64,000 nucleotides of DNA, from positions 1 through 64,000 of the forward strand of contig NZ_JAIVLL010000002.1 of NCBI RefSeq assembly GCF_020524625.1, in the 5' to 3' direction. The first letter of the stretch is position 1, and each line of letters begins with the position of its first letter. This DNA comes from Brevundimonas poindexterae. Lineage in GTDB: Bacteria; Pseudomonadota; Alphaproteobacteria; Caulobacterales; Caulobacteraceae. The translations under genes and the position numbers were made by a program. The notes under the pieces are model-generated. The model made no database searches, was not told the origin of the DNA, and was given only the letters and a program-made list of their open reading frames with translations. Positions 1 through 64,000 of the stretch are shown here, piece after piece.

Positions 1-212
1 GTAGCTGCGGGTGAAGCCCTGCGACACCGATTGCAGCGTCACGGTGGCGCCGGCGATCGGCGTCTGCGCCTGCGTTTCAACCGTGCCGGAGACAGCGCCC
101 TGCACCAGGTCCTGGGCCACTGCCACGGTCGGGGTCACCAGGGTCAGGGCCGGTGCAACCGCCAATGCGGCGAGCACCGTCGAGGCCAATAGTGTCGTCT
201 TTGTATGCTTCA
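1..212 (-). CDS. TonB-dependent receptor, Oar-like, N-terminal fragment (runs off the window)
   Basis: Only the first 70 or so codons are present; the gene continues past base 1. The start is ATG at 212, with a GGGAG ribosome-binding site 8 bases upstream. The N terminus is a classic signal peptide (MKHTKTT, a hydrophobic stretch rich in Leu/Ala, then AVAQ). It is followed by GAVSGTVETQAQTPIAGATVTLQS, which looks like the first strands of a carboxypeptidase-regulatory-like domain. That domain sits in front of the plug in Oar-type outer-membrane receptors. The role would be TonB-powered uptake or surface export in the outer membrane. Other secreted proteins carry the same N-terminal fold, so the receptor call is an inference. 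Confidence 0.6.
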
Positions 213-448
213 TAGTTCAGCTCCCTCTCGGGCCAGGGATGGGGATCCGATATCCGCACACCCGGCACCTCTACAGGGCAACCGGTACAGTCGAGATCGA
301 GCCCACTGAAGCGCAAACTTACTACGATACTTTCATTGGCAATTTTTATTGGTTTTTTGACACATCATTATTGTAATATATTTCATTTGTTACTTTATTT
401 CGACTTACTTACAGACACACGGGGACGCACAAGGAACGGCGTCGATTG
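213..448 (-). promoter_or_regulatory. AT-rich upstream region of the Oar-like receptor gene
   Basis: No gene. The stretch between about 300 and 410 is strikingly AT-rich for this genome, with runs of T and A on both strands. It lies directly upstream of the receptor gene that starts at 212. A promoter and upstream element are likely here, but I cannot place a -35/-10 pair with confidence. Confidence 0.35.
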
Positions 449-1156
449 CTAGTCGACCTCGATCGGGCAGTCGAAATAGTAGCCGCCGCCCCGCAGGGTG
501 CGGACGAGCTCGGGGCTGTAGCGCGACAGCTTTTTACGGAGGCGGCACAGGAGTGTGTCCGCGCTGCGCGTCCTGATCATCCGGCTATCGTAGAGTTCCT
601 CGATCATCTGCTCGCGGGTGACGACGCCCCCCCGTGCCCGGGCAAGCACCATCGCTGCCTGGACTTCTGTATTGGTCAGCGAAACCGAGCGGCCATCGGG
701 CGCGATGATGCGACGCATCGCCGGACGCAAGACCCATCCTCCGCTACCGCCCGCCGCAGCCCGCGCCTGTGTCAGATCCACGCGACGCGCGATGGCCCTC
801 AATCGGGCGATCATTTCGCGGGGATTCTGGTTCATGCCGAAGACGTCGTCCGCGCCGATTTCCAGGGCCAGAATGCGGTCGATCTCTTCCACCTCATCGC
901 AGAGGAGGACGATGGGCCGCCGCAGCCCTTCGTTCAGCACAGAGTGGATCGCGTCTCCCTGTACCGTCTGGCAGCACAGAAGATTGACCGATGCGGCGCT
1001 GCCCGCATCGATAGACGCGGCCCGCTCGCACAAGAGACCGGCCCCGAGGAAACGCTCTGCCAGTTGCTCATGGCGGGGATCAGGGGCGCGGGATACCATT
1101 TTGACCATCACCGGCGCCTGGCCGGCCTGAAAGGTGTTCGGGGTAGCGGTCTGCAT
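449..1156 (-). CDS. OmpR/PhoB-type winged-helix regulator with degenerate receiver
   Basis: About 235 aa. The C-terminal half is a clear OmpR-type winged helix: SLTNTEVQAAMVLARARGGVVTREQ, then RTRSADTLLCRLRKKLSR and LVRTLRGGGYYF. The N-terminal half keeps a receiver-like outline (RRPIVLLCDEV, LEIGADDVFG, ELIARLRA-like end) but lacks the key acidic residues. The usual DLMLP phospho-acceptor strand reads LLCCQTVQG, the early Asp pair is missing, and the conserved Lys-Pro is replaced by Met-Asn. It therefore probably acts without phosphorylation, as an orphan transcription factor. ATG at 1156 has GAGG 8 bases upstream; an upstream GTG at 1165 would overlap that site. No histidine kinase is adjacent. 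Confidence 0.8.
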   Translation of the reverse strand: MQTATPNTFQAGQAPVMVKMVSRAPDPRHEQLAERFLGAGLLCERAASIDAGSAASVNLLCCQTVQGDAIHSVLNEGLRRPIVLLCDEVEEIDRILALEIGADDVFGMNQNPREMIARLRAIARRVDLTQARAAAGGSGGWVLRPAMRRIIAPDGRSVSLTNTEVQAAMVLARARGGVVTREQMIEELYDSRMIRTRSADTLLCRLRKKLSRYSPELVRTLRGGGYYFDCPIEVD

Positions 1157-1173
1157 GTCGGGCACCTCACTTT

Positions 1174-1194
1174 GATAGTGCGGTTAGCACTATC
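1174..1194. promoter_or_regulatory. Perfect palindrome upstream of the orphan regulator (candidate operator)
   Basis: GATAGTGC - ggtta - GCACTATC, two 8-base arms around a 5-base spacer, ending 17 bases before the regulator start at 1156. Position and symmetry suit autoregulation by the dimeric winged-helix protein or an overlapping repressor. OmpR-type proteins more often bind direct repeats, so the binder is uncertain. Confidence 0.45.
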
Positions 1195-1406
1195 GTGAGA
1201 TCCATGTTTCGCAGCTCTCTTTCGGCAGACCGACAGTTCGGACACACAAGAAGGACAGTCTGCGACCAACGCAGGGCGGGGCAAGACGAACATGCGTGCA
1301 GCTTGGCAGCGGCGGCCCGCCCCTCCCTGCGAGGATCAAGGGGTCTCCGTCGGGGCGAGGCTGCCTCGCTGCCAGGTCAGCGCCGGAAGAGGGGCCGCCC
1401 GATGTG

Positions 1407-2144
1407 TCAGGCGGCGTCGCGATAGGCGTTGCGGGCCTCGACCGGTACCTGATCGTACAGCGTGGGTCCCGCGAGGCCGAGGCGCGCCCGGGCCTTGTCG
1501 AGCGGTTCGGCCAGTAGCGCCTCATAGTCGACGCCGGGCAGCCACGCTGCGCGTCGCCCCCTTTGAAAGGCCTGCAGGATCGCCCGCGCGCACGGGTGGC
1601 CGGTGCGGGCGCGCATGAACTCCAGCGCAACGCCCGCGGCGATCAGGCCAAAGCCCGTGCTGCGGGTCTGGGGATACGAAAAGGCGACGACGCAGGCTTC
1701 ACCCAGGGCGTCCGTCTGATAGCCCGTCAGCACGTGCCAGATGTCATGGACGTCCCGCAGGCGGCGCGCGTACCAGGCATAGGGATGGGCGGCGTCGATC
1801 TCGGTGTCGGCCACCTTGCGGCTCTCTTCGGCAAGCCCATAGGCCGAGAAATCCCGCTCCTCGATCAGCGCCAGATAGGCCGCCCCGACCGAGTCGGCCG
1901 GCAGGGCGCGCAGCCAGGTCTTGTCCTGGAGCCGGTCGGCCAGCTCGGCCATGCGGAAGGCCTGATCCCCGCCCTCGGGCGTGCGGAGCATCTTCAGATA
2001 TCCGCGGCGCGCAGAATCCCCGGCCAGGGCATTCATGATCTCGAAGACCTGGGCGGTGTCCTCCTTGTCGGCCAGCAGCCGCCGAAGGGCCCGGATCGCC
2101 CGGACAGGCTGGATCCGCCGCTGCCCTGCCCGCGAGACGGGCAT
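1407..2144 (-). CDS. coq4: Coq4-family protein (ubiquinone biosynthesis related)
   Basis: 245 aa. It carries the family signature HDxxH-(x)11-E: H133-D134, H137 and E149 in RDVHDIWHVLTGYQTDALGE. In eukaryotes Coq4 organises the ubiquinone-biosynthesis complex and has recently been given oxidative decarboxylation activity; bacterial homologues are less studied. The open frame runs further upstream to 2273, but that extension lies in the inserted element. Native ATG at 2144 (MPVSRAGQ) is the sensible start. It is divergent from the TetR-type gene at 5282. Without the insertion the two starts would lie about 135 bases apart, so the TetR protein is a likely regulator of coq4. The insertion 56 bases upstream of the start probably disrupts the native promoter. 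Confidence 0.85.
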   Translation of the reverse strand: MPVSRAGQRRIQPVRAIRALRRLLADKEDTAQVFEIMNALAGDSARRGYLKMLRTPEGGDQAFRMAELADRLQDKTWLRALPADSVGAAYLALIEERDFSAYGLAEESRKVADTEIDAAHPYAWYARRLRDVHDIWHVLTGYQTDALGEACVVAFSYPQTRSTGFGLIAAGVALEFMRARTGHPCARAILQAFQRGRRAAWLPGVDYEALLAEPLDKARARLGLAGPTLYDQVPVEARNAYRDAA

Positions 2145-2192
2145 GCGGGCGTTCGTGGGTCGGGTTGTGGTGGGGTCTGGCGACCCGATCGC

Positions 2193-2200
2193 GAGTGTTG
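2193..2200. repeat. Target-site duplication, left copy (GAGTGTTG)
   Basis: Eight bases immediately outside the left terminal inverted repeat, repeated exactly at 5205-5212 on the other side. An 8-9 bp duplication is usual for IS1-family transposition. Confidence 0.9.
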
Positions 2201-2220
2201 GGTAGTGTCTCAGTTTGAAA
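2201..2220 (+). repeat. Left terminal inverted repeat of the IS element
   Basis: GGTAGTGTCTCAGTTTGAAA, an exact reverse complement of 5185-5204. Confidence 0.93.
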
Positions 2221-2247
2221 ATCAGGGCGGCCCCGATAGTCGCCCGG

Positions 2248-2694
2248 TCAGAACGAAAGCAGCAGAAGTCCATCCGGACCGCTGTAGCTCATGCGGCAGT
2301 GGCGTAGCACATCGCGCCCGATAAGGCCGTCAATGCCTTGAGCTGAGAAGTCCGAGCCGAGAATGGGGAGGTTGGGAACGTAATGGACCTGCGATCCCGT
2401 CGGCCCCTGTCCGTGGACGACTAGGCCGATGTCGTAGAGTTGCTGAAAGACCGGCGTCGCACCCGTTGATGGGGTGTGGACTGGCACGGACCCGGTCGGG
2501 TCCAGTTCAAGCTTCTTGACCAAGGCCAAGTCAAGGTTGGTGCACGTCGCTCCCGTATCGACCAAAAGTGTCGCGGTCACGGGGGCGGCAATCGTCTTGT
2601 TCGCTGCCGAAAGAGCCTGCTGACGCGCTTGGCTAACCAACACGGTCACCTGGAGCAGCGGGCCAGCAGGAGTGATCAGGCAGGTTGTGTGCAT
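2248..2694 (-). CDS. Retropepsin-like aspartic protease (IS cargo)
   Basis: 148 aa with the single-domain retropepsin signature. LLVDTGATCTNL contains catalytic D46-T-G-A; a downstream hydrophobic-Gly stretch (GIDGLIGRDVLR) matches the second conserved element of the fold (ILG/LIGRD). Such proteins work as homodimers because each chain gives one Asp. No signal peptide is seen, so it is probably cytoplasmic. ATG at 2694 lies inside the end of the upstream gene (stop at 2676), so the two are translationally coupled. It lies within the IS element and has no obvious role in transposition. The substrate is unknown. Confidence 0.8.
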   Translation of the reverse strand: MHTTCLITPAGPLLQVTVLVSQARQQALSAANKTIAAPVTATLLVDTGATCTNLDLALVKKLELDPTGSVPVHTPSTGATPVFQQLYDIGLVVHGQGPTGSQVHYVPNLPILGSDFSAQGIDGLIGRDVLRHCRMSYSGPDGLLLLSF

Positions 2695-2936
2695 TGAGCC
2701 CCAAAATCACGGGTGAAATAAGCGACCGTCTCAACGGCGGCCACTTTCTTCACAAGGAATGGGGCAAGCCCTTTAGCCTGATAACCGGCGGTCAGGGCGT
2801 CACTGTAGCTGTCGTAAACGCCGAGCAGTTCGCTGCCCGCGATGAGCGCGTAACGACCCTCTTCCCCTGCCAGTTCTTTATGCAGAAGACGGTTGTAGGT
2901 TTCGAGTTCGCGTTCCAGAGCCATCAAAATCACCAT
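2676..2936 (-). CDS. Small DUF5678-like protein coupled to the retropepsin gene
   Basis: 86 aa. The core reads ELETYNRLLHKELAGEEGRYALIAG, then GVYDSYSDALTAGYQ and APFLVKKV. This resembles the DUF5678 pattern of a Glu-rich helix, YALI, yDSYeDAL and FLVKqI; I recognise it from memory only. Such small proteins are often found beside retropepsin-like genes, so the pair may work together as an adaptor and protease. The start ATG at 2936 has GGGGAGGGG 4-8 bases upstream. The 3' end overlaps the protease start by 19 bases. No catalytic motif is visible. Confidence 0.65.
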   Translation of the reverse strand: MVILMALERELETYNRLLHKELAGEEGRYALIAGSELLGVYDSYSDALTAGYQAKGLAPFLVKKVAAVETVAYFTRDFGAQCTQPA

Positions 2937-3060
2937 TGACCCCTCCCCAAGGGAAGGTCTCCCCAGTAGCGCTATATACGCTCACTTGTTCCGGTTGACG
3001 AGTGCGCCATTTACACACAGTCGGATTGCCTCACCGGAAAGAGAGTCGGTTAATGCGAAG

Positions 3061-3933
3061 CTACCGCCCCTTCTTATAAGGCCCGCGCTTGCCGGGCACC
3101 GGCTTAGCCGCGTCGATCCGCTCCACAATGTCCTCCAGAGACCAAAGGCGATCCGTGATGCCAGCGGCCATTGCCGGGGTTACGCGCAGCGTCTTGTGGA
3201 TACGGCAGAAGTTATAGAAGGCAAAATACAGGGCAAGCGCGTGGATATGGTTATCCAGCTTCTTTGAGAAGGCATTGGTCAGGCGGGTGAAGCGGCGGTT
3301 CTGCATCCGGATCGACAGGTTCATCCGCTCAACGTGCGAAGTCGAGACGTGTGCCTTGTCTGGCCTGCCCTCAACCCGGACCTTGCGGATGCCGGAAAGG
3401 GCGGCAGGGCTATACCGGCCCGGCGCAACCGTCGTCGGGCCGTAAAGCTTGACCAATTGGGCGTAATCCACATCGCCGCCGAAGGCCCCCTCTACGGCCT
3501 CCAGATAAGCCCGATGGCCGTCCGTGGTCAGTTGCACCCGGTTGGACAGGCGCGAGCGAAGGTCGTCCATAAGGCAGATAGCGGACTCGCTGCCCCTATC
3601 CCCGACGAAGTAACTGACCATCAGCTTCGTATCAGCGTCGATGGCTGTCCACGTCCACACATCGCCAGCACCCTCCGGGGCGGCTTTGGCGTTCGGGACG
3701 TTCTTCGCCTTGGCGTAGGTGAAGGACCAGATTTCGTCGCACTGGATGCGCGAGGCCTTCACGTTGCGGACCTGTTCATCGTGAAGGGCGAGGCAGGCTT
3801 CACCGGCATCGACCAGCAGCTTAGTCACCGTGTTGATCGACACGTCGGCCACCCGACTGATCGACCGCATGGACGAGCCCTCGCACAGCATGGCGAGGAT
3901 TTGGGTGCGCTTGGCGAGAGGCAGCTTGTTCAT
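3061..3933 (-). CDS. IS1-family-like DDE transposase
   Basis: 290 aa in a single frame. The N-terminal helix-turn-helix (KRTQILAMLCEGSSMRSIS... VSINTVTKLL, residues about 8-41) would bind the terminal repeats. The RNase H-like core has plausible catalytic acids at D66 (IQCDEIWSF), D138 (LTTDGHRAY) and E202 (SHVERMN), followed by the basic NRRFTR segment. ATG at 3933 starts the recognised N terminus (MNKLPLAKR); upstream in-frame codons are not conserved-looking. Unlike classic IS1 no frameshift is needed to make it. It is intact, so the flanking 20-bp repeats could still be mobilised. Confidence 0.88.
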   Translation of the reverse strand: MNKLPLAKRTQILAMLCEGSSMRSISRVADVSINTVTKLLVDAGEACLALHDEQVRNVKASRIQCDEIWSFTYAKAKNVPNAKAAPEGAGDVWTWTAIDADTKLMVSYFVGDRGSESAICLMDDLRSRLSNRVQLTTDGHRAYLEAVEGAFGGDVDYAQLVKLYGPTTVAPGRYSPAALSGIRKVRVEGRPDKAHVSTSHVERMNLSIRMQNRRFTRLTNAFSKKLDNHIHALALYFAFYNFCRIHKTLRVTPAMAAGITDRLWSLEDIVERIDAAKPVPGKRGPYKKGR

Positions 3934-4062
3934 GACGTGCACAATGCATGAACATCGGAGTCCAGTCAAGCATTTTGTTCAGTATGGAGTCGTTAACGGT
4001 TGGCTTGTGGATTTTTCGAGGCGGGCGCTTGCAACTCTGCCGGATTGCGTTAACTTAGTTGC

Positions 4063-4632
4063 GTGAAGACGACTCAAGACTTCTTGAAGGAACGCCGCGC
4101 CGAGGTGGAGCGCGCGAAACGTGCTGCTTTGGATGAGGCTGCGCGCCCGTTTGATGTCGAGCTGCAAAAGATCGACGCCGCCCTGAAGGCTGTCGGGTCA
4201 TTCACCTTGCGTAGCGATGAGCCCTCATCCGTCGGGCCAACGGACGATGCCTCGCCGAGGGCAAAAACCAAGGCCATCGGCATGACGCTCAAAGAAATGA
4301 TTATTGCCGTCCTGCGCGCCCATCGAGGCGGCATGGACGCGCTCTCTATTCTAGCGGCCATCAATGACCGCTGGGAGATCGGGCTGGCTCGCACCAGCCT
4401 GAGTCCGCAACTGTCCCGGCTAAAGGCTGAAGGCAAATTGCGGTTGGTGGGCAAGGACTGGAGCCTTGTCCAAAAAGACGAAGCCCCCGACGCTGACACG
4501 TCGGGGGCCTCTTCGGTGGGGGTAGCAGGTTCGCCGGGCGGCCGTGAGACAGTTGCACCGACGGGTTCGACCCCCGTTGCCTCCACCACACCCCTCTTCA
4601 CGCACGATCAAGAACGAAAGGAGGAACCGTGA
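4063..4632 (+). CDS. Hypothetical protein with coiled-coil N terminus and winged-helix-like middle (IS cargo)
   Basis: Up to 189 aa from GTG at 4063. Residues 1-45 are a charged helix (DFLKERRAEVERAKRAALDEAARPFDVELQKIDAAL). Residues 75-140 look like a winged helix (MTLKEMIIAVLRAHRGGMDALSILAAI... TSLSPQLSRLKAEGKLRLVGKDWSLV), which suggests DNA binding. The last 50 codons run through a hairpin (4483-4508) and a tRNA-like T-arm (4561-4588), so the true protein may end differently or the tail may be incidental. It is transcribed away from the transposase. I do not recognise a named family. Confidence 0.55.
   Translation: MKTTQDFLKERRAEVERAKRAALDEAARPFDVELQKIDAALKAVGSFTLRSDEPSSVGPTDDASPRAKTKAIGMTLKEMIIAVLRAHRGGMDALSILAAINDRWEIGLARTSLSPQLSRLKAEGKLRLVGKDWSLVQKDEAPDADTSGASSVGVAGSPGGRETVAPTGSTPVASTTPLFTHDQERKEEP
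4483..4508. repeat. Strong hairpin inside the IS element
   Basis: GCCCCCGACG - ctgaca - CGTCGGGGGC, 10-base perfect arms. It lies inside the open frame of the 189-aa cargo gene. No T-run follows, so it is not a standard terminator. It could be an RNA structural element linked to the tRNA-like segment just downstream. Confidence 0.6.
4561..4588 (+). other. tRNA/tmRNA-like 3' end (T-arm plus CCTCCACCA)
   Basis: ACGGG - TTCGACC - CCCGT forms a perfect T-stem and a 7-base T-loop. Seven bases TGCCTCC, a discriminator A and an encoded CCA follow. I could not find the matching 5' acceptor strand (GGAGGCA) or an anticodon arm upstream, so this is not a complete tRNA. It could be the acceptor end of a two-piece alphaproteobacterial tmRNA captured by the element, or a decayed remnant. 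Confidence 0.4.
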
Positions 4633-4661
4633 TTTGGCAGATCACCAGTAGAATACCGGAG

Positions 4662-4686
4662 GCCCGCCGCAAGGCGGGCTTCTTTT
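4662..4686 (+). terminator. Rho-independent terminator
   Basis: GCCCGCC - gcaa - GGCGGGC followed by TTCTTTT. It stands 30 bases after the stop of the plus-strand cargo gene (4632) and before the convergent minus-strand gene ending at 4711. Confidence 0.8.
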
Positions 4687-4710
4687 ATATGCGCCCGTTT
4701 TCGTTCGGAA

Positions 4711-4935
4711 TCAAGCTTTTGACTTCCACCGGGCCTCGGCAGCGCGCTTCGCTATCTCAACCCTTTGTTCTGAATTGAGTTTTTCTCCGCGGGCTTTTCC
4801 GCCGGACTGCCCGCCGCGCTGGCGAGCCTCATTCGCGGTGGTCTCTTCGATCTCGCCTGTGGCGATCCGACCGACCATGACCGCCGCGCCGATGGCGTCC
4901 GCTGGTCTCTTCTGTCCTTGGGGGCCTTTAGGCAT
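4711..4935 (-). CDS. Small basic KGG-type protein (IS cargo)
   Basis: 74 aa from ATG at 4935 (AGGAG 8 bases upstream). The C-terminal part is Lys/Arg/Gly-rich: RQRGGQSGGKARGEKL, then EQRVEIAKRAAEARW. This pattern is shared with small stress-related KGG-repeat and histone-H1-like proteins and with many short ORFs on mobile elements. A nucleic-acid-binding role is plausible but not shown. Its start overlaps the stop of the preceding gene (4928) by 8 bases, so the two form a coupled pair. Confidence 0.55.
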   Translation of the reverse strand: MPKGPQGQKRPADAIGAAVMVGRIATGEIEETTANEARQRGGQSGGKARGEKLNSEQRVEIAKRAAEARWKSKA

Positions 4936-5128
4936 CAGGCGTCTCCTCATGAGCCTTGGTGGCGTCGTAGGCCTCGATCAATCCGTCAAGCCTAGCGTTC
5001 TCACCTTTGATCCCGGCAATCTCAGACGCTGAGTAGGATCGACGGGTTTTGCCCTCGGCAATCTCTTCCAAGAGCCGGTGGTTGATCTCGCGCATTTCAC
5101 GCCAAGTTTGAGTCGGGTCGTGTTCCAT
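4928..5128 (-). CDS. Small hypothetical protein, helical (IS cargo)
   Basis: 66 aa from ATG at 5128 (MEHDPTQTWREM). It is charged and largely helical (REINHRLLEEIAEGKTRR... IAGIKGENARLDGLIEAYD), with no membrane segment and no recognisable motif. It is the first gene of a two-gene minus-strand unit reading in from the right end of the element. The function is unknown. Confidence 0.5.
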   Translation of the reverse strand: MEHDPTQTWREMREINHRLLEEIAEGKTRRSYSASEIAGIKGENARLDGLIEAYDATKAHEETPDA

Positions 5129-5184
5129 GCCCAGAGCATAGCGTGAGCGACCTACGCTAGCCACGCCCGTCAACGGTGGTCAGA

Positions 5185-5204
5185 TTTCAAACTGAGACAC
5201 TACC
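5185..5204 (-). repeat. Right terminal inverted repeat of the IS element
   Basis: Reverse complement of 2201-2220, 20 of 20 bases. Confidence 0.93.
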
Positions 5205-5212
5205 GAGTGTTG
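5205..5212. repeat. Target-site duplication, right copy (GAGTGTTG)
   Basis: Exact copy of 2193-2200. Confidence 0.9.
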
Positions 5213-5273
5213 CCGTCACTTGTCACCCCTTTCTGCAGAGCCTAACCGGACAGGCTAGCGATGTAGCCATAAC

Positions 5274-5287
5274 TGACATCAATGTCA
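5274..5287. promoter_or_regulatory. Palindrome over the TetR gene start (candidate TetR operator)
   Basis: TGACAT - ca - ATGTCA overlaps the start codon at 5282. TetR-family dimers bind such short palindromes and usually repress their own gene and the divergent neighbour. No second copy is visible on the coq4 side of the inserted element. Confidence 0.5.
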
Positions 5288-5902
5288 ATAAAAAACACCT
5301 CACCCGTCCGCCGCCGCCGCCGCGCGCCCGAAGAAGCCCGCCGCGAAGCCGTGGCGTCGGCGCGTGTCCTGCTGCTGGAAGGGGGGCCCACCGCAGTCAC
5401 CCTGGCCGCGGTCGCCCAGGACATCGGGGTCACGCACACCAACCTGATCCACCACTTCGGCTCTGCCGCCGGACTGCAGTCGGCCCTGATGGGCTCAATG
5501 GTCGAGGACCTGACTCGGGCGCTTGATCGCGCTGTCGCGAGGCTCCGCACGGACGAAGGGGCCCCGATGGAGCTGGTCAACGCCGTCTTTGACGCCTTCG
5601 ACGCGGGCGGAGCCGGCAAGCTGGCGGCGTGGATCGTCATGTCGGGTGACCTGTCGCATCTGGACCCGGTGAGGGCTGCGGTGCGCGGCCTGGTCGAGGC
5701 CATTCAGGAGAAGCTGGGCGACATCGACCCTGCGGACGCGCCTCAGGTCAGGGACGCCGTGCTGTTCATCGCCCTGAGCGCCTTCGGCGATGCGCTCATC
5801 GGTCCGCCCCTGCGGGGCATGCTGGACCAGGATGCCGACGCTGGCCGACGGGTGGTGGCGGGGCTGCTGGCCCAGTCTCTTCCCCGCGCCGCAAAAGGCT
5901 GA
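5282..5902 (+). CDS. TetR/AcrR-family transcriptional regulator
   Basis: 206 aa. The basic N-terminal tail is followed by a TetR helix-turn-helix at about residues 16-65 (REAVASARVLLLEGGPTAVTLAAVAQDIGVTHTNLIHHFGSAAGLQSAL). The alpha-helical ligand-binding domain follows. It is divergent from coq4, and the short native spacer suggests it controls that gene. The 3-kb element now sits between the operator and coq4. ATG at 5282 lacks a good Shine-Dalgarno, and the palindrome overlaps it, so translation may start weakly or from a leaderless message. The ligand is unknown. Confidence 0.88.
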   Translation: MSIKNTSPVRRRRRAPEEARREAVASARVLLLEGGPTAVTLAAVAQDIGVTHTNLIHHFGSAAGLQSALMGSMVEDLTRALDRAVARLRTDEGAPMELVNAVFDAFDAGGAGKLAAWIVMSGDLSHLDPVRAAVRGLVEAIQEKLGDIDPADAPQVRDAVLFIALSAFGDALIGPPLRGMLDQDADAGRRVVAGLLAQSLPRAAKG

Positions 5903-5928
5903 GCGGACGCGCGGCGCCCGGCGTCCGC
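5903..5928. terminator. Hairpin after the TetR gene
   Basis: GCGGACGC - 10-base loop - GCGTCCGC directly after the TetR stop. There is no T-run, so it may only stabilise the 3' end. Confidence 0.4.
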
Positions 5929-6092
5929 AGAATGACGTGCCCGGCCGGAACTCCCCCCGCTCTGGTTGATTAACACCACACACCCTGGCGGGCACGGCCC
6001 GCCTGTCAACGACATGTGCCCCTGAGCCGGCGCCGAAGACGGCGCCCGGTTGCCCCGCACCATGATCGACCCTCGAGATGTTCGGAGACTCC

Positions 6093-6362
6093 ATGAGCCG
6101 CGACACGCCCCTCTATCTCAACCTCGCTCCCGCCGGGGATCTGGCCGGAGAAGAAACCATCGACGACAAGGCCGACGCCATCATCCGGCACCGCCCCTAC
6201 CATGACTGGTCCGATCTCAAGCGCGCGGGTCTGGACCAGGACGCCATCGACCGCATCAAGGGCGCCGGTGCTGAACTCGGCGAGCCCGCCAGCGGCCCGA
6301 TCGTCGAGCCCGGCAGCGGCGGCAGTGGCGCCACGCCCGGCGGAAACCTCGGCAAGGCCTGA
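6093..6362 (+). CDS. Small helix-hairpin-helix-like protein
   Basis: 89 aa from ATG at 6093 (GGAG 5 bases upstream). The sequence LAGEETIDDKADAIIRHRPYHDWSDLKRAGLDQDAIDRIKGAGA has the spacing of a ComEA-type helix-hairpin-helix unit: a first helix ending in the xDxKA turn, then a second I-xxxG-A. The tail is a Gly/Ser/Pro-rich linker. There is no signal peptide, so non-specific DNA binding in the cytoplasm is plausible. The real family is uncertain. Confidence 0.6.
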   Translation: MSRDTPLYLNLAPAGDLAGEETIDDKADAIIRHRPYHDWSDLKRAGLDQDAIDRIKGAGAELGEPASGPIVEPGSGGSGATPGGNLGKA

Positions 6363-6444
6363 GGGCCGTCCCGCACTCAACTCAAACCCCAATAAAGGCG
6401 CGCCTCGTAGCAGGCGCTCCGACCTCAATTTTGAAAGGACCGCC

Positions 6445-6837
6445 ATGTCTAACCTCCGTCAGAAAGAAGGCACCCTCGTCGTCGTCGCCACCGGGGACGG
6501 CGCCAAGACCTTCCGCGTCAAGGGCGGCTCGCTTCAGCACGACGGCAACTGGGCCACCGGCGACCTCGCCGACCAGGGACCTTCCGGCAAGACCCCGCCG
6601 GACATGTCGGATCGCGACCTCAACGAAGCGACCTTTTCGAAGATGATCGCCGAGCGGCTCTTCAAGATGGCTCACGCGGGCCAGTTTGATCACCTGATCC
6701 TGATCGCCGACCCGGTGACGCTGGGCGAGATTCGCCCCCTGCTCCATTCGGAGGTCACCGACAAACTGGTGCTTGAGCAGGCCAAGACCCTGACCAAGGC
6801 CTCGGTCGAGGACATCGAGAAGTCGATCAGCGCGTAG
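6445..6837 (+). CDS. Host-attachment-protein family member
   Basis: 130 aa from ATG at 6445 with AAAGGA 5 bases upstream. LVVVATGDGAKTFRVKGGSL at the N terminus and HLILIADPVTLGEIRPLLHSEVTDKL with the C-terminal KTLTKASVEDIEKSI match the pattern of proteins annotated as required for attachment to host cells (PF10116). The fold resembles a release-factor-like domain. The family name comes from Agrobacterium and the biochemical role is unclear. No secretion signal is visible. Confidence 0.75.
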   Translation: MSNLRQKEGTLVVVATGDGAKTFRVKGGSLQHDGNWATGDLADQGPSGKTPPDMSDRDLNEATFSKMIAERLFKMAHAGQFDHLILIADPVTLGEIRPLLHSEVTDKLVLEQAKTLTKASVEDIEKSISA

Positions 6838-6842
6838 GCAAA

Positions 6843-6863
6843 GGCCCCGGACCTGTCGGGGCC
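6843..6863. terminator. Hairpin after the host-attachment gene
   Basis: GGCCCCG - gacctgt - CGGGGCC starts 6 bases after the stop codon at 6837. No T-run is seen. Confidence 0.45.
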
Positions 6864-6911
6864 ACCCCGGCATGAGGGGTGCGCCAGGGGCCATGCCACG
6901 GAGGACCTTCC

Positions 6912-7613
6912 ATGCTCATGACAATTCTCGTGGTCTGCGTGGTATCGGGCGCTCTGGTTCTTGGAGCGGTCTGGGGGATTTTCGGCCCCTTGCCCAAAAA
7001 GGTTGAGGGCTTTCTGGTCGCCCTGGCCGGCGGCGCCCTTATCGTTTCGGCGATGTCCGAACTGATCGAACCGGCTTTGAAGCAGACGTCCCTGCTGCTT
7101 GTGGCCTTGTCCGTATTCGGCGGCGCCAGCCTGTTCGTCATGGCGGACATGCTGGTCGGAAAAACGCTCGGTCGCGACAGCGGTGGCGGCCTGCTGGCGT
7201 CCATCACGCTGGATGGCATCCCGGAGAACCTGGCTCTGGGCGTGGCCCTCATCGGCGCCGGCCCGCTTCAGGTGGCCGCCCTGGCCGGGTCGATTTTCCT
7301 GTCGAATCTGCCTGAAGCCGCCGGCGGCGCCAGGGAAATGGCCAAGGACCGCTCGAAGCTGCAGGTCATGGGACTGTGGGCAGCGACGGCCGCCCTCCTC
7401 TCAGCGGCTGCGGTGGCCGGAAACCTCCTGCTGGGGGGCGTTGGAGACACCTGGCTGGCGGTTCTCCGGTGCGTGGCGGCCGGCGCCGTCATCGCCTCTC
7501 TGGCAACCGCCGTATTCCCCAAGGCCTATCGGGAAGGCAGCTACAGTGCCGGCATTGCCACGGCAGTCGGCCTGCTCCTCGCATTGGGCCTCGGTCAACT
7601 CGGCGGCGGCTGA
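6912..7613 (+). CDS. ZIP-like membrane metal transporter
   Basis: 233 aa from ATG at 6912, with GGAGGA 6 bases before it. It has about 7-8 hydrophobic helices. The two characteristic half-motifs of ZIP helices IV and V are present as LDGIPENLALG (residues 100-110) and LSNLPEAAGGA (130-140). In ordinary ZIP proteins the first is H(N/G)xPEG and the second contains HExPE. Here both His are missing and Asp101 and Ser131 take their places, so metal choice or transport may differ. It probably imports a divalent cation across the inner membrane. It starts its own unit after the hairpin at 6843. Confidence 0.7.
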   Translation: MLMTILVVCVVSGALVLGAVWGIFGPLPKKVEGFLVALAGGALIVSAMSELIEPALKQTSLLLVALSVFGGASLFVMADMLVGKTLGRDSGGGLLASITLDGIPENLALGVALIGAGPLQVAALAGSIFLSNLPEAAGGAREMAKDRSKLQVMGLWAATAALLSAAAVAGNLLLGGVGDTWLAVLRCVAAGAVIASLATAVFPKAYREGSYSAGIATAVGLLLALGLGQLGGG

Positions 7614-7741
7614 CGCGTGCCTCTGCACCGCACGCTGCAAAACCTGACGACCGGTGTCGGCCCACTATGCCAGAGCCCGGCCAGCACTCGCCCCTCGCAT
7701 GTGTTCGCTCCCAGTCCCTCTCACGGCCAAGGAGACTCCTC

Positions 7742-8791
7742 ATGACCCGATCCTCCTCCAGGACCGATGTCGACCCCGGCTTCATCCGCAAGGTGCTGTT
7801 CATCGCGGCGGTCATCGTGGGTATGGCGCTGCTGTGGAAGCTGGCGACCGTCCTGCTGCTCGCCTTTGCGGCTGTCATCATTGCGGTGCTGGTCCGCAGT
7901 CTCGCCGATCCCATCCGGGACCGCACGGGGCTGTCGACCGGGCTGAGCATCGCGGTAGCGGCCGTGGCCATTCTGGCGGTCCTGAGCGGCTCGGCCTGGC
8001 TGTTCGGCTCAACGATCAGCAACCAGGTCGCCACACTGGCGGACCGGCTGCCGGCTTCCGTGGCAGAGCTCGAGACCCGGATCGCCACCCTGCCCTTCGG
8101 CGACCAGCTGGCCAGCCGGCTGGACGGCGCAGGGTCCACCTCCAGCCTCCAGGGCATGGTCGGCCAGGTAGGCGGCTATGTGATGACCATCGTGGGGGCC
8201 GGAGCCAATCTTCTGCTCGTGGTCTTTGCCGGCCTCTTCTTCGCGGCCCAGCCCGAGCGCATGCGTGACGGCCTGCTGATGCTGGCCCCTCGCGGCCCGC
8301 GTGAACCACTGCGCGAAGCCGCCAACGAGAGCGGCCGTGCCCTTCGGCTCTGGTTGCTGGGGACGCTGGCCGACATGACGGTCGTCGGCGTGCTGACCGG
8401 CATCGGCACCGCGCTGATCGGTCTGCCCTCCCCCGTCGCGCTTGGCCTGTTCGCCGGGCTTGCCGCTTTTGTGCCGATCGTCGGGCCGATCGTGTCGGTG
8501 GTCCCGGCGGTGCTGCTGGCCCTCGATCAGGGCCCGGAGATGATCCTGTGGGCGATCGTGGTCTATTTCGTCGTGCAGCAGATCGAAAGCAATCTGATCT
8601 ACCCCTTCATCCAGAAGCGCGCCGTCAACCTGCCGCCGGTGCTGACCCTGTTCGGGGTGCTGGGGCTGGGCACGCTATTCGGGCCGCTGGGCGTGATGTT
8701 CGCCTCGCCCCTGCTGGTCGTCGGTCTGGTGTGGGTGAAGCTGCTCTATGTGCGCAACACCCTGGGCGAGGACGTGTCCTTGCCGGGATGA
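7742..8791 (+). CDS. AI-2E family transporter (PerM/TqsA-like)
   Basis: 349 aa from ATG at 7742, with AAGGAG 7 bases upstream; a longer open frame upstream is not supported. There are about 8 membrane helices: two early hairpins (FIAAVIVGMALLWKLATVLLLAFAA and STGLSIAVAAVAILAVL), a soluble loop at about 100-145, and the conserved C-terminal block AFVPIVGPIVSVVPAVLLAL ... QQIESNLIYPFIQKRAVNLPPVL. This block, with the P-x-I-x-x-x-A-V-x-L-P-P-V segment, defines the family. Members export autoinducer-2 or act as Na+/H+ antiporters; the substrate cannot be told here. Confidence 0.9.
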   Translation: MTRSSSRTDVDPGFIRKVLFIAAVIVGMALLWKLATVLLLAFAAVIIAVLVRSLADPIRDRTGLSTGLSIAVAAVAILAVLSGSAWLFGSTISNQVATLADRLPASVAELETRIATLPFGDQLASRLDGAGSTSSLQGMVGQVGGYVMTIVGAGANLLLVVFAGLFFAAQPERMRDGLLMLAPRGPREPLREAANESGRALRLWLLGTLADMTVVGVLTGIGTALIGLPSPVALGLFAGLAAFVPIVGPIVSVVPAVLLALDQGPEMILWAIVVYFVVQQIESNLIYPFIQKRAVNLPPVLTLFGVLGLGTLFGPLGVMFASPLLVVGLVWVKLLYVRNTLGEDVSLPG

Positions 8792-8798
8792 GGCTGCC

Positions 8799-10589
8799 TC
8801 AGCCGAACGCGAGTCGCAGGGTATGGGTGAAGGGCGTTTCGCCGGTGATGTAGACCTTGTCGCCCGCCAGATTCAGGCGTCCGCCCGCCCAGCTGTACTG
8901 TTCGCCGGAACTGAGACGCGGCACGACATCGCTGCCGCCCGGGCCGAAGCGCAGGCGCTGCCCCTCAACCGTGTAGGTGGCCTCGCCGCCAGTCAGCAAG
9001 CCGCCAACGCCGGCGACCTCCTGAACTCCGGTCAGCGTGCCGCCCGGGCGCAGGGTGATTTCGATGGCGATGCCCACCTCGGCCTCGCCGTCCGTGCTGA
9101 ACTCCAGCGCATAGCCGTCGCTCTGGGGCCGGGCCACCATCTGGATGGCCAGCCGCCGGAAGTGGGCCGGGCGGTGGCTGAAGTCGAGCGAGCTGTTGAA
9201 CCGCCCGTCCACCGACTTGCTGAGCGCATAGGCCCCGTCCGGATCCCGCCGCTCGGCCGGCATCGGCAGATAGTAGGGCACGTTCATTTCGCCGCTCAGG
9301 GTGACCGTGCCGTCGTCGGCCAGGGCGATGTCGGACGGGCGGAAATGGCCCATGCTGAAGAAGTCTGGGATCACCCGGATGGCGTCGATGACCAGCGGGC
9401 CCTTCCACAGGCGCATCAGGGTCGGATTGGTCGCCAGGCCCGAGCCGATGGTGTTGTAGAAGCGCGAGGGCTCGCCATCCTCGTACCAGTCGCTGCCGGC
9501 ATAGAAGCTGGCCGTCATGTCGCCGCGCCGCTCCCGCACCAGATTGACGGTCCGGAAATAGCGCTGGAAGTCGACGAAGGGCTGCACCGGCGCCGGGATG
9601 GGTCCGGCCAGTTTCGGATGGTCGAGGAAGTCAGCCAGGGCGTCGCCCAGCTGGCTGCTGTCGTTCTGTTCGATCCAGCGGACGATGCCGGCGAAGCGAC
9701 GGTCATCGAAATCCTGCGCCAACTCCCGGTACTGGAGGTAATAGGGGTGCAGGGTCTGCTTGCTCTGGGCCTGATCCTGACGCCGCGAATAGATGGTCTC
9801 GACGTCGCCGTAATGCGGCTCGGCCATCTCGATGGTGGTCTCGAGGTTGCGGCGCACCAGCTGCTTCAAGCCCCCAAGACCCGGCAGGCGGGACAGGCGT
9901 AGCAGGGACGGATTGCTGACCGCCTGGGCATAGTTGGAGCTGCGCTCGGAATAGATGCCCTCGGCATTGATATCGACGCCCTCGGCCAGCCATTCGTCGA
10001 TCCGCGCGCGATAGGCGGGATTGGGATCGACGCGGTCGATCCGGGCCAGCGCCGCCGACAGTTCCCAGCGATGGTTCGGGGTGTGGATGCCGCCCGTACG
10101 CAGGGCGGGTCCCGCCTTGCGCATCATGGCCGCCAGACGGCTGGAGATGTCCCGCACCACCGGATGCCGGATTCCCTCGGCCGCCTCGGTCATGGCGCCC
10201 ATGTCTTCCATCAGGAAGGCCGAGTCGGGCGGCGAGTGGCGGTTGCCCCCGCTGAAGGTGCCGTCGTCGTGCTGGGCCGCCTCGACCTGGCTGAGCAGGG
10301 TCTCCATCGGCGCCTCGAGCGCCGCGCTGTGGTGGTAGCGGGAGTCCGGCCAGATGTAGGGGGTAAACAGGCGGCGCAGTTGCCGGAGCGTGCCGCGCGC
10401 CCCGCCCCGACCTGATCCCGCCCCTTCCATGCCTTCCAGCACCTCGGCCGCCAGCCGGTCCGCAGCCTCGGTCAGCAGGGCCAGGGTGCCCGCGTCCTTC
10501 GCATCACTCCGGGCAAAGGCCCGCCCGGGCCCCGACAGCGCGAAGGCGGTAGACGCCGCCGTGCCGGTGAGGAAGGTGCGTCTGTGCAT
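8799..10589 (-). CDS. Tat-exported lyase-like (alpha/alpha toroid) protein of the inositol locus
   Basis: 596 aa. The N terminus MHRRTFLTGTAASTAFALSG is a twin-arginine signal, so the protein is exported folded. Residues about 40-330 are helical repeats with tract NHRWELSAALARI (N172-H173) and DINAEGIYSERSSNY (Tyr213, Tyr220). This layout recalls heparinase II/III and PL8/PL15/PL17 lyases, where Asn/His neutralise the uronate and Tyr is the base. Residues about 380-596 look like an antiparallel beta-sandwich. I do not recognise the family with certainty. It lies 107 bases after the TonB receptor in the same direction, beside the inositol genes and a GH105-type hydrolase. A uronate-glycan lyase in the periplasm is the best inference. 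Confidence 0.6.
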   Translation of the reverse strand: MHRRTFLTGTAASTAFALSGPGRAFARSDAKDAGTLALLTEAADRLAAEVLEGMEGAGSGRGGARGTLRQLRRLFTPYIWPDSRYHHSAALEAPMETLLSQVEAAQHDDGTFSGGNRHSPPDSAFLMEDMGAMTEAAEGIRHPVVRDISSRLAAMMRKAGPALRTGGIHTPNHRWELSAALARIDRVDPNPAYRARIDEWLAEGVDINAEGIYSERSSNYAQAVSNPSLLRLSRLPGLGGLKQLVRRNLETTIEMAEPHYGDVETIYSRRQDQAQSKQTLHPYYLQYRELAQDFDDRRFAGIVRWIEQNDSSQLGDALADFLDHPKLAGPIPAPVQPFVDFQRYFRTVNLVRERRGDMTASFYAGSDWYEDGEPSRFYNTIGSGLATNPTLMRLWKGPLVIDAIRVIPDFFSMGHFRPSDIALADDGTVTLSGEMNVPYYLPMPAERRDPDGAYALSKSVDGRFNSSLDFSHRPAHFRRLAIQMVARPQSDGYALEFSTDGEAEVGIAIEITLRPGGTLTGVQEVAGVGGLLTGGEATYTVEGQRLRFGPGGSDVVPRLSSGEQYSWAGGRLNLAGDKVYITGETPFTHTLRLAFG

Positions 10590-10696
10590 GATAAGCTCCG
10601 CTGTCCGGATTTACTGGGTCTTCGGGGTCTGCCCCCTCCTAGGCCCGGCCGACACCGCCCGAAGGCGAACATCGACCGGGCTTCCGGGGAGGAAGA

Positions 10697-13669
10697 CTAG
10701 AAGGTTGCCCGCAGGGTCATGGTCACGGTGCGACCGTCATAGTCGGCGCGTCGCGGCATGTTTTCCTGATTCTCATACTCCACCCGGATCTCGTCGGTCA
10801 GGTTGTAGGCGTCCAGGCCCAGCGAGATGGTGTCGTTGATGTTGTACGAGGCCGACAGGTCGATCTGGCCGCGCGAGCGAACCTGACGCGCCGCGCCGGT
10901 GAAGCTGGCGGTCGAGGCCAGGTCGTATTCGCTGCGCAGGTTGTAGACCAGCCGGATGCCGTAACGCTCGGTCTCATAGTAGCCGATGACGTTCAGGTTA
11001 TGCTCCGACACGCCTGGCAGGGTGGCGTCCTCGCCCGTCGTCGTCTTCCCGCTGACGGTTGTGTAGGCATAGTTGAAGCCGCCGCCCATGTTGGACCAGA
11101 AGCCCGGCAGGAAGTCGAACGACTGCTGCAGGTTGAACTCGGCCCCGCTGACGGTGATCGGATTGTCCTGGTTGGTGAAGCCCGAGATGTTCACCTGATA
11201 CGGGAGGGTCACCCCGCCCTGGGTATAGGTCAGGCTGCTCAGGCACTGGTCACCGCTGACGGTAAAGGTCCCGATACCGAGACCGCCGCCATCCGCCGGA
11301 CACAGCACATTGATGTCGGTGATCGGTCCGATCAGGCCGGTGATGCGCTTGGTGAACAGCGCCAGCGAGATGATGCTGTCGGGCCGGTTGTACCATTCCG
11401 CCGAGAAGTCGAACGACGTGGCGTCGTAGGGCTCCAGCTCCGGATTACCCAGGGTCACGGTGTAGGTGCCGTTCGTCGAGGGCGCGCTGACGACCGTGCT
11501 CGGCGAGAACTGCAGCGGCTGGGGCCGAACGTAGCTTTGATAGGCGGCCGCGCGCAGCACCACGTCGGGCGTCGGCTCGGCGATCACGATGAACGACGGC
11601 AGCCACTTGTCGTAGTCCTGCTGGTACCGCTGGGGTACGAAGTCGGACGGGGCACCGATATTGTTGGTGACCGTGACACGCGTCAGGGCATCGACGGTGT
11701 TCTCGGCGGCCTCGTAGCGCAGGCCGACATTGCCGTGGACCGGCATGGTGCCGATGTCGAACGCGTACTTCAGCTGGCCATAGGCCGCGAAGATGTCGGT
11801 GCCGTTGGTGAAGTTGTCCCGCGCATAGGCGTTGTTGGCGTAGTTGATGTTGTAGCCTGACGGCGACAGCTCGGCCCCTGGATAGACCGTCACCGGCCGC
11901 AGGGCCGTGATGGCGCGATCCAGATCGACGACCTGCCAGTTGTCGGTCGGCTGACCGCCCTGACCGTTGAAGAAGTCCGAAGCGAAGGGCGCGGTCACCA
12001 GGAAGTCGGAGGTGACGTTCTGGATCGGCAGGCCATAGGCCATGATCCGGTAGCCCTCGGCGATGAACTTGACGCTCTCGTAGACGCCGCCGAACTGGAA
12101 TCCGCTCAGGATCCCGCCGTCGTACAGGTCGCGCTCGATGTCGATGCGGGCCGTCTCGGCTTCACTGGTCCCCATGGTCTGGGTGCCCTGGAAGTTGAAG
12201 CGGTTGGTGCGCAGCGCCGGGTTGGCGTTGTCGAACCAGGCTCCGGACGCGCCCACGCCGCCCCAGACGCCCGTGCTGATCCCCGCCGTGGTCACGGCCG
12301 GGGTCGGCTGAAGGATCTGGACGTGGTTGTCGATATTGTCGCCGCCGGTGACCAGACGACCGTTGATGCCGTTGCCGCCTGCGGTCTGGAGCGTCTCGAA
12401 GTCGACCGAAATCTCGATCGAGTCATTCTCGGCTCGCGACAGGGCGGCGGTACCGCTGACCGTCCAGCCGTCGTCGCTCTGCCATTCACCCGTCAGGTTG
12501 AAGCCCCAGACCTTCTGCGTCTGGCTGAAACCGCGGGTCGAGGAGGTGATGTCGGCGTTGGCGAAGCTGAAGTCCTCGACCACATAGCGGCCGTCGTCCA
12601 TCTGCACCGGAGCGCTGTTGGCGGTCAGCACACTGGACGCGTTGTTCGAGGTGATCAGCAGATACTGCGTGGTCATCGGCAGATCGCGATCGGAGTAGAA
12701 GCCCGAAATCCCGATGCGGGTCTGATCGTTCAGCCGGTATTCGGCGCCGATAGCCCCCGTGACCAGATCACCCTCGTTCAGGCGCACATACTGACGGTGC
12801 TGGGCGTCATACAGAACGCCGGCGGTCGAGCTGCTGCCGGTGCACGACGGACAGGCCGCCGAGGTCGCATAGTACGGATACAGGGCCGGGTTGAGCTCGG
12901 CCTGGGCCGGCGTGAAGGCCGCGTAGCTGTTGAACAGGATGGTGTCGCGGCGGAAGTCTTCATGGCGCCAGGCCAGGGTGCCGAAGACCGCGAAGTCATC
13001 GCTGAAGTGGTGGTTGTACCCGATGGTTGCGGCCGGCGACCAGGTCTCGCCCAGCTCATTGTACTCGGACGCCACCTTCATGAAGCCGCCATCGGTGCGG
13101 CCGAGCGCCGGTGCGATGCGCAGGTCGACGTTGCCGGACAGGCCGCCACTCTGGGCGTCCGCCAGCGGCGACTTGTTGACCACAATGGCGCTGAAGATGT
13201 CGGAGTTGAAGGCCCCCAGCGGCGCAGATTCCCGCAGGATCGGTTCGGCAAAGGCCACGCCGTTCAGGGTCAGGCGCGAGAACTCGCCCGGCAGGCCGCG
13301 CAGGTTGATGGTGGCGTTGCGGCCTTCCGCCTCGCGATTGATCTGAACGCCCGGCACCCGCTGCAGGGCCTCACCGACGTTCAGGTCGGGGAAGCGACCC
13401 AGACCGTCCGACGAAATGCCGTCGGTGATGGAATCCTCATCGCGCTTGGACGCGATGGCATTGGCGTAGCTCTGGCGGAAGCCGGTGACGACGATCTCGT
13501 CGACCTGGGTCTCCTGCCGGGGCTGGGCGTCCTGTTGGCGGTCAGGGTCCTGCGACGACGACTCATTGGCCGGAGCGTCCTGCGCCATGGCCAGAGTGGG
13601 CAGTCCTGCGAGGGCGGTGGCCCCCAGCAGGACAGTAGCAAGCATGCGCATGTTCGGGCGATACGCCAT
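10697..13669 (-). CDS. TonB-dependent receptor of the inositol locus
   Basis: 990 aa from ATG at 13669, with GGAGG 8 bases upstream. It has a signal peptide (MLATVLLGATALAGLPTLAMAQ), a TonB-box-like segment (DEIVVTGFR), a plug domain (LNVGEALQRVPGVQINREAEGRNATINLRGLPGEFSRL) and a long 22-strand-type barrel ending in TMTLRATF with a terminal Phe. It belongs to the large Caulobacter/Xanthomonas receptor class that imports plant-derived sugars. It is upstream of the lyase-like gene on the same strand. An IolR-like motif (13722-13736) sits in its promoter region, so it is probably co-regulated with inositol catabolism. Confidence 0.9.
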   Translation of the reverse strand: MAYRPNMRMLATVLLGATALAGLPTLAMAQDAPANESSSQDPDRQQDAQPRQETQVDEIVVTGFRQSYANAIASKRDEDSITDGISSDGLGRFPDLNVGEALQRVPGVQINREAEGRNATINLRGLPGEFSRLTLNGVAFAEPILRESAPLGAFNSDIFSAIVVNKSPLADAQSGGLSGNVDLRIAPALGRTDGGFMKVASEYNELGETWSPAATIGYNHHFSDDFAVFGTLAWRHEDFRRDTILFNSYAAFTPAQAELNPALYPYYATSAACPSCTGSSSTAGVLYDAQHRQYVRLNEGDLVTGAIGAEYRLNDQTRIGISGFYSDRDLPMTTQYLLITSNNASSVLTANSAPVQMDDGRYVVEDFSFANADITSSTRGFSQTQKVWGFNLTGEWQSDDGWTVSGTAALSRAENDSIEISVDFETLQTAGGNGINGRLVTGGDNIDNHVQILQPTPAVTTAGISTGVWGGVGASGAWFDNANPALRTNRFNFQGTQTMGTSEAETARIDIERDLYDGGILSGFQFGGVYESVKFIAEGYRIMAYGLPIQNVTSDFLVTAPFASDFFNGQGGQPTDNWQVVDLDRAITALRPVTVYPGAELSPSGYNINYANNAYARDNFTNGTDIFAAYGQLKYAFDIGTMPVHGNVGLRYEAAENTVDALTRVTVTNNIGAPSDFVPQRYQQDYDKWLPSFIVIAEPTPDVVLRAAAYQSYVRPQPLQFSPSTVVSAPSTNGTYTVTLGNPELEPYDATSFDFSAEWYNRPDSIISLALFTKRITGLIGPITDINVLCPADGGGLGIGTFTVSGDQCLSSLTYTQGGVTLPYQVNISGFTNQDNPITVSGAEFNLQQSFDFLPGFWSNMGGGFNYAYTTVSGKTTTGEDATLPGVSEHNLNVIGYYETERYGIRLVYNLRSEYDLASTASFTGAARQVRSRGQIDLSASYNINDTISLGLDAYNLTDEIRVEYENQENMPRRADYDGRTVTMTLRATF

Positions 13670-13721
13670 TCGTTCATCCTCCCCGTTCGCCCTTTGCGGG
13701 CCTCTATGATTGCCCCAAGTT

Positions 13722-13736
13722 AGAATATGTATTTCA
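13722..13736. promoter_or_regulatory. Weak IolR-type motif upstream of the TonB receptor
   Basis: AGAATATGTATTTCA matches the Caulobacter IolR consensus GGAANATNCGTTCCA (as I recall it) at 9 of 13 defined positions. It lies 53 bases before the receptor start. A weak match that needs binding data. Confidence 0.35.
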
Positions 13737-13822
13737 GAAAGTGTCAATCCTGTAGTTTCGATTTCATTTTATGGGGAGGGAGCGGTTGAAAGACCCGTTC
13801 TCTCTCGCGTCAGGGCAGCAGG

Positions 13823-14803
13823 CTAGAGACGGACCACTGCGCCTTCGGCAGCCGAGCGGGCAGCCGCCTCGGCGAGTTCGAGGGCCGCGACGCCGTCGTT
13901 GTGATCGATCAGCGGGTTGGCGCCGTCCAGCACATCGGCGAAATGATCCATCTCGCGCGCATAGGCCACGCGGTAGCGGTCGAGGAAGAAGTTCTGGAAA
14001 CGGTCGGCGGCAGCGCCGTTTGCGGTCCAGGTCTCAACCGTCGTCTCAAGCTGATTCTGCGCGCGGATCATGCCGCCCGACCCATAGGCCTCGATCCGCT
14101 GGTCATAGCCATAGCCGCTGCGGCGGCTGCTGGAGATCACGCACAGGCGCCCGCCGGCGGTCTTGAGAATCGTCTTGGCCGTATCGACGTCCCCGGCCTC
14201 GCCGATCGCGGGGTCGACTAGCACGGAGGTGGTCGAAAACACTTCCACGACGGGCTCGCCCAGCAGCCAGCGGGCCATGTCGAAGTCATGGATGACCATG
14301 TCCTTGAACAGGCCGCCGGAGGTGCGGACGTAGTCGGCAGGAGGGGGAGCCGGATCGTGACTGATGATATGGAGAGTCTCGAGCTCACCCACGACACCCT
14401 CTACCAATCGCGCCTGCAAGGCGGCGAAATTGGCATCGAAACGCCGGTTGAAGGCCAGCAGGATCGGCTGCCCCAGCGAATCGAAGGCTGCCGCGGCCTC
14501 TTTCGCGCGGTCGAGATCCTGATCGAGGGGCTTTTCACAGAACACGGCCTTGCCTGCCCGGGCGGCGGCCAGGCTGTAGTCCAGATGGGTGTCGGTCGAG
14601 CTGGCGATGATCACGCCCCGGATCGATGGGTCGGCGAACACCTCTTCGACGCTGCGGGTGGCCGCGCCATACTGATTGGCCAGTTCGGCTCCGGCGGGCG
14701 TGGGATCGGTGACGCTGACCAGTTGCAGCCGGGCGTTGGCCGCCGCATTGGCCGCGTGAATTCGACCGATGCGCCCCGCGCCGATCAGTGCCACAGTGTG
14801 CAT
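13823..14803 (-). CDS. iolG: Inositol 2-dehydrogenase, Gfo/Idh/MocA family
   Basis: 326 aa from ATG at 14803; GAGG lies 8 bases upstream, while the ATG at 14809 is too close to it. The Rossmann fingerprint is VALIGAGRIGRIHAANAA. The catalytic segment is EKPLDQDLDRA, with the family Glu-Lys-Pro; the sequence GGLFKDMVIHDFDMARWLLGEP gives the Asp-xxx-His-like pair of inositol dehydrogenases. It would oxidise myo-inositol to scyllo-inosose with NAD+, the first step of the pathway. It is divergent from the RpiR regulator, with a strong IolR-type site between them. Confidence 0.87.
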   Translation of the reverse strand: MHTVALIGAGRIGRIHAANAAANARLQLVSVTDPTPAGAELANQYGAATRSVEEVFADPSIRGVIIASSTDTHLDYSLAAARAGKAVFCEKPLDQDLDRAKEAAAAFDSLGQPILLAFNRRFDANFAALQARLVEGVVGELETLHIISHDPAPPPADYVRTSGGLFKDMVIHDFDMARWLLGEPVVEVFSTTSVLVDPAIGEAGDVDTAKTILKTAGGRLCVISSSRRSGYGYDQRIEAYGSGGMIRAQNQLETTVETWTANGAAADRFQNFFLDRYRVAYAREMDHFADVLDGANPLIDHNDGVAALELAEAAARSAAEGAVVRL

Positions 14804-14901
14804 AGTCATTCCCTCGAACACGAATATCGCAGGGACGATCCCCTGGAAAAGTCGTGACATACCGGCTTCCTTCGCGACACGCGAGAGTTGCCAGTGAAAA
14901 A

Positions 14902-14916
14902 TCGAACGGATATTCC
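14902..14916. promoter_or_regulatory. Strong IolR-type operator between iolG and the RpiR regulator
   Basis: On the minus strand GGAATATCCGTTCGA, one mismatch from GGAANATNCGTTCCA (consensus from memory of Caulobacter work). It sits in the 138-base divergent spacer 26 bases before the regulator start. This site could let the regulator control itself and iolG. Confidence 0.6.
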
Positions 14917-14941
14917 GTCAGATGAAACTTGAGGTCGAGAT

Positions 14942-15820
14942 ATGGAACAGACGCCGCCCGCGCCCGCCTCGGCTGAAGAGCTCAGGGCCCAGATCGTCCT
15001 TCGCTATGAGGGGCTGAGCAAGCGACTCAAGCAGATCGCCCGGCACATTCTCGACGAGCCGAACGACTTTGCGCTCGAAACCCTGTCGGTCATCGCCTCG
15101 CGGTGCGGGGTCCAGCCCTCGACCATTGTCCGTTTCGCCAAGACGTTCGGTTTCGAGGGCGCCAGCCAGATGCAACGGCTGTTCCGCGATGGCCTGCTGA
15201 ACAGCCACGCGGCGCTGGGATATTCCGAGCGAATCCGCCAGCTGAACGAGACGACCCACGACGAGGCGACCAAGCCGGCCGACCTGCTGTCGGAGTTCGT
15301 CGAGGGCAATATCCTGGCCCTGCAGAACCTGACCCAGACCGTCAGCCGCCAGGAGATCGAGGCGGCCGTCCAGATGATCTCGAAAGCCGCGACCGTGCAT
15401 GTCACGGGATTCCGGCGTTCCTTCCCGGTGGCCTCCTACCTCGTCTATTCCTTGCTTCAGGCGGGCAAGCGGACCGTTTTCATCGACGGGGTGGCGGGCC
15501 TCGCCATGCCCCAGGTCAAGTCCATCGCCCCCGACGATCTGCTGATCGCCATCAGCTATCACCCCTATGCGGCCGAGACCGTGGCCGTGGTCGAGGCCGC
15601 ACGGGAGGGTGGCGCGCGGGTTCTGGCCATCAGCGACAGCGCCGTCAGTCCGATCTCGGCGCCGGCCGATCTGGCCCTGCTGACCCGCGAATCGGAGGTG
15701 CGGTCGTTCCGGTCGCTGTCGGCCTCCATGTGCCTGGCCCAGGCCCTGGTGATCAACTTTGCGTTTGCCGCCACCCAGCCTGACGAAAAGCCCGCGCGCA
15801 AGCGCCGGAGCGCGTCCTGA
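14942..15820 (+). CDS. iolR: RpiR-family regulator of inositol genes (IolR-like)
   Basis: 292 aa. The N-terminal RpiR helix-turn-helix (residues 15-90; LETLSVIASRCGVQPSTIVRFAKTFGFEGASQMQRLF) is joined to a SIS sugar-phosphate isomerase domain (about 125-265; VHVTGFRRSFPVASYLVYSLLQAGKRTVFIDG ... LLIAISYHPYAAETVAVVEAAREGGARVLAISDS). In Caulobacter and rhizobia the RpiR protein IolR represses inositol genes until a pathway sugar phosphate binds the SIS domain. It lies between iolG and the iolC operon and has IolR-type motifs on both sides. Confidence 0.88.
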   Translation: MEQTPPAPASAEELRAQIVLRYEGLSKRLKQIARHILDEPNDFALETLSVIASRCGVQPSTIVRFAKTFGFEGASQMQRLFRDGLLNSHAALGYSERIRQLNETTHDEATKPADLLSEFVEGNILALQNLTQTVSRQEIEAAVQMISKAATVHVTGFRRSFPVASYLVYSLLQAGKRTVFIDGVAGLAMPQVKSIAPDDLLIAISYHPYAAETVAVVEAAREGGARVLAISDSAVSPISAPADLALLTRESEVRSFRSLSASMCLAQALVINFAFAATQPDEKPARKRRSAS

Positions 15821-15880
15821 AATACCCGTTCCGTTCGCCGGAATTGTGAAACGGGTATTGCGATTTTGGAATTGATGAAA
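15821..15880. promoter_or_regulatory. Compound operator region upstream of iolC
   Basis: Contains perfect inverted arms AATACCCGTT (15821-15830) and AACGGGTATT (15850-15859). The left arm runs into GTTCC, giving a partial match to the IolR motif. Two imperfect direct repeats GGAATTG(a)TGAAA follow (15840-15851 and 15868-15880). It lies just before the iolC start at 15914. Both regulator exit and iolC promoter lie here, so it is the likely control point for the iol operon. Confidence 0.5.
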
Positions 15881-15913
15881 TAGTCGTTTTGGACACCGGG
15901 GCGTCTGAAACGA

Positions 15914-17854
15914 ATGATCACAAGCACTTCCAGAAACGAAAAACGCCGCCCGCTCGACCTGCTGACGCTGGGTCGGGCCGGCATTGATCTGTATGGCGAA
16001 CAGATCGGCGGACGCCTGGAAGACATGGCGACCTTCGCGAAATATGTGGGCGGCAGCCCGACCAACACCGCCGTCGGCGCGGCCCGGCTGGGCCTGAACG
16101 CCGGCCTGATCACGCGGGTTGGCGACGATCATTTCGGCCGTTTCCTGCGCGAGGAACTGGGCCGCGAGGGGGTCGATACGTCCGGCATGACGACCGATCC
16201 GGACCGGCTGACGGCGCTGGCCGTGCTGGGCATCCGCGACCCCGACACCTTTCCGCTGATCTTCTTCCGCGAGAACTGTGCCGACATGGCCCTGTCGGTG
16301 GACGACATCGACCCGGCCCTGATCGGTCGGGCCGGGGCCCTGCTGGTCAACGGCACCCATCTGTCCCAGCCCGGCGTGTTCGACGCCAGCCTCAAGGCCG
16401 CGAAGCTGATGAAGGCCCAGGGTGGTCGCGTCGTGTTCGATATCGACTATCGCCCGGTGCTGTGGGGGCTGACGTCCAAGGCCAATGGCGAGGACCGGTT
16501 TGTCGCCAGTGCGCGGGTGACCGAGCGCCTGCAGCAGGTGCTGCCGCTCTGCGACCTGATCGTCGGCACCGAAGAGGAAATTCATATTCTTGGCGGCACG
16601 GACGACACCCTGGCCGCCCTGCGCGCCATCCGTGACCAAAGCCCGGCGCTGCTGATCTGCAAGCGCGGCCCCGACGGCTGTGTCGCCTTCCCGGGCGCCA
16701 TCCCCGACTCGCTCGACGACGGCGTGGCCAGCCGGGGCTTTCCTATCGAGGTCTTCAATGTTCTGGGGGCGGGTGACGCCTTCATGGCCGGTTTCCTGCG
16801 CGGATGGCTGCGCGACATGCCGCTGGAAAGCTGCTGCGAGATGGCGAATGCCTGCGGGGCGCTGGTCGTGTCGCGCCACGGCTGCGCGCCGGCCATGGCG
16901 TCATGGGACGAGCTCCAGACCTTCCTTGCAGGCCAGTGGCCGCACCGCCTGCGCGAAAGCGCCATGCTGGAACAGATCCACTGGTCGACCAACCGTCACG
17001 GAGACCATGCCGACCTGACCGTGCTGGCCATCGATCACCGCAGCCAGTTCGACGACCTGATCAAGGACCTGGGCGTCGGCGACGAACAGGCGGTTGCCCA
17101 TTTCAAGGGGTTGGCGCTCAAGGCCGTGGATCGGCTGGCACAGGGCGACGGCCGCTATGGCATGCTGCTGGATGGCCGATTCGGCGCCCGTGCGCTTGAG
17201 GCCGCTGCCGACCTTCCCTACTGGATCGGACGTCCGATCGAGTATCCGGGCTCGCGGCCGCTGGCCTTCGAGGGCGGTCCCGATGTCGCGGCCACCCTGC
17301 GGGAATGGCCGATCAATCACGTGGTCAAATGTCTGGTCTTCTACCACCCCGATGACGACGCCGAGCTTCGCGCCAGACAGGACCGCCAGATCCTGCGCCT
17401 GTACGACGCCTGCCGCTCGACCCGGCATGAACTGCTGCTTGAAATCATTGCCTCCAAGCATGGTCCCGTCACCGGCGACACGGTGGCGCGGGTGATCAAC
17501 CACGTCTACGACCTCGGCGTCTATCCGGACTGGTGGAAGCTGGAACCCACCAGCGACGCGGCGGCATGGGCAGCCAGCGAGGCCGCCATTCTGGAGCACG
17601 ATCCGCGGTGCCGGGGCATTGTCCTGCTGGGCCTGTCGCAGACCCAGGACCAGGTGCTGGCCGGGATTTCCGCCGCCGCCCCCTTCCCGCTGGTCAAGGG
17701 CTTTGCCGTCGGGCGGACGATCTTCCACGACGTCGCTGCCCAGTGGCTGAAGGGCAAGCTGGACGACGAAGGCGCCATTGCCCAGCTGACCGAGAACCTG
17801 CGGGTGCTGGCCGAGGCCTGGCGCCAGGCGCGACGCGCACGGGCCGCAGCATGA
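15914..17854 (+). CDS. iolC: IolC: 5-dehydro-2-deoxygluconokinase fused to DUF2090 aldolase-like domain
   Basis: 646 aa, nearly twice the length of a free kinase. Residues 10-340 are a PfkB-type kinase: substrate-binding GGSPTNTAVGAARLG (46-60) and the catalytic GAGDAF at 285-290. It phosphorylates 5-dehydro-2-deoxygluconate. Residues about 350-640 are DUF2090 (DHRSQFDDLIKD, then the barrel with HELLLEIIASKHG and GVYPDWWKLEP). This domain resembles class I-like aldolases and is thought to do the IolJ step, cleaving the phosphorylated acid to malonate semialdehyde and DHAP. It heads the iol operon and ends in an ATGA overlap with iolD. Confidence 0.9.
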   Translation: MITSTSRNEKRRPLDLLTLGRAGIDLYGEQIGGRLEDMATFAKYVGGSPTNTAVGAARLGLNAGLITRVGDDHFGRFLREELGREGVDTSGMTTDPDRLTALAVLGIRDPDTFPLIFFRENCADMALSVDDIDPALIGRAGALLVNGTHLSQPGVFDASLKAAKLMKAQGGRVVFDIDYRPVLWGLTSKANGEDRFVASARVTERLQQVLPLCDLIVGTEEEIHILGGTDDTLAALRAIRDQSPALLICKRGPDGCVAFPGAIPDSLDDGVASRGFPIEVFNVLGAGDAFMAGFLRGWLRDMPLESCCEMANACGALVVSRHGCAPAMASWDELQTFLAGQWPHRLRESAMLEQIHWSTNRHGDHADLTVLAIDHRSQFDDLIKDLGVGDEQAVAHFKGLALKAVDRLAQGDGRYGMLLDGRFGARALEAAADLPYWIGRPIEYPGSRPLAFEGGPDVAATLREWPINHVVKCLVFYHPDDDAELRARQDRQILRLYDACRSTRHELLLEIIASKHGPVTGDTVARVINHVYDLGVYPDWWKLEPTSDAAAWAASEAAILEHDPRCRGIVLLGLSQTQDQVLAGISAAAPFPLVKGFAVGRTIFHDVAAQWLKGKLDDEGAIAQLTENLRVLAEAWRQARRARAAA

Positions 17855-19686
17855 GCCACACTGTGCGCCTGACCATGTCCCAGGCCCTGACGCGCTGGTT
17901 GTCGGTCCAGCACGTCGAGATCGACGGACAGGTCCTGCCCTATTTCGCGGGTGTCTGGGCCATCTTCGGGCACGGCAATGTCGCGGGCATGGGCGAGGCC
18001 CTGGCCTGGATGGAAGACACCCTGCCGACCTTCCGGGCGCACAACGAACAGGGCATGGCCCACGCCGCCATCGCCTTTGCCAAACAAGCCCGGCGCCGCC
18101 GCGCCATGGCCTGCACCACCTCGATCGGGCCCGGTGCGACCAATATGGTGACGGCGGCCGCCCTGGCACACGTCAATCGCCTGCCGGTGCTGTTCCTGCC
18201 GGGCGACATCTATGCCTCGCGCCGTCCCGACCCCGTGCTGCAGCAGATCGAGGACTTCGCCGACGCCACCGTCAGCGCCAATGACTGTTTCCGGCCGGTG
18301 TCGCGATGGTTCGACCGCATCACCCGGCCCGAACAGATTCTGGACGCCCTGCCCCGCGCCATGGCGACCCTAATCGACCCGGCGACCTGCGGTCCGGTCA
18401 CCCTGGCCCTGTGCCAGGACGTTCAGGCCGAGGCCTATGACTATCCCGCAGCCTTCTTCGCGCCGCGCACCTGGCGCACGCCGCGCCCGCGTCCCGACAC
18501 GCAGGATCTGGCCGATCTGGTCGCGGCAATCCGGTCGGCGAAGGCGCCGCTGATCGTGGCTGGCGGCGGGGTTCTGTATTCCGGGGCCGAAGAGACCCTG
18601 TCGGCGCTTGCGGCCGCGACCGGCCTTCCGGTCGGCGAGACCCAGGCCGGCAAGGGCAGCCTGCCGTGGGATCATCCACAGGCGCTTGGCTCGATCGGGG
18701 TGACCGGCACCAGCGCGGCCAATGACGCCGCCGAGGCTGCCGATCTGATCGTCGCGGTCGGCACCCGGCTACAGGACTTCACCACCGGCTCGCGGACGAT
18801 GTTCGCGGGCAAGCGGTTGTTCCAGATCAATGTCGCGGGCTTTGATGCGACCAAGCATGGCGCCCACCGGGTGCAGGGGGATGCCCGCGAAGTCCTGACC
18901 GAGCTGTCGGAGGCGCTGGGCGATTGGACGGTGTCAGCTGACTGGCGCGGGCGCTGCGCCGACGGCGTCGCGGACTGGAACACGGCGTGGGAGACGGCCA
19001 CCGCCGCTTCGGACGCCCTGCCGTCGGACGGTCAGGTGATCGGGGCCGTCTGGCGTCAGGCGAATGAGGATGCGGTCGTGGTGTGCGCCGCCGGTGGCCT
19101 GCCGGGTGAGTTGCACAAGCTGTGGCGGACGCACCGGTCCGGCGGTTACCACGTGGAGTACGGCTTCTCGTGCATGGGCTATGAGATCGCCGGCGGCGTC
19201 GGCGTGAAGCTGGCCGAGCCGGACCGCGAGGTCTTCGTCATGGTTGGCGACGGCAGCTATCTGATGATGAATTCCGAGCTGGCGACAGCGGTGATGCTGG
19301 GCCAGAAGCTGACCGTCGTGCTGCTGGATAACCGCGGCTATGGCTGCATCAACCGGCTGCAGCAGGCCACGGGCGGACGGCCCTTCAACAATCTGCTGGA
19401 CGATGCGCGCCACGCCGCGCCGGCCGACATCGACTTCGCCGCCCACGCCCGCGCTCTGGGCGCGGAGGCCGAAAAGGTCAACGGCATTGCTGAACTGGAA
19501 CAGGCGCTCGCGCGGGCCGCGGCCAGCGACCGCACCCATGTCATCGTCATCGACACCGACCCGGTGGTGACCACAGAGGCCGGCGGCCACTGGTGGGACG
19601 TCGCCGTGCCGGAAGTCTCAACCCGCGCCGAGGTCCGCGAGGCCCGGCGCATCTACGAAGCCCGGATCAAGGGAGAGGGTGAATGA
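17851..19686 (+). CDS. iolD: IolD: 3D-(3,5/4)-trihydroxycyclohexane-1,2-dione acylhydrolase
   Basis: 611 aa. ThDP-dependent fold in three domains. The N-terminal HNEQGMAHAAIAFAKQ holds the conserved Glu of the ThDP site; the C-terminal GDGSYLMMNSELATAVMLGQKLTVVLLDNRGYGCI is the diphosphate-binding motif. It opens the inositol ring, giving 5-deoxy-glucuronate. ATG at 17851 overlaps the iolC stop by 4 bases and its own stop overlaps iolE by 4, which means tight translational coupling. Confidence 0.95.
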   Translation: MSHTVRLTMSQALTRWLSVQHVEIDGQVLPYFAGVWAIFGHGNVAGMGEALAWMEDTLPTFRAHNEQGMAHAAIAFAKQARRRRAMACTTSIGPGATNMVTAAALAHVNRLPVLFLPGDIYASRRPDPVLQQIEDFADATVSANDCFRPVSRWFDRITRPEQILDALPRAMATLIDPATCGPVTLALCQDVQAEAYDYPAAFFAPRTWRTPRPRPDTQDLADLVAAIRSAKAPLIVAGGGVLYSGAEETLSALAAATGLPVGETQAGKGSLPWDHPQALGSIGVTGTSAANDAAEAADLIVAVGTRLQDFTTGSRTMFAGKRLFQINVAGFDATKHGAHRVQGDAREVLTELSEALGDWTVSADWRGRCADGVADWNTAWETATAASDALPSDGQVIGAVWRQANEDAVVVCAAGGLPGELHKLWRTHRSGGYHVEYGFSCMGYEIAGGVGVKLAEPDREVFVMVGDGSYLMMNSELATAVMLGQKLTVVLLDNRGYGCINRLQQATGGRPFNNLLDDARHAAPADIDFAAHARALGAEAEKVNGIAELEQALARAAASDRTHVIVIDTDPVVTTEAGGHWWDVAVPEVSTRAEVREARRIYEARIKGEGE

Positions 19687-20576
19687 CCATCCGCTGGGGG
19701 GTCAGCCCCATTGCCTGGGCGAACGACGACATGCCCGAACTGGGCGGCGACATCACGCTGGATGCGCTGCTGACCGATGTGAAGGAGATCGGGTTCGAGG
19801 GCGTCGAGCTGGGCAACAAGTTTCCGCGCGATCCGGAGTCGTTGAAGCCGATCATGGGGCGCTACGGGCTCGACATCGTCGGCGGCTGGTATTCGTCAAA
19901 TCTGCTGGTGCAGGACGCCGAGGCCGAGATCGCCGCCATGGAATCCCATATGGCGCTGTTGCAGGCCATGGGCTCCAGCGTCTTCATCCTGGCCGAGACC
20001 TCGAACGCCGTGCATGGCGACCGGGAGGGCGGTCGGCTGGATTCTCCGCCTCGCCTCGCGCCCGGCGACTGGGCCATGTTCGGCCAGAGACTGAACCGGG
20101 TAGCCGCCCACGCCAACGATCAGGGCATGCGGTTCGCCTACCACCACCATCTGGGCACAGTGGTCGAGACCCGTGAGGACCTGAACCGCTTCTTCGGCGC
20201 GACCGGGGATCACGTGGGTCTGGTGCTGGACACCGGCCACGCCGTCTATGGCGGCATCGACCCGATCGAGGTGGCCACTACCCGGCCTGAGCGCATCAGC
20301 CACGTCCACTGCAAGGACGTCCGCACCGAGCGGCACGCCAAGTTCCGGGCGGCCGGCGACAGCTTCCTGAACGGGGTGGTCGGCGGCATGTTCACCACGC
20401 CCGGCGACGGCGACTATGACTATCCGGCCTTCATGGCCGCGCTGAAGGCCGTCAACTATTCCGGCTGGATCGTCATCGAGGCCGAGCAGGACCCGGCGGT
20501 CGCTGACCCGCGCGAATACGGCCAGCTGGGTCTGGATACGCTGAAGCGTCTGGCCGGCGATGTGGGGCTGGTCTGA
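19683..20576 (+). CDS. iolE: IolE: inosose dehydratase
   Basis: 297 aa TIM-barrel of the xylose-isomerase-like AP-endonuclease family. Typical segments are IRWGVSPIAWANDDMPELGG, YHHHLGTVVET, and VLDTGHAVYGGIDP with HVHCKDVR, which supply metal-binding His, Glu and Asp. It converts scyllo-inosose to 3D-trihydroxycyclohexane-1,2-dione. It is between iolD and iolB with overlaps at both ends. Confidence 0.95.
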   Translation: MTIRWGVSPIAWANDDMPELGGDITLDALLTDVKEIGFEGVELGNKFPRDPESLKPIMGRYGLDIVGGWYSSNLLVQDAEAEIAAMESHMALLQAMGSSVFILAETSNAVHGDREGGRLDSPPRLAPGDWAMFGQRLNRVAAHANDQGMRFAYHHHLGTVVETREDLNRFFGATGDHVGLVLDTGHAVYGGIDPIEVATTRPERISHVHCKDVRTERHAKFRAAGDSFLNGVVGGMFTTPGDGDYDYPAFMAALKAVNYSGWIVIEAEQDPAVADPREYGQLGLDTLKRLAGDVGLV

Positions 20577-21367
20577 TGACCCTGCTGGTCCGCCCCCATG
20601 CCGCCGATGACGCCGGAACCGTACTTGAGGTCACGCCGGAGAGCGCGGGCTGGCGCCATGTCGGCTTTCGCGTGGTGAAGCTGTCGGCGGGACAGTCTCA
20701 CAGCGGGGGCGAGGCCGGGCGCGAGGCCTGTCTGGTGGTGCTTTCCGGCACGGTCACGGTCGCCGCGGATGGCGAGACCCACGCCGGACTGGGCGAAAGG
20801 GCCGATGTCTTTTCCGGGGCTCCGGCCTCGGTCTATCTGCCGGCGGGCGTGGACTGGTCGATCACGGCCGAAAGCGAGGCCGAAGTCGCCGTCTGTTCGG
20901 CCCCCGGGACCGGCAAGGGCGCCGTGCGTGTGCTGCGCCCGGAGGCGGTCGAGGTGCGCGGCAAGGGCACCAACACCCGCCATGTCCGCAACATTCTGTC
21001 TGACGCCGACGATGTGGCCGAGAGCCTGCTGGTGGTCGAGGTGATCACCCCGGGCGGCAACTGGTCCAGCTATCCGCCGCACAAGCACGACCGCGATGCC
21101 GCGCCGGACGAGACCCTGCTGGAAGAGACCTATTACCACCGGCTGTCGCCGCCACAGGGCTTCGCCTTCCAGCGCGTCTATACCGAGGACGGGTCGATCG
21201 ACGAGACCATGGCGGTCCACGACGGCGACGTCGTCATGGTGCCGCGCGGCTACCACCCGGTCGGGGCTCCGCACGGGTACGACCTCTACTACCTGAATGT
21301 CATGGCCGGACCGGTGCGCAAATGGGTCTTCCAGAACGACCCGGCGCACGACTGGATCGTGCGGTGA
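20576..21367 (+). CDS. iolB: IolB: 5-deoxy-glucuronate isomerase
   Basis: 263 aa bicupin. It carries the signature YPPHKHDRDAAPDE...LEETYYHRLSPPQGFAFQRVYTEDGSIDETMAVHDGDVVMVPRGYHPV, which provides the metal-binding His and Glu. It isomerises 5-deoxy-glucuronate to 5-dehydro-2-deoxygluconate, the IolC substrate. The start shares a base with the iolE stop. Confidence 0.95.
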   Translation: MTLLVRPHAADDAGTVLEVTPESAGWRHVGFRVVKLSAGQSHSGGEAGREACLVVLSGTVTVAADGETHAGLGERADVFSGAPASVYLPAGVDWSITAESEAEVAVCSAPGTGKGAVRVLRPEAVEVRGKGTNTRHVRNILSDADDVAESLLVVEVITPGGNWSSYPPHKHDRDAAPDETLLEETYYHRLSPPQGFAFQRVYTEDGSIDETMAVHDGDVVMVPRGYHPVGAPHGYDLYYLNVMAGPVRKWVFQNDPAHDWIVR

Positions 21368-21378
21368 CGGAGACTTCC

Positions 21379-22881
21379 ATGCGACAGATTTCCCACGTCA
21401 TTGCCGGCGAGACCGGCCCCGCTGGCACGCGCACGGGCGAGGTGTTCGACCCCGGTTCCGGTCAGGTGCAGGCTCACGTCAGCCTGGGCGTCGCGGCCGA
21501 TCTGGAGCGGGCCATCGTGGCCGCACGGGCCGCCCAGCCGGCCTGGGCACGGGTCAATCCGCAGCGCCGTGCCCGCGTCCTGTTCCGGTTCAAGGAACCG
21601 GTCGAGGCGAACATGGACGCGCTCGCCGAACTGCTGTCGTCCGAGCACGGCAAGGTCGTGGCCGATGCGCGCGGCGACATCCAGCGCGGTCTGGACGTGA
21701 TTGAATTCTCGTGCGGCATCCCGCATGCGCTGAAGGGCGAATACACTCAAGGAGCCGGCCCGGGCATCGACGTCTATTCGATGCGTCAGCCGGTCGGCAT
21801 CGGGGCGGGCATCACCCCGTTCAACTTCCCGGCCATGATCCCGATGTGGATGTTCGGGCCGGCCATCGCCTGCGGCAACGCCTTCATCCTCAAGCCCTCC
21901 GAGCGCGATCCGTCGGTGCCCAACCGGCTGGCTGAATTGATGCTCGAGGCCGGCCTGCCGGAGGGAATCCTGCAGGTCGTGCACGGCGACAAGGAGATGG
22001 TCGACGCCATCCTCGACCATCCCGCCATCAGCGCCGTCAGCTTCGTCGGCTCGTCCGACATCGCCCAGTACGTCTATGCCCGGGGCGCCGCCGCCGGAAA
22101 GCGGGTGCAGGCCATGGGCGGCGCCAAGAACCACGGCGTGGTCATGCCTGACGCCGATCTGGACCAGGTCGTCGCCGACCTGTGCGGGGCCGCCTTCGGC
22201 TCGGCCGGCGAACGGTGCATGGCCCTGCCGGTCGTGGTGCCGGTCGGCGACCGGACGGCCGACGCCCTCCGCGAGCGTCTGATCCCCGCCATCGATGCCC
22301 TGCGCGTCGGCGTACCCGGCGATCCGGACGCCCACTATGGCCCTGTCGTCACGGCCATCCACAAGAAGCGCATCGAGAACTGGATCCGCATCGGCGTCGA
22401 GGAAGGCGCCGAACTGGTCGTCGACGGTCGCGACTTCACCCTGCAGGGGCATGAGAACGGCTTCTTCGTCGGGCCGTCGCTGTTCGATCATGTGACGCCC
22501 GCGATGGAATCCTATCGCGAGGAGATCTTCGGCCCCGTCCTGCAGATGGTCCGGGCGCCCGATTTTGAGAGCGCCCTCGCCCTCGCCGACCACCACCAGT
22601 ACGGCAACGGCGTCGCCATCTTCACGCGCAACGGCCACGCGGCGCGCGAGTTCGCCAGCCGTGTCCAGGTCGGCATGGTGGGCATCAATGTGCCGATCCC
22701 GGTGCCCGTCGCCTACCACAGCTTTGGCGGCTGGAAGCGCTCCGGTTTCGGCGACCACAACCAGCACGGCATGGAGGGCGTCCGCTTCTGGACCCGCATG
22801 AAGACCGTGACCCAGCGCTGGCCCGACGGCATGGCGCCGGGCGCCGCCGCTGATGCCTTTGTGATTCCGACCATGGACTGA
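21379..22881 (+). CDS. iolA: IolA/MmsA: (methyl)malonate-semialdehyde dehydrogenase
   Basis: 500 aa aldehyde dehydrogenase from ATG at 21379 (GGAG 6 bases upstream). Expected blocks are present: PFNFPAMIPMWMFGPAIACGNAFILKPSERDP (cofactor), GSSDIAQYVYARGAAAGKRVQAMGGAKNH, and GSAGERCMALPVVV with the catalytic Cys. NPQRRARVLFRF is typical of MmsA. It turns malonate semialdehyde into acetyl-CoA, closing the pathway. It is the last of the five enzymes in the coupled operon. Confidence 0.95.
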   Translation: MRQISHVIAGETGPAGTRTGEVFDPGSGQVQAHVSLGVAADLERAIVAARAAQPAWARVNPQRRARVLFRFKEPVEANMDALAELLSSEHGKVVADARGDIQRGLDVIEFSCGIPHALKGEYTQGAGPGIDVYSMRQPVGIGAGITPFNFPAMIPMWMFGPAIACGNAFILKPSERDPSVPNRLAELMLEAGLPEGILQVVHGDKEMVDAILDHPAISAVSFVGSSDIAQYVYARGAAAGKRVQAMGGAKNHGVVMPDADLDQVVADLCGAAFGSAGERCMALPVVVPVGDRTADALRERLIPAIDALRVGVPGDPDAHYGPVVTAIHKKRIENWIRIGVEEGAELVVDGRDFTLQGHENGFFVGPSLFDHVTPAMESYREEIFGPVLQMVRAPDFESALALADHHQYGNGVAIFTRNGHAAREFASRVQVGMVGINVPIPVPVAYHSFGGWKRSGFGDHNQHGMEGVRFWTRMKTVTQRWPDGMAPGAAADAFVIPTMD

Positions 22882-22925
22882 GCGTGCCGCGCGCCACGCG
22901 AGTCCGGCGCGCACAAGAACGACTT

Positions 22926-22943
22926 CCCCGGCACTGACCGGGG
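22926..22943. terminator. Hairpin between iolA and the symporter gene
   Basis: CCCCGG - cactga - CCGGGG just before the ribosome-binding site of the next gene. It could be an attenuating hairpin or mRNA-processing site; no T-run is present. Confidence 0.4.
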
Positions 22944-22960
22944 CAGCAGGAGGACAAGCC

Positions 22961-24496
22961 GTGACCGACCCCATCGCCGCCCGGCCCGCGATGCCGACGC
23001 ACCCGACCCGTCCGGTGCGCTGGTACAATATGACCGCCTACGGGCTGAACGATGTGCTCGGCGGCGGCTCCATGACCGTCATCGGCACGTGGATCCTGTT
23101 CTTCTACACCACCTTCTGCGGGCTCTCGGTGGCCCAGGCGACGCTGATCTTCGGAGTGGCGCGCATTCTGGATGCGGTGGCCAGCCCGGTCATCGGCCAC
23201 CTGTCCGACAGCCTCGGCCGTGGGTGGATCGCGCGCACCTTCGGACGGCGCCGGTTCTTCATCCTGGCCGCCATCCCCCTGCTGCCGTCGTTCGCCCTCA
23301 TGTGGCTGCCGGGCCAGACGTTCTGGTACTACCTGATCACCTACGTCCTGTTCGAGCTGGTCTATGCGATGGAGATCATCCCGTACGAGACCCTCGCCTC
23401 GGAAATGGCCACCGACTACAAGACCAAGGCCCAGATGGCGGGCGCCCGCATCCTGTGCGGACAGCTGGCCTCGGCCGGGGCCGCCTTCCTGCCGGGCTGG
23501 CTGATCACCCAGCTGGGGCCGGATGATCCCAACACCTATTTCTACATGGGCATCATCTTCGCGGTGCTGTTCATGATCGTGGCCGGCCTGCTGTACGCCT
23601 TCAGCTGGGAACGCCAGCGTCCGCCGGGCCTGGAAGAGGCCGAGCGCAAGGGGCGGCCCACCCTGCTGAACTCGATGGGATCGCTGTACCGCAACCTGTT
23701 CTCGACCCTGCGCATCCGGGCCTTCCGGCTGCATCTCGGCATGTATCTGGGCGGCTATATCAGCCAGGACATCTACAACGCCGCCTTCACCTATTTCGTG
23801 GTGTTCGCCCTGAGCGGCTCGGCCGCCATCGTGGCCGGTCTTGTCGGCGTGACCTCTCTGGTGCAGCTGGTCTCGGTGACGCTGGCGATCAACTTCGCCA
23901 TCCGCCTGTCGCCGGCGTCCGCCTATCGCTTTGCCGCCCTGTGCTTCGGTGCCGGGGTGGTGATCTTCATCGGCATGTATTTCGCCGGCCTCAACGCCGC
24001 CTCGGTGCTGCTGTGGCTGCCGGTCGTGGTGGCCGGCCTGGGCCGCGGCGCCCTCTATTATGTGCCGTGGGCGACCTATAACTACATGGCCGACGTCGAC
24101 GAGATCGTCACGGGTCGCCGCCGCGAGGGTGCCTTTGCCGGCGTCATGACCTTCGTCCGCAAGATGAGCCAGGCCGCCGCCGTCATGCTGGTCGGTCAGG
24201 TCATGCAGGCTGCAGGCTTCGTCTCCGGTCAGGACATCCAGAGCCCGCAGGCCATTATCGCCATCGTCGCGGTTCTGGGTGCCGGCACCCTCGCCGTCCT
24301 GCTGTTCGGCGTGTTCGTCTCGACCCGTTTCAAGCTGAACCCGGCCAGCCACGTTATCCTGCTGGAAGAGATCGAGCGCTTCCGCTCGGGCGAGCGCACG
24401 CCGTCCGATCCGAAACACCAGGAGATCGTCGAGGATCTGTCCGGCTGGAAGTACGACCGCCTGTGGGGCAACAACCCCGTCGGCAACACGCGCTGA
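22961..24496 (+). CDS. GPH-family sugar:cation symporter (MFS)
   Basis: 511 aa, about 12 membrane helices. GTG at 22961 is set by AGGAGG 6-11 bases upstream. The N-terminal helices contain DVLGGGSMTVIGTWILFFYTTFCGLS, and GVARILDAVASPVIGHLSDSLGRGW is the GPH A-motif (D-x-x-x-D-P-x-x-G-x-x-x-D-R-like). The family takes up glucuronides, melibiose and xylosides with Na+ or H+. It lies 79 bases after iolA and just before the GH105-type hydrolase. No inositol ABC transporter is nearby, so it may import free inositol or an unsaturated uronosyl-inositol. Confidence 0.88.
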   Translation: MTDPIAARPAMPTHPTRPVRWYNMTAYGLNDVLGGGSMTVIGTWILFFYTTFCGLSVAQATLIFGVARILDAVASPVIGHLSDSLGRGWIARTFGRRRFFILAAIPLLPSFALMWLPGQTFWYYLITYVLFELVYAMEIIPYETLASEMATDYKTKAQMAGARILCGQLASAGAAFLPGWLITQLGPDDPNTYFYMGIIFAVLFMIVAGLLYAFSWERQRPPGLEEAERKGRPTLLNSMGSLYRNLFSTLRIRAFRLHLGMYLGGYISQDIYNAAFTYFVVFALSGSAAIVAGLVGVTSLVQLVSVTLAINFAIRLSPASAYRFAALCFGAGVVIFIGMYFAGLNAASVLLWLPVVVAGLGRGALYYVPWATYNYMADVDEIVTGRRREGAFAGVMTFVRKMSQAAAVMLVGQVMQAAGFVSGQDIQSPQAIIAIVAVLGAGTLAVLLFGVFVSTRFKLNPASHVILLEEIERFRSGERTPSDPKHQEIVEDLSGWKYDRLWGNNPVGNTR

Positions 24497-24521
24497 CGCC
24501 CCGAGTGTTCAAGGAGTAACC

Positions 24522-25634
24522 ATGGTCGCCCTTACCCATGACGTGCCGCGCGATCAGGTGGTCGAGACCATCGGCCGCCTGATCGACAACCTGGTCAACA
24601 TCAAGGATGAGACCGGCGAGTTCCTGATGACCCTGGAGGATGGCCGGGTCATCGACACCAAGGGCTGGAACGACTGGGAGTGGACCCACGGCGTCGGCCT
24701 GTTCGGCCTGTGGCGACTTTACGAGCAGACCGGCGACGCCGAGGCCCTGCGGGTGATGACCCAGTGGTTCGAGGACCGGTTCGCCATCGGCACCCCGACC
24801 AAGAACATCAACACCATGTCGCCCATGCTGGCGCTGGCCTATCTCTACGAAGAGACGGGTGAGCCGCGTTACCGGCCCTATCTGGAGAGCTGGGCCGAAT
24901 TCCTGATGGCCGACGATGGCCTGCCGAAGACCGAGGAAGGCGGCTTTCAGCACATCACCTATGACACGGTGAACTATCAGCAGCTGTGGGACGACACCCT
25001 GATGATGTCGGTCCTGCCGCTGGCCAAGATCGGCCTGTTGCTGGATCGCCCGGCCTATATCGAGGAAGCCAAGCGGCAGTATCTGCTGCACATCAAATAT
25101 CTGGCGGATCGCAAGACCGGTCTCTGGTACCACGGCTGGACTTTCGATGGCCGGCACAACTTCGCCGGCGCCCTGTGGGCCCGGGGGAATTGCTGGGTCA
25201 CCATCGCGATTCCCGAGTTCATCGAGATGCTGGACCTTGCGCCCGGCGACGCCCTGCGGACCTTCCTGACCGATGCCCTGCTCGCCCAGGTCGAGGCGCT
25301 GGCCCGGCATCAGGATGACAGCGGTCTGTGGCACACCCTGATCGACGACCCGACCAGCTATCTGGAGGCCTCGGCCACCGCCGGCTTCGCCTACGGCATC
25401 CTCAAGGGCGTGCGGAAGGGCTATCTGCCGCGCCGGTTCGAGTCCGTCGGGATCAAGGCCGTAAAGGCCGTGCTGGCCAATATCGATGACGCGGGGGAGC
25501 TGAAACAGGTCAGCTTCGGCACCCCGATGGGCCACGATATGCAGTTCTACAAGGACATCCCGCTGACCTCGATGCCCTATGGCCAGAGCCTGGCCATCGT
25601 CGCCCTGACGGAATTCCTCAGAACCTATCTCTAG
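24522..25634 (+). CDS. GH105/GH88-type unsaturated uronyl hydrolase
   Basis: 370 aa, (alpha/alpha)6 toroid. The catalytic Asp of the family (YteR D143-like) fits QLWDDTLMMSVLPLAK, D157 or D158. WYHGWTFDGRHNFAGALWARGNCWV (201-225) is the other conserved block. These enzymes hydrate the 4,5-double bond of the non-reducing unsaturated uronate left by a polysaccharide lyase and so release the next sugar. There is no signal peptide, so it works on imported oligosaccharide in the cytoplasm. It follows the symporter by 25 bases. The terminator after it closes the inositol locus. Confidence 0.88.
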   Translation: MVALTHDVPRDQVVETIGRLIDNLVNIKDETGEFLMTLEDGRVIDTKGWNDWEWTHGVGLFGLWRLYEQTGDAEALRVMTQWFEDRFAIGTPTKNINTMSPMLALAYLYEETGEPRYRPYLESWAEFLMADDGLPKTEEGGFQHITYDTVNYQQLWDDTLMMSVLPLAKIGLLLDRPAYIEEAKRQYLLHIKYLADRKTGLWYHGWTFDGRHNFAGALWARGNCWVTIAIPEFIEMLDLAPGDALRTFLTDALLAQVEALARHQDDSGLWHTLIDDPTSYLEASATAGFAYGILKGVRKGYLPRRFESVGIKAVKAVLANIDDAGELKQVSFGTPMGHDMQFYKDIPLTSMPYGQSLAIVALTEFLRTYL

Positions 25635-25642
25635 GCGGTGCG

Positions 25643-25670
25643 GGCGGGCCGACAGGGCCCGCCTGCTCTT
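25643..25670. terminator. Terminator between convergent genes
   Basis: GGCGGGCC - gacag - GGCCCGCC followed by a T-rich tail (tgctcttt). It lies after the GH105-type gene (+) and before the end of the transglutaminase gene (-). Confidence 0.7.
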
Positions 25671-25672
25671 TC

Positions 25673-28600
25673 CTAGTCTTCGGACGGGGACGGCATGTCG
25701 GCGATGACGACCGTGGTTGCCGTCTCGAACGAACGGGCCACATCGGGATCGATGGACAGGGCCCTGGCGACGTCCTCCTGCCAGTCCTCCCGGTCCAGCG
25801 CCCATTTGGCGACGCCGCGGCCATAAAGAGAGGGCGCGAGCGTGGGGGCGATCTCCAGCGCCCGGTCATACTGGGCCAGCGCCTCCTCGAAGCGTCCCAT
25901 GCGCAGCAGCACCATGGCGCGGCTGTCCATGACGTGGGCCCCTTCCGGTTCCGCAGCCAGCGCGGCGTCGCAGTCGGCCAGGGCCTGTTCCAGTTCGATG
26001 TTGTCGAGGGCAGCGTTCCAGCACACGCTGTTGAGCAGGTCCGGATCGTCCCCCGCCGCTTCCCTCGCCCTGGCAAAGTCGTCAGCACCCTGGACCGGGT
26101 CGCCGAGACGATAGTAGGCGGTACCGCGCATCGAGAGCAGCAAGGCGTCCGTCTCAGGCATTGTGCCGATCAGCTCATCGATGGTCGCGATGGCGGCCTC
26201 GTTCCGGCCCGCCGACAGCTGCAGATCTGCCAGACCCCAGCGGAGCCCCGTATCGTCGGGACTGGCCGCGATGACCTCTTCCAGAAGGGCGAGGGCTTCG
26301 TCCTCCTGATCCATGCGGCGCATCAAGCCGATCTTGGTGAACAGGACCGACTGGTTGTCAGGCTGGGTCGCCAGGATCGAATCCAGATCGGCGATCGCCT
26401 TGTCGTACTGCTCGAGCCTCGCATAGGCCTCGGCCCGCTGCCACAGCGCCCAGACGTTGTTCCGCGAGTATCGGATGGATCGCGAGAACTGGATGACCGC
26501 ATCCTCATAGTCCTCGGCCCGCATGGCCAGGAGGCCCCGGCCATTCATGGCGACGACTTCGGAGGGATCGAGGTCGGCAGCCCGCTCGAAGTCGGCGGCC
26601 GCCTCGGTCAGATTGCCGGCATCGATGTGGGCGATGCCCCGGTTGGCGTAGGCGTTGGCATTCTCGGGCTCGAGCTCGACCGCGCGCTCGAACTCGACCA
26701 GGGCCCCTTCCACGTCCCCGCCCCGCAGAAGAATATCGCCCCGGGTGACGTGCTCGCGCGCCGTCATATCGTCAGCCGGCTGGCGAAGTGCCATATCCGC
26801 CTCGGTCGGTTGATAACCGCGAGGCGCCTGAACGACGGCCTTGTCGGCCATCACGGCCTGAAGGTCCTCGCGCCCTTCCTCGGCCTCGACGTAGTCAAGC
26901 TCAGACACCAGAGCCCGCACGACCAGGTCGACGACTACGGTGTCGCCCGTCATCTCGACGCTCCGGAAAATCTGATGGCCGGCCACGGTCTGGTCCAGCG
27001 CACCCGACTTGATCGTATAGCCGGCCCCGTCTTCCGGCAGGATTACGGTGGTGTGGGTGCGGGTGTAGTAAGGAAACTCGGTGGCAAGCGGGGCTTCTGC
27101 CAGCGGCCCTTCATCCCGCTGCGTTACGATGTACAGCTGCGGCTGGCTTCCAGGAACGGTCAGGGCATAGGGCGTCCCGCCCCCCCGCCCCCAGTCGAGA
27201 ACGCTGGTGCCTTTCACCCGGAACGTCAGCTCGGCGGCGTCCGCGTCGAAGACAACGTCCGTTTCGGTGTAGTCCACGCCTCCGACATCTCCGAACCAGA
27301 GCAGCTGGACCATCTGATCGCGCTCGTCGATCGCGAGCGTGTCGAGACCCGCGCTCCACACGGCGACTTCGGGGCCCCGAACGACCAGCTCGCCCTCGAT
27401 CTTTGCCGGCGCGTAGATGCCCGCCGAAGCGTCGATGCGCAGGGTGCGATTTGACAGGGGGCGAGACAGATAGCGGATACCGATGGGCTCCAGCCCGGCG
27501 CCTTCCGGCGCAAGCGGAAGGGTCCAGACGAAGGGCAGGACCGAGGCATCGGAGATGTTGCGGTCGCCGTTGCGGGTGCCGTCCAGCCAGTAGACCTCGC
27601 CGTCGATCTCGGACCGGACGATGACGTGATCGAAAAGGCTGAGCATGGGCAGCCGTTGATCAAGCCCGTCCCCATACTGGAAGCTGGCCAGCGCCGGTCG
27701 GGCGTCGATTCCCAGTTCGCGCAGAATGGCGATCAGCAGGACGGTCTTGGCCTTGCAGTCGCCGTAGCGGTTCCGCCAGGTCTCATCGGCCGAGGTGGGC
27801 ACCAGCCCGCCGCTGCCCATCACCAGAGCGACATAGCGCACCTCGTCCTGGACCAGTCTCAGGGCGGCGGCCGCCTGCTCGGCGGGTGACCCCCCGGCGG
27901 CCCGGATCTTGTCGATCTCGGCCATCAGCGGCGAATCCGGTTCAATGACGGACGCCGCCTCGAAGATCGGGTACATGAGGGCCGAAACATCCGCCCAGGA
28001 TTGATAGTCCGTCAGTTCGATCTGGCGCACATGGGCGAAGCGCGCAGGGGCCCCCTCGGGCACCTTGACGGGCTGCAGGTCGCGCTCTTCCAGCTCGACG
28101 ACATACCGATCGCCGACCCGCCGGGGTGTGGGCAGGTCCAGAAAGCGGCTGCCGCGCGTCCGCATGTCCAGCTCTGCGGGCCAGCTTGCCCGGAAGCGCA
28201 CCCGGTCGATGGGCACCGGAAAGTTGATGGCGGCCATCTGCTCGACGTGGCCCTGGACCAGCGGATCGTGGGTCGTGATCGTGTAGCTGAACTCGATCGT
28301 GTCCCCGACGCGCAGACCGCGGGGCTGCAGCACGGCGGTAAGCACGCCGTCCAGCATGGAGCGCTCGATGTTCTCCTCGCGGCGCAGGATCTCGAACTCC
28401 TGATCCGCCAGAACGTCGATCTTCTCGTCGCCGCGCCAGATAATGGCCTCGTGCACGGTGACGGTCTGGAAGGCCGGGTTCCAGGCCACCGAGACAGTAC
28501 CCAATCCCAGCGACTGGGAGGAGCTGAGGGTATAGGCCGCCCGAATGGAGGCATGCGAACGCCCGTCCTCGAACCAGATCTGCTGGTCCAGCAGCCGGAT

Positions 28601-28756
28601 CTGAATGGGGCCGCGCCCGCGCTCGGCGGGGCCGGTCACGGGGGACCCGGCTTCCCTCTGGACCCAGGCGGGGACCGGGCCTCTGTCCGGCGCATCCTGG
28701 GCCGCGACCGGGGCCGCAAACAGGAAGAGCCCGATCACGAGCAGAATTCTGAGCAT
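25673..28756 (-). CDS. DUF3857 / transglutaminase-like exported protein with C-terminal TPR repeats
   Basis: 1,027 aa from ATG at 28756. It has a signal peptide (MLRILLVIGLFLFAAPVAAQ). Residues about 40-230 are the DUF3857 beta domain; residues about 270-390 carry the transglutaminase-like core, seen as RNRYGDCKAKTVLLIAILRELGIDARPAL with its Cys, and a later FDHVIV His segment plus VYWLDGT Asp. The last 330 residues hold about eight TPR repeats (AYANRGIAHIDAGNLTEAAADFERA and similar). The enzyme type (protease or crosslinking) is unclear. The neighbours are other exported proteins of unknown role. Confidence 0.85.
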   Translation of the reverse strand: MLRILLVIGLFLFAAPVAAQDAPDRGPVPAWVQREAGSPVTGPAERGRGPIQIRLLDQQIWFEDGRSHASIRAAYTLSSSQSLGLGTVSVAWNPAFQTVTVHEAIIWRGDEKIDVLADQEFEILRREENIERSMLDGVLTAVLQPRGLRVGDTIEFSYTITTHDPLVQGHVEQMAAINFPVPIDRVRFRASWPAELDMRTRGSRFLDLPTPRRVGDRYVVELEERDLQPVKVPEGAPARFAHVRQIELTDYQSWADVSALMYPIFEAASVIEPDSPLMAEIDKIRAAGGSPAEQAAAALRLVQDEVRYVALVMGSGGLVPTSADETWRNRYGDCKAKTVLLIAILRELGIDARPALASFQYGDGLDQRLPMLSLFDHVIVRSEIDGEVYWLDGTRNGDRNISDASVLPFVWTLPLAPEGAGLEPIGIRYLSRPLSNRTLRIDASAGIYAPAKIEGELVVRGPEVAVWSAGLDTLAIDERDQMVQLLWFGDVGGVDYTETDVVFDADAAELTFRVKGTSVLDWGRGGGTPYALTVPGSQPQLYIVTQRDEGPLAEAPLATEFPYYTRTHTTVILPEDGAGYTIKSGALDQTVAGHQIFRSVEMTGDTVVVDLVVRALVSELDYVEAEEGREDLQAVMADKAVVQAPRGYQPTEADMALRQPADDMTAREHVTRGDILLRGGDVEGALVEFERAVELEPENANAYANRGIAHIDAGNLTEAAADFERAADLDPSEVVAMNGRGLLAMRAEDYEDAVIQFSRSIRYSRNNVWALWQRAEAYARLEQYDKAIADLDSILATQPDNQSVLFTKIGLMRRMDQEDEALALLEEVIAASPDDTGLRWGLADLQLSAGRNEAAIATIDELIGTMPETDALLLSMRGTAYYRLGDPVQGADDFARAREAAGDDPDLLNSVCWNAALDNIELEQALADCDAALAAEPEGAHVMDSRAMVLLRMGRFEEALAQYDRALEIAPTLAPSLYGRGVAKWALDREDWQEDVARALSIDPDVARSFETATTVVIADMPSPSED

Positions 28757-28882
28757 GTCGCCCCCCGGCGTCTGGATACAGAGCCTACCGCTAGCAGAAA
28801 ACAACCGCGCCACAAAAGGCAGACGCCTTATACGTGCGTACAGGCCACGGACTTTGCTCGTCTTTCAGCAGGCGTAAGGGCT

Positions 28883-30379
28883 CTACCAGAAGCCGCGACG
28901 GCGGGGTTCGGCCCAGCGGTCGTCGCCGTAGTAGTCGCGGTCCTGGATGTAGCGTCCGTCCCGGTCGTACCAGCCGTAGCCGTCCTGGTAGGTGTCATAG
29001 CCCTGCAAGGAATAGCCGTCGTCATAGTAGTCGAAGCCGAGCAGGCCATCCTCTTCCTCCCACCAGTCGCGCGGGTAGGAGCCATAGACGCACTCCCAGC
29101 CCTGACCGCCTGACCAGTAGGGCTCATACCGGCCGCGGGTGCGTTCGCGGAAGCGGGCGCGGCAGACGTGCTGCGACCAGACGCGGTTGCCGCTGGCCTC
29201 TACGCTGGCGCGGTTCTCGGCATAGATGACTTCGTGAACGCCGGCGAAGACGTTGTTGGTGATCACGGCCCGGCCGGACGCCACGGCCACGCCGACGCTG
29301 TCGGCCCGCACGCGGGTGTCATTGAGGGTCAGCTCGCCGTTGTAGACGACGACACCTTTGTCGGAGCGGCAGATCCGGCTGCCCTGGATGTCGACCGAGG
29401 CGCCCTCGACGGCTACACCCTCGACATAGCCGCAGATGGCGGTGTTGGTGACCTCGACCCGGCCATAGTCCCGGCCGGAGCGGATGATCATGCCGATCGA
29501 ACGCGGCCCGAAGGCATTGGGGGCGCCGATGCCCTTCAGCGTGGTCGAGTCGACGCGGGCGGTCTGGCCCGCGCCCGGGATCAGCTCCATGCCGACATGG
29601 GCGCCGGTCACGACCACTTCCCAGGCCGTTAGCGAGGCGCCGTCGGCCACGATGGCCGGGGCGACCGTCTGGGTCTCCAGAACGGCATTGCGGATGTCGA
29701 GAAGACCGCCGTCCATATAGATGGCGGCCTCGTCCCCCACGTGGCGCATGCCGACGCGGTTCAGCAGGACCTGGGCGCCATAGCCGATGATGCAGGCGGC
29801 ATCGCCTGCGCGCTGGGACGAGAAGACGACGTCGCGCACCTCGACACGCACGCCCTGGGCCACAGTCATGCAGGGCAGGCCGTCCGGCGCCTGCAGGGTC
29901 GCGGCGGGCTGCCGGTTCCAGTCGCGGGGATCGAAGCCCGCCTCGCCGATGATGGTCAGGGGCTTGTCGATGTTCAGCCAGCCGACGCAGGCCCCGCCCC
30001 GCGCCCGCAGGATCAGGGTGCCGCCCGGGGCGACCCGGCGAACGGCGTCCTCGATCGCGCCCGATCCCGGATTGCCGCCGCAGTCGACCAGAACGATCTG
30101 CTCGCCGCCCGGGGGATAGGGGCGTCCGTCATGCGGTCCCGGATGATAGTCCCGGCGATAGTCTCGGCCCGTCCAGCGGCGGTGGGTCGTCGCGCGGCTG
30201 CGGCGCGGCGCCGGCGGGTCCAGCAGGATGCCGAAATTGGGCCGCGTCTCGCTCTCGACGCGGGCGGCCTCCTGGGCCTTGGCCTGCGGGGCCAGAGACA
30301 GGGCGGATGCAGCGACCGCGAGACCCAGCGCGGGGGCGATCAGGGAACGGAGCCGGAGGGCAGTGCGGAACGTGATCAT
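28883..30379 (-). CDS. Exported right-handed beta-helix protein
   Basis: 498 aa. The signal peptide runs through AASALSLAPQAKAQ. After a basic, Arg/Tyr-rich stretch, residues about 85-420 show repeated short beta-strands with Val, Asn, Ile and Gly (VEVTNTAICGYVEGVAVEGASVDIQGSRICRSDKGVVVYNG), the pattern of pectate-lyase-like or NosD-type beta-helices. The C-terminal 100 residues are Tyr/Trp/Asp-rich (DWWEEEDGLLGFDYYDDG). No catalytic residues can be named. It sits 15 bases after the Sel1 gene, and is probably in one operon with it. Confidence 0.75.
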   Translation of the reverse strand: MITFRTALRLRSLIAPALGLAVAASALSLAPQAKAQEAARVESETRPNFGILLDPPAPRRSRATTHRRWTGRDYRRDYHPGPHDGRPYPPGGEQIVLVDCGGNPGSGAIEDAVRRVAPGGTLILRARGGACVGWLNIDKPLTIIGEAGFDPRDWNRQPAATLQAPDGLPCMTVAQGVRVEVRDVVFSSQRAGDAACIIGYGAQVLLNRVGMRHVGDEAAIYMDGGLLDIRNAVLETQTVAPAIVADGASLTAWEVVVTGAHVGMELIPGAGQTARVDSTTLKGIGAPNAFGPRSIGMIIRSGRDYGRVEVTNTAICGYVEGVAVEGASVDIQGSRICRSDKGVVVYNGELTLNDTRVRADSVGVAVASGRAVITNNVFAGVHEVIYAENRASVEASGNRVWSQHVCRARFRERTRGRYEPYWSGGQGWECVYGSYPRDWWEEEDGLLGFDYYDDGYSLQGYDTYQDGYGWYDRDGRYIQDRDYYGDDRWAEPRRRGFW

Positions 30380-30394
30380 GTCTCAACGCCCTCC

Positions 30395-31843
30395 TTAACG
30401 GCGCTGCTGGGAACGGGAGACCTGGGACAGGACGGCCTGCAGGCGGGCGACGGACGGCGCGAACCCGGCGAGCGCCGAGTCGATGCGCATGACCACGGCC
30501 TCGGCCTTGTCCTGATCGGCGACGCCGGCGACGCCCAGGGCGAAGAAGGTCGACAGGGCGAACTTGGCCTCGGGGCTGCCCTGGCGGGCCGCCTCCTCGT
30601 ACCAGAAATAGGCCCGGGCATAGTCGGGCGGCACGCCGATGCCCTCGGAGTACATGACCGCAAGGACCAGCTGGGCCTCGGACGAGCCATTGACCGCCGC
30701 CAGCTGGATGGCGCGCACCCGCTCCAGATAGGACAGGCGCCCTTCCATGGGATGGCCCAGCACGGCCTCCAGCGATTCGATCTCACGTTTGGACAGGTCT
30801 TCGGGGCGCGTGGCGGCACGGTCGGCGATGCCGAGATAGCGGATGGCGCGGCCGACGTGGACGAAGGGCAGTTCGGTCACCCGCGACAGGGCATATTCAT
30901 AGGCGTCGCCGCGCGGGCGGCTTTCGTCAGAGAAGGGCACACCCGAGGCCGGGGCGTCATTGGGATAGAATTCAAAGGGCGGGACCCACTGACGGGCCTT
31001 GGTCTCGACGAATCCGCTGTACTGGGCGCGGCCTGGCGAGGAGCTCTCGAAGTCCTTCATCAGGACAAAGGCTCCGACATCGCCGGTCTGTACCGCCAGA
31101 TAGTTGTAGAGATAGGCGTCGACCTCATTCCTCTGGAACAGGTTCAGCGCAGCGGGGTAGCCGCCCCGACGGCGGTCGCGACCCGAGCCGCGGCCGATGG
31201 CCTCGCGGGCCTGGAGGTTGTCCTGCGGCTCGCCGAAGGGGCCGTAGAGGGCGTCATGCAGACGGGCCAGGGTGCGATAGCCGTCCGCGCCTTGCGTCGA
31301 CAGGACGTAGATCACGCGATCGCGCACCTCTTCCTGTTCCGTCAGGGTCATGCGCGACAGCTGGACGTTCAGCCGCTGATAGGCGTTTTGACGCTCCCAC
31401 GCCCGGCAGTCGTCGTATTTGGAAAGGGGGCGCCAGCCGCCGAACATGCCGCGCTCGACGCGGTTGATGGGGGCAAAGCCGTCCTCATTGGCCAGCGCCA
31501 TGGCCAGCCAGACCGAGCTTTCGATCGGATCCTCGAGGTTCTTGTCGGTGGCCCGGAGCGCCGCATATCGCCCGCCTAGTTCCAGCTGGGCGAAGAAGTC
31601 ACCCCGGAAGGCCGCGCGGCGCAGCGCGCGAATGCCGGTCTCCTGGGCGTTGAATTCCGATCCGGTTAGATTGGCGGGACGGGGACAGGGGTTGGCGGTG
31701 TCGGCACGGCGGAACACGGCAGGCGCCCGCTCACCGCAGGCAGCCATCGACAGCAGGGCGAGAATCAACAGCACGGCCACAGCCGCGATCGCGACCGGTC
31801 CCGCTCCGCCCCGCATGCCCTTGCGCCCGCTGTTATCGCTCAT
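30395..31843 (-). CDS. Sel1-repeat membrane-anchored or lipoprotein-like protein
   Basis: 482 aa from ATG at 31843 (GGGGGAAG upstream). A hydrophobic segment (PVAIAAVAVLLILALLSMAACG) ends in a near-lipobox Cys. Sel1-like repeats are visible near the C terminus (EAQLVLAVMYSEGIGVPPDYARAYFWYEEAARQGSPEAKFALSTFFALG) and one near the start (LRRAAFRGDFFAQLELGGRYA). Such proteins act as scaffolds. It is the first of a three-gene exported unit together with the beta-helix and transglutaminase genes. Confidence 0.72.
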   Translation of the reverse strand: MSDNSGRKGMRGGAGPVAIAAVAVLLILALLSMAACGERAPAVFRRADTANPCPRPANLTGSEFNAQETGIRALRRAAFRGDFFAQLELGGRYAALRATDKNLEDPIESSVWLAMALANEDGFAPINRVERGMFGGWRPLSKYDDCRAWERQNAYQRLNVQLSRMTLTEQEEVRDRVIYVLSTQGADGYRTLARLHDALYGPFGEPQDNLQAREAIGRGSGRDRRRGGYPAALNLFQRNEVDAYLYNYLAVQTGDVGAFVLMKDFESSSPGRAQYSGFVETKARQWVPPFEFYPNDAPASGVPFSDESRPRGDAYEYALSRVTELPFVHVGRAIRYLGIADRAATRPEDLSKREIESLEAVLGHPMEGRLSYLERVRAIQLAAVNGSSEAQLVLAVMYSEGIGVPPDYARAYFWYEEAARQGSPEAKFALSTFFALGVAGVADQDKAEAVVMRIDSALAGFAPSVARLQAVLSQVSRSQQRR

Positions 31844-31900
31844 CTTCCCCCACACCCCTCGCAGCGCCCGAAGGCTGCGCGACGTTAACCTTTTCCCAAT

Positions 31901-31917
31901 CTGGACGATCGGTCCAG
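31901..31917. promoter_or_regulatory. Inverted repeat in the 260-base divergent spacer
   Basis: CTGGAC - gatcg - GTCCAG, 6-base arms, 58 bases upstream of the Sel1 gene start and 187 bases before the free-Met-sulfoxide reductase gene. Candidate operator; the spacer also holds two GTTAAC palindromes. Confidence 0.4.
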
Positions 31918-32103
31918 TGAACATCGCGATATGGTTAACGCGCTTGGCGCCATACCGTTGCCGTACAGTGACCACATTGTGTCCAAGCTGGACTTTTCCC
32001 CAGACAGTTGCCTGCGGATTCCCCTTTCGGGCGAGAGATTTGCCCCTCCCCGGCCGCGGCCGCGCGCCCTATATGAGCGGCTTCAACCTCTGAGGATCGC
32101 GCC

Positions 32104-32610
32104 ATGGCCTATGTCGCCCGCAACGACCGCCCCGCAGACAAGACGGCCCGCTATGCCGAGGTCACTGCCGAAATCATGGCGGTGCTGGAGGGGGAGCCGA
32201 ATCGGACGGCCCGCATGGCGACGGTGGCCTCGATGCTGCACGACGCCTTCGACAGCTTTTTCTGGACCGGCTTCTACGTCGTGGACGAGGACAAGCGGGC
32301 GGCCGGTACCGATGAACTGGTGGTCGGCCCCTATCAGGGCACGCTGGGCTGTCTGCGCATTCCGTTCGGGCGGGGCGTGTGCGGTGCGGCGGCGGCGACG
32401 GGCCACACCCAGGTGGTCGAGGACGTCCACGCCTTTCCGGGCCACATCGCCTGCGACAGCCGCTCGGCCAGCGAGATCGTGGTGCCGGTACGGGACGGCG
32501 CGGGCCAGCTGATCGCGGTGCTGGATGTCGACTCCACCGACAAGGCGGCGTTCGATTCCGTGGATCAGGCCGCCCTCGAGGATCTGCTCGCCCGGGCCTT
32601 CGCGGTTTGA
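32104..32610 (+). CDS. msrC: Free methionine-(R)-sulfoxide reductase (GAF fold)
   Basis: 168 aa, the family length. The three conserved Cys align with those of the E. coli enzyme: C83 (GTLGCLRIPFGR), C93 (GVCGAAA) and C117 (HIACDSRSASEIVVP). It reduces free methionine-R-sulfoxide with thioredoxin in the cytoplasm. The next gene (SDR) follows in the same direction after 54 bases. Confidence 0.93.
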   Translation: MAYVARNDRPADKTARYAEVTAEIMAVLEGEPNRTARMATVASMLHDAFDSFFWTGFYVVDEDKRAAGTDELVVGPYQGTLGCLRIPFGRGVCGAAAATGHTQVVEDVHAFPGHIACDSRSASEIVVPVRDGAGQLIAVLDVDSTDKAAFDSVDQAALEDLLARAFAV

Positions 32611-32664
32611 TCGACGGGCCGGGGGCCCTATGGTCCGGGTCCGGCAAACGAGGAGACTGAAGGC

Positions 32665-33345
32665 ATGAGCGACAGGGTCGTGGTGATCACGGGCGGACAG
32701 GGCCAACTCGGCCAGGCCGTTATTCGCGCGGCTCTGGACCGGGGCTTGAAGGTCGCAGCCATCGACCATGCCGATGTGAAGCCGATGGGGTCGGATGCCT
32801 GTCTTGAGATCAGCGGGGTCGACCTGACCGACGCCGATGCCACCCGGGCCGCCATGGACCGGGCACAGGCCCATTTCGGACGGATCGATGCCCTGCTGAA
32901 CATCGCCGGGGGCTTTGTCTGGCAGACCGTGGATGACGCCGACCCCGCCTGGGACCGGATGTACCGGATGAACCTTGTCACCGCGCTGAACGCCAGCCGG
33001 GCCGCCCTGCCCCATCTGAAGGCCTCGGATCAGGGCCGGATCGTGAATGTGGGCGCGGCCGGTGCGCTGAAGAGCGGCATGGGCATGGGCGCCTATGCGG
33101 GCTCCAAGTCCGCCGTCCACCGGCTGACGGAAAGCCTGGCCGAGGAAACGAAGTCGACCTCGGTCACGGTCAATGCCGTCCTCCCGTCCATTCTGGACAC
33201 TCCCCAGAACCGCAAGGACATGCCCGACGCCGACCCGGGCACCTGGGTGAAGGTCGAGGATCTGGCCGAGGTCATGCTGTTCCTCGCCTCGCCGGCCTCG
33301 AAGGCGATGACCGGGGCGCTGGTGCCCGTGACAGGCCGGGTCTGA
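32665..33345 (+). CDS. Short-chain dehydrogenase/reductase
   Basis: 226 aa. NAD(P)-binding VVVITGGQGQLGQAVI at the N terminus, NIAGGF, and the active-site set with Tyr and Lys in GAYAGSKSAVHRL. The segment AIDHAD after the second strand gives an Asp that favours NAD. The substrate is unknown. It is 5 bases ahead of the CitE-like gene, so the two probably share a pathway. Confidence 0.85.
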   Translation: MSDRVVVITGGQGQLGQAVIRAALDRGLKVAAIDHADVKPMGSDACLEISGVDLTDADATRAAMDRAQAHFGRIDALLNIAGGFVWQTVDDADPAWDRMYRMNLVTALNASRAALPHLKASDQGRIVNVGAAGALKSGMGMGAYAGSKSAVHRLTESLAEETKSTSVTVNAVLPSILDTPQNRKDMPDADPGTWVKVEDLAEVMLFLASPASKAMTGALVPVTGRV

Positions 33346-33350
33346 GACCC

Positions 33351-34208
33351 ATGACGCCCAGCCCCTGCCGCAGCGTCCTGTTCGTACCGGCCTCGAACCC
33401 GCGCGCCATCGCCAAGGCCCGGGGGCTGAACTGCGACATCGTCATTCTGGATCTGGAAGACGCCGTGGCGCCCGATGCCAAGGAGGCCGCGCGCGAGGCC
33501 GCCTGTGAAGCCCTGCGGGAAGGCGGATTCCGGCCAAGGGTCGGGGTCAGGATCAATCCGCATGACAGTGACTGGGGCGAGGCGGACACCCGCGCCCTGG
33601 CCGAGGTCGAGCCCAAATTGATCGTGCTGCCCAAGGTCGAGCGGGCCACCCAGATCAAGGCCGTCTCGCGCGCGATGGGGGGGCACACCTCCCTCTGGGC
33701 CATGATCGAAACGCCCCGCGCCCTGTTCAATCTGGAAGAGATCGCCCAGTGCGAAGCGCCGATCGACGCCCTTATGCCCGGGGTCAACGACCTTGCCGTG
33801 GCGCTGGGGGCGACGCTGGGCCCGGACCGCGAACCGATCAAATCCTGGCTGGCGATGATCGTGGCGGCGGCGCGCGTGTCGAACAATCTGGCCATCGACG
33901 GCGTCTACAACAGCATCGACAACCTCGACGGCCTTGCGGCCGAATGTGCGCAGGGCGCGGCCTTCGGCTTTGACGGCAAGAGCCTGATCCATCCGTCACA
34001 GATCGACACCGCCAATGCCGCCTTCGCGCCCGATGCGGCCGCCGTGGCCCACGCGCGCGAGATCGTCGAGGCCTTTTCGTCGCCGGACGCCGAGGCCCTT
34101 GGCGTGGTGCGGATCGACGACCGGATGGTCGAGCGGCTGCATCTGGAGCAGGCCAAACGCCTGCTGGCGCGCCATGACGCCCTGGTGGAGGCCCAGTCGC
34201 GCGAATGA
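33351..34208 (+). CDS. HpcH/HpaI aldolase, CitE-like (malyl-/citramalyl-CoA lyase type)
   Basis: 285 aa TIM barrel. RSVLFVPASNPRAIAKA (phosphate/CoA-type N terminus), IVILDLEDAVAPDAKE (metal Glu/Asp), VRINPHDSDW, MIETPRALFNLEEIA and FGFDGKSLIHPSQI are all typical. Family members cleave malyl-CoA, citramalyl-CoA or citryl thioesters. The exact substrate cannot be told. It overlaps the kpsC-like gene by 4 bases, so both are co-translated. Confidence 0.87.
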   Translation: MTPSPCRSVLFVPASNPRAIAKARGLNCDIVILDLEDAVAPDAKEAAREAACEALREGGFRPRVGVRINPHDSDWGEADTRALAEVEPKLIVLPKVERATQIKAVSRAMGGHTSLWAMIETPRALFNLEEIAQCEAPIDALMPGVNDLAVALGATLGPDREPIKSWLAMIVAAARVSNNLAIDGVYNSIDNLDGLAAECAQGAAFGFDGKSLIHPSQIDTANAAFAPDAAAVAHAREIVEAFSSPDAEALGVVRIDDRMVERLHLEQAKRLLARHDALVEAQSRE

Positions 34209-36244
34209 GCGACGACAGGCCCCTTGCCTGGGTTTCGGCGCCGGGGCTCTGGAAGATCCGGGGGCTGGCGGCCTTCCTGCCCGACTACCGGCTGCAGGTC
34301 GTCCCAACACCGGGCACGCGGGCCGTCGTCGGATGGGGCCGGAAGGGGACATCGCTGGTCGGTCGGACCTGGGCGGAGCAGACCGGGGTGCCGCATCTGG
34401 CGCTCGAGGACGGCTTCCTGCGGTCCGTCGGACTGGGCGAGGCGGGGGCCGCGCCGCACAGCCTTCTGGTCGACGACATGGGGGTGCATCACGACGCGCG
34501 TCGACCTTCGCGCATTGAGACCCTGATCCGCGAACCCGAGTCCTGGTTCGATTCCGACATGGAGGCCCGCGCCCGCCGGCTGATCGAGCGGCTGCGCGAG
34601 ACCGGCCTGTCCAAGACGAGTCTTGGGCGCACCGACCGGACTTTGCCGGCCACACGGGGACCGCGCATTCTGGTGGTGGACCAGACGGAGGGGGATGCCT
34701 CCATCGCGGGCGGGCTGGCGACCCGGGACAGCTTCCCGGACATGCTGGAGGCCGCGCGACAGGCCGTCGGGACCGGGCAGTTGCTGGTGCGGCGCCACCC
34801 CGCGACGGTCGCGGGACTGAAGGCCGGGTGCCTGCCAGAGGCCGCCATGACCGACGCCATTGCGGTCGACGACATGGCGCTGGACACCCTGCTGCCGCAG
34901 GTGGATGCCGTCTTCACCGTGTCGAGCGGGCTGGGCTTCGAGGCCCTGATCAGGGGCCTGCCGGTGCAGTGCTTCGGCCTGCCCTTCCACGCCGGTTGGG
35001 GCCTGACCACCGACCATGTGTCGGTGCCGCGCCGAGGCGTGGCGCGGTCGCTGGAGGTGCTGGTGGCCGCCGCCCTGATCGTTCAGGCCCGCTATGTCGA
35101 TCCGGTCACCGGCACGCCGACGACGGCCGAGGCCGCGATTGAGCGTCTGGTCACCCAGAGAGACCGGGCGCGCCGGCTGGCGGGCTATTCGGCCTGCGTG
35201 GGCTTCTCGCCGGCCAAGCGGGGGGCTGTGCAGCGGCTGCTGCAGTCGCCGCTGGGCCAGACCGCGTTCTTTTCGTCCACCGACCGCGCCGTCGAGGCCG
35301 CCAGGGCCCGGGGCGGGCGCCTGGTCGTCTGGGCGGGCAAGGAGACGCGCGAGGTCGCCTCGACCGCCAAGGCGGCGGGCGTGCCGCTGTGGCGGATGGA
35401 GGATGGCTTCCTGCGCTCGAAGGGGCTGGGATCCGATTTTCAACCGGCCCTGTCCGCGGTGCTCGACCCGTTGGGCATCCATTTCGACGGGAGCCAGCCC
35501 TCGGCTCTCGAGGCGGCGCTTGAGGCCGGACAGACCCCTGCCGCCGACCGGGTGCGGGCCCAGGCCTTGCGTCGGGCGCTGATCGAAGGGGGGCTCAGCA
35601 AATACAATCTGGGTGGAGAAGCCCCGCCGACCGACTGGCCGACCGACCGCCCACGCGTGCTGATCGTAGGCCAGGTCGAGAACGACCGCTCGATCCTGCT
35701 GGGCTGCGAGGACACTCGCACCAACGCCGGGCTGGTCCGGGAAGTGCGGGAGCGGTTGCCGGACGCCTTCCTCATCTATCGCGATCATCCGGACACGGTG
35801 GCCGGCAACCGCCCCGGACGACTGGACGCTCGGACCGCCAGGCTGGTGGACGCGCGGGCCGAGGGGCTGTCGATCACCGCCTGTCTCGACGCGTGCGACG
35901 TGCTGGCCACCCTGACCTCGCTGACGGGGTTTGAGGCCCTGTTGCGGGGCAAGCGGGTCCTGACCTTCGGGCGGCCCTTTTATGCGGGGTGGGGGCTGAC
36001 CGAGGACGCCCTGACCTTCCCGCGCCGGACGCGCAGGGTCGACCTGGACACGCTGATCGCCGAGGCCCTGATCCGCTATCCGCTGTATGTGACCGGCGAC
36101 GGCTACCCCTGCGAGGCCGAGGACCTGGCCCGCGAACTGGCGGGCGCGCGGCCGGTTTCCGGGGCTGCCCGGCTCGGCGGCATGCAGCGCTGGATCACCG
36201 GACTGCTGACCAGCCTCGACCGCGGGCGTCCCCCGGCCTATTGA
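34205..36244 (+). CDS. kpsC: KpsC-like capsular polysaccharide beta-Kdo transferase (dual domain)
   Basis: 679 aa made of two similar halves. Each half has ALEDGFLRSVGLG / RMEDGFLRSKGLG, then a DxxGxHxD-type strand, and later VDQTEGDASIAGG / GQVENDRSILLG followed by RHPATVAG / RDHPDTVAGN and a GFEAL...G-P-FY/HAGWGLT block. This is the KpsC layout: the two domains add alternating Kdo residues to make the poly-Kdo linker on lipid for ABC-transporter-dependent capsules. No kpsS, kpsM, kpsT or capsule gene is nearby, which is odd. Confidence 0.88.
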   Translation: MSDDRPLAWVSAPGLWKIRGLAAFLPDYRLQVVPTPGTRAVVGWGRKGTSLVGRTWAEQTGVPHLALEDGFLRSVGLGEAGAAPHSLLVDDMGVHHDARRPSRIETLIREPESWFDSDMEARARRLIERLRETGLSKTSLGRTDRTLPATRGPRILVVDQTEGDASIAGGLATRDSFPDMLEAARQAVGTGQLLVRRHPATVAGLKAGCLPEAAMTDAIAVDDMALDTLLPQVDAVFTVSSGLGFEALIRGLPVQCFGLPFHAGWGLTTDHVSVPRRGVARSLEVLVAAALIVQARYVDPVTGTPTTAEAAIERLVTQRDRARRLAGYSACVGFSPAKRGAVQRLLQSPLGQTAFFSSTDRAVEAARARGGRLVVWAGKETREVASTAKAAGVPLWRMEDGFLRSKGLGSDFQPALSAVLDPLGIHFDGSQPSALEAALEAGQTPAADRVRAQALRRALIEGGLSKYNLGGEAPPTDWPTDRPRVLIVGQVENDRSILLGCEDTRTNAGLVREVRERLPDAFLIYRDHPDTVAGNRPGRLDARTARLVDARAEGLSITACLDACDVLATLTSLTGFEALLRGKRVLTFGRPFYAGWGLTEDALTFPRRTRRVDLDTLIAEALIRYPLYVTGDGYPCEAEDLARELAGARPVSGAARLGGMQRWITGLLTSLDRGRPPAY

Positions 36245-36266
36245 GGACCAGCATCAGAATACGGAC

Positions 36267-37406
36267 ATGCCTGTGAGCGCTTCTTCCCCGACCGCCGTCA
36301 TCGCTGCGACCGGCCTTTTTACCCCCGACCAGTCCATTTCGAACGCCGAGTTGGTGGAGGCCTACAACACCTGGGCCGAGCGTGAAAACGCCCGCCACGC
36401 GGACGAAATCGCCGCTGGCACGCGCGAGGCGCTGACGCCGTCTTCGGTCGAGTTCATCGAGAAGGCCTCGGGTATCAAGAGCCGCTTCGTGCTGGACAAG
36501 ACCGGGGTGCTGGACCCCGAGCGGATGGTCCCCCATCTGCCCGAGCGGTCCAACGACGAACTGTCGATCCTGGCGGAAATGGCGGTCAAGGCGGCGCAGG
36601 AGGCCCTTGCGGCCTGGGGCAAGCCGGCCAGCGAGATCGGCGCCGTGCTGTGCGCCGCCTCGAACATGCAGCGCCCCTACCCGGCCATGGCCATCGAGGT
36701 TCAGCAGGCCCTGGGCATCGAGGGCTTTGCCTTTGACATGAACGTTGCCTGTTCGTCGGCGACCTTCGGGCTGAAGACGGCGGCCGACTTCATCGCCTCG
36801 GGCTCGGTCAAGGCGGTGCTGATGGTCAATCCGGAGGTCTGCTCGGCCCATCTGAACTTCAAGGACCGCGACAGCCACTTCATCTTCGGGGACGTGGCGA
36901 CCGCCGTGATCATCGAGGCCGGCGATCAGGCCGGTCCGGGCGGCTGGGAGATTCTGGGCACGCGGCTGAAGACCGTCTTCTCGAACAACATCCGCAACAA
37001 TTTCGGCTTCCTGAACAATGCCGCGCCCGAGGGCATCGGCAAGCCGGACAAGCTGTTCGTCCAGCAGGGCCGCAAGGTGTTCAAGGACGTGGTGCCCATG
37101 GTCTCGGAGATGATCGTGGACCATGCCGGCGAGCTGGGCCTGGACCCCAAGGGCCTGAAGCGTCTGTGGCTGCACCAGGCCAACATCAACATGAACGAGA
37201 TGATCGGCCGCAAGGTGCTGGGCCGCGATCCGGAGCCCGGCGAGAACGTCATCATCCTGGACGACTACGCCAATACATCCTCGGCGGGATCCGTGATTGC
37301 CTTCCACCTGCATCAGGAGGAGATGGCGCCGGGCGATGTAGGCCTGATCTGCAGCTTCGGGGCCGGCTACTCGGCGGGAACGGTGTTCGTGCGCAAACGC
37401 GCCTGA
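36267..37406 (+). CDS. Beta-ketoacyl-ACP synthase III (FabH-like)
   Basis: 379 aa, longer than the usual 320 or so. The catalytic triad is visible: C162 (NVACSSATFG), H303 (WLHQANINMN) and N336 (DYANTSSAG). The extra residues lie near the N terminus (about 35-75). It condenses an acyl-CoA primer with malonyl-ACP. The extended form occurs in proteobacteria as a second KAS III, and it follows the Kdo transferase by 22 bases. A role in lipid or capsule-anchor synthesis is possible. Confidence 0.87.
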   Translation: MPVSASSPTAVIAATGLFTPDQSISNAELVEAYNTWAERENARHADEIAAGTREALTPSSVEFIEKASGIKSRFVLDKTGVLDPERMVPHLPERSNDELSILAEMAVKAAQEALAAWGKPASEIGAVLCAASNMQRPYPAMAIEVQQALGIEGFAFDMNVACSSATFGLKTAADFIASGSVKAVLMVNPEVCSAHLNFKDRDSHFIFGDVATAVIIEAGDQAGPGGWEILGTRLKTVFSNNIRNNFGFLNNAAPEGIGKPDKLFVQQGRKVFKDVVPMVSEMIVDHAGELGLDPKGLKRLWLHQANINMNEMIGRKVLGRDPEPGENVIILDDYANTSSAGSVIAFHLHQEEMAPGDVGLICSFGAGYSAGTVFVRKRA

Positions 37407-37507
37407 CACACGTTTTTCGATCACTTTTTACGGCGCCGCTTGCACGTGCCGGGTGTTTTTGCGAACGGGTATCTCAAGTCTTGGCGTCGTGACGGGAGCC
37501 CAGATCC

Positions 37508-37789
37508 ATGACCCAATTTGCCGCCCCTGAATTCGAAGGCCCCTGGATGGCCCGGATCGAGGAACCGCTTGCGCGCGATGTGGCCGCCGTTCTCAAGAGT
37601 ATGGGCGGGTCCTGTCATCAGACCCAGGTCGTGCAGTGTGTCGCGGCGCTCAAGCGCCAGCGCGGGGAAACCGTCGCCCAGGACTTGGCCCAGAAGATCA
37701 TCGAGGTGTTCGAGCGCTATCGCGACCTGTTCTTCCGCCCGTTCGGCGAAGGCTCGATGCGCTGGGCGCTGAAGCCCGAACTGGCCTGA
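37508..37789 (+). CDS. Small uncharacterised protein, winged-helix-like
   Basis: 93 aa. ATG at 37508. The sequence ARDVAAVLKSMGGSCHQTQVVQCVAALKRQRGETVAQDLAQKIIEVFERYRDLFFRPFGEGSMRWALKPEL has a helix-turn-helix/wing rhythm and ends with a strand-like WALK. It has no signal peptide. I do not recognise a named family. It is alone, with a stem-loop after it. Confidence 0.55.
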   Translation: MTQFAAPEFEGPWMARIEEPLARDVAAVLKSMGGSCHQTQVVQCVAALKRQRGETVAQDLAQKIIEVFERYRDLFFRPFGEGSMRWALKPELA

Positions 37790-37804
37790 GACATCACGGA
37801 ATGC

Positions 37805-37836
37805 AAAAACGGCGCGCCACCGCAAGGTGACGCGCC
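37805..37836 (-). terminator. Terminator of the first outer-membrane barrel gene
   Basis: Read on the minus strand: GGCGCGtCACC - TTGC - GGTGgCGCGCC then GTTTTTG. It lies 25 bases after the stop at 37861. It may also end the small gene on the plus strand. Confidence 0.8.
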
Positions 37837-37860
37837 ATTGTGCTGTCCGGATAGCCGGTA

Positions 37861-38385
37861 TCAGAAGCGACGGACGTAGGTGATGCCGACCGAGTCGAGG
37901 CCACCGTCGATGTCGTTGTACTCGTGACGGGTCACGTCGAAGCGCACGCCATTGTGCTCGTCGAAATAGTACTGGGCGCCGACGCCGAAGGCCATGCCGT
38001 CGAAGCTCTCGGTCACGGTCGTGCCGCCGCCGAAATCGAACTCGAACTCGGTCGAGCCGTAGCCCACGCGGGCGGTCAGATCGAGGTTCGGGTCGACCGG
38101 CCAGTAGGCGACGACGTAGCCGGCGATGTTGGAGTTCATGGTGACGTCGACGCCGGCGATATCCGACGAGCCGAGGCCGACCGCGAAGTCACCCTCGACG
38201 CCGACATAGCGGTGCAGGCGCGCGGTGATGCGACCGGTGGCGGTGTGACCGTCCCAGTCCTCGCTGCCGTCCACGTAACGGGCGTAGCCAGCCGACACCG
38301 AAATCTGCGGGTCGAAGCTGGATTGAGCCGCGGCAGGAGCGGCAACGGCAGAAGCGGCCGCAGCCGCGATAATAAACAGACGCAT
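37861..38385 (-). CDS. Outer-membrane beta-barrel protein (opacity/OmpA-like porin family)
   Basis: 174 aa from ATG at 38385. Signal peptide MRLFIIAAAAASAVAAPAAAQ. The mature part alternates hydrophobic and polar residues (ISVSAGYARYVD, VGVEGDFAVGLGS, TARVGYGSTEFEF, FGVGAQYYFDEHNGVRFDVTRHEY) and ends in RRF with a terminal Phe, the barrel insertion signal. About 8 strands fit the length. It is a paralogue of the gene at 38592. The function is unknown. Confidence 0.82.
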   Translation of the reverse strand: MRLFIIAAAAASAVAAPAAAQSSFDPQISVSAGYARYVDGSEDWDGHTATGRITARLHRYVGVEGDFAVGLGSSDIAGVDVTMNSNIAGYVVAYWPVDPNLDLTARVGYGSTEFEFDFGGGTTVTESFDGMAFGVGAQYYFDEHNGVRFDVTRHEYNDIDGGLDSVGITYVRRF

Positions 38386-38540
38386 GGGACCCCCCAAAAC
38401 ATTGCCGGAATGGCAACGCGGGTCCTCTTCCCGATTTCGGAAACCACGGGAAGTCGAAATCGTCAGCGTACGTCGGATGACTGAAACAGAACGGTTCCCC
38501 TGTGTCAGGAAAAGCACAACCTTCTGATCCAACTGTAGAA

Positions 38541-38565
38541 AAGGCCCCGGCAAGACGCCGGGGCC
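38541..38565 (-). terminator. Terminator of the second outer-membrane barrel gene
   Basis: GGCCCCGG - caagacg - CCGGGGCC with a T-run on the minus strand (TTTTC). Twenty-six bases after the stop at 38592. Confidence 0.8.
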
Positions 38566-38591
38566 CTTTCGAGGTCGGGATAGGCCGATCC

Positions 38592-39113
38592 TTAGAACTT
38601 GCGGACGTAGTTCAGCGACCAGGCATCGGCTTCGCCGTCGTCACCAAAATCGCGGCGGGTCCAGTCGGCGCGAATGCCGTTCTGGCCGTCGAACGAATAT
38701 TGGGCGCCGACACCATAGTTCCAGCTTTCGTCGCTGTCCGAGGCCGAGGTCGGGCCGCTGGACAGTTTCACCTTGGTGGTGCCGTAGCCGACGCGGCCGA
38801 ACAGTTCGAAGTTCGGGCTGAGCGGCACATAGCCGACGCCATAGAGGGCGGCGTCATATTCCAGCTCGGCGGTGACCGAGGTGGCGCCGACCATGAAATC
38901 CTCGTCCTTCACGCCGACCGAGGCTTCACCTTCGATGCCGAAGTTCGGAGTGAATCGGGTGCCGAGGCGGGCCGTGATGGCGCCCACGTCCACGCCATCG
39001 GCGTCGAGTTGGGTGTAGCCGACGGTGCCGTAAACGTTCGAGGCGGGGTCCTGGGCCATGGCCGGCGCGGCCATCAGCGACAGGGCGGCGGCAGAGAGCA
39101 GAAGACTACGCAT
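38592..39113 (-). CDS. Outer-membrane beta-barrel protein, paralogue of the previous one
   Basis: 173 aa. Signal peptide MRSLLLSAAALSLMAAPAMAQ. It has the same barrel pattern (VYGTVGYTQLD, FGIEGEASVGVKDE, LFGRVGYGTTKV, YGVGAQYSFDGQNGIRADWTRRDF) and ends in RKF. The strand order and key residues match the 174-aa neighbour, so the pair arose by duplication. Each has its own terminator and start region, so they are expressed separately. Confidence 0.82.
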   Translation of the reverse strand: MRSLLLSAAALSLMAAPAMAQDPASNVYGTVGYTQLDADGVDVGAITARLGTRFTPNFGIEGEASVGVKDEDFMVGATSVTAELEYDAALYGVGYVPLSPNFELFGRVGYGTTKVKLSSGPTSASDSDESWNYGVGAQYSFDGQNGIRADWTRRDFGDDGEADAWSLNYVRKF

Positions 39114-39316
39114 GGAGGTAGTTCCTTTTTATCGTTGATCAGTTACCAGCCATCCCGACTGGCAGAGAGGCAAGTATGCACGGGTTCGGGCAGTTCCAAG
39201 GCCGAACGATTACATCACCGTAACCGTTGGATTCTTGCCACATACGGCGTTCGGCTAATTGCGACAGAAATGCGTATACTTGTGGCCGCATCCGCCGCAT
39301 TGATGGACGAACCGTA

Positions 39317-39350
39317 GGAAAACGGCGGCTGCCCCCGGGACAGCCGCCGT
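39317..39350 (-). terminator. Terminator of the M1 aminopeptidase gene
   Basis: ACGGCGGCTG - 9-base loop - CAGCCGCCGT followed on the minus strand by TTTTCC. It lies 28 bases after the stop at 39378. Confidence 0.8.
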
Positions 39351-39377
39351 CAAACTTTCGCCTTGCTGACCCGGAGG

Positions 39378-41342
39378 TCAGTCGGGGATGCCGACCACCG
39401 CATCGACCGAGCCCGTGGTCACCGGGTGGTACAGGGGCCGTGCCTTGGCATAGATCCGCGTCGCGATCGGACGGCCCCAGTCGCCTTCGTTCCAGAGCGT
39501 GGTGAACAGGGGCAGGACGAATTTGCGCCGACCCATGCCCATCAGGAACTCCTCGGCGCTGGCGACAGCCGGTTCATACCGATGCGCCAAGGCGATCTGC
39601 AGCCAGCCGAAGCGCACCTCGGCATTGCCCTCCTGCGACAGGTCCAGAGTCTCGTCCAGCGCGGCCAGCTGCGCGGGCGTCAGCCAGTCCTGGCCGGCCT
39701 CCAGACCTTCGGGCCGCCATGCCAGGAAGCGCTGGCGCTGCTGGGTGTTCCAGCCGTCCCACAGGGCGCGCGGCGGCGGCGCCCCGTCGACGAACACCGC
39801 CCGGGCTGCGGTATCGACCGGCACGAAGGCATCCGATTGCGGGGCGACCGCATTCGACGGCAGGCCGGGCTGATAAATCCAGGCATCCATCATCAGGCGA
39901 TCTTCCAGCGCCTGGTCGCCCTGGACCAGGTGCGTCCGGATGTCCTCGAGGAAGCGTTCGGTCGTCATCGGTCGGAAGGCGTTCCGCTCGAAATAGCCGC
40001 GCAGCCAGGCGTCGAACCGGTCACGACCGACGATGCGCTCGATCGTGCGCAGGAACAGGGCACCCTTTTCATAGGCGATGTCGGTCATGCCCTCGTCAGG
40101 GTCGCGCCCCGCGAGGTTCAGCTTCAGCCGGGTGTCTTCAGGCGGCAGGTCGGCGATGGTGTCCAGCAGATCGCCATAACCCAGCACCTGCTCCTGCATG
40201 GCGCGGTCCGGGCCGTAGACCGCCTCCATGATCCGGTTCTCGAAATAGACGGTGAAACCCTCGTTCAGCCAGAAGTCGTCCCAGGTGGCGTTGGTCACCA
40301 GATTGCCGGACCAGCTGTGGGCCAGTTCGTGCGCCACCAGCGACACCAGCGAGCGGTCACCGGCGATGATGGTCGGGGTGGCAAAGGTCAGGCGCGGATT
40401 TTCCATGCCGCCGAACGGGAAGGACGGCGGCAGGACCAGCAGGTCATAGCGGCCCCAGCGGTACGGTCCGTAGAGGTCCTCGGCCACATCGACCATGTCG
40501 GCGGTCGGCACCAGCTCATCATGCGCGGCGCGGAGTTTGGACGGCTCGGTCCAGACACCCGTGCGCTCGTCGATATCGGCAAAGGCCACGTCCCCGACGC
40601 CCAGGGCGATCAGATAGGGCGGGACCGGATTGGTCATGCGGAAGCGGTAGGCCGTCATGCCCGCTCCGGCCGGTTCGCCGTTCGGCGTCAGGCTTTCGGC
40701 GCTCATGACCGCCTTGAGGTCGGACGGCACGACGATGCGGGCGGAATAGGTCTGGCGGATGCCGGGGCTGTCCTGGGTGGGCACCCAGGTCCGCGTGAGG
40801 ATCGCCTGGCCCTGGCTGAACAGATAGGGCTTCTCACCGCCGGCCGTCTGGGAGGGCGTCAGCCACTGCAGGGCCGCCGCGTCCGGCCGGGTGGCATAGG
40901 AGATCACCAGCTTGCGGGTCTCATCGGCCCGAAGAGGGGGAAGGTCGATCGTCAGGGGCTGGCCGAGGATCGGATCGTCCGCGCCCAGCCGCCACGGCAG
41001 GGCGCGCCCGGCGCCGTCGGTCACCGAGGCGATGTCGAGATTGCGCACATCGAGGATGATCTGGTCGGCGCCCGCCTGACCGCTGATGTCGAGGGTCGCC
41101 TCGCCCGACAGGACCTTGCGGTCGAAGTCCGCCGTCAGGTCCAGGTCGACATGGCCGACCCGCGCGATCTGCGGGCGGGCATAGGAGTGCACATCCTGAA
41201 CCCACTCCACCCCGGACGGCGCCACGACAGCGCCGTCAACCGGCATCGCCGGCGACCCGGTCAGGGTCGAGCAGCCGGCCAGGGTCAGCCCCATGGCCGC
41301 CGCGAGGGCAAGGGTGGATGCAGACGCGAGCTTGAAGGCCAT
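39378..41342 (-). CDS. M1-family aminopeptidase, lipoprotein
   Basis: 654 aa from ATG at 41342 (GAGGAA upstream). Lipoprotein signal with lipobox LAGC24. The zinc site is H338-E339-LAH342 plus E361 (NEGF), and the GGMENPR motif is at 311-317. The extended C-terminal helical half resembles leukotriene-A4-hydrolase-like peptidases. It removes N-terminal residues from peptides, here tethered to a membrane in the periplasm. Confidence 0.93.
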   Translation of the reverse strand: MAFKLASASTLALAAAMGLTLAGCSTLTGSPAMPVDGAVVAPSGVEWVQDVHSYARPQIARVGHVDLDLTADFDRKVLSGEATLDISGQAGADQIILDVRNLDIASVTDGAGRALPWRLGADDPILGQPLTIDLPPLRADETRKLVISYATRPDAAALQWLTPSQTAGGEKPYLFSQGQAILTRTWVPTQDSPGIRQTYSARIVVPSDLKAVMSAESLTPNGEPAGAGMTAYRFRMTNPVPPYLIALGVGDVAFADIDERTGVWTEPSKLRAAHDELVPTADMVDVAEDLYGPYRWGRYDLLVLPPSFPFGGMENPRLTFATPTIIAGDRSLVSLVAHELAHSWSGNLVTNATWDDFWLNEGFTVYFENRIMEAVYGPDRAMQEQVLGYGDLLDTIADLPPEDTRLKLNLAGRDPDEGMTDIAYEKGALFLRTIERIVGRDRFDAWLRGYFERNAFRPMTTERFLEDIRTHLVQGDQALEDRLMMDAWIYQPGLPSNAVAPQSDAFVPVDTAARAVFVDGAPPPRALWDGWNTQQRQRFLAWRPEGLEAGQDWLTPAQLAALDETLDLSQEGNAEVRFGWLQIALAHRYEPAVASAEEFLMGMGRRKFVLPLFTTLWNEGDWGRPIATRIYAKARPLYHPVTTGSVDAVVGIPD

Positions 41343-41454
41343 CGGGGTTTCCTCATGATTATGATCCGGGGGCGCAGGCGGACAATGGACCATCCGCGCG
41401 CTTCGTTCCGGCGAACCCAACCCCTCCGGTCGCCCGAGGTCAAGCGCGCCGGGT

Positions 41455-42705
41455 TCAGGCCGGGGCGCTTTCGGCTTCCTGCGTGCTGAACAGCCGCCCC
41501 CGCTCGGCCACCAGCACGGCGGTCAGGGCCAGGGTGCCGCACAGGGTGATGCCGATCGTCATGGGCGCGGCCGTACCGTTGAACTGCTGGCCGATCAGGA
41601 AACCGGTCAGCGACCCGAAGGTCGTCGAGACAAAGCCCTGCACCGACGAGGCTGTGCCGGCGATGCGGCCCATATTGTTCATGGCCAGGGCACCGAAATT
41701 GCCCGCGATGAAGCCGAAGCAGAACATGGTCAGGCCCTGCAGCACCGCGAAGCTGATCAGGCTCTCGTGCCCCGACAGGGCGACACCCGCATGGATGCCG
41801 GCGAAGCTGATGAAGCCGATCAGGGCGATATGCGACAGGCGCCGCGAGCCCAGCCGCTCGACCAGCCGGGCGTTCGTCAGCGACGCAACGGCGATGCCCC
41901 CGGCCATCAAGCCGAAGACGGTGGTGAACAGCTCGGGTTCGCCGAACACGTCGAAAAAGATCTGCTGGCTGGAATTGATGAAGGCGAACAGGGCGCCGGT
42001 GATGGCGGTCATGGCCAGGGTGTAGCCGACCGACAGCCGGTCGCTGACCACCGCGCGAAAGGCCTCGGTGATGCGGCTGACCTGGATCGGCAGGCGGTTC
42101 TCGGGTGCCAGGGTCTCGGGCAGACGGATCAGGGCCCACAGCATGAAGCCCGACCCCGCCAGCGCCAGCACGCCGAAGATCCACCGCCAGGGCGCGACCA
42201 GCAGGATCAGCTGTCCCAGGGTCGGTGCGAGGATCGGCACGCCGAGGAAGACCAGGAAGCTCAGGGACATGACCCGCGCCATGGTCCGCCCCTGGTAGCG
42301 GTCGCGCACGATCGACACCGCCAGTACACGCAGGGCGGCGGCGCCGAGGCCCGTGCCCAGCCGCGCCAAAATCAGGGCCTCAAAGGTGGTGGTAAAGGCC
42401 GCCGCCACGCTGAACAGCACATAGAGGGCGAGGCCAGCCATGAGGACGGGCTTCCGCCCATACCGGTCTGCCAGTGGCCCGTAGATCAGCTGGGCTACGC
42501 CGAACCCCAGCAGATAGGCCGTGATCACCCACTGACGCGAGTTCTCGGAGGCCACATTCAGCGCATCCCCGATGGCCGGAAGCGCCGGCAGCATGGAGTC
42601 GATCGCCAGCGCGTTCAGCGCCATCATCATGGCGATCAGGGCGACGAATTCGGGAAAGCCCGGGCCCCGGCGAGGCGCGGCATGCGGGAGGTCGGGCGTT
42701 TGCAT
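41455..42705 (-). CDS. Bcr/CflA-family multidrug efflux MFS transporter
   Basis: 416 aa, 12 membrane helices. ATG at 42705. Helix 1-2 loop QLIYGPLADRYGRKPVLMAGLALYVL is the MFS A-motif of the drug:H+ antiporter-1 (12 TM) group; LGVPILAPTLGQLIL is the C-motif (gxxxGPxxG-like) of exporters. Members export bicyclomycin, chloramphenicol or sulfonamides. The substrate is unknown here. It is divergent from the methyltransferase gene with a 101-base spacer. Confidence 0.88.
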   Translation of the reverse strand: MQTPDLPHAAPRRGPGFPEFVALIAMMMALNALAIDSMLPALPAIGDALNVASENSRQWVITAYLLGFGVAQLIYGPLADRYGRKPVLMAGLALYVLFSVAAAFTTTFEALILARLGTGLGAAALRVLAVSIVRDRYQGRTMARVMSLSFLVFLGVPILAPTLGQLILLVAPWRWIFGVLALAGSGFMLWALIRLPETLAPENRLPIQVSRITEAFRAVVSDRLSVGYTLAMTAITGALFAFINSSQQIFFDVFGEPELFTTVFGLMAGGIAVASLTNARLVERLGSRRLSHIALIGFISFAGIHAGVALSGHESLISFAVLQGLTMFCFGFIAGNFGALAMNNMGRIAGTASSVQGFVSTTFGSLTGFLIGQQFNGTAAPMTIGITLCGTLALTAVLVAERGRLFSTQEAESAPA

Positions 42706-42806
42706 TCAGGCCAGATGTGGCGCGGACGCCCCTTTTGCAACTGCGAACGTGCGCGCTCGGCGATTTGTCGGCTCGACCCGCCCTCCCCGTCTGCTAATCC
42801 TGACAC

Positions 42807-43766
42807 ATGACGATCGCAGACGAACCGGATCAGCAGCGGCGCGAACTCGAGGCGCTCCGGCGCCGCGTTGACCAGCTGGAACAGCAGGTCCGCGCGATGG
42901 CGGCCCTCCGGCTGCCCGAGGATGGCCTGTGGCTGGGCAAGCCCGAGCTGCGCGAAGACCGCAAGCCTGGCACGGACGTCTTCGACCAGTCGCGACCCTG
43001 TCGGCAGGCCGACTTCGAGACGCCCTGGTTCTCTTACTGGAGCGATCGCCTCGGGGAGCGGCTTCGCTATCACCGGAAGCTGTGGGAGTTCGTCTACATC
43101 GCCCAGGCTCTTCATGAACGGCGACTGCTGCGTGCCGGCGCCCGGGGACTCGGATTCGGCGTGGGGCGCGAGCCGCTGACGGCGTATTTCGTATCGCGGG
43201 GCTGCCGGATCACCGCGACCGACCTTGCCCCCGAAGCGGCTGCCGACGCCGGCTGGACGGCCACGGACCAGCACGCCGAGGGCAAGGCTGCCCTGGCCCG
43301 GCCGGATCTGTGCGATCCGGAAGTCTTCGAACAGGCCGTCGATTTCGAGGTTGTCGACATGAACGCCATCCCCTCCAGCCTTGCGGGCTACGATTTCTGC
43401 TGGTCCGCGTGCGCCCTCGAGCATCTGGGCAGCCTGGAGGCCGGCATGACCTTCATCGAACGATCGCTGGATACCCTCAAACCCGGAGGTTTCGCCGTCC
43501 ACACGACCGAGCTGAACCTGACGTCCGACGTACGGACACTGGAGAGCGGTGGGACTGTCCTTTACCGCCGCAAGGATTTGCTGGCGCTGGCCGGGAGGCT
43601 CACCGATGCGGGGCATGAAGTGGCTCCGCTCGACTTCGACGCGGGAGGCGGCCCCGTCGACACCTTCGTCGATGTACCGCCCTACCTGCCCGAGCCGCAC
43701 CTGAGGCTGGCGCTGGCCGGATTTGCCACGACCTCCTTCGGGATCATCGCGCGACGAAAGGAATAA
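42807..43766 (+). CDS. Class I SAM-dependent methyltransferase
   Basis: 319 aa. Residues 8-35 form a coiled coil (QQRRELEALRRRVDQLEQQVRAMAA). The Rossmann core starts with GARGLGFGVGREPLTAYFVSRGCRITATDLAP (SAM-binding GxGxG-like plus acidic Asp); WSACALEHLGSLEAGMTFIERSLDTLKPGG follows as motif IV-V. FSYWSDRLGERLRYHRKLWEFVYIAQALHE before the core is common to sugar- or glycan-linked methyltransferases. The substrate is not known. It precedes katG by 93 bases. Confidence 0.82.
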   Translation: MTIADEPDQQRRELEALRRRVDQLEQQVRAMAALRLPEDGLWLGKPELREDRKPGTDVFDQSRPCRQADFETPWFSYWSDRLGERLRYHRKLWEFVYIAQALHERRLLRAGARGLGFGVGREPLTAYFVSRGCRITATDLAPEAAADAGWTATDQHAEGKAALARPDLCDPEVFEQAVDFEVVDMNAIPSSLAGYDFCWSACALEHLGSLEAGMTFIERSLDTLKPGGFAVHTTELNLTSDVRTLESGGTVLYRRKDLLALAGRLTDAGHEVAPLDFDAGGGPVDTFVDVPPYLPEPHLRLALAGFATTSFGIIARRKE

Positions 43767-43791
43767 GTCTTCCTTATGACGGCGATCAATA

Positions 43792-46067
<2,276 letters not shown>

Positions 46068-46092
46068 CCTTCGGACCAGATCATCCTTTCGG

Positions 46093-46121
46093 CACCCGGA
46101 TGCAGGCTCTGCATCCGGGTG
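46093..46121. terminator. Bidirectional terminator between katG and the cupin gene
   Basis: CACCCGGATGCAG - gct - CTGCATCCGGGTG: 13-base perfect arms with a 3-base loop, between the convergent stops at 46067 and 46127. Confidence 0.85.
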
Positions 46122-46126
46122 TTCGT

Positions 46127-47269
46127 CTACTGAACAGGCTTCAGAGCACCGGCCCTGACGCCCGCCTCGATTGCCGCGCGCATGTCCGTCTCCGGCACGA
46201 AATCGAACTGGGCGATCATGTCCTCGAGCGCAAACCGGGGCTGGGCCATGGCCCATTCCATGGCGACCGCAGCGGGTCCCCGTACCGCAGGCGGCAGAAG
46301 CCCCGTCGGCGCATAGGTGGTCAGCGCCGGACGCTCCGGCAGGCGATAGTCGGCGCCCCGCCCCATCAGGCGCTCCTGGGTCATGGCGATTTCCTGGGCG
46401 AAAGCCGGGCTGGCGGCCAGACGGGCCAGGCGCTGGCCCAGATCGGTCAGCTGATCCGAAAGCGGCTTACCCCCCTCCCGGCTGGCCGGAGGCAGCCATG
46501 CCCGGAAGGCCGGGTCCTGCATGGCTGCCGATTCCAGCAGGCGGAACAGGATCCGTCCATAGAGCGGCGTGATCGACAGGGTGACGTGCAGCGAGGGACC
46601 ATCCACCGCCAGAGCGTCGTGATACCAGCCGCGCGGCACATAGAGGACATCGCCCGGCCGCATGCGGACCTCCTGCATCAAGGGACCGCAGGCCGAGGCG
46701 AGATATCGCCGAACCTCCTCCCCCTCCCCCGGATAGTCGACCGGATCGGGCTCGCGATTGCGGTACAGGCGCCAGACCTTTTCGCCCTCGGTCTGGACCG
46801 CAAAAACGTCGTGCGTGTCGTAGTGGGGGCCGAAGCCCTGCACCCCCTTGAACGAGCAATAGATGTTGGCCGCGACCGACGCCGCCCAGGCATGGCGCAG
46901 GGTCGCGCAGATGTCCCTGAGCGCGGGGGTCAGGGCACCGACGTCATTGGCAACAATCGTCGCCCCCATGGCAGCCATCACCTGCACACGGGCCGGTGAC
47001 GGCCGGAACACCGGCCCCGACATGGACTGGACTTCCGAGCAATAGGTTTCGGGGTCGAGCGGTTGTCCGCTGTGGACCAGCTTGAGGGTCGAGTGGGTCC
47101 AGATCGAGCTCTGGTTCAACAGTCCGTTGAAGGTGTCCCAGTCCAACAGCCCTCGCCGCGCCTCCGCTGCCGCCCCCTCGGCCGGAATATGCAGGGGGAC
47201 ACGCCCCTCGATTTCGTTCCGGAAACGATCAGGGCTGACGGGATGGATCAGGTCGGCAAGACTGGGCAT
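46127..47269 (-). CDS. JmjC-like cupin oxygenase (ribosomal oxygenase type)
   Basis: 380 aa. The core contains HYDTHDVFAVQTEGEKVWRLYRNR with H149 and D151 as likely iron ligands, and PGDVLYVPRGWYHDAL with H217 as the third. It resembles the YcfD/RoxA-like group of 2-oxoglutarate dioxygenases, which hydroxylate ribosomal protein arginine or histidine; YcfD acts on L16 in E. coli. The C-terminal half is helical. A ribosomal target is an inference. It is convergent with katG. Confidence 0.78.
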   Translation of the reverse strand: MPSLADLIHPVSPDRFRNEIEGRVPLHIPAEGAAAEARRGLLDWDTFNGLLNQSSIWTHSTLKLVHSGQPLDPETYCSEVQSMSGPVFRPSPARVQVMAAMGATIVANDVGALTPALRDICATLRHAWAASVAANIYCSFKGVQGFGPHYDTHDVFAVQTEGEKVWRLYRNREPDPVDYPGEGEEVRRYLASACGPLMQEVRMRPGDVLYVPRGWYHDALAVDGPSLHVTLSITPLYGRILFRLLESAAMQDPAFRAWLPPASREGGKPLSDQLTDLGQRLARLAASPAFAQEIAMTQERLMGRGADYRLPERPALTTYAPTGLLPPAVRGPAAVAMEWAMAQPRFALEDMIAQFDFVPETDMRAAIEAGVRAGALKPVQ

Positions 47270-47344
47270 ACCTGACGCTAGCGCCGCTCACTGCGCCTGT
47301 CAGCAGGATCATGGCGACGCACAGATCTCACTGGAGGCTGCCCC

Positions 47345-47701
47345 ATGACGCTCAAGGCCCGAACCATTGTCGAGCGGTCGCTGGCGGCTATCGAGATGGG
47401 CGACCACGACGTGCTGGAAGCCTGCCTTCATCCGCAGGTGATCTACCGCCGCCCGGGCCAACCCGTTCTCTCGGGGCGCGAGGCGGTCGTCGACTATTAT
47501 CGCCGTCATCGCAGCGCCAAGACCTCGCAGATCCTGATCGATGACATGGTGTGCGAGGGGGATCGGGTGGTCGCCATGGGTCTGGTCGAGGGCCGAGGGC
47601 ATGACGGGGCGCCGATCCACGAGCGCTTTGCCGACGCCTATCGCCTCGAAGGTGGCCTGATCCGTGAGCGGACGACCTATTTTTTCCGGCAGGGTTTCTA
47701 G
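47345..47701 (+). CDS. NTF2-like / SnoaL-like protein
   Basis: 118 aa. The alpha-beta pattern TIVERSLAAIEMGDHDVLEACLHPQVIYRRPGQPVLSGREAVVDYYRRHR, then MVCEGDRVVAMGLVEGRG and FADAYRLEGGLIRERTTYF is that of small SnoaL/NTF2-like proteins. They may be isomerases or hydrolases. The sequence alone does not tell the substrate. It starts 75 bases after the divergent oxygenase gene. Confidence 0.8.
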   Translation: MTLKARTIVERSLAAIEMGDHDVLEACLHPQVIYRRPGQPVLSGREAVVDYYRRHRSAKTSQILIDDMVCEGDRVVAMGLVEGRGHDGAPIHERFADAYRLEGGLIRERTTYFFRQGF

Positions 47702-47761
47702 GACGGATTGCCACGGGCGCAACCGGGAGTCAGAGTGAGCCGAATATTGCGGGAGGACCCC

Positions 47762-48136
47762 ATGCGACTGTCCCTGACCCTGACCGGCGTGCTGTGTGCC
47801 GCCGCCACCCTCGCCGTCGCCTCACCGACGCTGGCCCAAGCCGGGGGAGGCACCCCCGGCCAATCTGCCCAGCAGGCCGCTGGCGGAGCGATCGGTCGCC
47901 TCTCCGGAGCCGATCAGGACCGCCGCTATGAAAGCGAGGCCTTCCGTCGCGGGGCTCCCGAGGAAATGACCGTCGAGGAAGCCGAGGAAGCCTATGGCGC
48001 CGAACGGGTGGCCCTGGCCGAGCGGGTTCAGGCCCTCATGGACGCCGGTGAGTGCCGCGAGGCCCGCCGCGTGGCGTCGGAAGCCGGCGAGCGCGCCATG
48101 GCCCTGCGCGTCCGCCAGACCTGCCGCCGGCGCTGA
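47762..48136 (+). CDS. Small exported protein of unknown function
   Basis: 124 aa from ATG at 47762. Signal peptide MRLSLTLTGVLCAAATLAVASPTLAQ. The mature chain is charged and helical (VEEAEEAYGAERVALAERVQALMDAGECREARRVASEAGERAMALRVRQTCRRR), with two Cys (ECREA, TCRRR) that could form a disulfide. No family is recognised. It is convergent with the ymdB-like gene, 6 bases apart. Confidence 0.65.
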   Translation: MRLSLTLTGVLCAAATLAVASPTLAQAGGGTPGQSAQQAAGGAIGRLSGADQDRRYESEAFRRGAPEEMTVEEAEEAYGAERVALAERVQALMDAGECREARRVASEAGERAMALRVRQTCRRR

Positions 48137-48142
48137 TCCCGC

Positions 48143-48964
48143 TCAGATCGCCGGCACGGCCTGGCTGAGGCGTCCGCCGACGCGGATCGGCTCGACACGC
48201 GTCGCCAGCCCGGTGCGGTCATCCGTCTCGACATAGACACCGCAAACGGTCGCGGGGCCTGACGCCGGCTGGTAGCGGCCACCGCTCAGCCGGGTGGTGA
48301 AGCGGCGCAGGGGCTCTTCCTTGTCGTTGCCGATCACCGAGTCATAGTTGCAGCAGCCGCCCGCATCGGTCTGATAGGCCGTGCCGCCCGGCAGGATCTG
48401 GCAGTCGGCGGTCGGCACATGGGTGTGGGTGCCGACGACCAGGCTGGCGCGCCCGTCGCAGAAATGGCCCATGGCCATCTTCTCGCTGGTCGCCTCGCAG
48501 TGGATGTCGACGATGGCGGCGTCCGCGACGACGCCCAGAGGGGCGGCCTCCAGCTCTCGTTCGACTGCGCTGAACGGGTCATCCATCGGGTCCATATGCA
48601 CCCGGCCCAGCACATTGATCACCAGCACGCGGCGGCCATCCGATGTGGTGAACACGTCGGCGCCCCGCCCCGGAGCATCCATCAGCCGGGGATAGTTGAC
48701 CGGCCGGATCAGGCGCGGCTCGCGCACGATATAGGTCAGGGCCTCGCGCTGGTCCCAGCTGTGGTTGCCGAGCGTCAGCACATCGGCCCCGGCGTCGAAC
48801 AGGTCGCGGGCCGTGTTCTCGGTGATGCCGAAGCCCCCTGCGGCGTTCTCGGCATTGATGGCCACGAAGTCGAGCTTCAGGTCACGCCTGAGGCCGGGCA
48901 GATGATCGGACAGGCCGTCGCGGCCGGACTTTCCGACCACATCGCCGAAGAATGCCAGCCTCAT
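48143..48964 (-). CDS. ymdB: YmdB-family metallophosphoesterase
   Basis: 273 aa. N-terminal MRLAFFGDVVGKSGRDGL, then FVAINAENAAGGFGIT, VLTLGNHSWDQRE and a His-rich end VVGTHTHVPTADCQILPGGTAYQTDAGGCC. These metal-binding blocks are diagnostic of the TIGR00282 family. Bacillus YmdB hydrolyses 2',3'-cAMP and affects biofilm switching. It shares the strand with the 5-FCL gene and lies 28 bases after it. Confidence 0.92.
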   Translation of the reverse strand: MRLAFFGDVVGKSGRDGLSDHLPGLRRDLKLDFVAINAENAAGGFGITENTARDLFDAGADVLTLGNHSWDQREALTYIVREPRLIRPVNYPRLMDAPGRGADVFTTSDGRRVLVINVLGRVHMDPMDDPFSAVERELEAAPLGVVADAAIVDIHCEATSEKMAMGHFCDGRASLVVGTHTHVPTADCQILPGGTAYQTDAGGCCNYDSVIGNDKEEPLRRFTTRLSGGRYQPASGPATVCGVYVETDDRTGLATRVEPIRVGGRLSQAVPAI

Positions 48965-48992
48965 GCGGCCGACCGGGAGGAACAGGTGCGCG

Positions 48993-49538
48993 TCATGGGA
49001 AGGCGGTATAGCCCGTCTCGGTCAGAACGCCATGCAGCGGAATGTCGTGATCCAGCAGCGTCAGGCGCTCGACCCGCTGCCCCGCATAGGCCACGCCCAC
49101 CCGCAGGGCCTCGGGCCGGGCTGCAAACGTCCGGTCATAATAGCCGCCGCCCTGCCCCAGTCGCCCGCCCAAACTGTCGAAAGCCAGAAGCGGCGTCAGG
49201 ATCAGTTCTGGCTGCATCTCGCGCGCCGACGGCAAGGGGGCCGGTATGCCGGCCGCGTCGGGCGCGAGGTCATCTCCGGGGCGCCACCAGCGGAACATCA
49301 GGGGCGTGTCGGGGGCGGTGACCACGGGCAGGCAGAGGTCATAGCCTTCATAGGCCAGCCGCGCCGCCAGCGGGCGCGGGTCAATCTCGGCCCCGATCGG
49401 GAGGTAGAGCGCATGGACCACCGCGCCCGGCAGGTCATCGGCAAACCCGGCCAGCCGGTCGGCGGCATCGGGGGCCGCAAGCGCCAGGGCCTTTCGCCGC
49501 GCGCGCATCCCGGATCGCAGAGCCTGTTTGTCGGTCAT
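48993..49538 (-). CDS. fau: 5-formyltetrahydrofolate cyclo-ligase
   Basis: 181 aa from ATG at 49538. It has RSGMRARRKAL at the start and the family's ATP/folate motif GGRLGQGGGYYDRTFAARPEALRVGVAY near the C terminus. It turns 5-formyl-THF into 5,10-methenyl-THF with ATP. Its position downstream of a 6S RNA and zapA is the conserved order known from E. coli (zapA-ssrS-ygfA). Confidence 0.93.
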   Translation of the reverse strand: MTDKQALRSGMRARRKALALAAPDAADRLAGFADDLPGAVVHALYLPIGAEIDPRPLAARLAYEGYDLCLPVVTAPDTPLMFRWWRPGDDLAPDAAGIPAPLPSAREMQPELILTPLLAFDSLGGRLGQGGGYYDRTFAARPEALRVGVAYAGQRVERLTLLDHDIPLHGVLTETGYTAFP

Positions 49539-49567
49539 GGATTGTCCGGATGCGAACTGCCAACCCG

Positions 49568-49590
49568 ATCCTCGGATCAAGTCCGAGGAT
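49568..49590. repeat. Short palindromic repeat (alphaproteobacterial REP-like)
   Basis: ATCCTCGGA - tcaag - TCCGAGGAT, followed by GACGGGGATC. This CCTCGG-loop-CCGAGG form is a very common intergenic palindrome in alphaproteobacteria (from memory). It lies between the 6S RNA and the 5-FCL gene. Confidence 0.6.
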
Positions 49591-49631
49591 GACGGGGATC
49601 AGCCTCGCCCTCAAGCAGTGAGCCACCGCGC

Positions 49632-49797
49632 GGCGAGCGATAGGACGGAGAACAAGGTTGGCGGCGCCGCAAGAACCGTGAGGAGCTTTCAATCCTCTCG
49701 ACCTGGCTTACCAGGTGGGCGCCGTGTGCCCAGGCCCTCGAGCCCGAACAGGGACAGCTCCCTATGAGAGAATTAAGGTCGCAAGGATTAGTCGCCC
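49632..49797 (-). ncRNA. ssrS: 6S RNA
   Basis: Ends are approximate. No ORF is convincing between 49539 and 49906. On the minus strand the segment folds as a long rod: an outer pair GGGCGA/TCGCTC, an inner pair GGGAGCTGTCC with GGATTGAAAGCTCC, and a central stem CTCGA...CCTGG with CCAGGTCGAG topped by GGGC/GCCC. The position between zapA and 5-FCL is the conserved place of 6S RNA. 6S RNA binds the housekeeping sigma-70 holoenzyme in stationary phase. I base this on synteny plus fold and could not run a covariance search. Confidence 0.65.
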
Positions 49798-49906
49798 TCG
49801 ACGTGAGCCACAGCATGACCCGCCGGGGTCCAAGATAGGCGTGCCGGTGTGGCCGGACAATGGCCGCCCTCAATCTTCACTCGGGGCGCCATCAGGACGA
49901 AATCGG

Positions 49907-50221
49907 TCAGGTGATCGACTGGGCGATCTTCTCGATGCGGGCGGCCACCGCGTTCAGGGCCTCGGCCACGCCGGCATCAGAGGGCGCCGCCTCGGCGGGA
50001 CGGGCCGGAGCCTCGCCGGAGCGGGCCTCCTGCAATTCGTCGGCGAGGATCAGCCCGGCCATCAGGAACAGGCGCAATTCCCCCACATGGCCGACCTCTG
50101 CGGCGACATTGCTGACGTGTCCCGCGAACTGGGCCGCCAGTTGCTTGACGCGGTCTTCCTGCCCGTCGGCGCATCCGACGGCATAGGGGCGTCCATTGAT
50201 CTCGACGGTCACGGTGGCCAT
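49907..50221 (-). CDS. zapA: Cell division protein ZapA
   Basis: 104 aa. The N-terminal [36 protein letters not shown] and the following helical [15 protein letters not shown] match ZapA. It bundles FtsZ filaments at midcell. The start shares a base with the stop of the coiled-coil gene upstream, so both are co-translated. The C-terminal third is Ala/Glu-rich. Confidence 0.9.
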
Positions 50222-50478
50222 CAGGCGTCCCCCCCGCCCGCGTCATCCGCAAGGATGGCCCGGATGGCCTCGGCCGAAGCCGCCAGGGCGGCCCGGGCCT
50301 CGCGGCCGGCGTCCTCCAGCTCGGCCAGACGTCCGGCATCGGCCCGCGGCGCGAACAGGTCGTCGTCCCCGATCGGAGGGGCCGAGGCGGGGCGCGCCTT
50401 GAGATCCTGCATACGGCGTTCCAGCAGGGCGAGAGCCTTGTCGATACGGGCTTTCGCAGCCGTGGTGGCGTCGGCCAT
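50221..50478 (-). CDS. Small coiled-coil protein upstream of zapA (DUF4164-like)
   Basis: 85 aa from ATG at 50478. Its helix [21 protein letters not shown], then an Asp/Ala-rich middle and [29 protein letters not shown], is mostly coiled coil. Proteins of this size before zapA in Caulobacterales are often listed as DUF4164; I rely on position and composition. A divisome link is plausible. It is divergent from tkt with a 99-base spacer. Confidence 0.6.
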
Positions 50479-50577
50479 CGGTGTCACATCCTCCGGAATC
50501 CCTATAGAACCCGTCCGCGCGTCGGGGTAAAGCGGCCCCGCCCCCCTTTTTCTTCCCCGCGTCCCGAGAGGTTGCCC

Positions 50578-52572
50578 GTGGCCAAAGCCGATTCCACCCC
50601 GCCGAAGGCTACCCAGAAGCAGATGGCCGATGCCATCCGTATGCTGGCCATGGACGCCGTGCAAAAGGCCAACAGCGGCCACCCCGGCATGCCGATGGGC
50701 ATGGCCGATGTGGCGACTGTCCTGTTCTCGAAATATCTGAAGTTCGATGCGAGCCGCCCCGACTGGGCCGACCGCGACCGGTTCATCCTGTCGGCCGGCC
50801 ACGGCTCGATGCTGATCTATGCCCTGCTACACCTGACCGGCTATGAGGCGGCCACCCGCGAGGAGCTGTCCAACTTCCGCCAGTGGGGATCGAAGACCGC
50901 CGGTCACCCTGAGTACGGCCATATGCCAGGGGTGGAGACCACCACCGGCCCGCTGGGGCAGGGCCTGGCCAATGCGGTCGGCTTTGCCATGGCCGAGCGC
51001 CATCTGGCCGCGCATTTCGGCGAGGATCTGGTCGACCACCGCACCTGGGTGATCGCCGGCGACGGCTGTCTGATGGAGGGGATTTCGCAGGAGGCCATTG
51101 CGCTGGCCGGCCGCTATCGCCTGAACAAGCTGACCGTGCTGTGGGACGACAACTCGATCACCATCGACGGCGCCGTCAGCCTGTCGGATGCCACCGACCA
51201 GAAGGCCCGCTTCAAGGCCGTCGGCTGGGCGGTGAAGGCTATCGACGGGCATGACACGGCTGCCATCAAGTCGGCTTTGAAGTGGGCGACCCGTCAGGAC
51301 AAGCCAACCCTGATCGCCTGCAAGACCAAGATCGGGCGCGGCGCCGCCACCATGGAAGGCAGCCACAAGACCCACGGCGCCGCCCTGGGGGACACCGAGA
51401 TCGCTGCGACCCGCAAGGCACTGGACTGGCCGCACGCGCCGTTCGAAATCCCCGAGACCGTCTTGCAGGCCTGGCGCAAGGTCGGCCGCCGGGGCGCCGA
51501 AGCCCGTCAGGCCTGGGAAGAGCGGCTGGAGGACTCCGAGTTCTACGACGACTTCGTGCGCGCCATGGCCGGTGGCCTGCCCGACGATGCCTTTGACGAC
51601 CTGGACGCCGCCATTGCCAAAACCATCGAGTCCAAGCCAGCCCAGGCCACGCGCCAGTCCTCGGGCGCGGCGCTCGCCGCCCTGTTCGAGCCCATTCCCG
51701 AACTGATCGGCGGCTCGGCCGACCTGACCGGTTCCAACAACACCCTGGTCGCGGGGACCGAGACCTTTGACGCCCCCGACTATGCCGGGCGCTACATCAA
51801 CTGGGGCATCCGTGAGCACGGCATGGCCGCGGCCATGAACGGCATGGCGCTGCACGGCGGCGTCATCCCCTATGGCGGCACCTTCATGGTGTTCTCGGAC
51901 TACAGCCGCCCGTCGATCCGGCTGGCTGCCCTCATGGGTATCCGGGTGATCCACGTCCTGACCCATGACTCGATCGGTCTGGGAGAGGACGGTCCGACCC
52001 ACCAGCCGGTCGAGCATCTGGCGGCGCTTCGGGCCATTCCGAACCTGCAGGTCTTCCGCCCCGCCGATACGGTCGAGGCGATGGAGTGCTGGCGTCTGGC
52101 GCTGGAGAAGGCCGACGGCCCCTCGGCGCTCGCCCTGTCGCGCCAGAAGACCCCGGCCGTGCGGACCGAGGCTGCAACCGAGAACCTGTCGGCCAAGGGC
52201 GCCTATGAACTGCGCGCCGCCTCGGCCAAGGCCAAGGCCACCCTGTTCGCCACCGGCACCGAGGTCGCCCTGGCGCTCAAGGCCGCCGAACAGCTCGAGG
52301 CCGACGGGGTCCCGACCCGCGTGGTCTCGGTGCCCTCGTTCGAGCGCTTCAACCAACAGACCAAGGCCTATCAGACCAAGGTGATCGGCAAGGGCACGGC
52401 CCGCGTCGCCATCGAGGCCGGCATCCGCCAGGGCTGGGACCGCTTTATCGGCGAGGACGGCGGCTTCGTCGGCATGTCGAGCTTCGGCGCCAGCGCCCCG
52501 GCCGAAGTGCTCTACGACAAGTTCGGCATCACCGCCGAGGCCGTGGTCGCCGAGGTGAAGGCGCGGCTGTAA
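50578..52572 (+). CDS. tkt: Transketolase
   Basis: 664 aa from GTG at 50578 (GAGG 6 bases upstream). ThDP motif [47 protein letters not shown] with the substrate His near the N terminus; [19 protein letters not shown] in the pyrimidine domain. It moves two-carbon units in the pentose-phosphate and Calvin cycles. The genes gap, pgk and class II fba lie 5-10 kb downstream, a Calvin-like grouping that Caulobacter keeps without RuBisCO. Confidence 0.97.
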
Positions 52573-52578
52573 TTTGAT

Positions 52579-52711
52579 CCTCCCCTGCATCGCGGGGGAG
52601 GGGGACCACGCGTAGCGTGGTGGAGGGGGCGACCTCACGTGCGGTGCCTGGGGCTTGCCCCCTCCACCGCTTCGCGGTCCCCCTCCCCCGTCGCGATGCG
52701 ACAAGGGAGGA
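52579..52711. repeat. Large foldback palindrome (intergenic repeat) between tkt and purT
   Basis: GGGGGAGGGGGACC...GGTGGAGGGGGC (52594-52630) pairs with GCCCCCTCCACC...GGTCCCCCTCCCCC (52657-52689). Each arm has a smaller inner hairpin: ACCACGCgtaGCGTGGT and ACCGCttcGCGGT. A short outer CCTCCCC and GGGAGG frame it. It is the type of repeat common in Caulobacterales genomes. Its right edge supplies GGGAGG, the ribosome-binding site of purT. Confidence 0.8.
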
Positions 52712-52716
52712 TTACA

Positions 52717-53910
52717 ATGAAGCTCGGCACGCCCCTCTCCGACTCTGCAGTCCGGGTCATGCTTCTCGGCGCCGGTGAGCTGGGCAAGGAAGTGGCCATT
52801 GAGTTGCAGCGTCTGGGCGTCGAGGTGATCGCGGTCGATCGCTATCCGAACGCTCCGGCCATGCAGGTCGCACACCGCAGCCACGTCATTCCGATGACCG
52901 ATGCGCAGGTGCTGAACGGCGTCATCCTGGCCGAGGCGCCGCATATCATCGTGCCGGAGATCGAGGCCATCGCCACGGACGTTCTGGCCCAGATCGAGGC
53001 GGCCGGGCTGGCGACCGTCATCCCGACCGCGCGCGCAACGCAGCTGACCATGAACCGCGAGGGCATCCGCCGGCTGGCCGCCGAAGAGCTGGGTTTGCCG
53101 ACCAGCCCCTATGCCTTTGCCGGATCAGCCGCCGAACTGGCCGAGGCCGCCCACACCATCGGCCTGCCGGTGTTCATCAAGCCGGTCATGTCGTCCTCGG
53201 GCAAGGGTCAGTCGATGATCGACGCCATCGAGGATGCCGCCAATGCCTGGGCCTATGCCCAATCGGGCGGGCGGGTCGATACGGCCCGGGTGATCGTCGA
53301 GGGGCGGATCAACTTTGACTATGAAATCACCCTGCTGACTGTCCGGTCGATGAAGGACGGGAAGGTCGTCACCGACTTTTGCGCGCCGATCGGCCACCGT
53401 CAGGTCAAGGGCGACTATGTCGAGAGCTGGCAGCCGCAGGCCATGAGCGAGGCCGCCCTGGCCTCGGCACAGGACATCGCGGGCAAGGTGACCGCAGCGC
53501 TGGGCGGCCTTGGAGTTTTCGGGGTCGAGTTGTTCGTGAAGGGCGATCAGGTCTGGTTCTCGGAAGTCTCGCCCCGGCCCCACGATACGGGCCTGGTGAC
53601 CCTGGCCAGCCAGGTGATGAGCGAGTTCGCCCTCCATGCCCGGGCCATCCTGGGCCTGCCGGTCGATGTCACCCAGCGGGAGCCCGCCGCGAGCGCCGTC
53701 ATCTATGGCGGCATGGACGCGCAAGGGATCGCCTTTGAGGGTGTGGCCGAGGCCCTGTCGGTGCCGACCGCCGACCTGCGCCTGTTCGGCAAGCCCGAGG
53801 CCTTCGAGCGCCGTCGCATGGGCGTCGCCACCGCGCGCGGCGCCGACACCGATCAGGCTCGCGAACGCGCCCGTGAGGCAGCGGGCCGGGTCAGACCCGT
53901 CCGGGCCTGA
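52717..53910 (+). CDS. purT: Formate-dependent GAR transformylase PurT
   Basis: 397 aa from ATG at 52717; GGGAGG lies 6 bases upstream and is the end of the palindromic repeat. ATP-grasp fold: [32 protein letters not shown] (N-terminal), then [22 protein letters not shown] (ATP-binding loop) and [25 protein letters not shown] (metal-binding Glu). It formylates GAR with formate and ATP in purine synthesis. Confidence 0.96.
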
Positions 53911-53922
53911 CCCACAGAGGCG

Positions 53923-54639
53923 CTAGTTCCCGTCGCTCACCTCGACGGTGCGGGTGATGATGTGAGCGCCATTGCCCCCGCGTTCGCCCTCTTCCAGAAC
54001 GCCCGAGCCGTCGGCGTCCATCTGCCGGAAGATCTGGCGCAGGGGCGCCAGGAACTCGGCCTCGGTGACACGGCCGTCGCCGTCGGCATCCATGTCGGCC
54101 CCCTCGCCCTGGCCGATCCATTCGAAATGCGCTCCCCCGGCCATGGTCGGACCCTCGCCGCGGCGGATGAAGACCTGCATCGGACCTTCGCCATCAGAGG
54201 TGATCTCGCCGTCCTCGCCGACGATGACAAAGCTGTGGGCCTCGACTTCCACATTATCACCACCCACGCGGCGCACCTCGATCCGATGGGGACCAGAGCC
54301 TTCGGCGGCAGATGTCCATGTCATGGCCGGGCCGCCGGTGATGATGCGCACATCGTGGTCCATGCCCGGCCCCCCGGCGCGATGCTGCAGTTCTTCGGTC
54401 GACAGACGGCCGTCGCCGTCGGCATCCATGCGAGCAAAGGCGTCATCCATCGGCCGGGCGAACTCGGCGCGGGAAACGAACCCGTCTCCATCCCGGTCCA
54501 GACCGTTCTCGCCCTCCGGGTCTGCGGCCATGAAGACGACCCGGCTTTCGGTGCGGACCACCGGCGGCGCGGGCGGACGCGCAGGGTCCTGGGCACCCGG
54601 GTGGGTCAAGGCAAGGGCGAGCGACAGGGAAATCAGCAT
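53923..54639 (-). CDS. Exported EF-hand protein, four Ca2+-binding loops
   Basis: 238 aa from ATG at 54639. Signal peptide LISLSLALALTHPGAQ. Two loops near the N terminus, DRDGDGFVSRAEF and DADGDGRLSTEEL, and two near the C terminus, DADGDGRVTEAEF and DADGSGVLEEGER, fit the canonical DxDxDG pattern. The middle 70 residues are strand-like. It could sense or buffer calcium in the envelope. It is convergent with purT and divergent from the response-regulator gene. Confidence 0.87.
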   Translation of the reverse strand: MLISLSLALALTHPGAQDPARPPAPPVVRTESRVVFMAADPEGENGLDRDGDGFVSRAEFARPMDDAFARMDADGDGRLSTEELQHRAGGPGMDHDVRIITGGPAMTWTSAAEGSGPHRIEVRRVGGDNVEVEAHSFVIVGEDGEITSDGEGPMQVFIRRGEGPTMAGGAHFEWIGQGEGADMDADGDGRVTEAEFLAPLRQIFRQMDADGSGVLEEGERGGNGAHIITRTVEVSDGN

Positions 54640-54765
54640 CGGAAAGTCCTCGAGTGGATGACGCGCCCCTTGGACCACGCCGGCCTTGCACCCGTGTTTC
54701 AGACGCAGCCCGAATTGTTTCACGCGTGAAATGACGAGGCCACCCGTCCGCGTCACAATGGGCGG

Positions 54766-55524
54766 ATGATCCCCGCCCCCGCCCCTTCTTCCGGCAATGC
54801 AGCGCCCCGCATCCTGGTGGTCGACGACGATCCGGGCCTGCGCGAGGTTCTGGTCGAGTATCTGGGTCAGCATGGCTTCGAGACCCATGGCGCCGCCTCG
54901 ACGACCGAGATGGACCGGCAACTGGAGGACGCGCCGCCCGATCTGGTCGTCCTGGACCTGATGATGCCGGGCGAGGACGGACTGTCGGCCTGTCGCCGCC
55001 TGATCGCGCGCGGTGGGCCGCCGGTCGTCATGCTGAGCGCCATGGGCGAGGAGACCGATCGCATCGTCGGGCTGGAGCTGGGCGCGGATGACTATCTGCC
55101 CAAGCCGTGCAATCCGCGAGAACTGCTGGCGCGCATCCGGGCAGTCCTGCGCCGCCGGGCCGGATCGGAGTGCCCCGGTGCCCCGCCGTCCGAGCCCGTG
55201 CTGGTGTTCGAGGGGCGCACCCTGAACCTGTTGCGGCGCGAGCTGACGCGCCCGGACGGCACCGTCACCCTCCTGTCCGCCGGAGAGTTCGCCCTGCTCA
55301 AGGCCTTTGCCGACGCCCCGCGGCGGGTGCTGAGCCGCGACCAGCTGCTGGAGAGGGCGCGGGGGGCGGACACCGAGGTCTTCGACCGGGCCATGGATGT
55401 GCAGATCAGCCGCCTGCGCAAGAAACTTGCCGATGCCGACGGGGGCGACCCGATCCGCACCCTGCGGGGCGAGGGGTATATGTTCGACGCCACGGTCGAG
55501 CGGCGGACGGAGCGGCCGGCGTGA
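54766..55524 (+). CDS. OmpR-family response regulator
   Basis: 252 aa. Receiver at about 14-130: VVDDDP (D20-D22), phospho-acceptor D64 (LVVLDLMMPGEDG), and K113 (YLPKPCNP). The winged-helix DNA-binding domain fills the C-terminal 100 residues (SAGEFALLKAFADAPRRVLSRDQLLERARG ... AMDVQISRLRKKLADADGG... LRGEGYMF). Its stop overlaps the kinase start (GTG at 55521) by 4 bases, so the pair is co-translated. Confidence 0.95.
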   Translation: MIPAPAPSSGNAAPRILVVDDDPGLREVLVEYLGQHGFETHGAASTTEMDRQLEDAPPDLVVLDLMMPGEDGLSACRRLIARGGPPVVMLSAMGEETDRIVGLELGADDYLPKPCNPRELLARIRAVLRRRAGSECPGAPPSEPVLVFEGRTLNLLRRELTRPDGTVTLLSAGEFALLKAFADAPRRVLSRDQLLERARGADTEVFDRAMDVQISRLRKKLADADGGDPIRTLRGEGYMFDATVERRTERPA

Positions 55525-57050
55525 AGCGGCTGACCTCTCCCTCCATTCTGGTTCAGGTCGCCCTCTTGGTCGCCCTGTCCATCGGACTGTCGCAGGCTGT
55601 GACCGCCGCTGCCATCCTGCTGATGCCCGAGCCCCGCCCCTCGGGCTTTGATCTGGCGGCCGCCTCGGCGGCGCTGAAGGGAGAGGCCGCCCGGACGGCG
55701 GATGAACGGCCGCTCACCCGACACATCACCGACCAGCCTGTCGCCGCCGAGAGTTCGGCCGGGGATCCGATGGCGATGGCGTTGTCGCTTGCCCTCGCCC
55801 GCGTCCTCGAGGTCGAGCCCGGCGACGTACGAGTGAGGGTGCTCCAGCCGAACGCCCCACCGGACTCTCACATCGGCGAAGAGGCCTCCGCCAGCTATGT
55901 CATCACCCGGCCACCGACCGCGCGCGGATCGACGGACGACGCGCCTGTTCTTACCTGGACCGCCCCGACCGTCACCTGGACCGAGAAGCACACCATCGAG
56001 CGGGCCGCGCCTCCGGCAGCCGGCCCAACCGGGGTCGGCTCGCCCGAGACCAACTCGGCCACCATCACCGTCGATCGCGACACGCAGCAGGTCTTCGTCG
56101 TCGCCGACAAGCTGACCTTTGCGCCCTTCGCCGCCTCGCTCCGGCTGGAAGACGGGCGTTGGGCGACGGTCGAGCCGCCGCGCGACTGGCTGTCGCCCTG
56201 GCAGGCCCGGCTGTTGCTGGCGCTGCTGGTCAGCCTGCTGCTGGTCGCGCCCGTCGTGTGGCTGATGGCGCGGCGGCTGACGCGGCCCATCCGGCTGTTT
56301 GCCGATGCCGCCCAGCGCCTGGGCGCCAACCCTGAGGCCGAGCCCCTCGCCGTATCCGGCCCCAGCGAACTGCGCCGGGCCATCGGGGCCTTCAACGACA
56401 TGCAGGCCTCCCTGCGTGCCCATATTGCCAATCGGACCCAGACGGTCGCGGCCATCGCCCACGACCTGCGGACCCCCCTGACTCGCCTGCGCTTTAGGGC
56501 CGAGCAGGCTCCGGACGCCCTGCGCGACCGGCTGGCGGCGGATGTCGAGGAAATGGATGCCCTGATCGCCCAGGCCATGGCCTATGTGCGCGGCGAAACC
56601 CGTCAGACCCCGCCCGAGCCGGTAGACCTGACGGCGCTGGTCGAAGACTGCGTGCGGGGCTTTGCCGAGACCGGACATGACGCGACCCTGACACCCGGCC
56701 CGGATGTCCGGGTCATGGGCCAGCCGACCGGCTTGCGCCGCGCCCTGACCAATCTGATCGCCAATGCCGTCCATTACGGCGGGCTGGCCGAGGTGACGGT
56801 GGAGCAACTGCCTGACCGGGTCGCGATCCACGTTCGCGACACCGGCCCCGGCATTGCGCCGGAGCGCATGGAAGAGGTGTTCCAGCCCTTCGTCCGGCTG
56901 GAGGGATCGCGCAATCGCACCACGGGCGGGGTCGGACTGGGCTTGGCCGTGGCGCGCCAGATCGCCCGAGCGCATGGCGGCGATGTGACCCTGTCCAACC
57001 GGGCCGGGGGCGGGCTGGCGGCGACCCTCTCCCTGCCCCGCAGCGGCTGA
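55521..57050 (+). CDS. Sensor histidine kinase, EnvZ-like
   Basis: 509 aa from GTG at 55521. TM1 (ILVQVALLVALSIGLSQAVTAAAILL), a periplasmic sensor of about 190 residues, TM2 (ARLLLALLVSLLLVAPVVWLMARRL), HAMP, then HisKA with phospho-His in AAIAHDLRTPLTRLRFR, and HATPase_c (LIANAVHYGG ... VRDTGPGIAPERMEEVFQPFVRL ... GVGLGLAVARQIARAHGG). It phosphorylates the regulator just upstream. The signal is unknown. Confidence 0.95.
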   Translation: MKRLTSPSILVQVALLVALSIGLSQAVTAAAILLMPEPRPSGFDLAAASAALKGEAARTADERPLTRHITDQPVAAESSAGDPMAMALSLALARVLEVEPGDVRVRVLQPNAPPDSHIGEEASASYVITRPPTARGSTDDAPVLTWTAPTVTWTEKHTIERAAPPAAGPTGVGSPETNSATITVDRDTQQVFVVADKLTFAPFAASLRLEDGRWATVEPPRDWLSPWQARLLLALLVSLLLVAPVVWLMARRLTRPIRLFADAAQRLGANPEAEPLAVSGPSELRRAIGAFNDMQASLRAHIANRTQTVAAIAHDLRTPLTRLRFRAEQAPDALRDRLAADVEEMDALIAQAMAYVRGETRQTPPEPVDLTALVEDCVRGFAETGHDATLTPGPDVRVMGQPTGLRRALTNLIANAVHYGGLAEVTVEQLPDRVAIHVRDTGPGIAPERMEEVFQPFVRLEGSRNRTTGGVGLGLAVARQIARAHGGDVTLSNRAGGGLAATLSLPRSG

Positions 57051-57152
57051 GCGATACAATCCATCACGCCTTGTTACGCGTCGGGGGTTGATCCGGACCG
57101 CGCCCGGTTCCATTGAAGCGCCAACCACAACATCGCTTCAGGAGCCCCGCCC

Positions 57153-58160
57153 ATGACCGTCCGCGTCGCCATCAATGGTTTCGGCCGTATCGGCCGTCTC
57201 GTCCTGCGCTCGATCGTCGAGCATGGCCGTCGCGACATCGAGGTGGTGGCGATCAACGACCTGGGCCCGGTGGCTACCAACGCCCACCTGCTGCGCTATG
57301 ACTCGGTCCATGGCCGTTTCCCCGGCACGGTCGAGTCGGGCGACGACTGGATCGACGTGGGTCTGGGCCGGATCAAGGTTACGGCCGAGCGCGACCCCGC
57401 CAACCTGCCGCACAAGGATCTGGGCGTCGACATCGCCTTTGAGTGCACCGGCATCTTCGCCTCGAAGGACAAGGCCTCCGCCCACCTGACCGCCGGCGCC
57501 AAGCGCGTGCTGGTCTCGGCCCCCGCCGACAATGCCGACAAGACCATCGTCTATGGCGTCAACCACGACACCCTGACCGCCGACGACGTCGTGGTCTCGA
57601 ACGCCAGCTGCACGACCAACTGCCTGGCCCCCATCGCCAAGGTGCTGCACGACCTGGTCGGCATCGAGCGCGGCTACATGACCACCATCCACGCCTACAC
57701 GGGCGACCAGCCGACGCTGGATACGATGCACAAGGACCTTTACCGCGCCCGCGCCGCCGGCCTTTCCATGATCCCGACCTCGACCGGCGCCGCCAAGGCC
57801 GTCGGCCTGGTCCTGCCGGAGCTGAAGGGCAAGCTGGACGGCTCGTCGATCCGCGTGCCGACCCCGAACGTCTCGGTCGTCGACCTCAAGATCGTCCCCG
57901 GTCGCGACACCTCGGTCGATGAGGTCAATGCCGCGCTGAAGGCCGCCGCCGACGGCCCGATGAAGGGCGTTCTCGCCACCACCACCGACCCGGTCGTGTC
58001 CATGGACCTGAACCACATCGCCGCCTCTTCGACCGCCGCCCTGCCCCAGACCCAGGTCATCGAGGGCAAGCTGGTGCGCGTGCTCAGCTGGTACGATAAC
58101 GAGTGGGGCTTCGCGACCCGCATGAGCGACACCGCGCTGGCGATGAGCAAGCTGATCTGA
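57153..58160 (+). CDS. gap: Glyceraldehyde-3-phosphate dehydrogenase
   Basis: 335 aa. [15 protein letters not shown]36 in AINDLG (favours NAD), and catalytic C153 in [12 protein letters not shown]. The end ALYDNEWG-like segment is [15 protein letters not shown]. The Arg-Val-Pro-Thr block [13 protein letters not shown] is present. It is the first gene of gap - small ORF - pgk, all overlapping, upstream of fba. Confidence 0.97.
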
Positions 58161-58465
58161 TGGAGTGGGGGGCGGGCATTCTCCTGCGGCTGTCCGCCCA
58201 GCACGCTCTACTCGGTGCCGTTACACCCAATCTGAGATCTTTCTCGGTTGCGAAAGATGGGGAACTGATCATTTGTCAGGCCGTCTTTGAGAAAGCGCCA
58301 GCCGCCGAGGAAGTCGATCTGATCCAGATCGCCGGCACTTTGATTATCGCTGATTTCGGGGACGAGCAGCTCGAAGAGAAGTTGATCGTGAATGCTGATC
58401 GGACGATGCCAGAGGCGCTCACCTATCTGATTTATCAGCGGCATGAGCCGCCGGAGACCCCATGA
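58160..58465 (+). CDS. Small unknown protein translated between gap and pgk
   Basis: 101 aa from ATG at 58160, overlapping the gap stop by one base; its stop overlaps the pgk start (58462) by 4 bases. It has strand-like segments ([64 protein letters not shown]) and no membrane helix or catalytic motif. Its base composition is lower in GC than gap and pgk. I recognise no named family. The tight overlaps mean it is expressed with the two glycolytic enzymes. Confidence 0.65.
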
Positions 58466-59658
58466 CCTTCCGCACCCTCGACGACGCCACTGACCTCGCC
58501 GGCAAAACGGCCCTCGTGCGCGTGGACTTCAACGTGCCGATGGAGGGGGGCAAGGTCACCGACGACACGCGGCTGCGCGCCGCCTTGCCGACCATCCAGC
58601 GTTTGTGCGATGCAGGAGCGAAGGTCGCGCTGTTGGCCCACTTCGACCGGCCCAAGGGCCAGCGGGTGCCGGAGATGAGCCTTCAGCCCGTCGTCGATGA
58701 TCTGGAGCGCCTGCTGGGCGCGCCGGTGCGCTTCGCCGATGACTGCGTGGGCCAAGAGGCAAAGGCCGTCGTTGCAGACGTGGGCCCGGGCGGGGTGATC
58801 CTGCTGGAGAACGTCCGCTTCCACGCGGGCGAGGAGAAGAACGATCCCGCCTTTGCCGCTCAACTGGCCGCGCTGGGTGACCTTTACGTCAACGACGCCT
58901 TTTCCGCCGCGCACCGGGCGCATGCCTCGACCGAGGGGCTGGCGCGCCTGCTGCCCGCCTATGCCGGCGAGGCGATGAAGCGCGAGCTTGAAGCGCTGGA
59001 TGCGGCGCTGGGCAATCCGGTCAAGCCGGTGCTGGGCATCGTCGGAGGGGCCAAAGTCTCGACCAAGCTGGATCTGCTGAAGAATCTGGTCGGCAAGCTG
59101 GACCGGCTGGCCATCGGCGGCGGCATGGCCAACACCTTCCTCTATGCCCAGGGCATCGACATCGGTGGCTCGCTGGCCGAGCGCGACATGGCCGAAACCG
59201 CCCGTGAGATCATGGCCGAGGCCGAGGCCAAGGGCTGCGAGCTGCTGCTGCCGCAGGACGTCGTGGTGGCCACCGATGTGAAGCCGGAAGTCGAAACCCG
59301 CACGGTTCTGGCCCGTGAAGAGATCGGTGAGGACGAGAAGATCCTGGATGCCGGGCCGCTGACGGTCGAGCGCCTGGTCAAGGCCATGGCCCTGTCGCGC
59401 ACCCTGATCTGGAATGGCCCGCTGGGCGTGTTCGAGGTGCCGCCCTTCGACGCCGCAACCGTCAAGGCCGCGCAGGCGGCGGGCCAGCTGGCGACCAGCG
59501 GCGCGATCACGGCGGTGGCCGGTGGCGGTGACACCGTCTCGGCGCTCAACCATGCTGGCGTGGTCGATCAGATGACCTTCGTCTCCACCGCCGGCGGCGC
59601 CTTCCTCGAGTGGATGGAAGGCAAGCCCCTGCCCGGCGTCGAGGCCCTGCGAGGCTGA
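58462..59658 (+). CDS. pgk: Phosphoglycerate kinase
   Basis: 398 aa. [13 protein letters not shown] at the N terminus, the hinge [43 protein letters not shown], and [11 protein letters not shown] with ATP-binding Gly-rich loop near the C terminus. It converts 1,3-bisphosphoglycerate to 3-phosphoglycerate and ATP. Its ATG overlaps the small gene by 4 bases. Confidence 0.97.
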
Positions 59659-59741
59659 CGAAACCCGACGCAGGCCCGCAATTCCTTGTTCCGGGACCGG
59701 CCTTGACGCTACCTTGACCATAAGGGTCAGGGAGTAGGGGC

Positions 59742-61718
59742 ATGAGCGACGAGACGACCGACAACACCGACGTCTTCATCACCGGGCCAGCTGTTCAGGT
59801 TCGGCCGGTGGCGAAGGGCCAGGGATGCTTGGCCGCTGCCGGACTGGCGGCCGGGGCCATGGTCGCCTTCTTCCTGCTGATGTTCATCGTGCTGGGCGCC
59901 ATGGACCTGGTGGTCAGCGAGGACGATCGGCAGTCGATCCGCGGCGTCTTCCTGCTGGTCGCAGGGGTGGCGCTGGTCGTCTGGGCCTCCGGATGGGTGT
60001 TTCGCTGGAACACGCGGCGGGGACTGCGCCAACAGGTTGAGGCGCGCCTGCCCGGCTTCACGGGACGCACCATCCCCGTCGGCCAGCTGCTGAATGGACC
60101 AGCCGCCGCCGGCAAGCTGGAGGGCAAGTATCTGATGGCGGTGGGGCAGGACCGGTTCCTGCTGATGCGGCACTTCCACAACACCGAGCATCTCGATGCC
60201 TTCCGGGCGCTCGTCATCGGCCAGTTCATCAATGCCTACAAGCCCGACGGGCTGGCCCGCGTCATGGATTTCGCCATCCCCTATGGCAACATCCGCTCGG
60301 TATCGGTCGATGCCCTGACGCCGGAGCAACTCCGCAAGGGTGCGTTTGGGCGGGCGGTTGTCCATGGCCTCGCGTCGTGGGCGCTGGACGCCGCTTTCGG
60401 CACCCGATCGACCCAGGACATCAAGGCCGCCTTCATCCGGATCGAGATGATCGACGGCCAGTCGTTGGTCTTCGCTGTCCCCAGCCGTGTCAGCGAAGGT
60501 CTGGTTTCGGCACTGGCCGCCTCTGCGGAGAGCGCCAGCCACGGCACCGGACATGAGGTCAGCCTCGGCGATGCCACCTACGACGGGATCGAGACCCTGC
60601 TGACGCGGAGCGGTCTGGTCGATGCGCCCAGCGACGGCTGGGACGACTTCTTCGCCAACCTCAGGCCCGACGGCCAGCGGGCCCGCGGCTTCGCGGGCCT
60701 CGCCGCCTGGCGGATTCAGCAGGAGATGGACCGGGCCGCAGGTCGAACGCGTCCGGTGCCGCCCGAGGCAATCCCTGCTTCGCCCGGGCCATCGATCGCC
60801 TCCCGGCAGCGAAACCGGACGGCCCTGGCACTGTGGGCGCTCGGCCTTCTGGGGCTCGCCACCCTGTTCATCGCCCTCAGCGAGGCCCTTCGCGACGGAG
60901 GTAATGGCGATCTCGAACCGGGTCTGATCGCGATCTTCGCCGGCATCGCGCTGGTGGCGGGGATTAATCTCTGGGCGGCCCGCAGCGGCTGGCTGATGGC
61001 CGGCATCAAGAGTGTGCTCAGTCTGGTACTCGCCGCCTTCGTCGCCTTCGCCCTGGGAAGCGAACTGCTGCTGACGCGCGGCCCCCTGGCGCCGATGACC
61101 CAATCGATGGCATCGGCGACCGCCAGCCTGTTCGGGCGCGACCACCGCCCCGGCGCCACACCGCAACAGCCTGTCCGACCCGAAGCACCGACTGAGGAAG
61201 AGGTCTCTGCCGCGCGGGCAGCCCAGGAGGCGCGCCTGCAGCAGGAGGCCGCCGCAGCCGAACAGGCCAGACAGGAGGCTGAGGCGCGGGAGCGGGCCGA
61301 GCGTATCGCGGCCGCCGAAGCCATCATCCGCCGCGTCTACGACGATGAGCTGAGCCTGTTCGGATCGCGGACCGAGCGGTCGGCCTGGCTGACGCCCGAC
61401 CTGTCCCGCCGCATTGATCAGGTCAACGAGGCGGCCAGCGACTACGGCGGCGCGGGCGCAGTCGTCGGGTTCGATCCCCTGATCGACGGTCAGGACTTCA
61501 ACCTCGCCAACTTCGACTATGCCTCGCGCGAGACGGATTACGGCGTGGAGGTACGGGTCCGCTTCACCAATTTCGAGACCCCCGTCGATCTCACCTTCGA
61601 ACTGGTGGAGACGGATGCGGGCTGGCGTGTCCGCCAGATCCGCTCGCGGGGCGAAAGCCAATGGACGGCCACGGGACTTCTGGATCAGGCCGAAGCCGAT
61701 GCGAGGGATTTCGAATGA
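59742..61718 (+). CDS. Multi-pass membrane protein with C-terminal domain shared with the next gene
   Basis: 658 aa. Two TM helices near residues 28-85 (AGAMVAFFLLMFIVLGAMDL and GVFLLVAGVALVVWASG), a soluble part at about 95-330, three TMs at about 365-445, and a Glu/Ala-rich coiled coil (about 480-525). The C-terminal 130 residues (IIRRVYDDELSLFGS... DAGWRVRQIRSRGE) match the lipoprotein gene that follows: both have a Trp-Met/Leu-Thr-Pro-(D/E)-Leu element, VRF and DAGWRV. The function is not known. The stop overlaps the next ATG by 4 bases. Confidence 0.7.
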   Translation: MSDETTDNTDVFITGPAVQVRPVAKGQGCLAAAGLAAGAMVAFFLLMFIVLGAMDLVVSEDDRQSIRGVFLLVAGVALVVWASGWVFRWNTRRGLRQQVEARLPGFTGRTIPVGQLLNGPAAAGKLEGKYLMAVGQDRFLLMRHFHNTEHLDAFRALVIGQFINAYKPDGLARVMDFAIPYGNIRSVSVDALTPEQLRKGAFGRAVVHGLASWALDAAFGTRSTQDIKAAFIRIEMIDGQSLVFAVPSRVSEGLVSALAASAESASHGTGHEVSLGDATYDGIETLLTRSGLVDAPSDGWDDFFANLRPDGQRARGFAGLAAWRIQQEMDRAAGRTRPVPPEAIPASPGPSIASRQRNRTALALWALGLLGLATLFIALSEALRDGGNGDLEPGLIAIFAGIALVAGINLWAARSGWLMAGIKSVLSLVLAAFVAFALGSELLLTRGPLAPMTQSMASATASLFGRDHRPGATPQQPVRPEAPTEEEVSAARAAQEARLQQEAAAAEQARQEAEARERAERIAAAEAIIRRVYDDELSLFGSRTERSAWLTPDLSRRIDQVNEAASDYGGAGAVVGFDPLIDGQDFNLANFDYASRETDYGVEVRVRFTNFETPVDLTFELVETDAGWRVRQIRSRGESQWTATGLLDQAEADARDFE

Positions 61719-62263
61719 CGCACCCCACAAGGCCCCTGATTGCCGGCGCCCTCTGCTTCGCCCTCGTGGGCTGTGCCCCTGTCGCCGATTTCTGGCCTCA
61801 GCGGTCCGTGGCCGGCGCGCCGGTGTCGCCTCACGGTGCGCCCGAAGACTTCATCCGCAGCCTGTTTGACGCTCCGGACTGGGAGGGGACTGGGGGCTCA
61901 CGCGAAGCCCGTCTGGCCTGGATGACTCCAGAGCTGGCCGAGGCCTCTTTGCGGCTGGACGCCGTGACCGACAACATCGGCGTCGGCATGGAGCCGTCAG
62001 TGGGCAGCCCCTACATCTATGTGACTGACGCCCGCTACAGTACGCGCGCCACGCCCTGGGGAGCCGAGGTTCAGGTCCGTTTCCTCAACACCAATGAGCC
62101 ACGCGAGACCCGCTTCGAGATGGTCAGGACCGATGCGGGCTGGCGGGTCGCCGACATCGTGGGCCGCGACCCGGAGACCGGCCGCACCTGGCGCTACACG
62201 GACCAGATGGCCGAAGTCTTCGCCGCCGTGGCCCGGGGCGAGGGGCCCCGGGATCCGTCCTGA
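61715..62263 (+). CDS. Lipoprotein sharing the C-terminal domain of the preceding membrane protein
   Basis: 182 aa from ATG at 61715. Lipoprotein signal ending in LVGC20. The rest (DFIRSLFDAPDWEG... LAWMTPELAEASLRL... YSTRATPWGAEVQVRFLNTNEPRETRFEMVRTDAGWRVADIVGRDP) aligns with the last 130 residues of the 658-aa protein, DUF3828-like in style. The two may face each other across the membrane, or the domain may be duplicated. The role is unknown. Confidence 0.72.
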   Translation: MTHPTRPLIAGALCFALVGCAPVADFWPQRSVAGAPVSPHGAPEDFIRSLFDAPDWEGTGGSREARLAWMTPELAEASLRLDAVTDNIGVGMEPSVGSPYIYVTDARYSTRATPWGAEVQVRFLNTNEPRETRFEMVRTDAGWRVADIVGRDPETGRTWRYTDQMAEVFAAVARGEGPRDPS

Positions 62264-62355
62264 CGCCGCGCCTGATTCCTTTGTAACACGGCGTGACTTC
62301 GAGCCCGTCCGGCGCTAAAGCGGGGCAAAAGATAAAAGGCTCAGGAGACTACCCC

Positions 62356-63441
62356 ATGGCGCGCATCACGCTGCGACAACTGCTCGATCACGCGGCAGAG
62401 GAAGGCTACGGCCTGCCGGCCTACAACATCAACAATATGGAACAGGGTCTGGCGATCATGGAGGCGGCCGAGGCGGTGAACGCCCCCGTCATCATCCAGG
62501 CCAGCCGCGGCGCGCGCAGCTATGCCAATGACATCATCCTGGCCAAGCTGATCGACGGCCTGGCCGAGCTTTATCCGCACATCCCGGTCTGCATGCACCA
62601 GGACCACGGCAATGGGCCGGCCACCTGCGCCACCGCCATCCAGTACGGTTTTACCTCGGTCATGATGGACGGCTCGCTGGAAGAGGACGCCAAGACCCCC
62701 GCCAGCTACGAGTACAATGTCGATGTCACCCGCCGCGTCACCGAAATGGCCCACAGCTGCGGCGTGTCGGTCGAGGGGGAGCTGGGCGTGCTGGGCAGCC
62801 TGGAGACGGGCATGGGCGAGGCCGAGGACGGCCACGGCTTCGAGGGCAAGCTGGATCACTCCGCCCTGCTGACTGATCCCGATCAGGCGGTGGACTTCGT
62901 CCGCGAGACCAAGGTCGACGCCCTCGCCATCGCCATGGGCACCAGCCACGGCGCCTACAAGTTCACCCGCCAGCCGGATGGCGAGGTGCTGGCCATGAAC
63001 GTCATTGAGGAAATCCACCGCCGTCTGCCGGACACCCATCTGGTCATGCACGGCTCGTCCTCCGTGCCGCAGGATCTGCAGGACATCATCAACCAGTACG
63101 GCGGCAAGATGCCCCAGACTTGGGGCGTGCCGGTCGAGGAAATCCAGCGCGGCATCAAGCACGGCGTGCGCAAGATCAACATCGACACCGACAACCGGAT
63201 GGCCATCACCGGCGCCATCCGCAAGGTGCTGGCCGAAAAGCCGGGCGAGTTCGACCCGCGCGCCTATCTGAAGCCCGCCAAGGAAGCCATGCGCAAGCTG
63301 TGCATCGAGCGCTACCAGCAGTTCGGCTGTGAGGGGCAGGCCTCAAAGATCAAGCCGCTGTCGACCGCCCAGATGGCCAAACGCTACGCCTCGGGCGAGT
63401 TGGACCCGCACTTCGGCAAGGCCTCGTCAAAGGCGGCCTGA
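62356..63441 (+). CDS. fba: Fructose-bisphosphate aldolase, class II
   Basis: 361 aa from ATG at 62356 (AGGAG upstream). Zn/base ligands are carried by MHQDHGNGP (His and Asp), [28 protein letters not shown] (Glu) and the His of [10 protein letters not shown] and [31 protein letters not shown] is typical of the Calvin-cycle subclass (CbbA). It works after gap and pgk in glycolysis/gluconeogenesis. Confidence 0.97.
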
Positions 63442-63448
63442 TCTTAGA

Positions 63449-64000
63449 TCAGAAGCCGTAGCGTCCGATCAGATAGTAGCGGACGTCCCGGGCCTCGCGT
63501 TCGGCGTAGTCCAGATAGTCCTGGGCGTCCCGCCACTCGCGAAGCGTCTGTTGACGCTCACGGCGCAATTCCTGCACGCGATTGCGCGCCTGTTCGCGGG
63601 CCTCGTCGGTCAGGTTGGTGTCGCGCGCCTGTCCCTGGAAGTAGTCGATCTTCTCGTCCAGTTCGGTGGCGCGCGCCCCCAGACTGTCGACCCGGCTACG
63701 CGCCTCGGTAACGGCCTGTTCCGCACGGTATAGCGTCTCGCCGTCGCTCCAGGCGGACAGGAAGGCGCCCTCGGCCGCCCCCCGGCAGACCCCGGCATAG
63801 CTGTTGCCGCGAGCCGCTTCCGAAAAGGCCCGTTCCGGCACGCAATACTGGCGGAGGCCATCCTCACGCGCCGAGAAATAGGCCGCGGAATTGGGCACGA
63901 CCCCGTATTTGGCGCAGGCCTTGGCGTGATCTTCCAGTCGGCTCTCGGAGTAGCCTGCATAGCCGTCGGTGTAGCCTTGCTGGCCCCAGTCGCCTGCCAG
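63449..64000 (-). CDS. DUF2799-family protein, C-terminal part (runs off the window)
   Basis: Open to the right edge; the true start lies beyond 64000. Reading in from the edge gives GDWGQQGYTDGYAGYSESRLEDHAKACAKYGVVPNSAAYFSAREDGLRQYCVPERAF, the W-G-x-x-D-G and H-x-x-x-C-x-x-x-G plus YC pattern of DUF2799 lipoproteins. A long coiled coil (residues about 90-150 of the seen part; EARSRVDSLGARATELDEKIDYFQGQARD) ends the protein. The gene is convergent with fba, with 7 bases between the stops. The function is unknown. Confidence 0.8.
   Translation of the reverse strand: MAGDWGQQGYTDGYAGYSESRLEDHAKACAKYGVVPNSAAYFSAREDGLRQYCVPERAFSEAARGNSYAGVCRGAAEGAFLSAWSDGETLYRAEQAVTEARSRVDSLGARATELDEKIDYFQGQARDTNLTDEAREQARNRVQELRRERQQTLREWRDAQDYLDYAEREARDVRYYLIGRYGF

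Follow-up and report, generated by a model that had tools for sequence, protein, structure and literature searches.

The locus at 8799-10589 raises the question of which reaction a protein of no named family performs, and on which substrate. In the window (the whole stretch of DNA analysed, 64,000 nt of a Brevundimonas poindexterae contig), an ORF on the minus strand starts here with ATG and encodes 596 aa. Its N terminus, MHRRTFLTGTAAS, is of the twin-arginine type proposed in a sequence-only reading of this DNA; the Tat-signal profile PF10518 matched with E=0.018, below its cut-off. A copy in a congener is 98% identical and 44 other homologues align over most of the length with 22-64% identity, hence the ORF is a real gene. 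The earlier reading could name no family, and Pfam-A, NCBIfam and PDB sequence searches with the window protein returned none either; in a 45-sequence alignment of the family, every member was without a significant Pfam/NCBIfam family or PDB match.

A helical toroid and a C-terminal beta-sandwich had also been claimed, with a structural comparison to polysaccharide lyase (PL) families as the check. An AlphaFold2 model computed on the family alignment (mean pLDDT 88.6) has helices up to about residue 328 and beta strands at 341-595, and a Bacteroidota homologue modelled separately with AlphaFold2 (pLDDT 86.7) again shows a toroid and a beta-sandwich. Among the PDB entries compared using Foldseek, the best matches were GAGase II, PL33 BT4410, PL8, PL17, PL15 and PL12, with E values of ~1e-9 to 1e-7, TM ~0.5 and ~10% identity. 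For the Bacteroidota homologue, the closest solved structures were toroid lyases as well, xanthan lyase included. By its predicted structure, an (alpha/alpha) toroid followed by an antiparallel beta-sandwich, the protein belongs to the uronate-lyase fold class of this architecture.

The two segments that had been singled out as lyase-like are present as described, NHRW at 172-175 within HTPNHRW (169-175) and EGIYSERSSNY at 210-220. In the homologue alignment, H169, T170, P171, N172, H173, R174 and W175 are invariant (45/45), as are E215, R216, S217, Y220, R270, Q271 and D272. Conservation of the named residues thus holds for N172, H173 and Y220, but not for Y213, which is kept in 38/45 sequences and replaced by five Phe, one Trp and one His. 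With an invariant Asn/His pair as possible neutraliser and an invariant Tyr as possible acid/base, H169, N172, H173, R174, Y220 and R270 constitute a putative active site in which Y220, rather than Y213, is the candidate catalytic tyrosine, judging from conservation. In PL33, Asn N238 and Tyr Y291 are part of the catalytic apparatus, and orthologues of Y291 are present in PL12, PL15, PL17, PL21 and PL39 (PMC11848413). Asn and Tyr are 53 residues apart there and 48 in the window protein (N172-Y220); no invariant residue equivalent to His444 of the PL33 beta-domain was recognised in the family. The pattern NH..W...[DE]G.Y.E...Y, drawn up with the family and the PL17-type sequences both in view, matches 8/8 PL17-type proteins and 0/3491 unrelated ORFs.

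None of the PL17/heparinase II/III-like profiles PF05426, PF07940 and PF16889 matched the window protein, and one family member reached PF05426 at 0.045. Kinship with PL17 by profile was rejected after hhalign against a PL17-type set returned a probability of 0.1%; as this comparison shows no sequence homology, the relation to PL17 is at the level of the fold only. Matches to PL8 (Lyase_8 in Pfam, hyaluronate lyase in NCBIfam) were not significant, with Lyase_8_N at 0.069 in one member and HylB at best 0.0068 in four members, and a PDB sequence search with the family profile gave no significant PL. Judged against Pfam, NCBIfam and PDB, the family looks like a separate one within a known fold class, though it may already have an unpublished PL number in CAZy. 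The earlier idea of a new PL subfamily is therefore borne out as to the predicted toroid-lyase fold and most of the named residues, neither of its two refuting outcomes having occurred, but what we find looks like a separate multi-phylum family without a Pfam/NCBIfam match and with no profile similarity to the PL17-type set.

A scan of GTDB genomes identified at least 535 confirmed relatives, 80 of which were fetched for context. These span Pseudomonadota, Bacteroidota, Actinomycetota, Verrucomicrobiota and Acidobacteriota, with Caulobacter, Devosia, Streptomyces, Kribbella and Microbacterium among the genera, alongside many Bacteroidota, Verrucomicrobiota and one Acidobacteriaceae strain. Distant copies are located on two Subdoligranulum plasmid records (Bacillota), and searches of viral contigs and phage records found no relatives. 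A weak match in another genome (G224/L004, E=8.9e-4) was taken as chance, the long open frames there looking like unrelated proteins. The more than 500 members of the family, probable sugar-acid-cutting enzymes, come from bacteria of soil, plants, fresh water and the gut; neither Pfam nor NCBIfam names this family. It is rare in its own genus, being intact in 2/37 genomes. One congener without a full copy (G035, C1:432046-432210, L003) contains a 55-residue match of 65% identity to residues 306-360, a possible remnant of a lost gene.

The substrate is best approached through the neighbouring genes, which in the window are the following:

8799-10589, minus: candidate uronate lyase (Tat-type signal; predicted toroid ~33-328, beta-sandwich ~341-595)
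10697-13669, minus: TonB-dependent receptor, Xanthomonas/Caulobacter type, directly upstream of the lyase gene (Pfam; NCBIfam TIGR01782, 4.7e-186)
13823-14860, minus: iolG, inositol 2-dehydrogenase (TIGR04380, 7.5e-121, over cut-off)
14942-15820, plus: RpiR-family regulator, iolR-like, divergent from iolG (PF01418 and PF01380)
15914-17854, plus: iolC kinase/aldolase fusion (NF047869, 1.5e-221, over cut-off)
17851-19686, plus: iolD (TIGR04377, 2.3e-282, over cut-off)
19683-20576, plus: iolE, inosose dehydratase (TIGR04379, 7.8e-109, over cut-off)
20576-21367, plus: iolB, 5-deoxy-glucuronate isomerase (TIGR04378, 2.4e-103, over cut-off)
21322-22881, plus: iolA-type methylmalonate-semialdehyde dehydrogenase (TIGR01722, 8.7e-187, over cut-off)
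22961-24496, plus: GPH-family symporter (PF13347; TIGR00792, NF007353; the closest equivalog, a glucuronide transporter, is below cut-off)
24522-25634, plus: GH88/GH105 family hydrolase, candidate unsaturated-uronyl hydrolase (PF07470, 9e-99; 3qwt, 1.8e-157; 4xuv)

The window contains a complete myo-inositol operon, with iolG, C, D, E, B and A all above curated NCBIfam cut-offs. iolG, the TonB receptor and the lyase gene follow each other on the minus strand; divergent from them, the plus strand carries the regulator, iolC-D-E-B-A, the symporter and the GH105-like gene (14942-25634). The latter matched both a GH105 profile and a close solved GH105 relative (PF07470 and 3qwt); its NCBIfam equivalog name is BglB beta-galactosidase, and nothing useful was found in the literature on the BglB/GH105 question. 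In one congener (G016), lyase, iolB and GH105 genes lie within the same 17 kb. The parts of the cluster are separable, since other congeners carry iolB or GH105 without the lyase.

Between the stop of the TonB receptor and the start of the lyase gene, a strong hairpin was predicted (10600-10700, minus; RNA MFE -49.4 kcal/mol, z -2.45), which could end transcription or set differing mRNA levels of receptor and lyase. The count of GGAA-N6-TTCC, which we take to be an iolR-type site, was not above chance, an Rfam search of 8-27 kb yielded nothing, and no sigma-70 promoter-like sites were found in 8.5-15.1 kb. About 5 kb from the lyase gene there is an IS1-family transposase-like ORF (3061-3969, minus; NF033558, 2.5e-18, below cut-off), and a putative ORF of 498 aa at 28883-30379 (minus) has no Pfam match.

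The pairing with inositol genes was unexpected and is new here, and it recurs outside the genus. Cluster proteins searched by tblastn against the fetched loci located iolG, iolB, iolE and iolD near the lyase gene in two Devosia loci, and iolG, iolE and iolA beside it in Parabacteroides, Belliella and Cognataquiflexum (in L023 also iolD); in the Devosia, Parabacteroides and Belliella-type loci, the distance is at most 10 kb. The gene for myo-inositol oxygenase (MIOX; PF05153, 2.6e-107) is a neighbour in 17 Bacteroidota loci. Among 30 Bacteroidota/Balneolota genomes with the lyase, MIOX was present in 25, and the remaining five encode a full-length IolD with 47-49% identity. Within one order (199 genomes), 9/10 genomes with the lyase had MIOX vs 25/189 without it (Fisher p=4e-7, or p=6e-5 minus three genomes already known, both ignoring phylogeny), and in five of these lyase genomes MIOX is located ~5-9 kb from the lyase gene. 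The exchange is visible in Salegentibacter (L026), where SusC, SusD-like, lyase, DUF4861-type, GH88/105 and phosphoesterase genes are followed by MIOX; this is the cluster of L023 and L037 with MIOX replacing the iol genes. No inositol gene was found within the fetched stretch of 14/35 Bacteroidota loci, and a search limited to IolD gave no close homologue in the genomes of L021 and L040.

According to tblastn, GH88/GH105 genes are present in seven lyase loci, window included. This partner is not universal, as it is absent or below cut-off in the Devosia, Kribbella and several other actinobacterial lyase genomes; there, either a different enzyme would have to complete the degradation or the model fails. 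In the 35 Bacteroidota loci, phosphatases occur in 18 and a GH92 mannosidase in 12, whereas many also carry GH28, GH43, arabinofuranosidase or GH29 genes, as would fit the use of plant cell walls in general. The neighbours inspected included neither a phospholipase nor a ceramidase. GH47 mannosidases are uncommon in bacteria; one is encoded directly upstream of the Caulobacter homologue (L008, 8408-9793). In an Opitutae MAG (L021, 3238-5331), an NAGPA-type phosphodiester glycosidase gene near the lyase is suggestive of phosphodiester-linked glycans. Two tandem giant ORFs of ~1440 aa lie just upstream of the Arcicella copy (L035, 858-5171 and 5262-9617), the first with a Por secretion tail as its sole Pfam match. 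Some Streptomyces neighbourhoods are poorly resolved because GC3-based gene calling missed the lyase itself. In L011 (11901-15152), and likewise in L017, three genes follow the lyase gene, encoding a GFO/IDH dehydrogenase, a DUF993 protein and a TIM barrel similar to sugar isomerases; they could constitute a further route for inositol or keto sugars.

A twin-arginine motif is found in the copies from Alphaproteobacteria and in most of the Kribbella type, and the N terminus resembles a signal in many from Bacteroidota. No twin-arginine motif is present in the 28 copies of the main actinobacterial clade or in the two from Subdoligranulum, almost all of which are also devoid of a hydrophobic segment, while ABC permeases are encoded near the lyase in most actinobacterial loci. 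Because cytoplasmic copies would be unable to reach a polymer, the signal-less copies and the permeases indicate that the substrate is probably a small oligosaccharide.

If a uronate lyase is to supply inositol catabolism with its products, it would have to act on a glycosyl-uronate-inositol. We give an even chance to the reading that the window protein is an exported toroid lyase which attacks a small glycan whose uronate sits on myo-inositol and cuts its glycosyl-(1->4)-uronate bond, for which the head of plant glycosyl inositol phosphorylceramides (GIPCs), Man or GlcN(Ac)-GlcA-inositol(-phosphate), would be the best-fitting substrate. The TonB receptor would carry the glycan to the periplasm, where N172 and H173 would neutralise the uronate carboxylate and Y220 serve as base and acid, so that the 4-O substituent is eliminated and a 4,5-unsaturated uronyl-inositol results. 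This product would be imported by the GPH symporter and split by the GH105-like enzyme, and the inositol would be degraded by the iol operon. Among the glycosphingolipids of plant membranes, GIPCs predominate; their linkages are alpha-1,4 to GlcA and alpha-1,2 to inositol. In plants, a plant-specific transferase adds GlcA to inositol phosphorylceramide, and this GlcA bears Man or HexN(Ac) (PMC9113257); plant extracts contain free Hex-UA-Ins and its phosphate (PMC11496612). The phosphatases and mannosidases in the lyase clusters fit a GIPC head. A working precedent exists in xanthan lyase, which removes mannose from O4 of GlcA; the literature searched contained no bacterial GIPC-glycan lyase, nor any other enzyme that degrades the glycan heads of GIPCs. 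A wider claim, which we hold somewhat more tentatively, is that of a widespread route by which bacteria consume the glucuronosyl-inositol part of plant GIPC sphingolipids, with this family as the dedicated glycan lyase and iol or MIOX as interchangeable inositol ends. Members of the family may thus let bacteria use the sugar-inositol head groups of plant membrane lipids as food, and the consistent association with inositol catabolism narrows a loose lyase-like assignment to a particular substrate that can be tested.

Fold and residues suit any uronate lyase, and an ordinary toroid lyase for some other plant uronide (glucuronoxylan, arabinogalactan or a pectin side chain) would also agree with the GH28, GH43, arabinofuranosidase, GH29 and GH92 genes in many Bacteroidota loci; the linkage to inositol genes would then reflect shared regulation by plant-derived nutrients. 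We regard this as unlikely, though worth serious consideration, since iol and MIOX, which are unrelated routes for inositol, stand in for one another close to the lyase in several distinct lineages, and a common diet would not easily account for such recurring tight clusters that include phosphatases.

Other alternatives concern the reaction itself. An oligosaccharide dehydratase would remove water from a terminal unsubstituted glucuronate, such as that of GlcA-inositol, and pass an unsaturated sugar to GH105. The ulvan enzyme P29_PDnc is a precedent feeding a GH105 (PMC8511951), and bare GlcA-Ins occurs in the plant gmt1 mutant (PMC11496612). As compared by published residues, however, P29_PDnc needs Asp248, an Arg and Lys303, with Tyr306 dispensable, whereas N172, H173 and Y220 are invariant in the lyase family, which makes a dehydratase improbable. 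Least of all do we expect a uronate C5-epimerase of the DS-epi1 type, which would use the same fold and Tyr/Asn apparatus without cleavage: human DS-epimerase 1 is indeed among the fold matches (6hzn, rank 21) and shares that apparatus (PMC11848413), but it is hard to see what an epimerase would do in catabolic clusters, which in seven loci, window included, contain a GH88/GH105 partner.

Among known systems, the proposed lyase of the GIPC head shares its glycan with the Botrytis GIPC phospholipase C (BCIN07g04350), which detaches the head group from the lipid but does no more, leaving the glycan uncut. The ulvan oligosaccharide dehydratase P29_PDnc acts ahead of GH105 on uronate-ended oligosaccharides, but with different reported catalytic residues. 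PL17, PL15, PL12 and PL21 lyases have the fold class in common with the window protein, and PL17 also the order of the NH...W and DG.Y.E...Y motifs, though without profile-profile homology to the PL17-type alignment. PL33 (BT4410, 8r6z) is among the best full-length structural matches (TM ~0.54), and its Asn and Tyr have candidate counterparts at similar spacing (N238-Y291 vs N172-Y220); it differs in sequence (9-11% identity), in cutting glycosaminoglycans and in its His444, for which the family offers no identified invariant equivalent. PL8 xanthan lyase (2e22; Paenibacillus 6f2p) matches the fold of toroid and beta-sandwich, yet at 8-11% identity, with no PL8 model above threshold and with the window protein being smaller. 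It cuts the terminal side-chain mannose from GlcA O4, and an unsaturated glucuronyl hydrolase takes the next step of the pathway.
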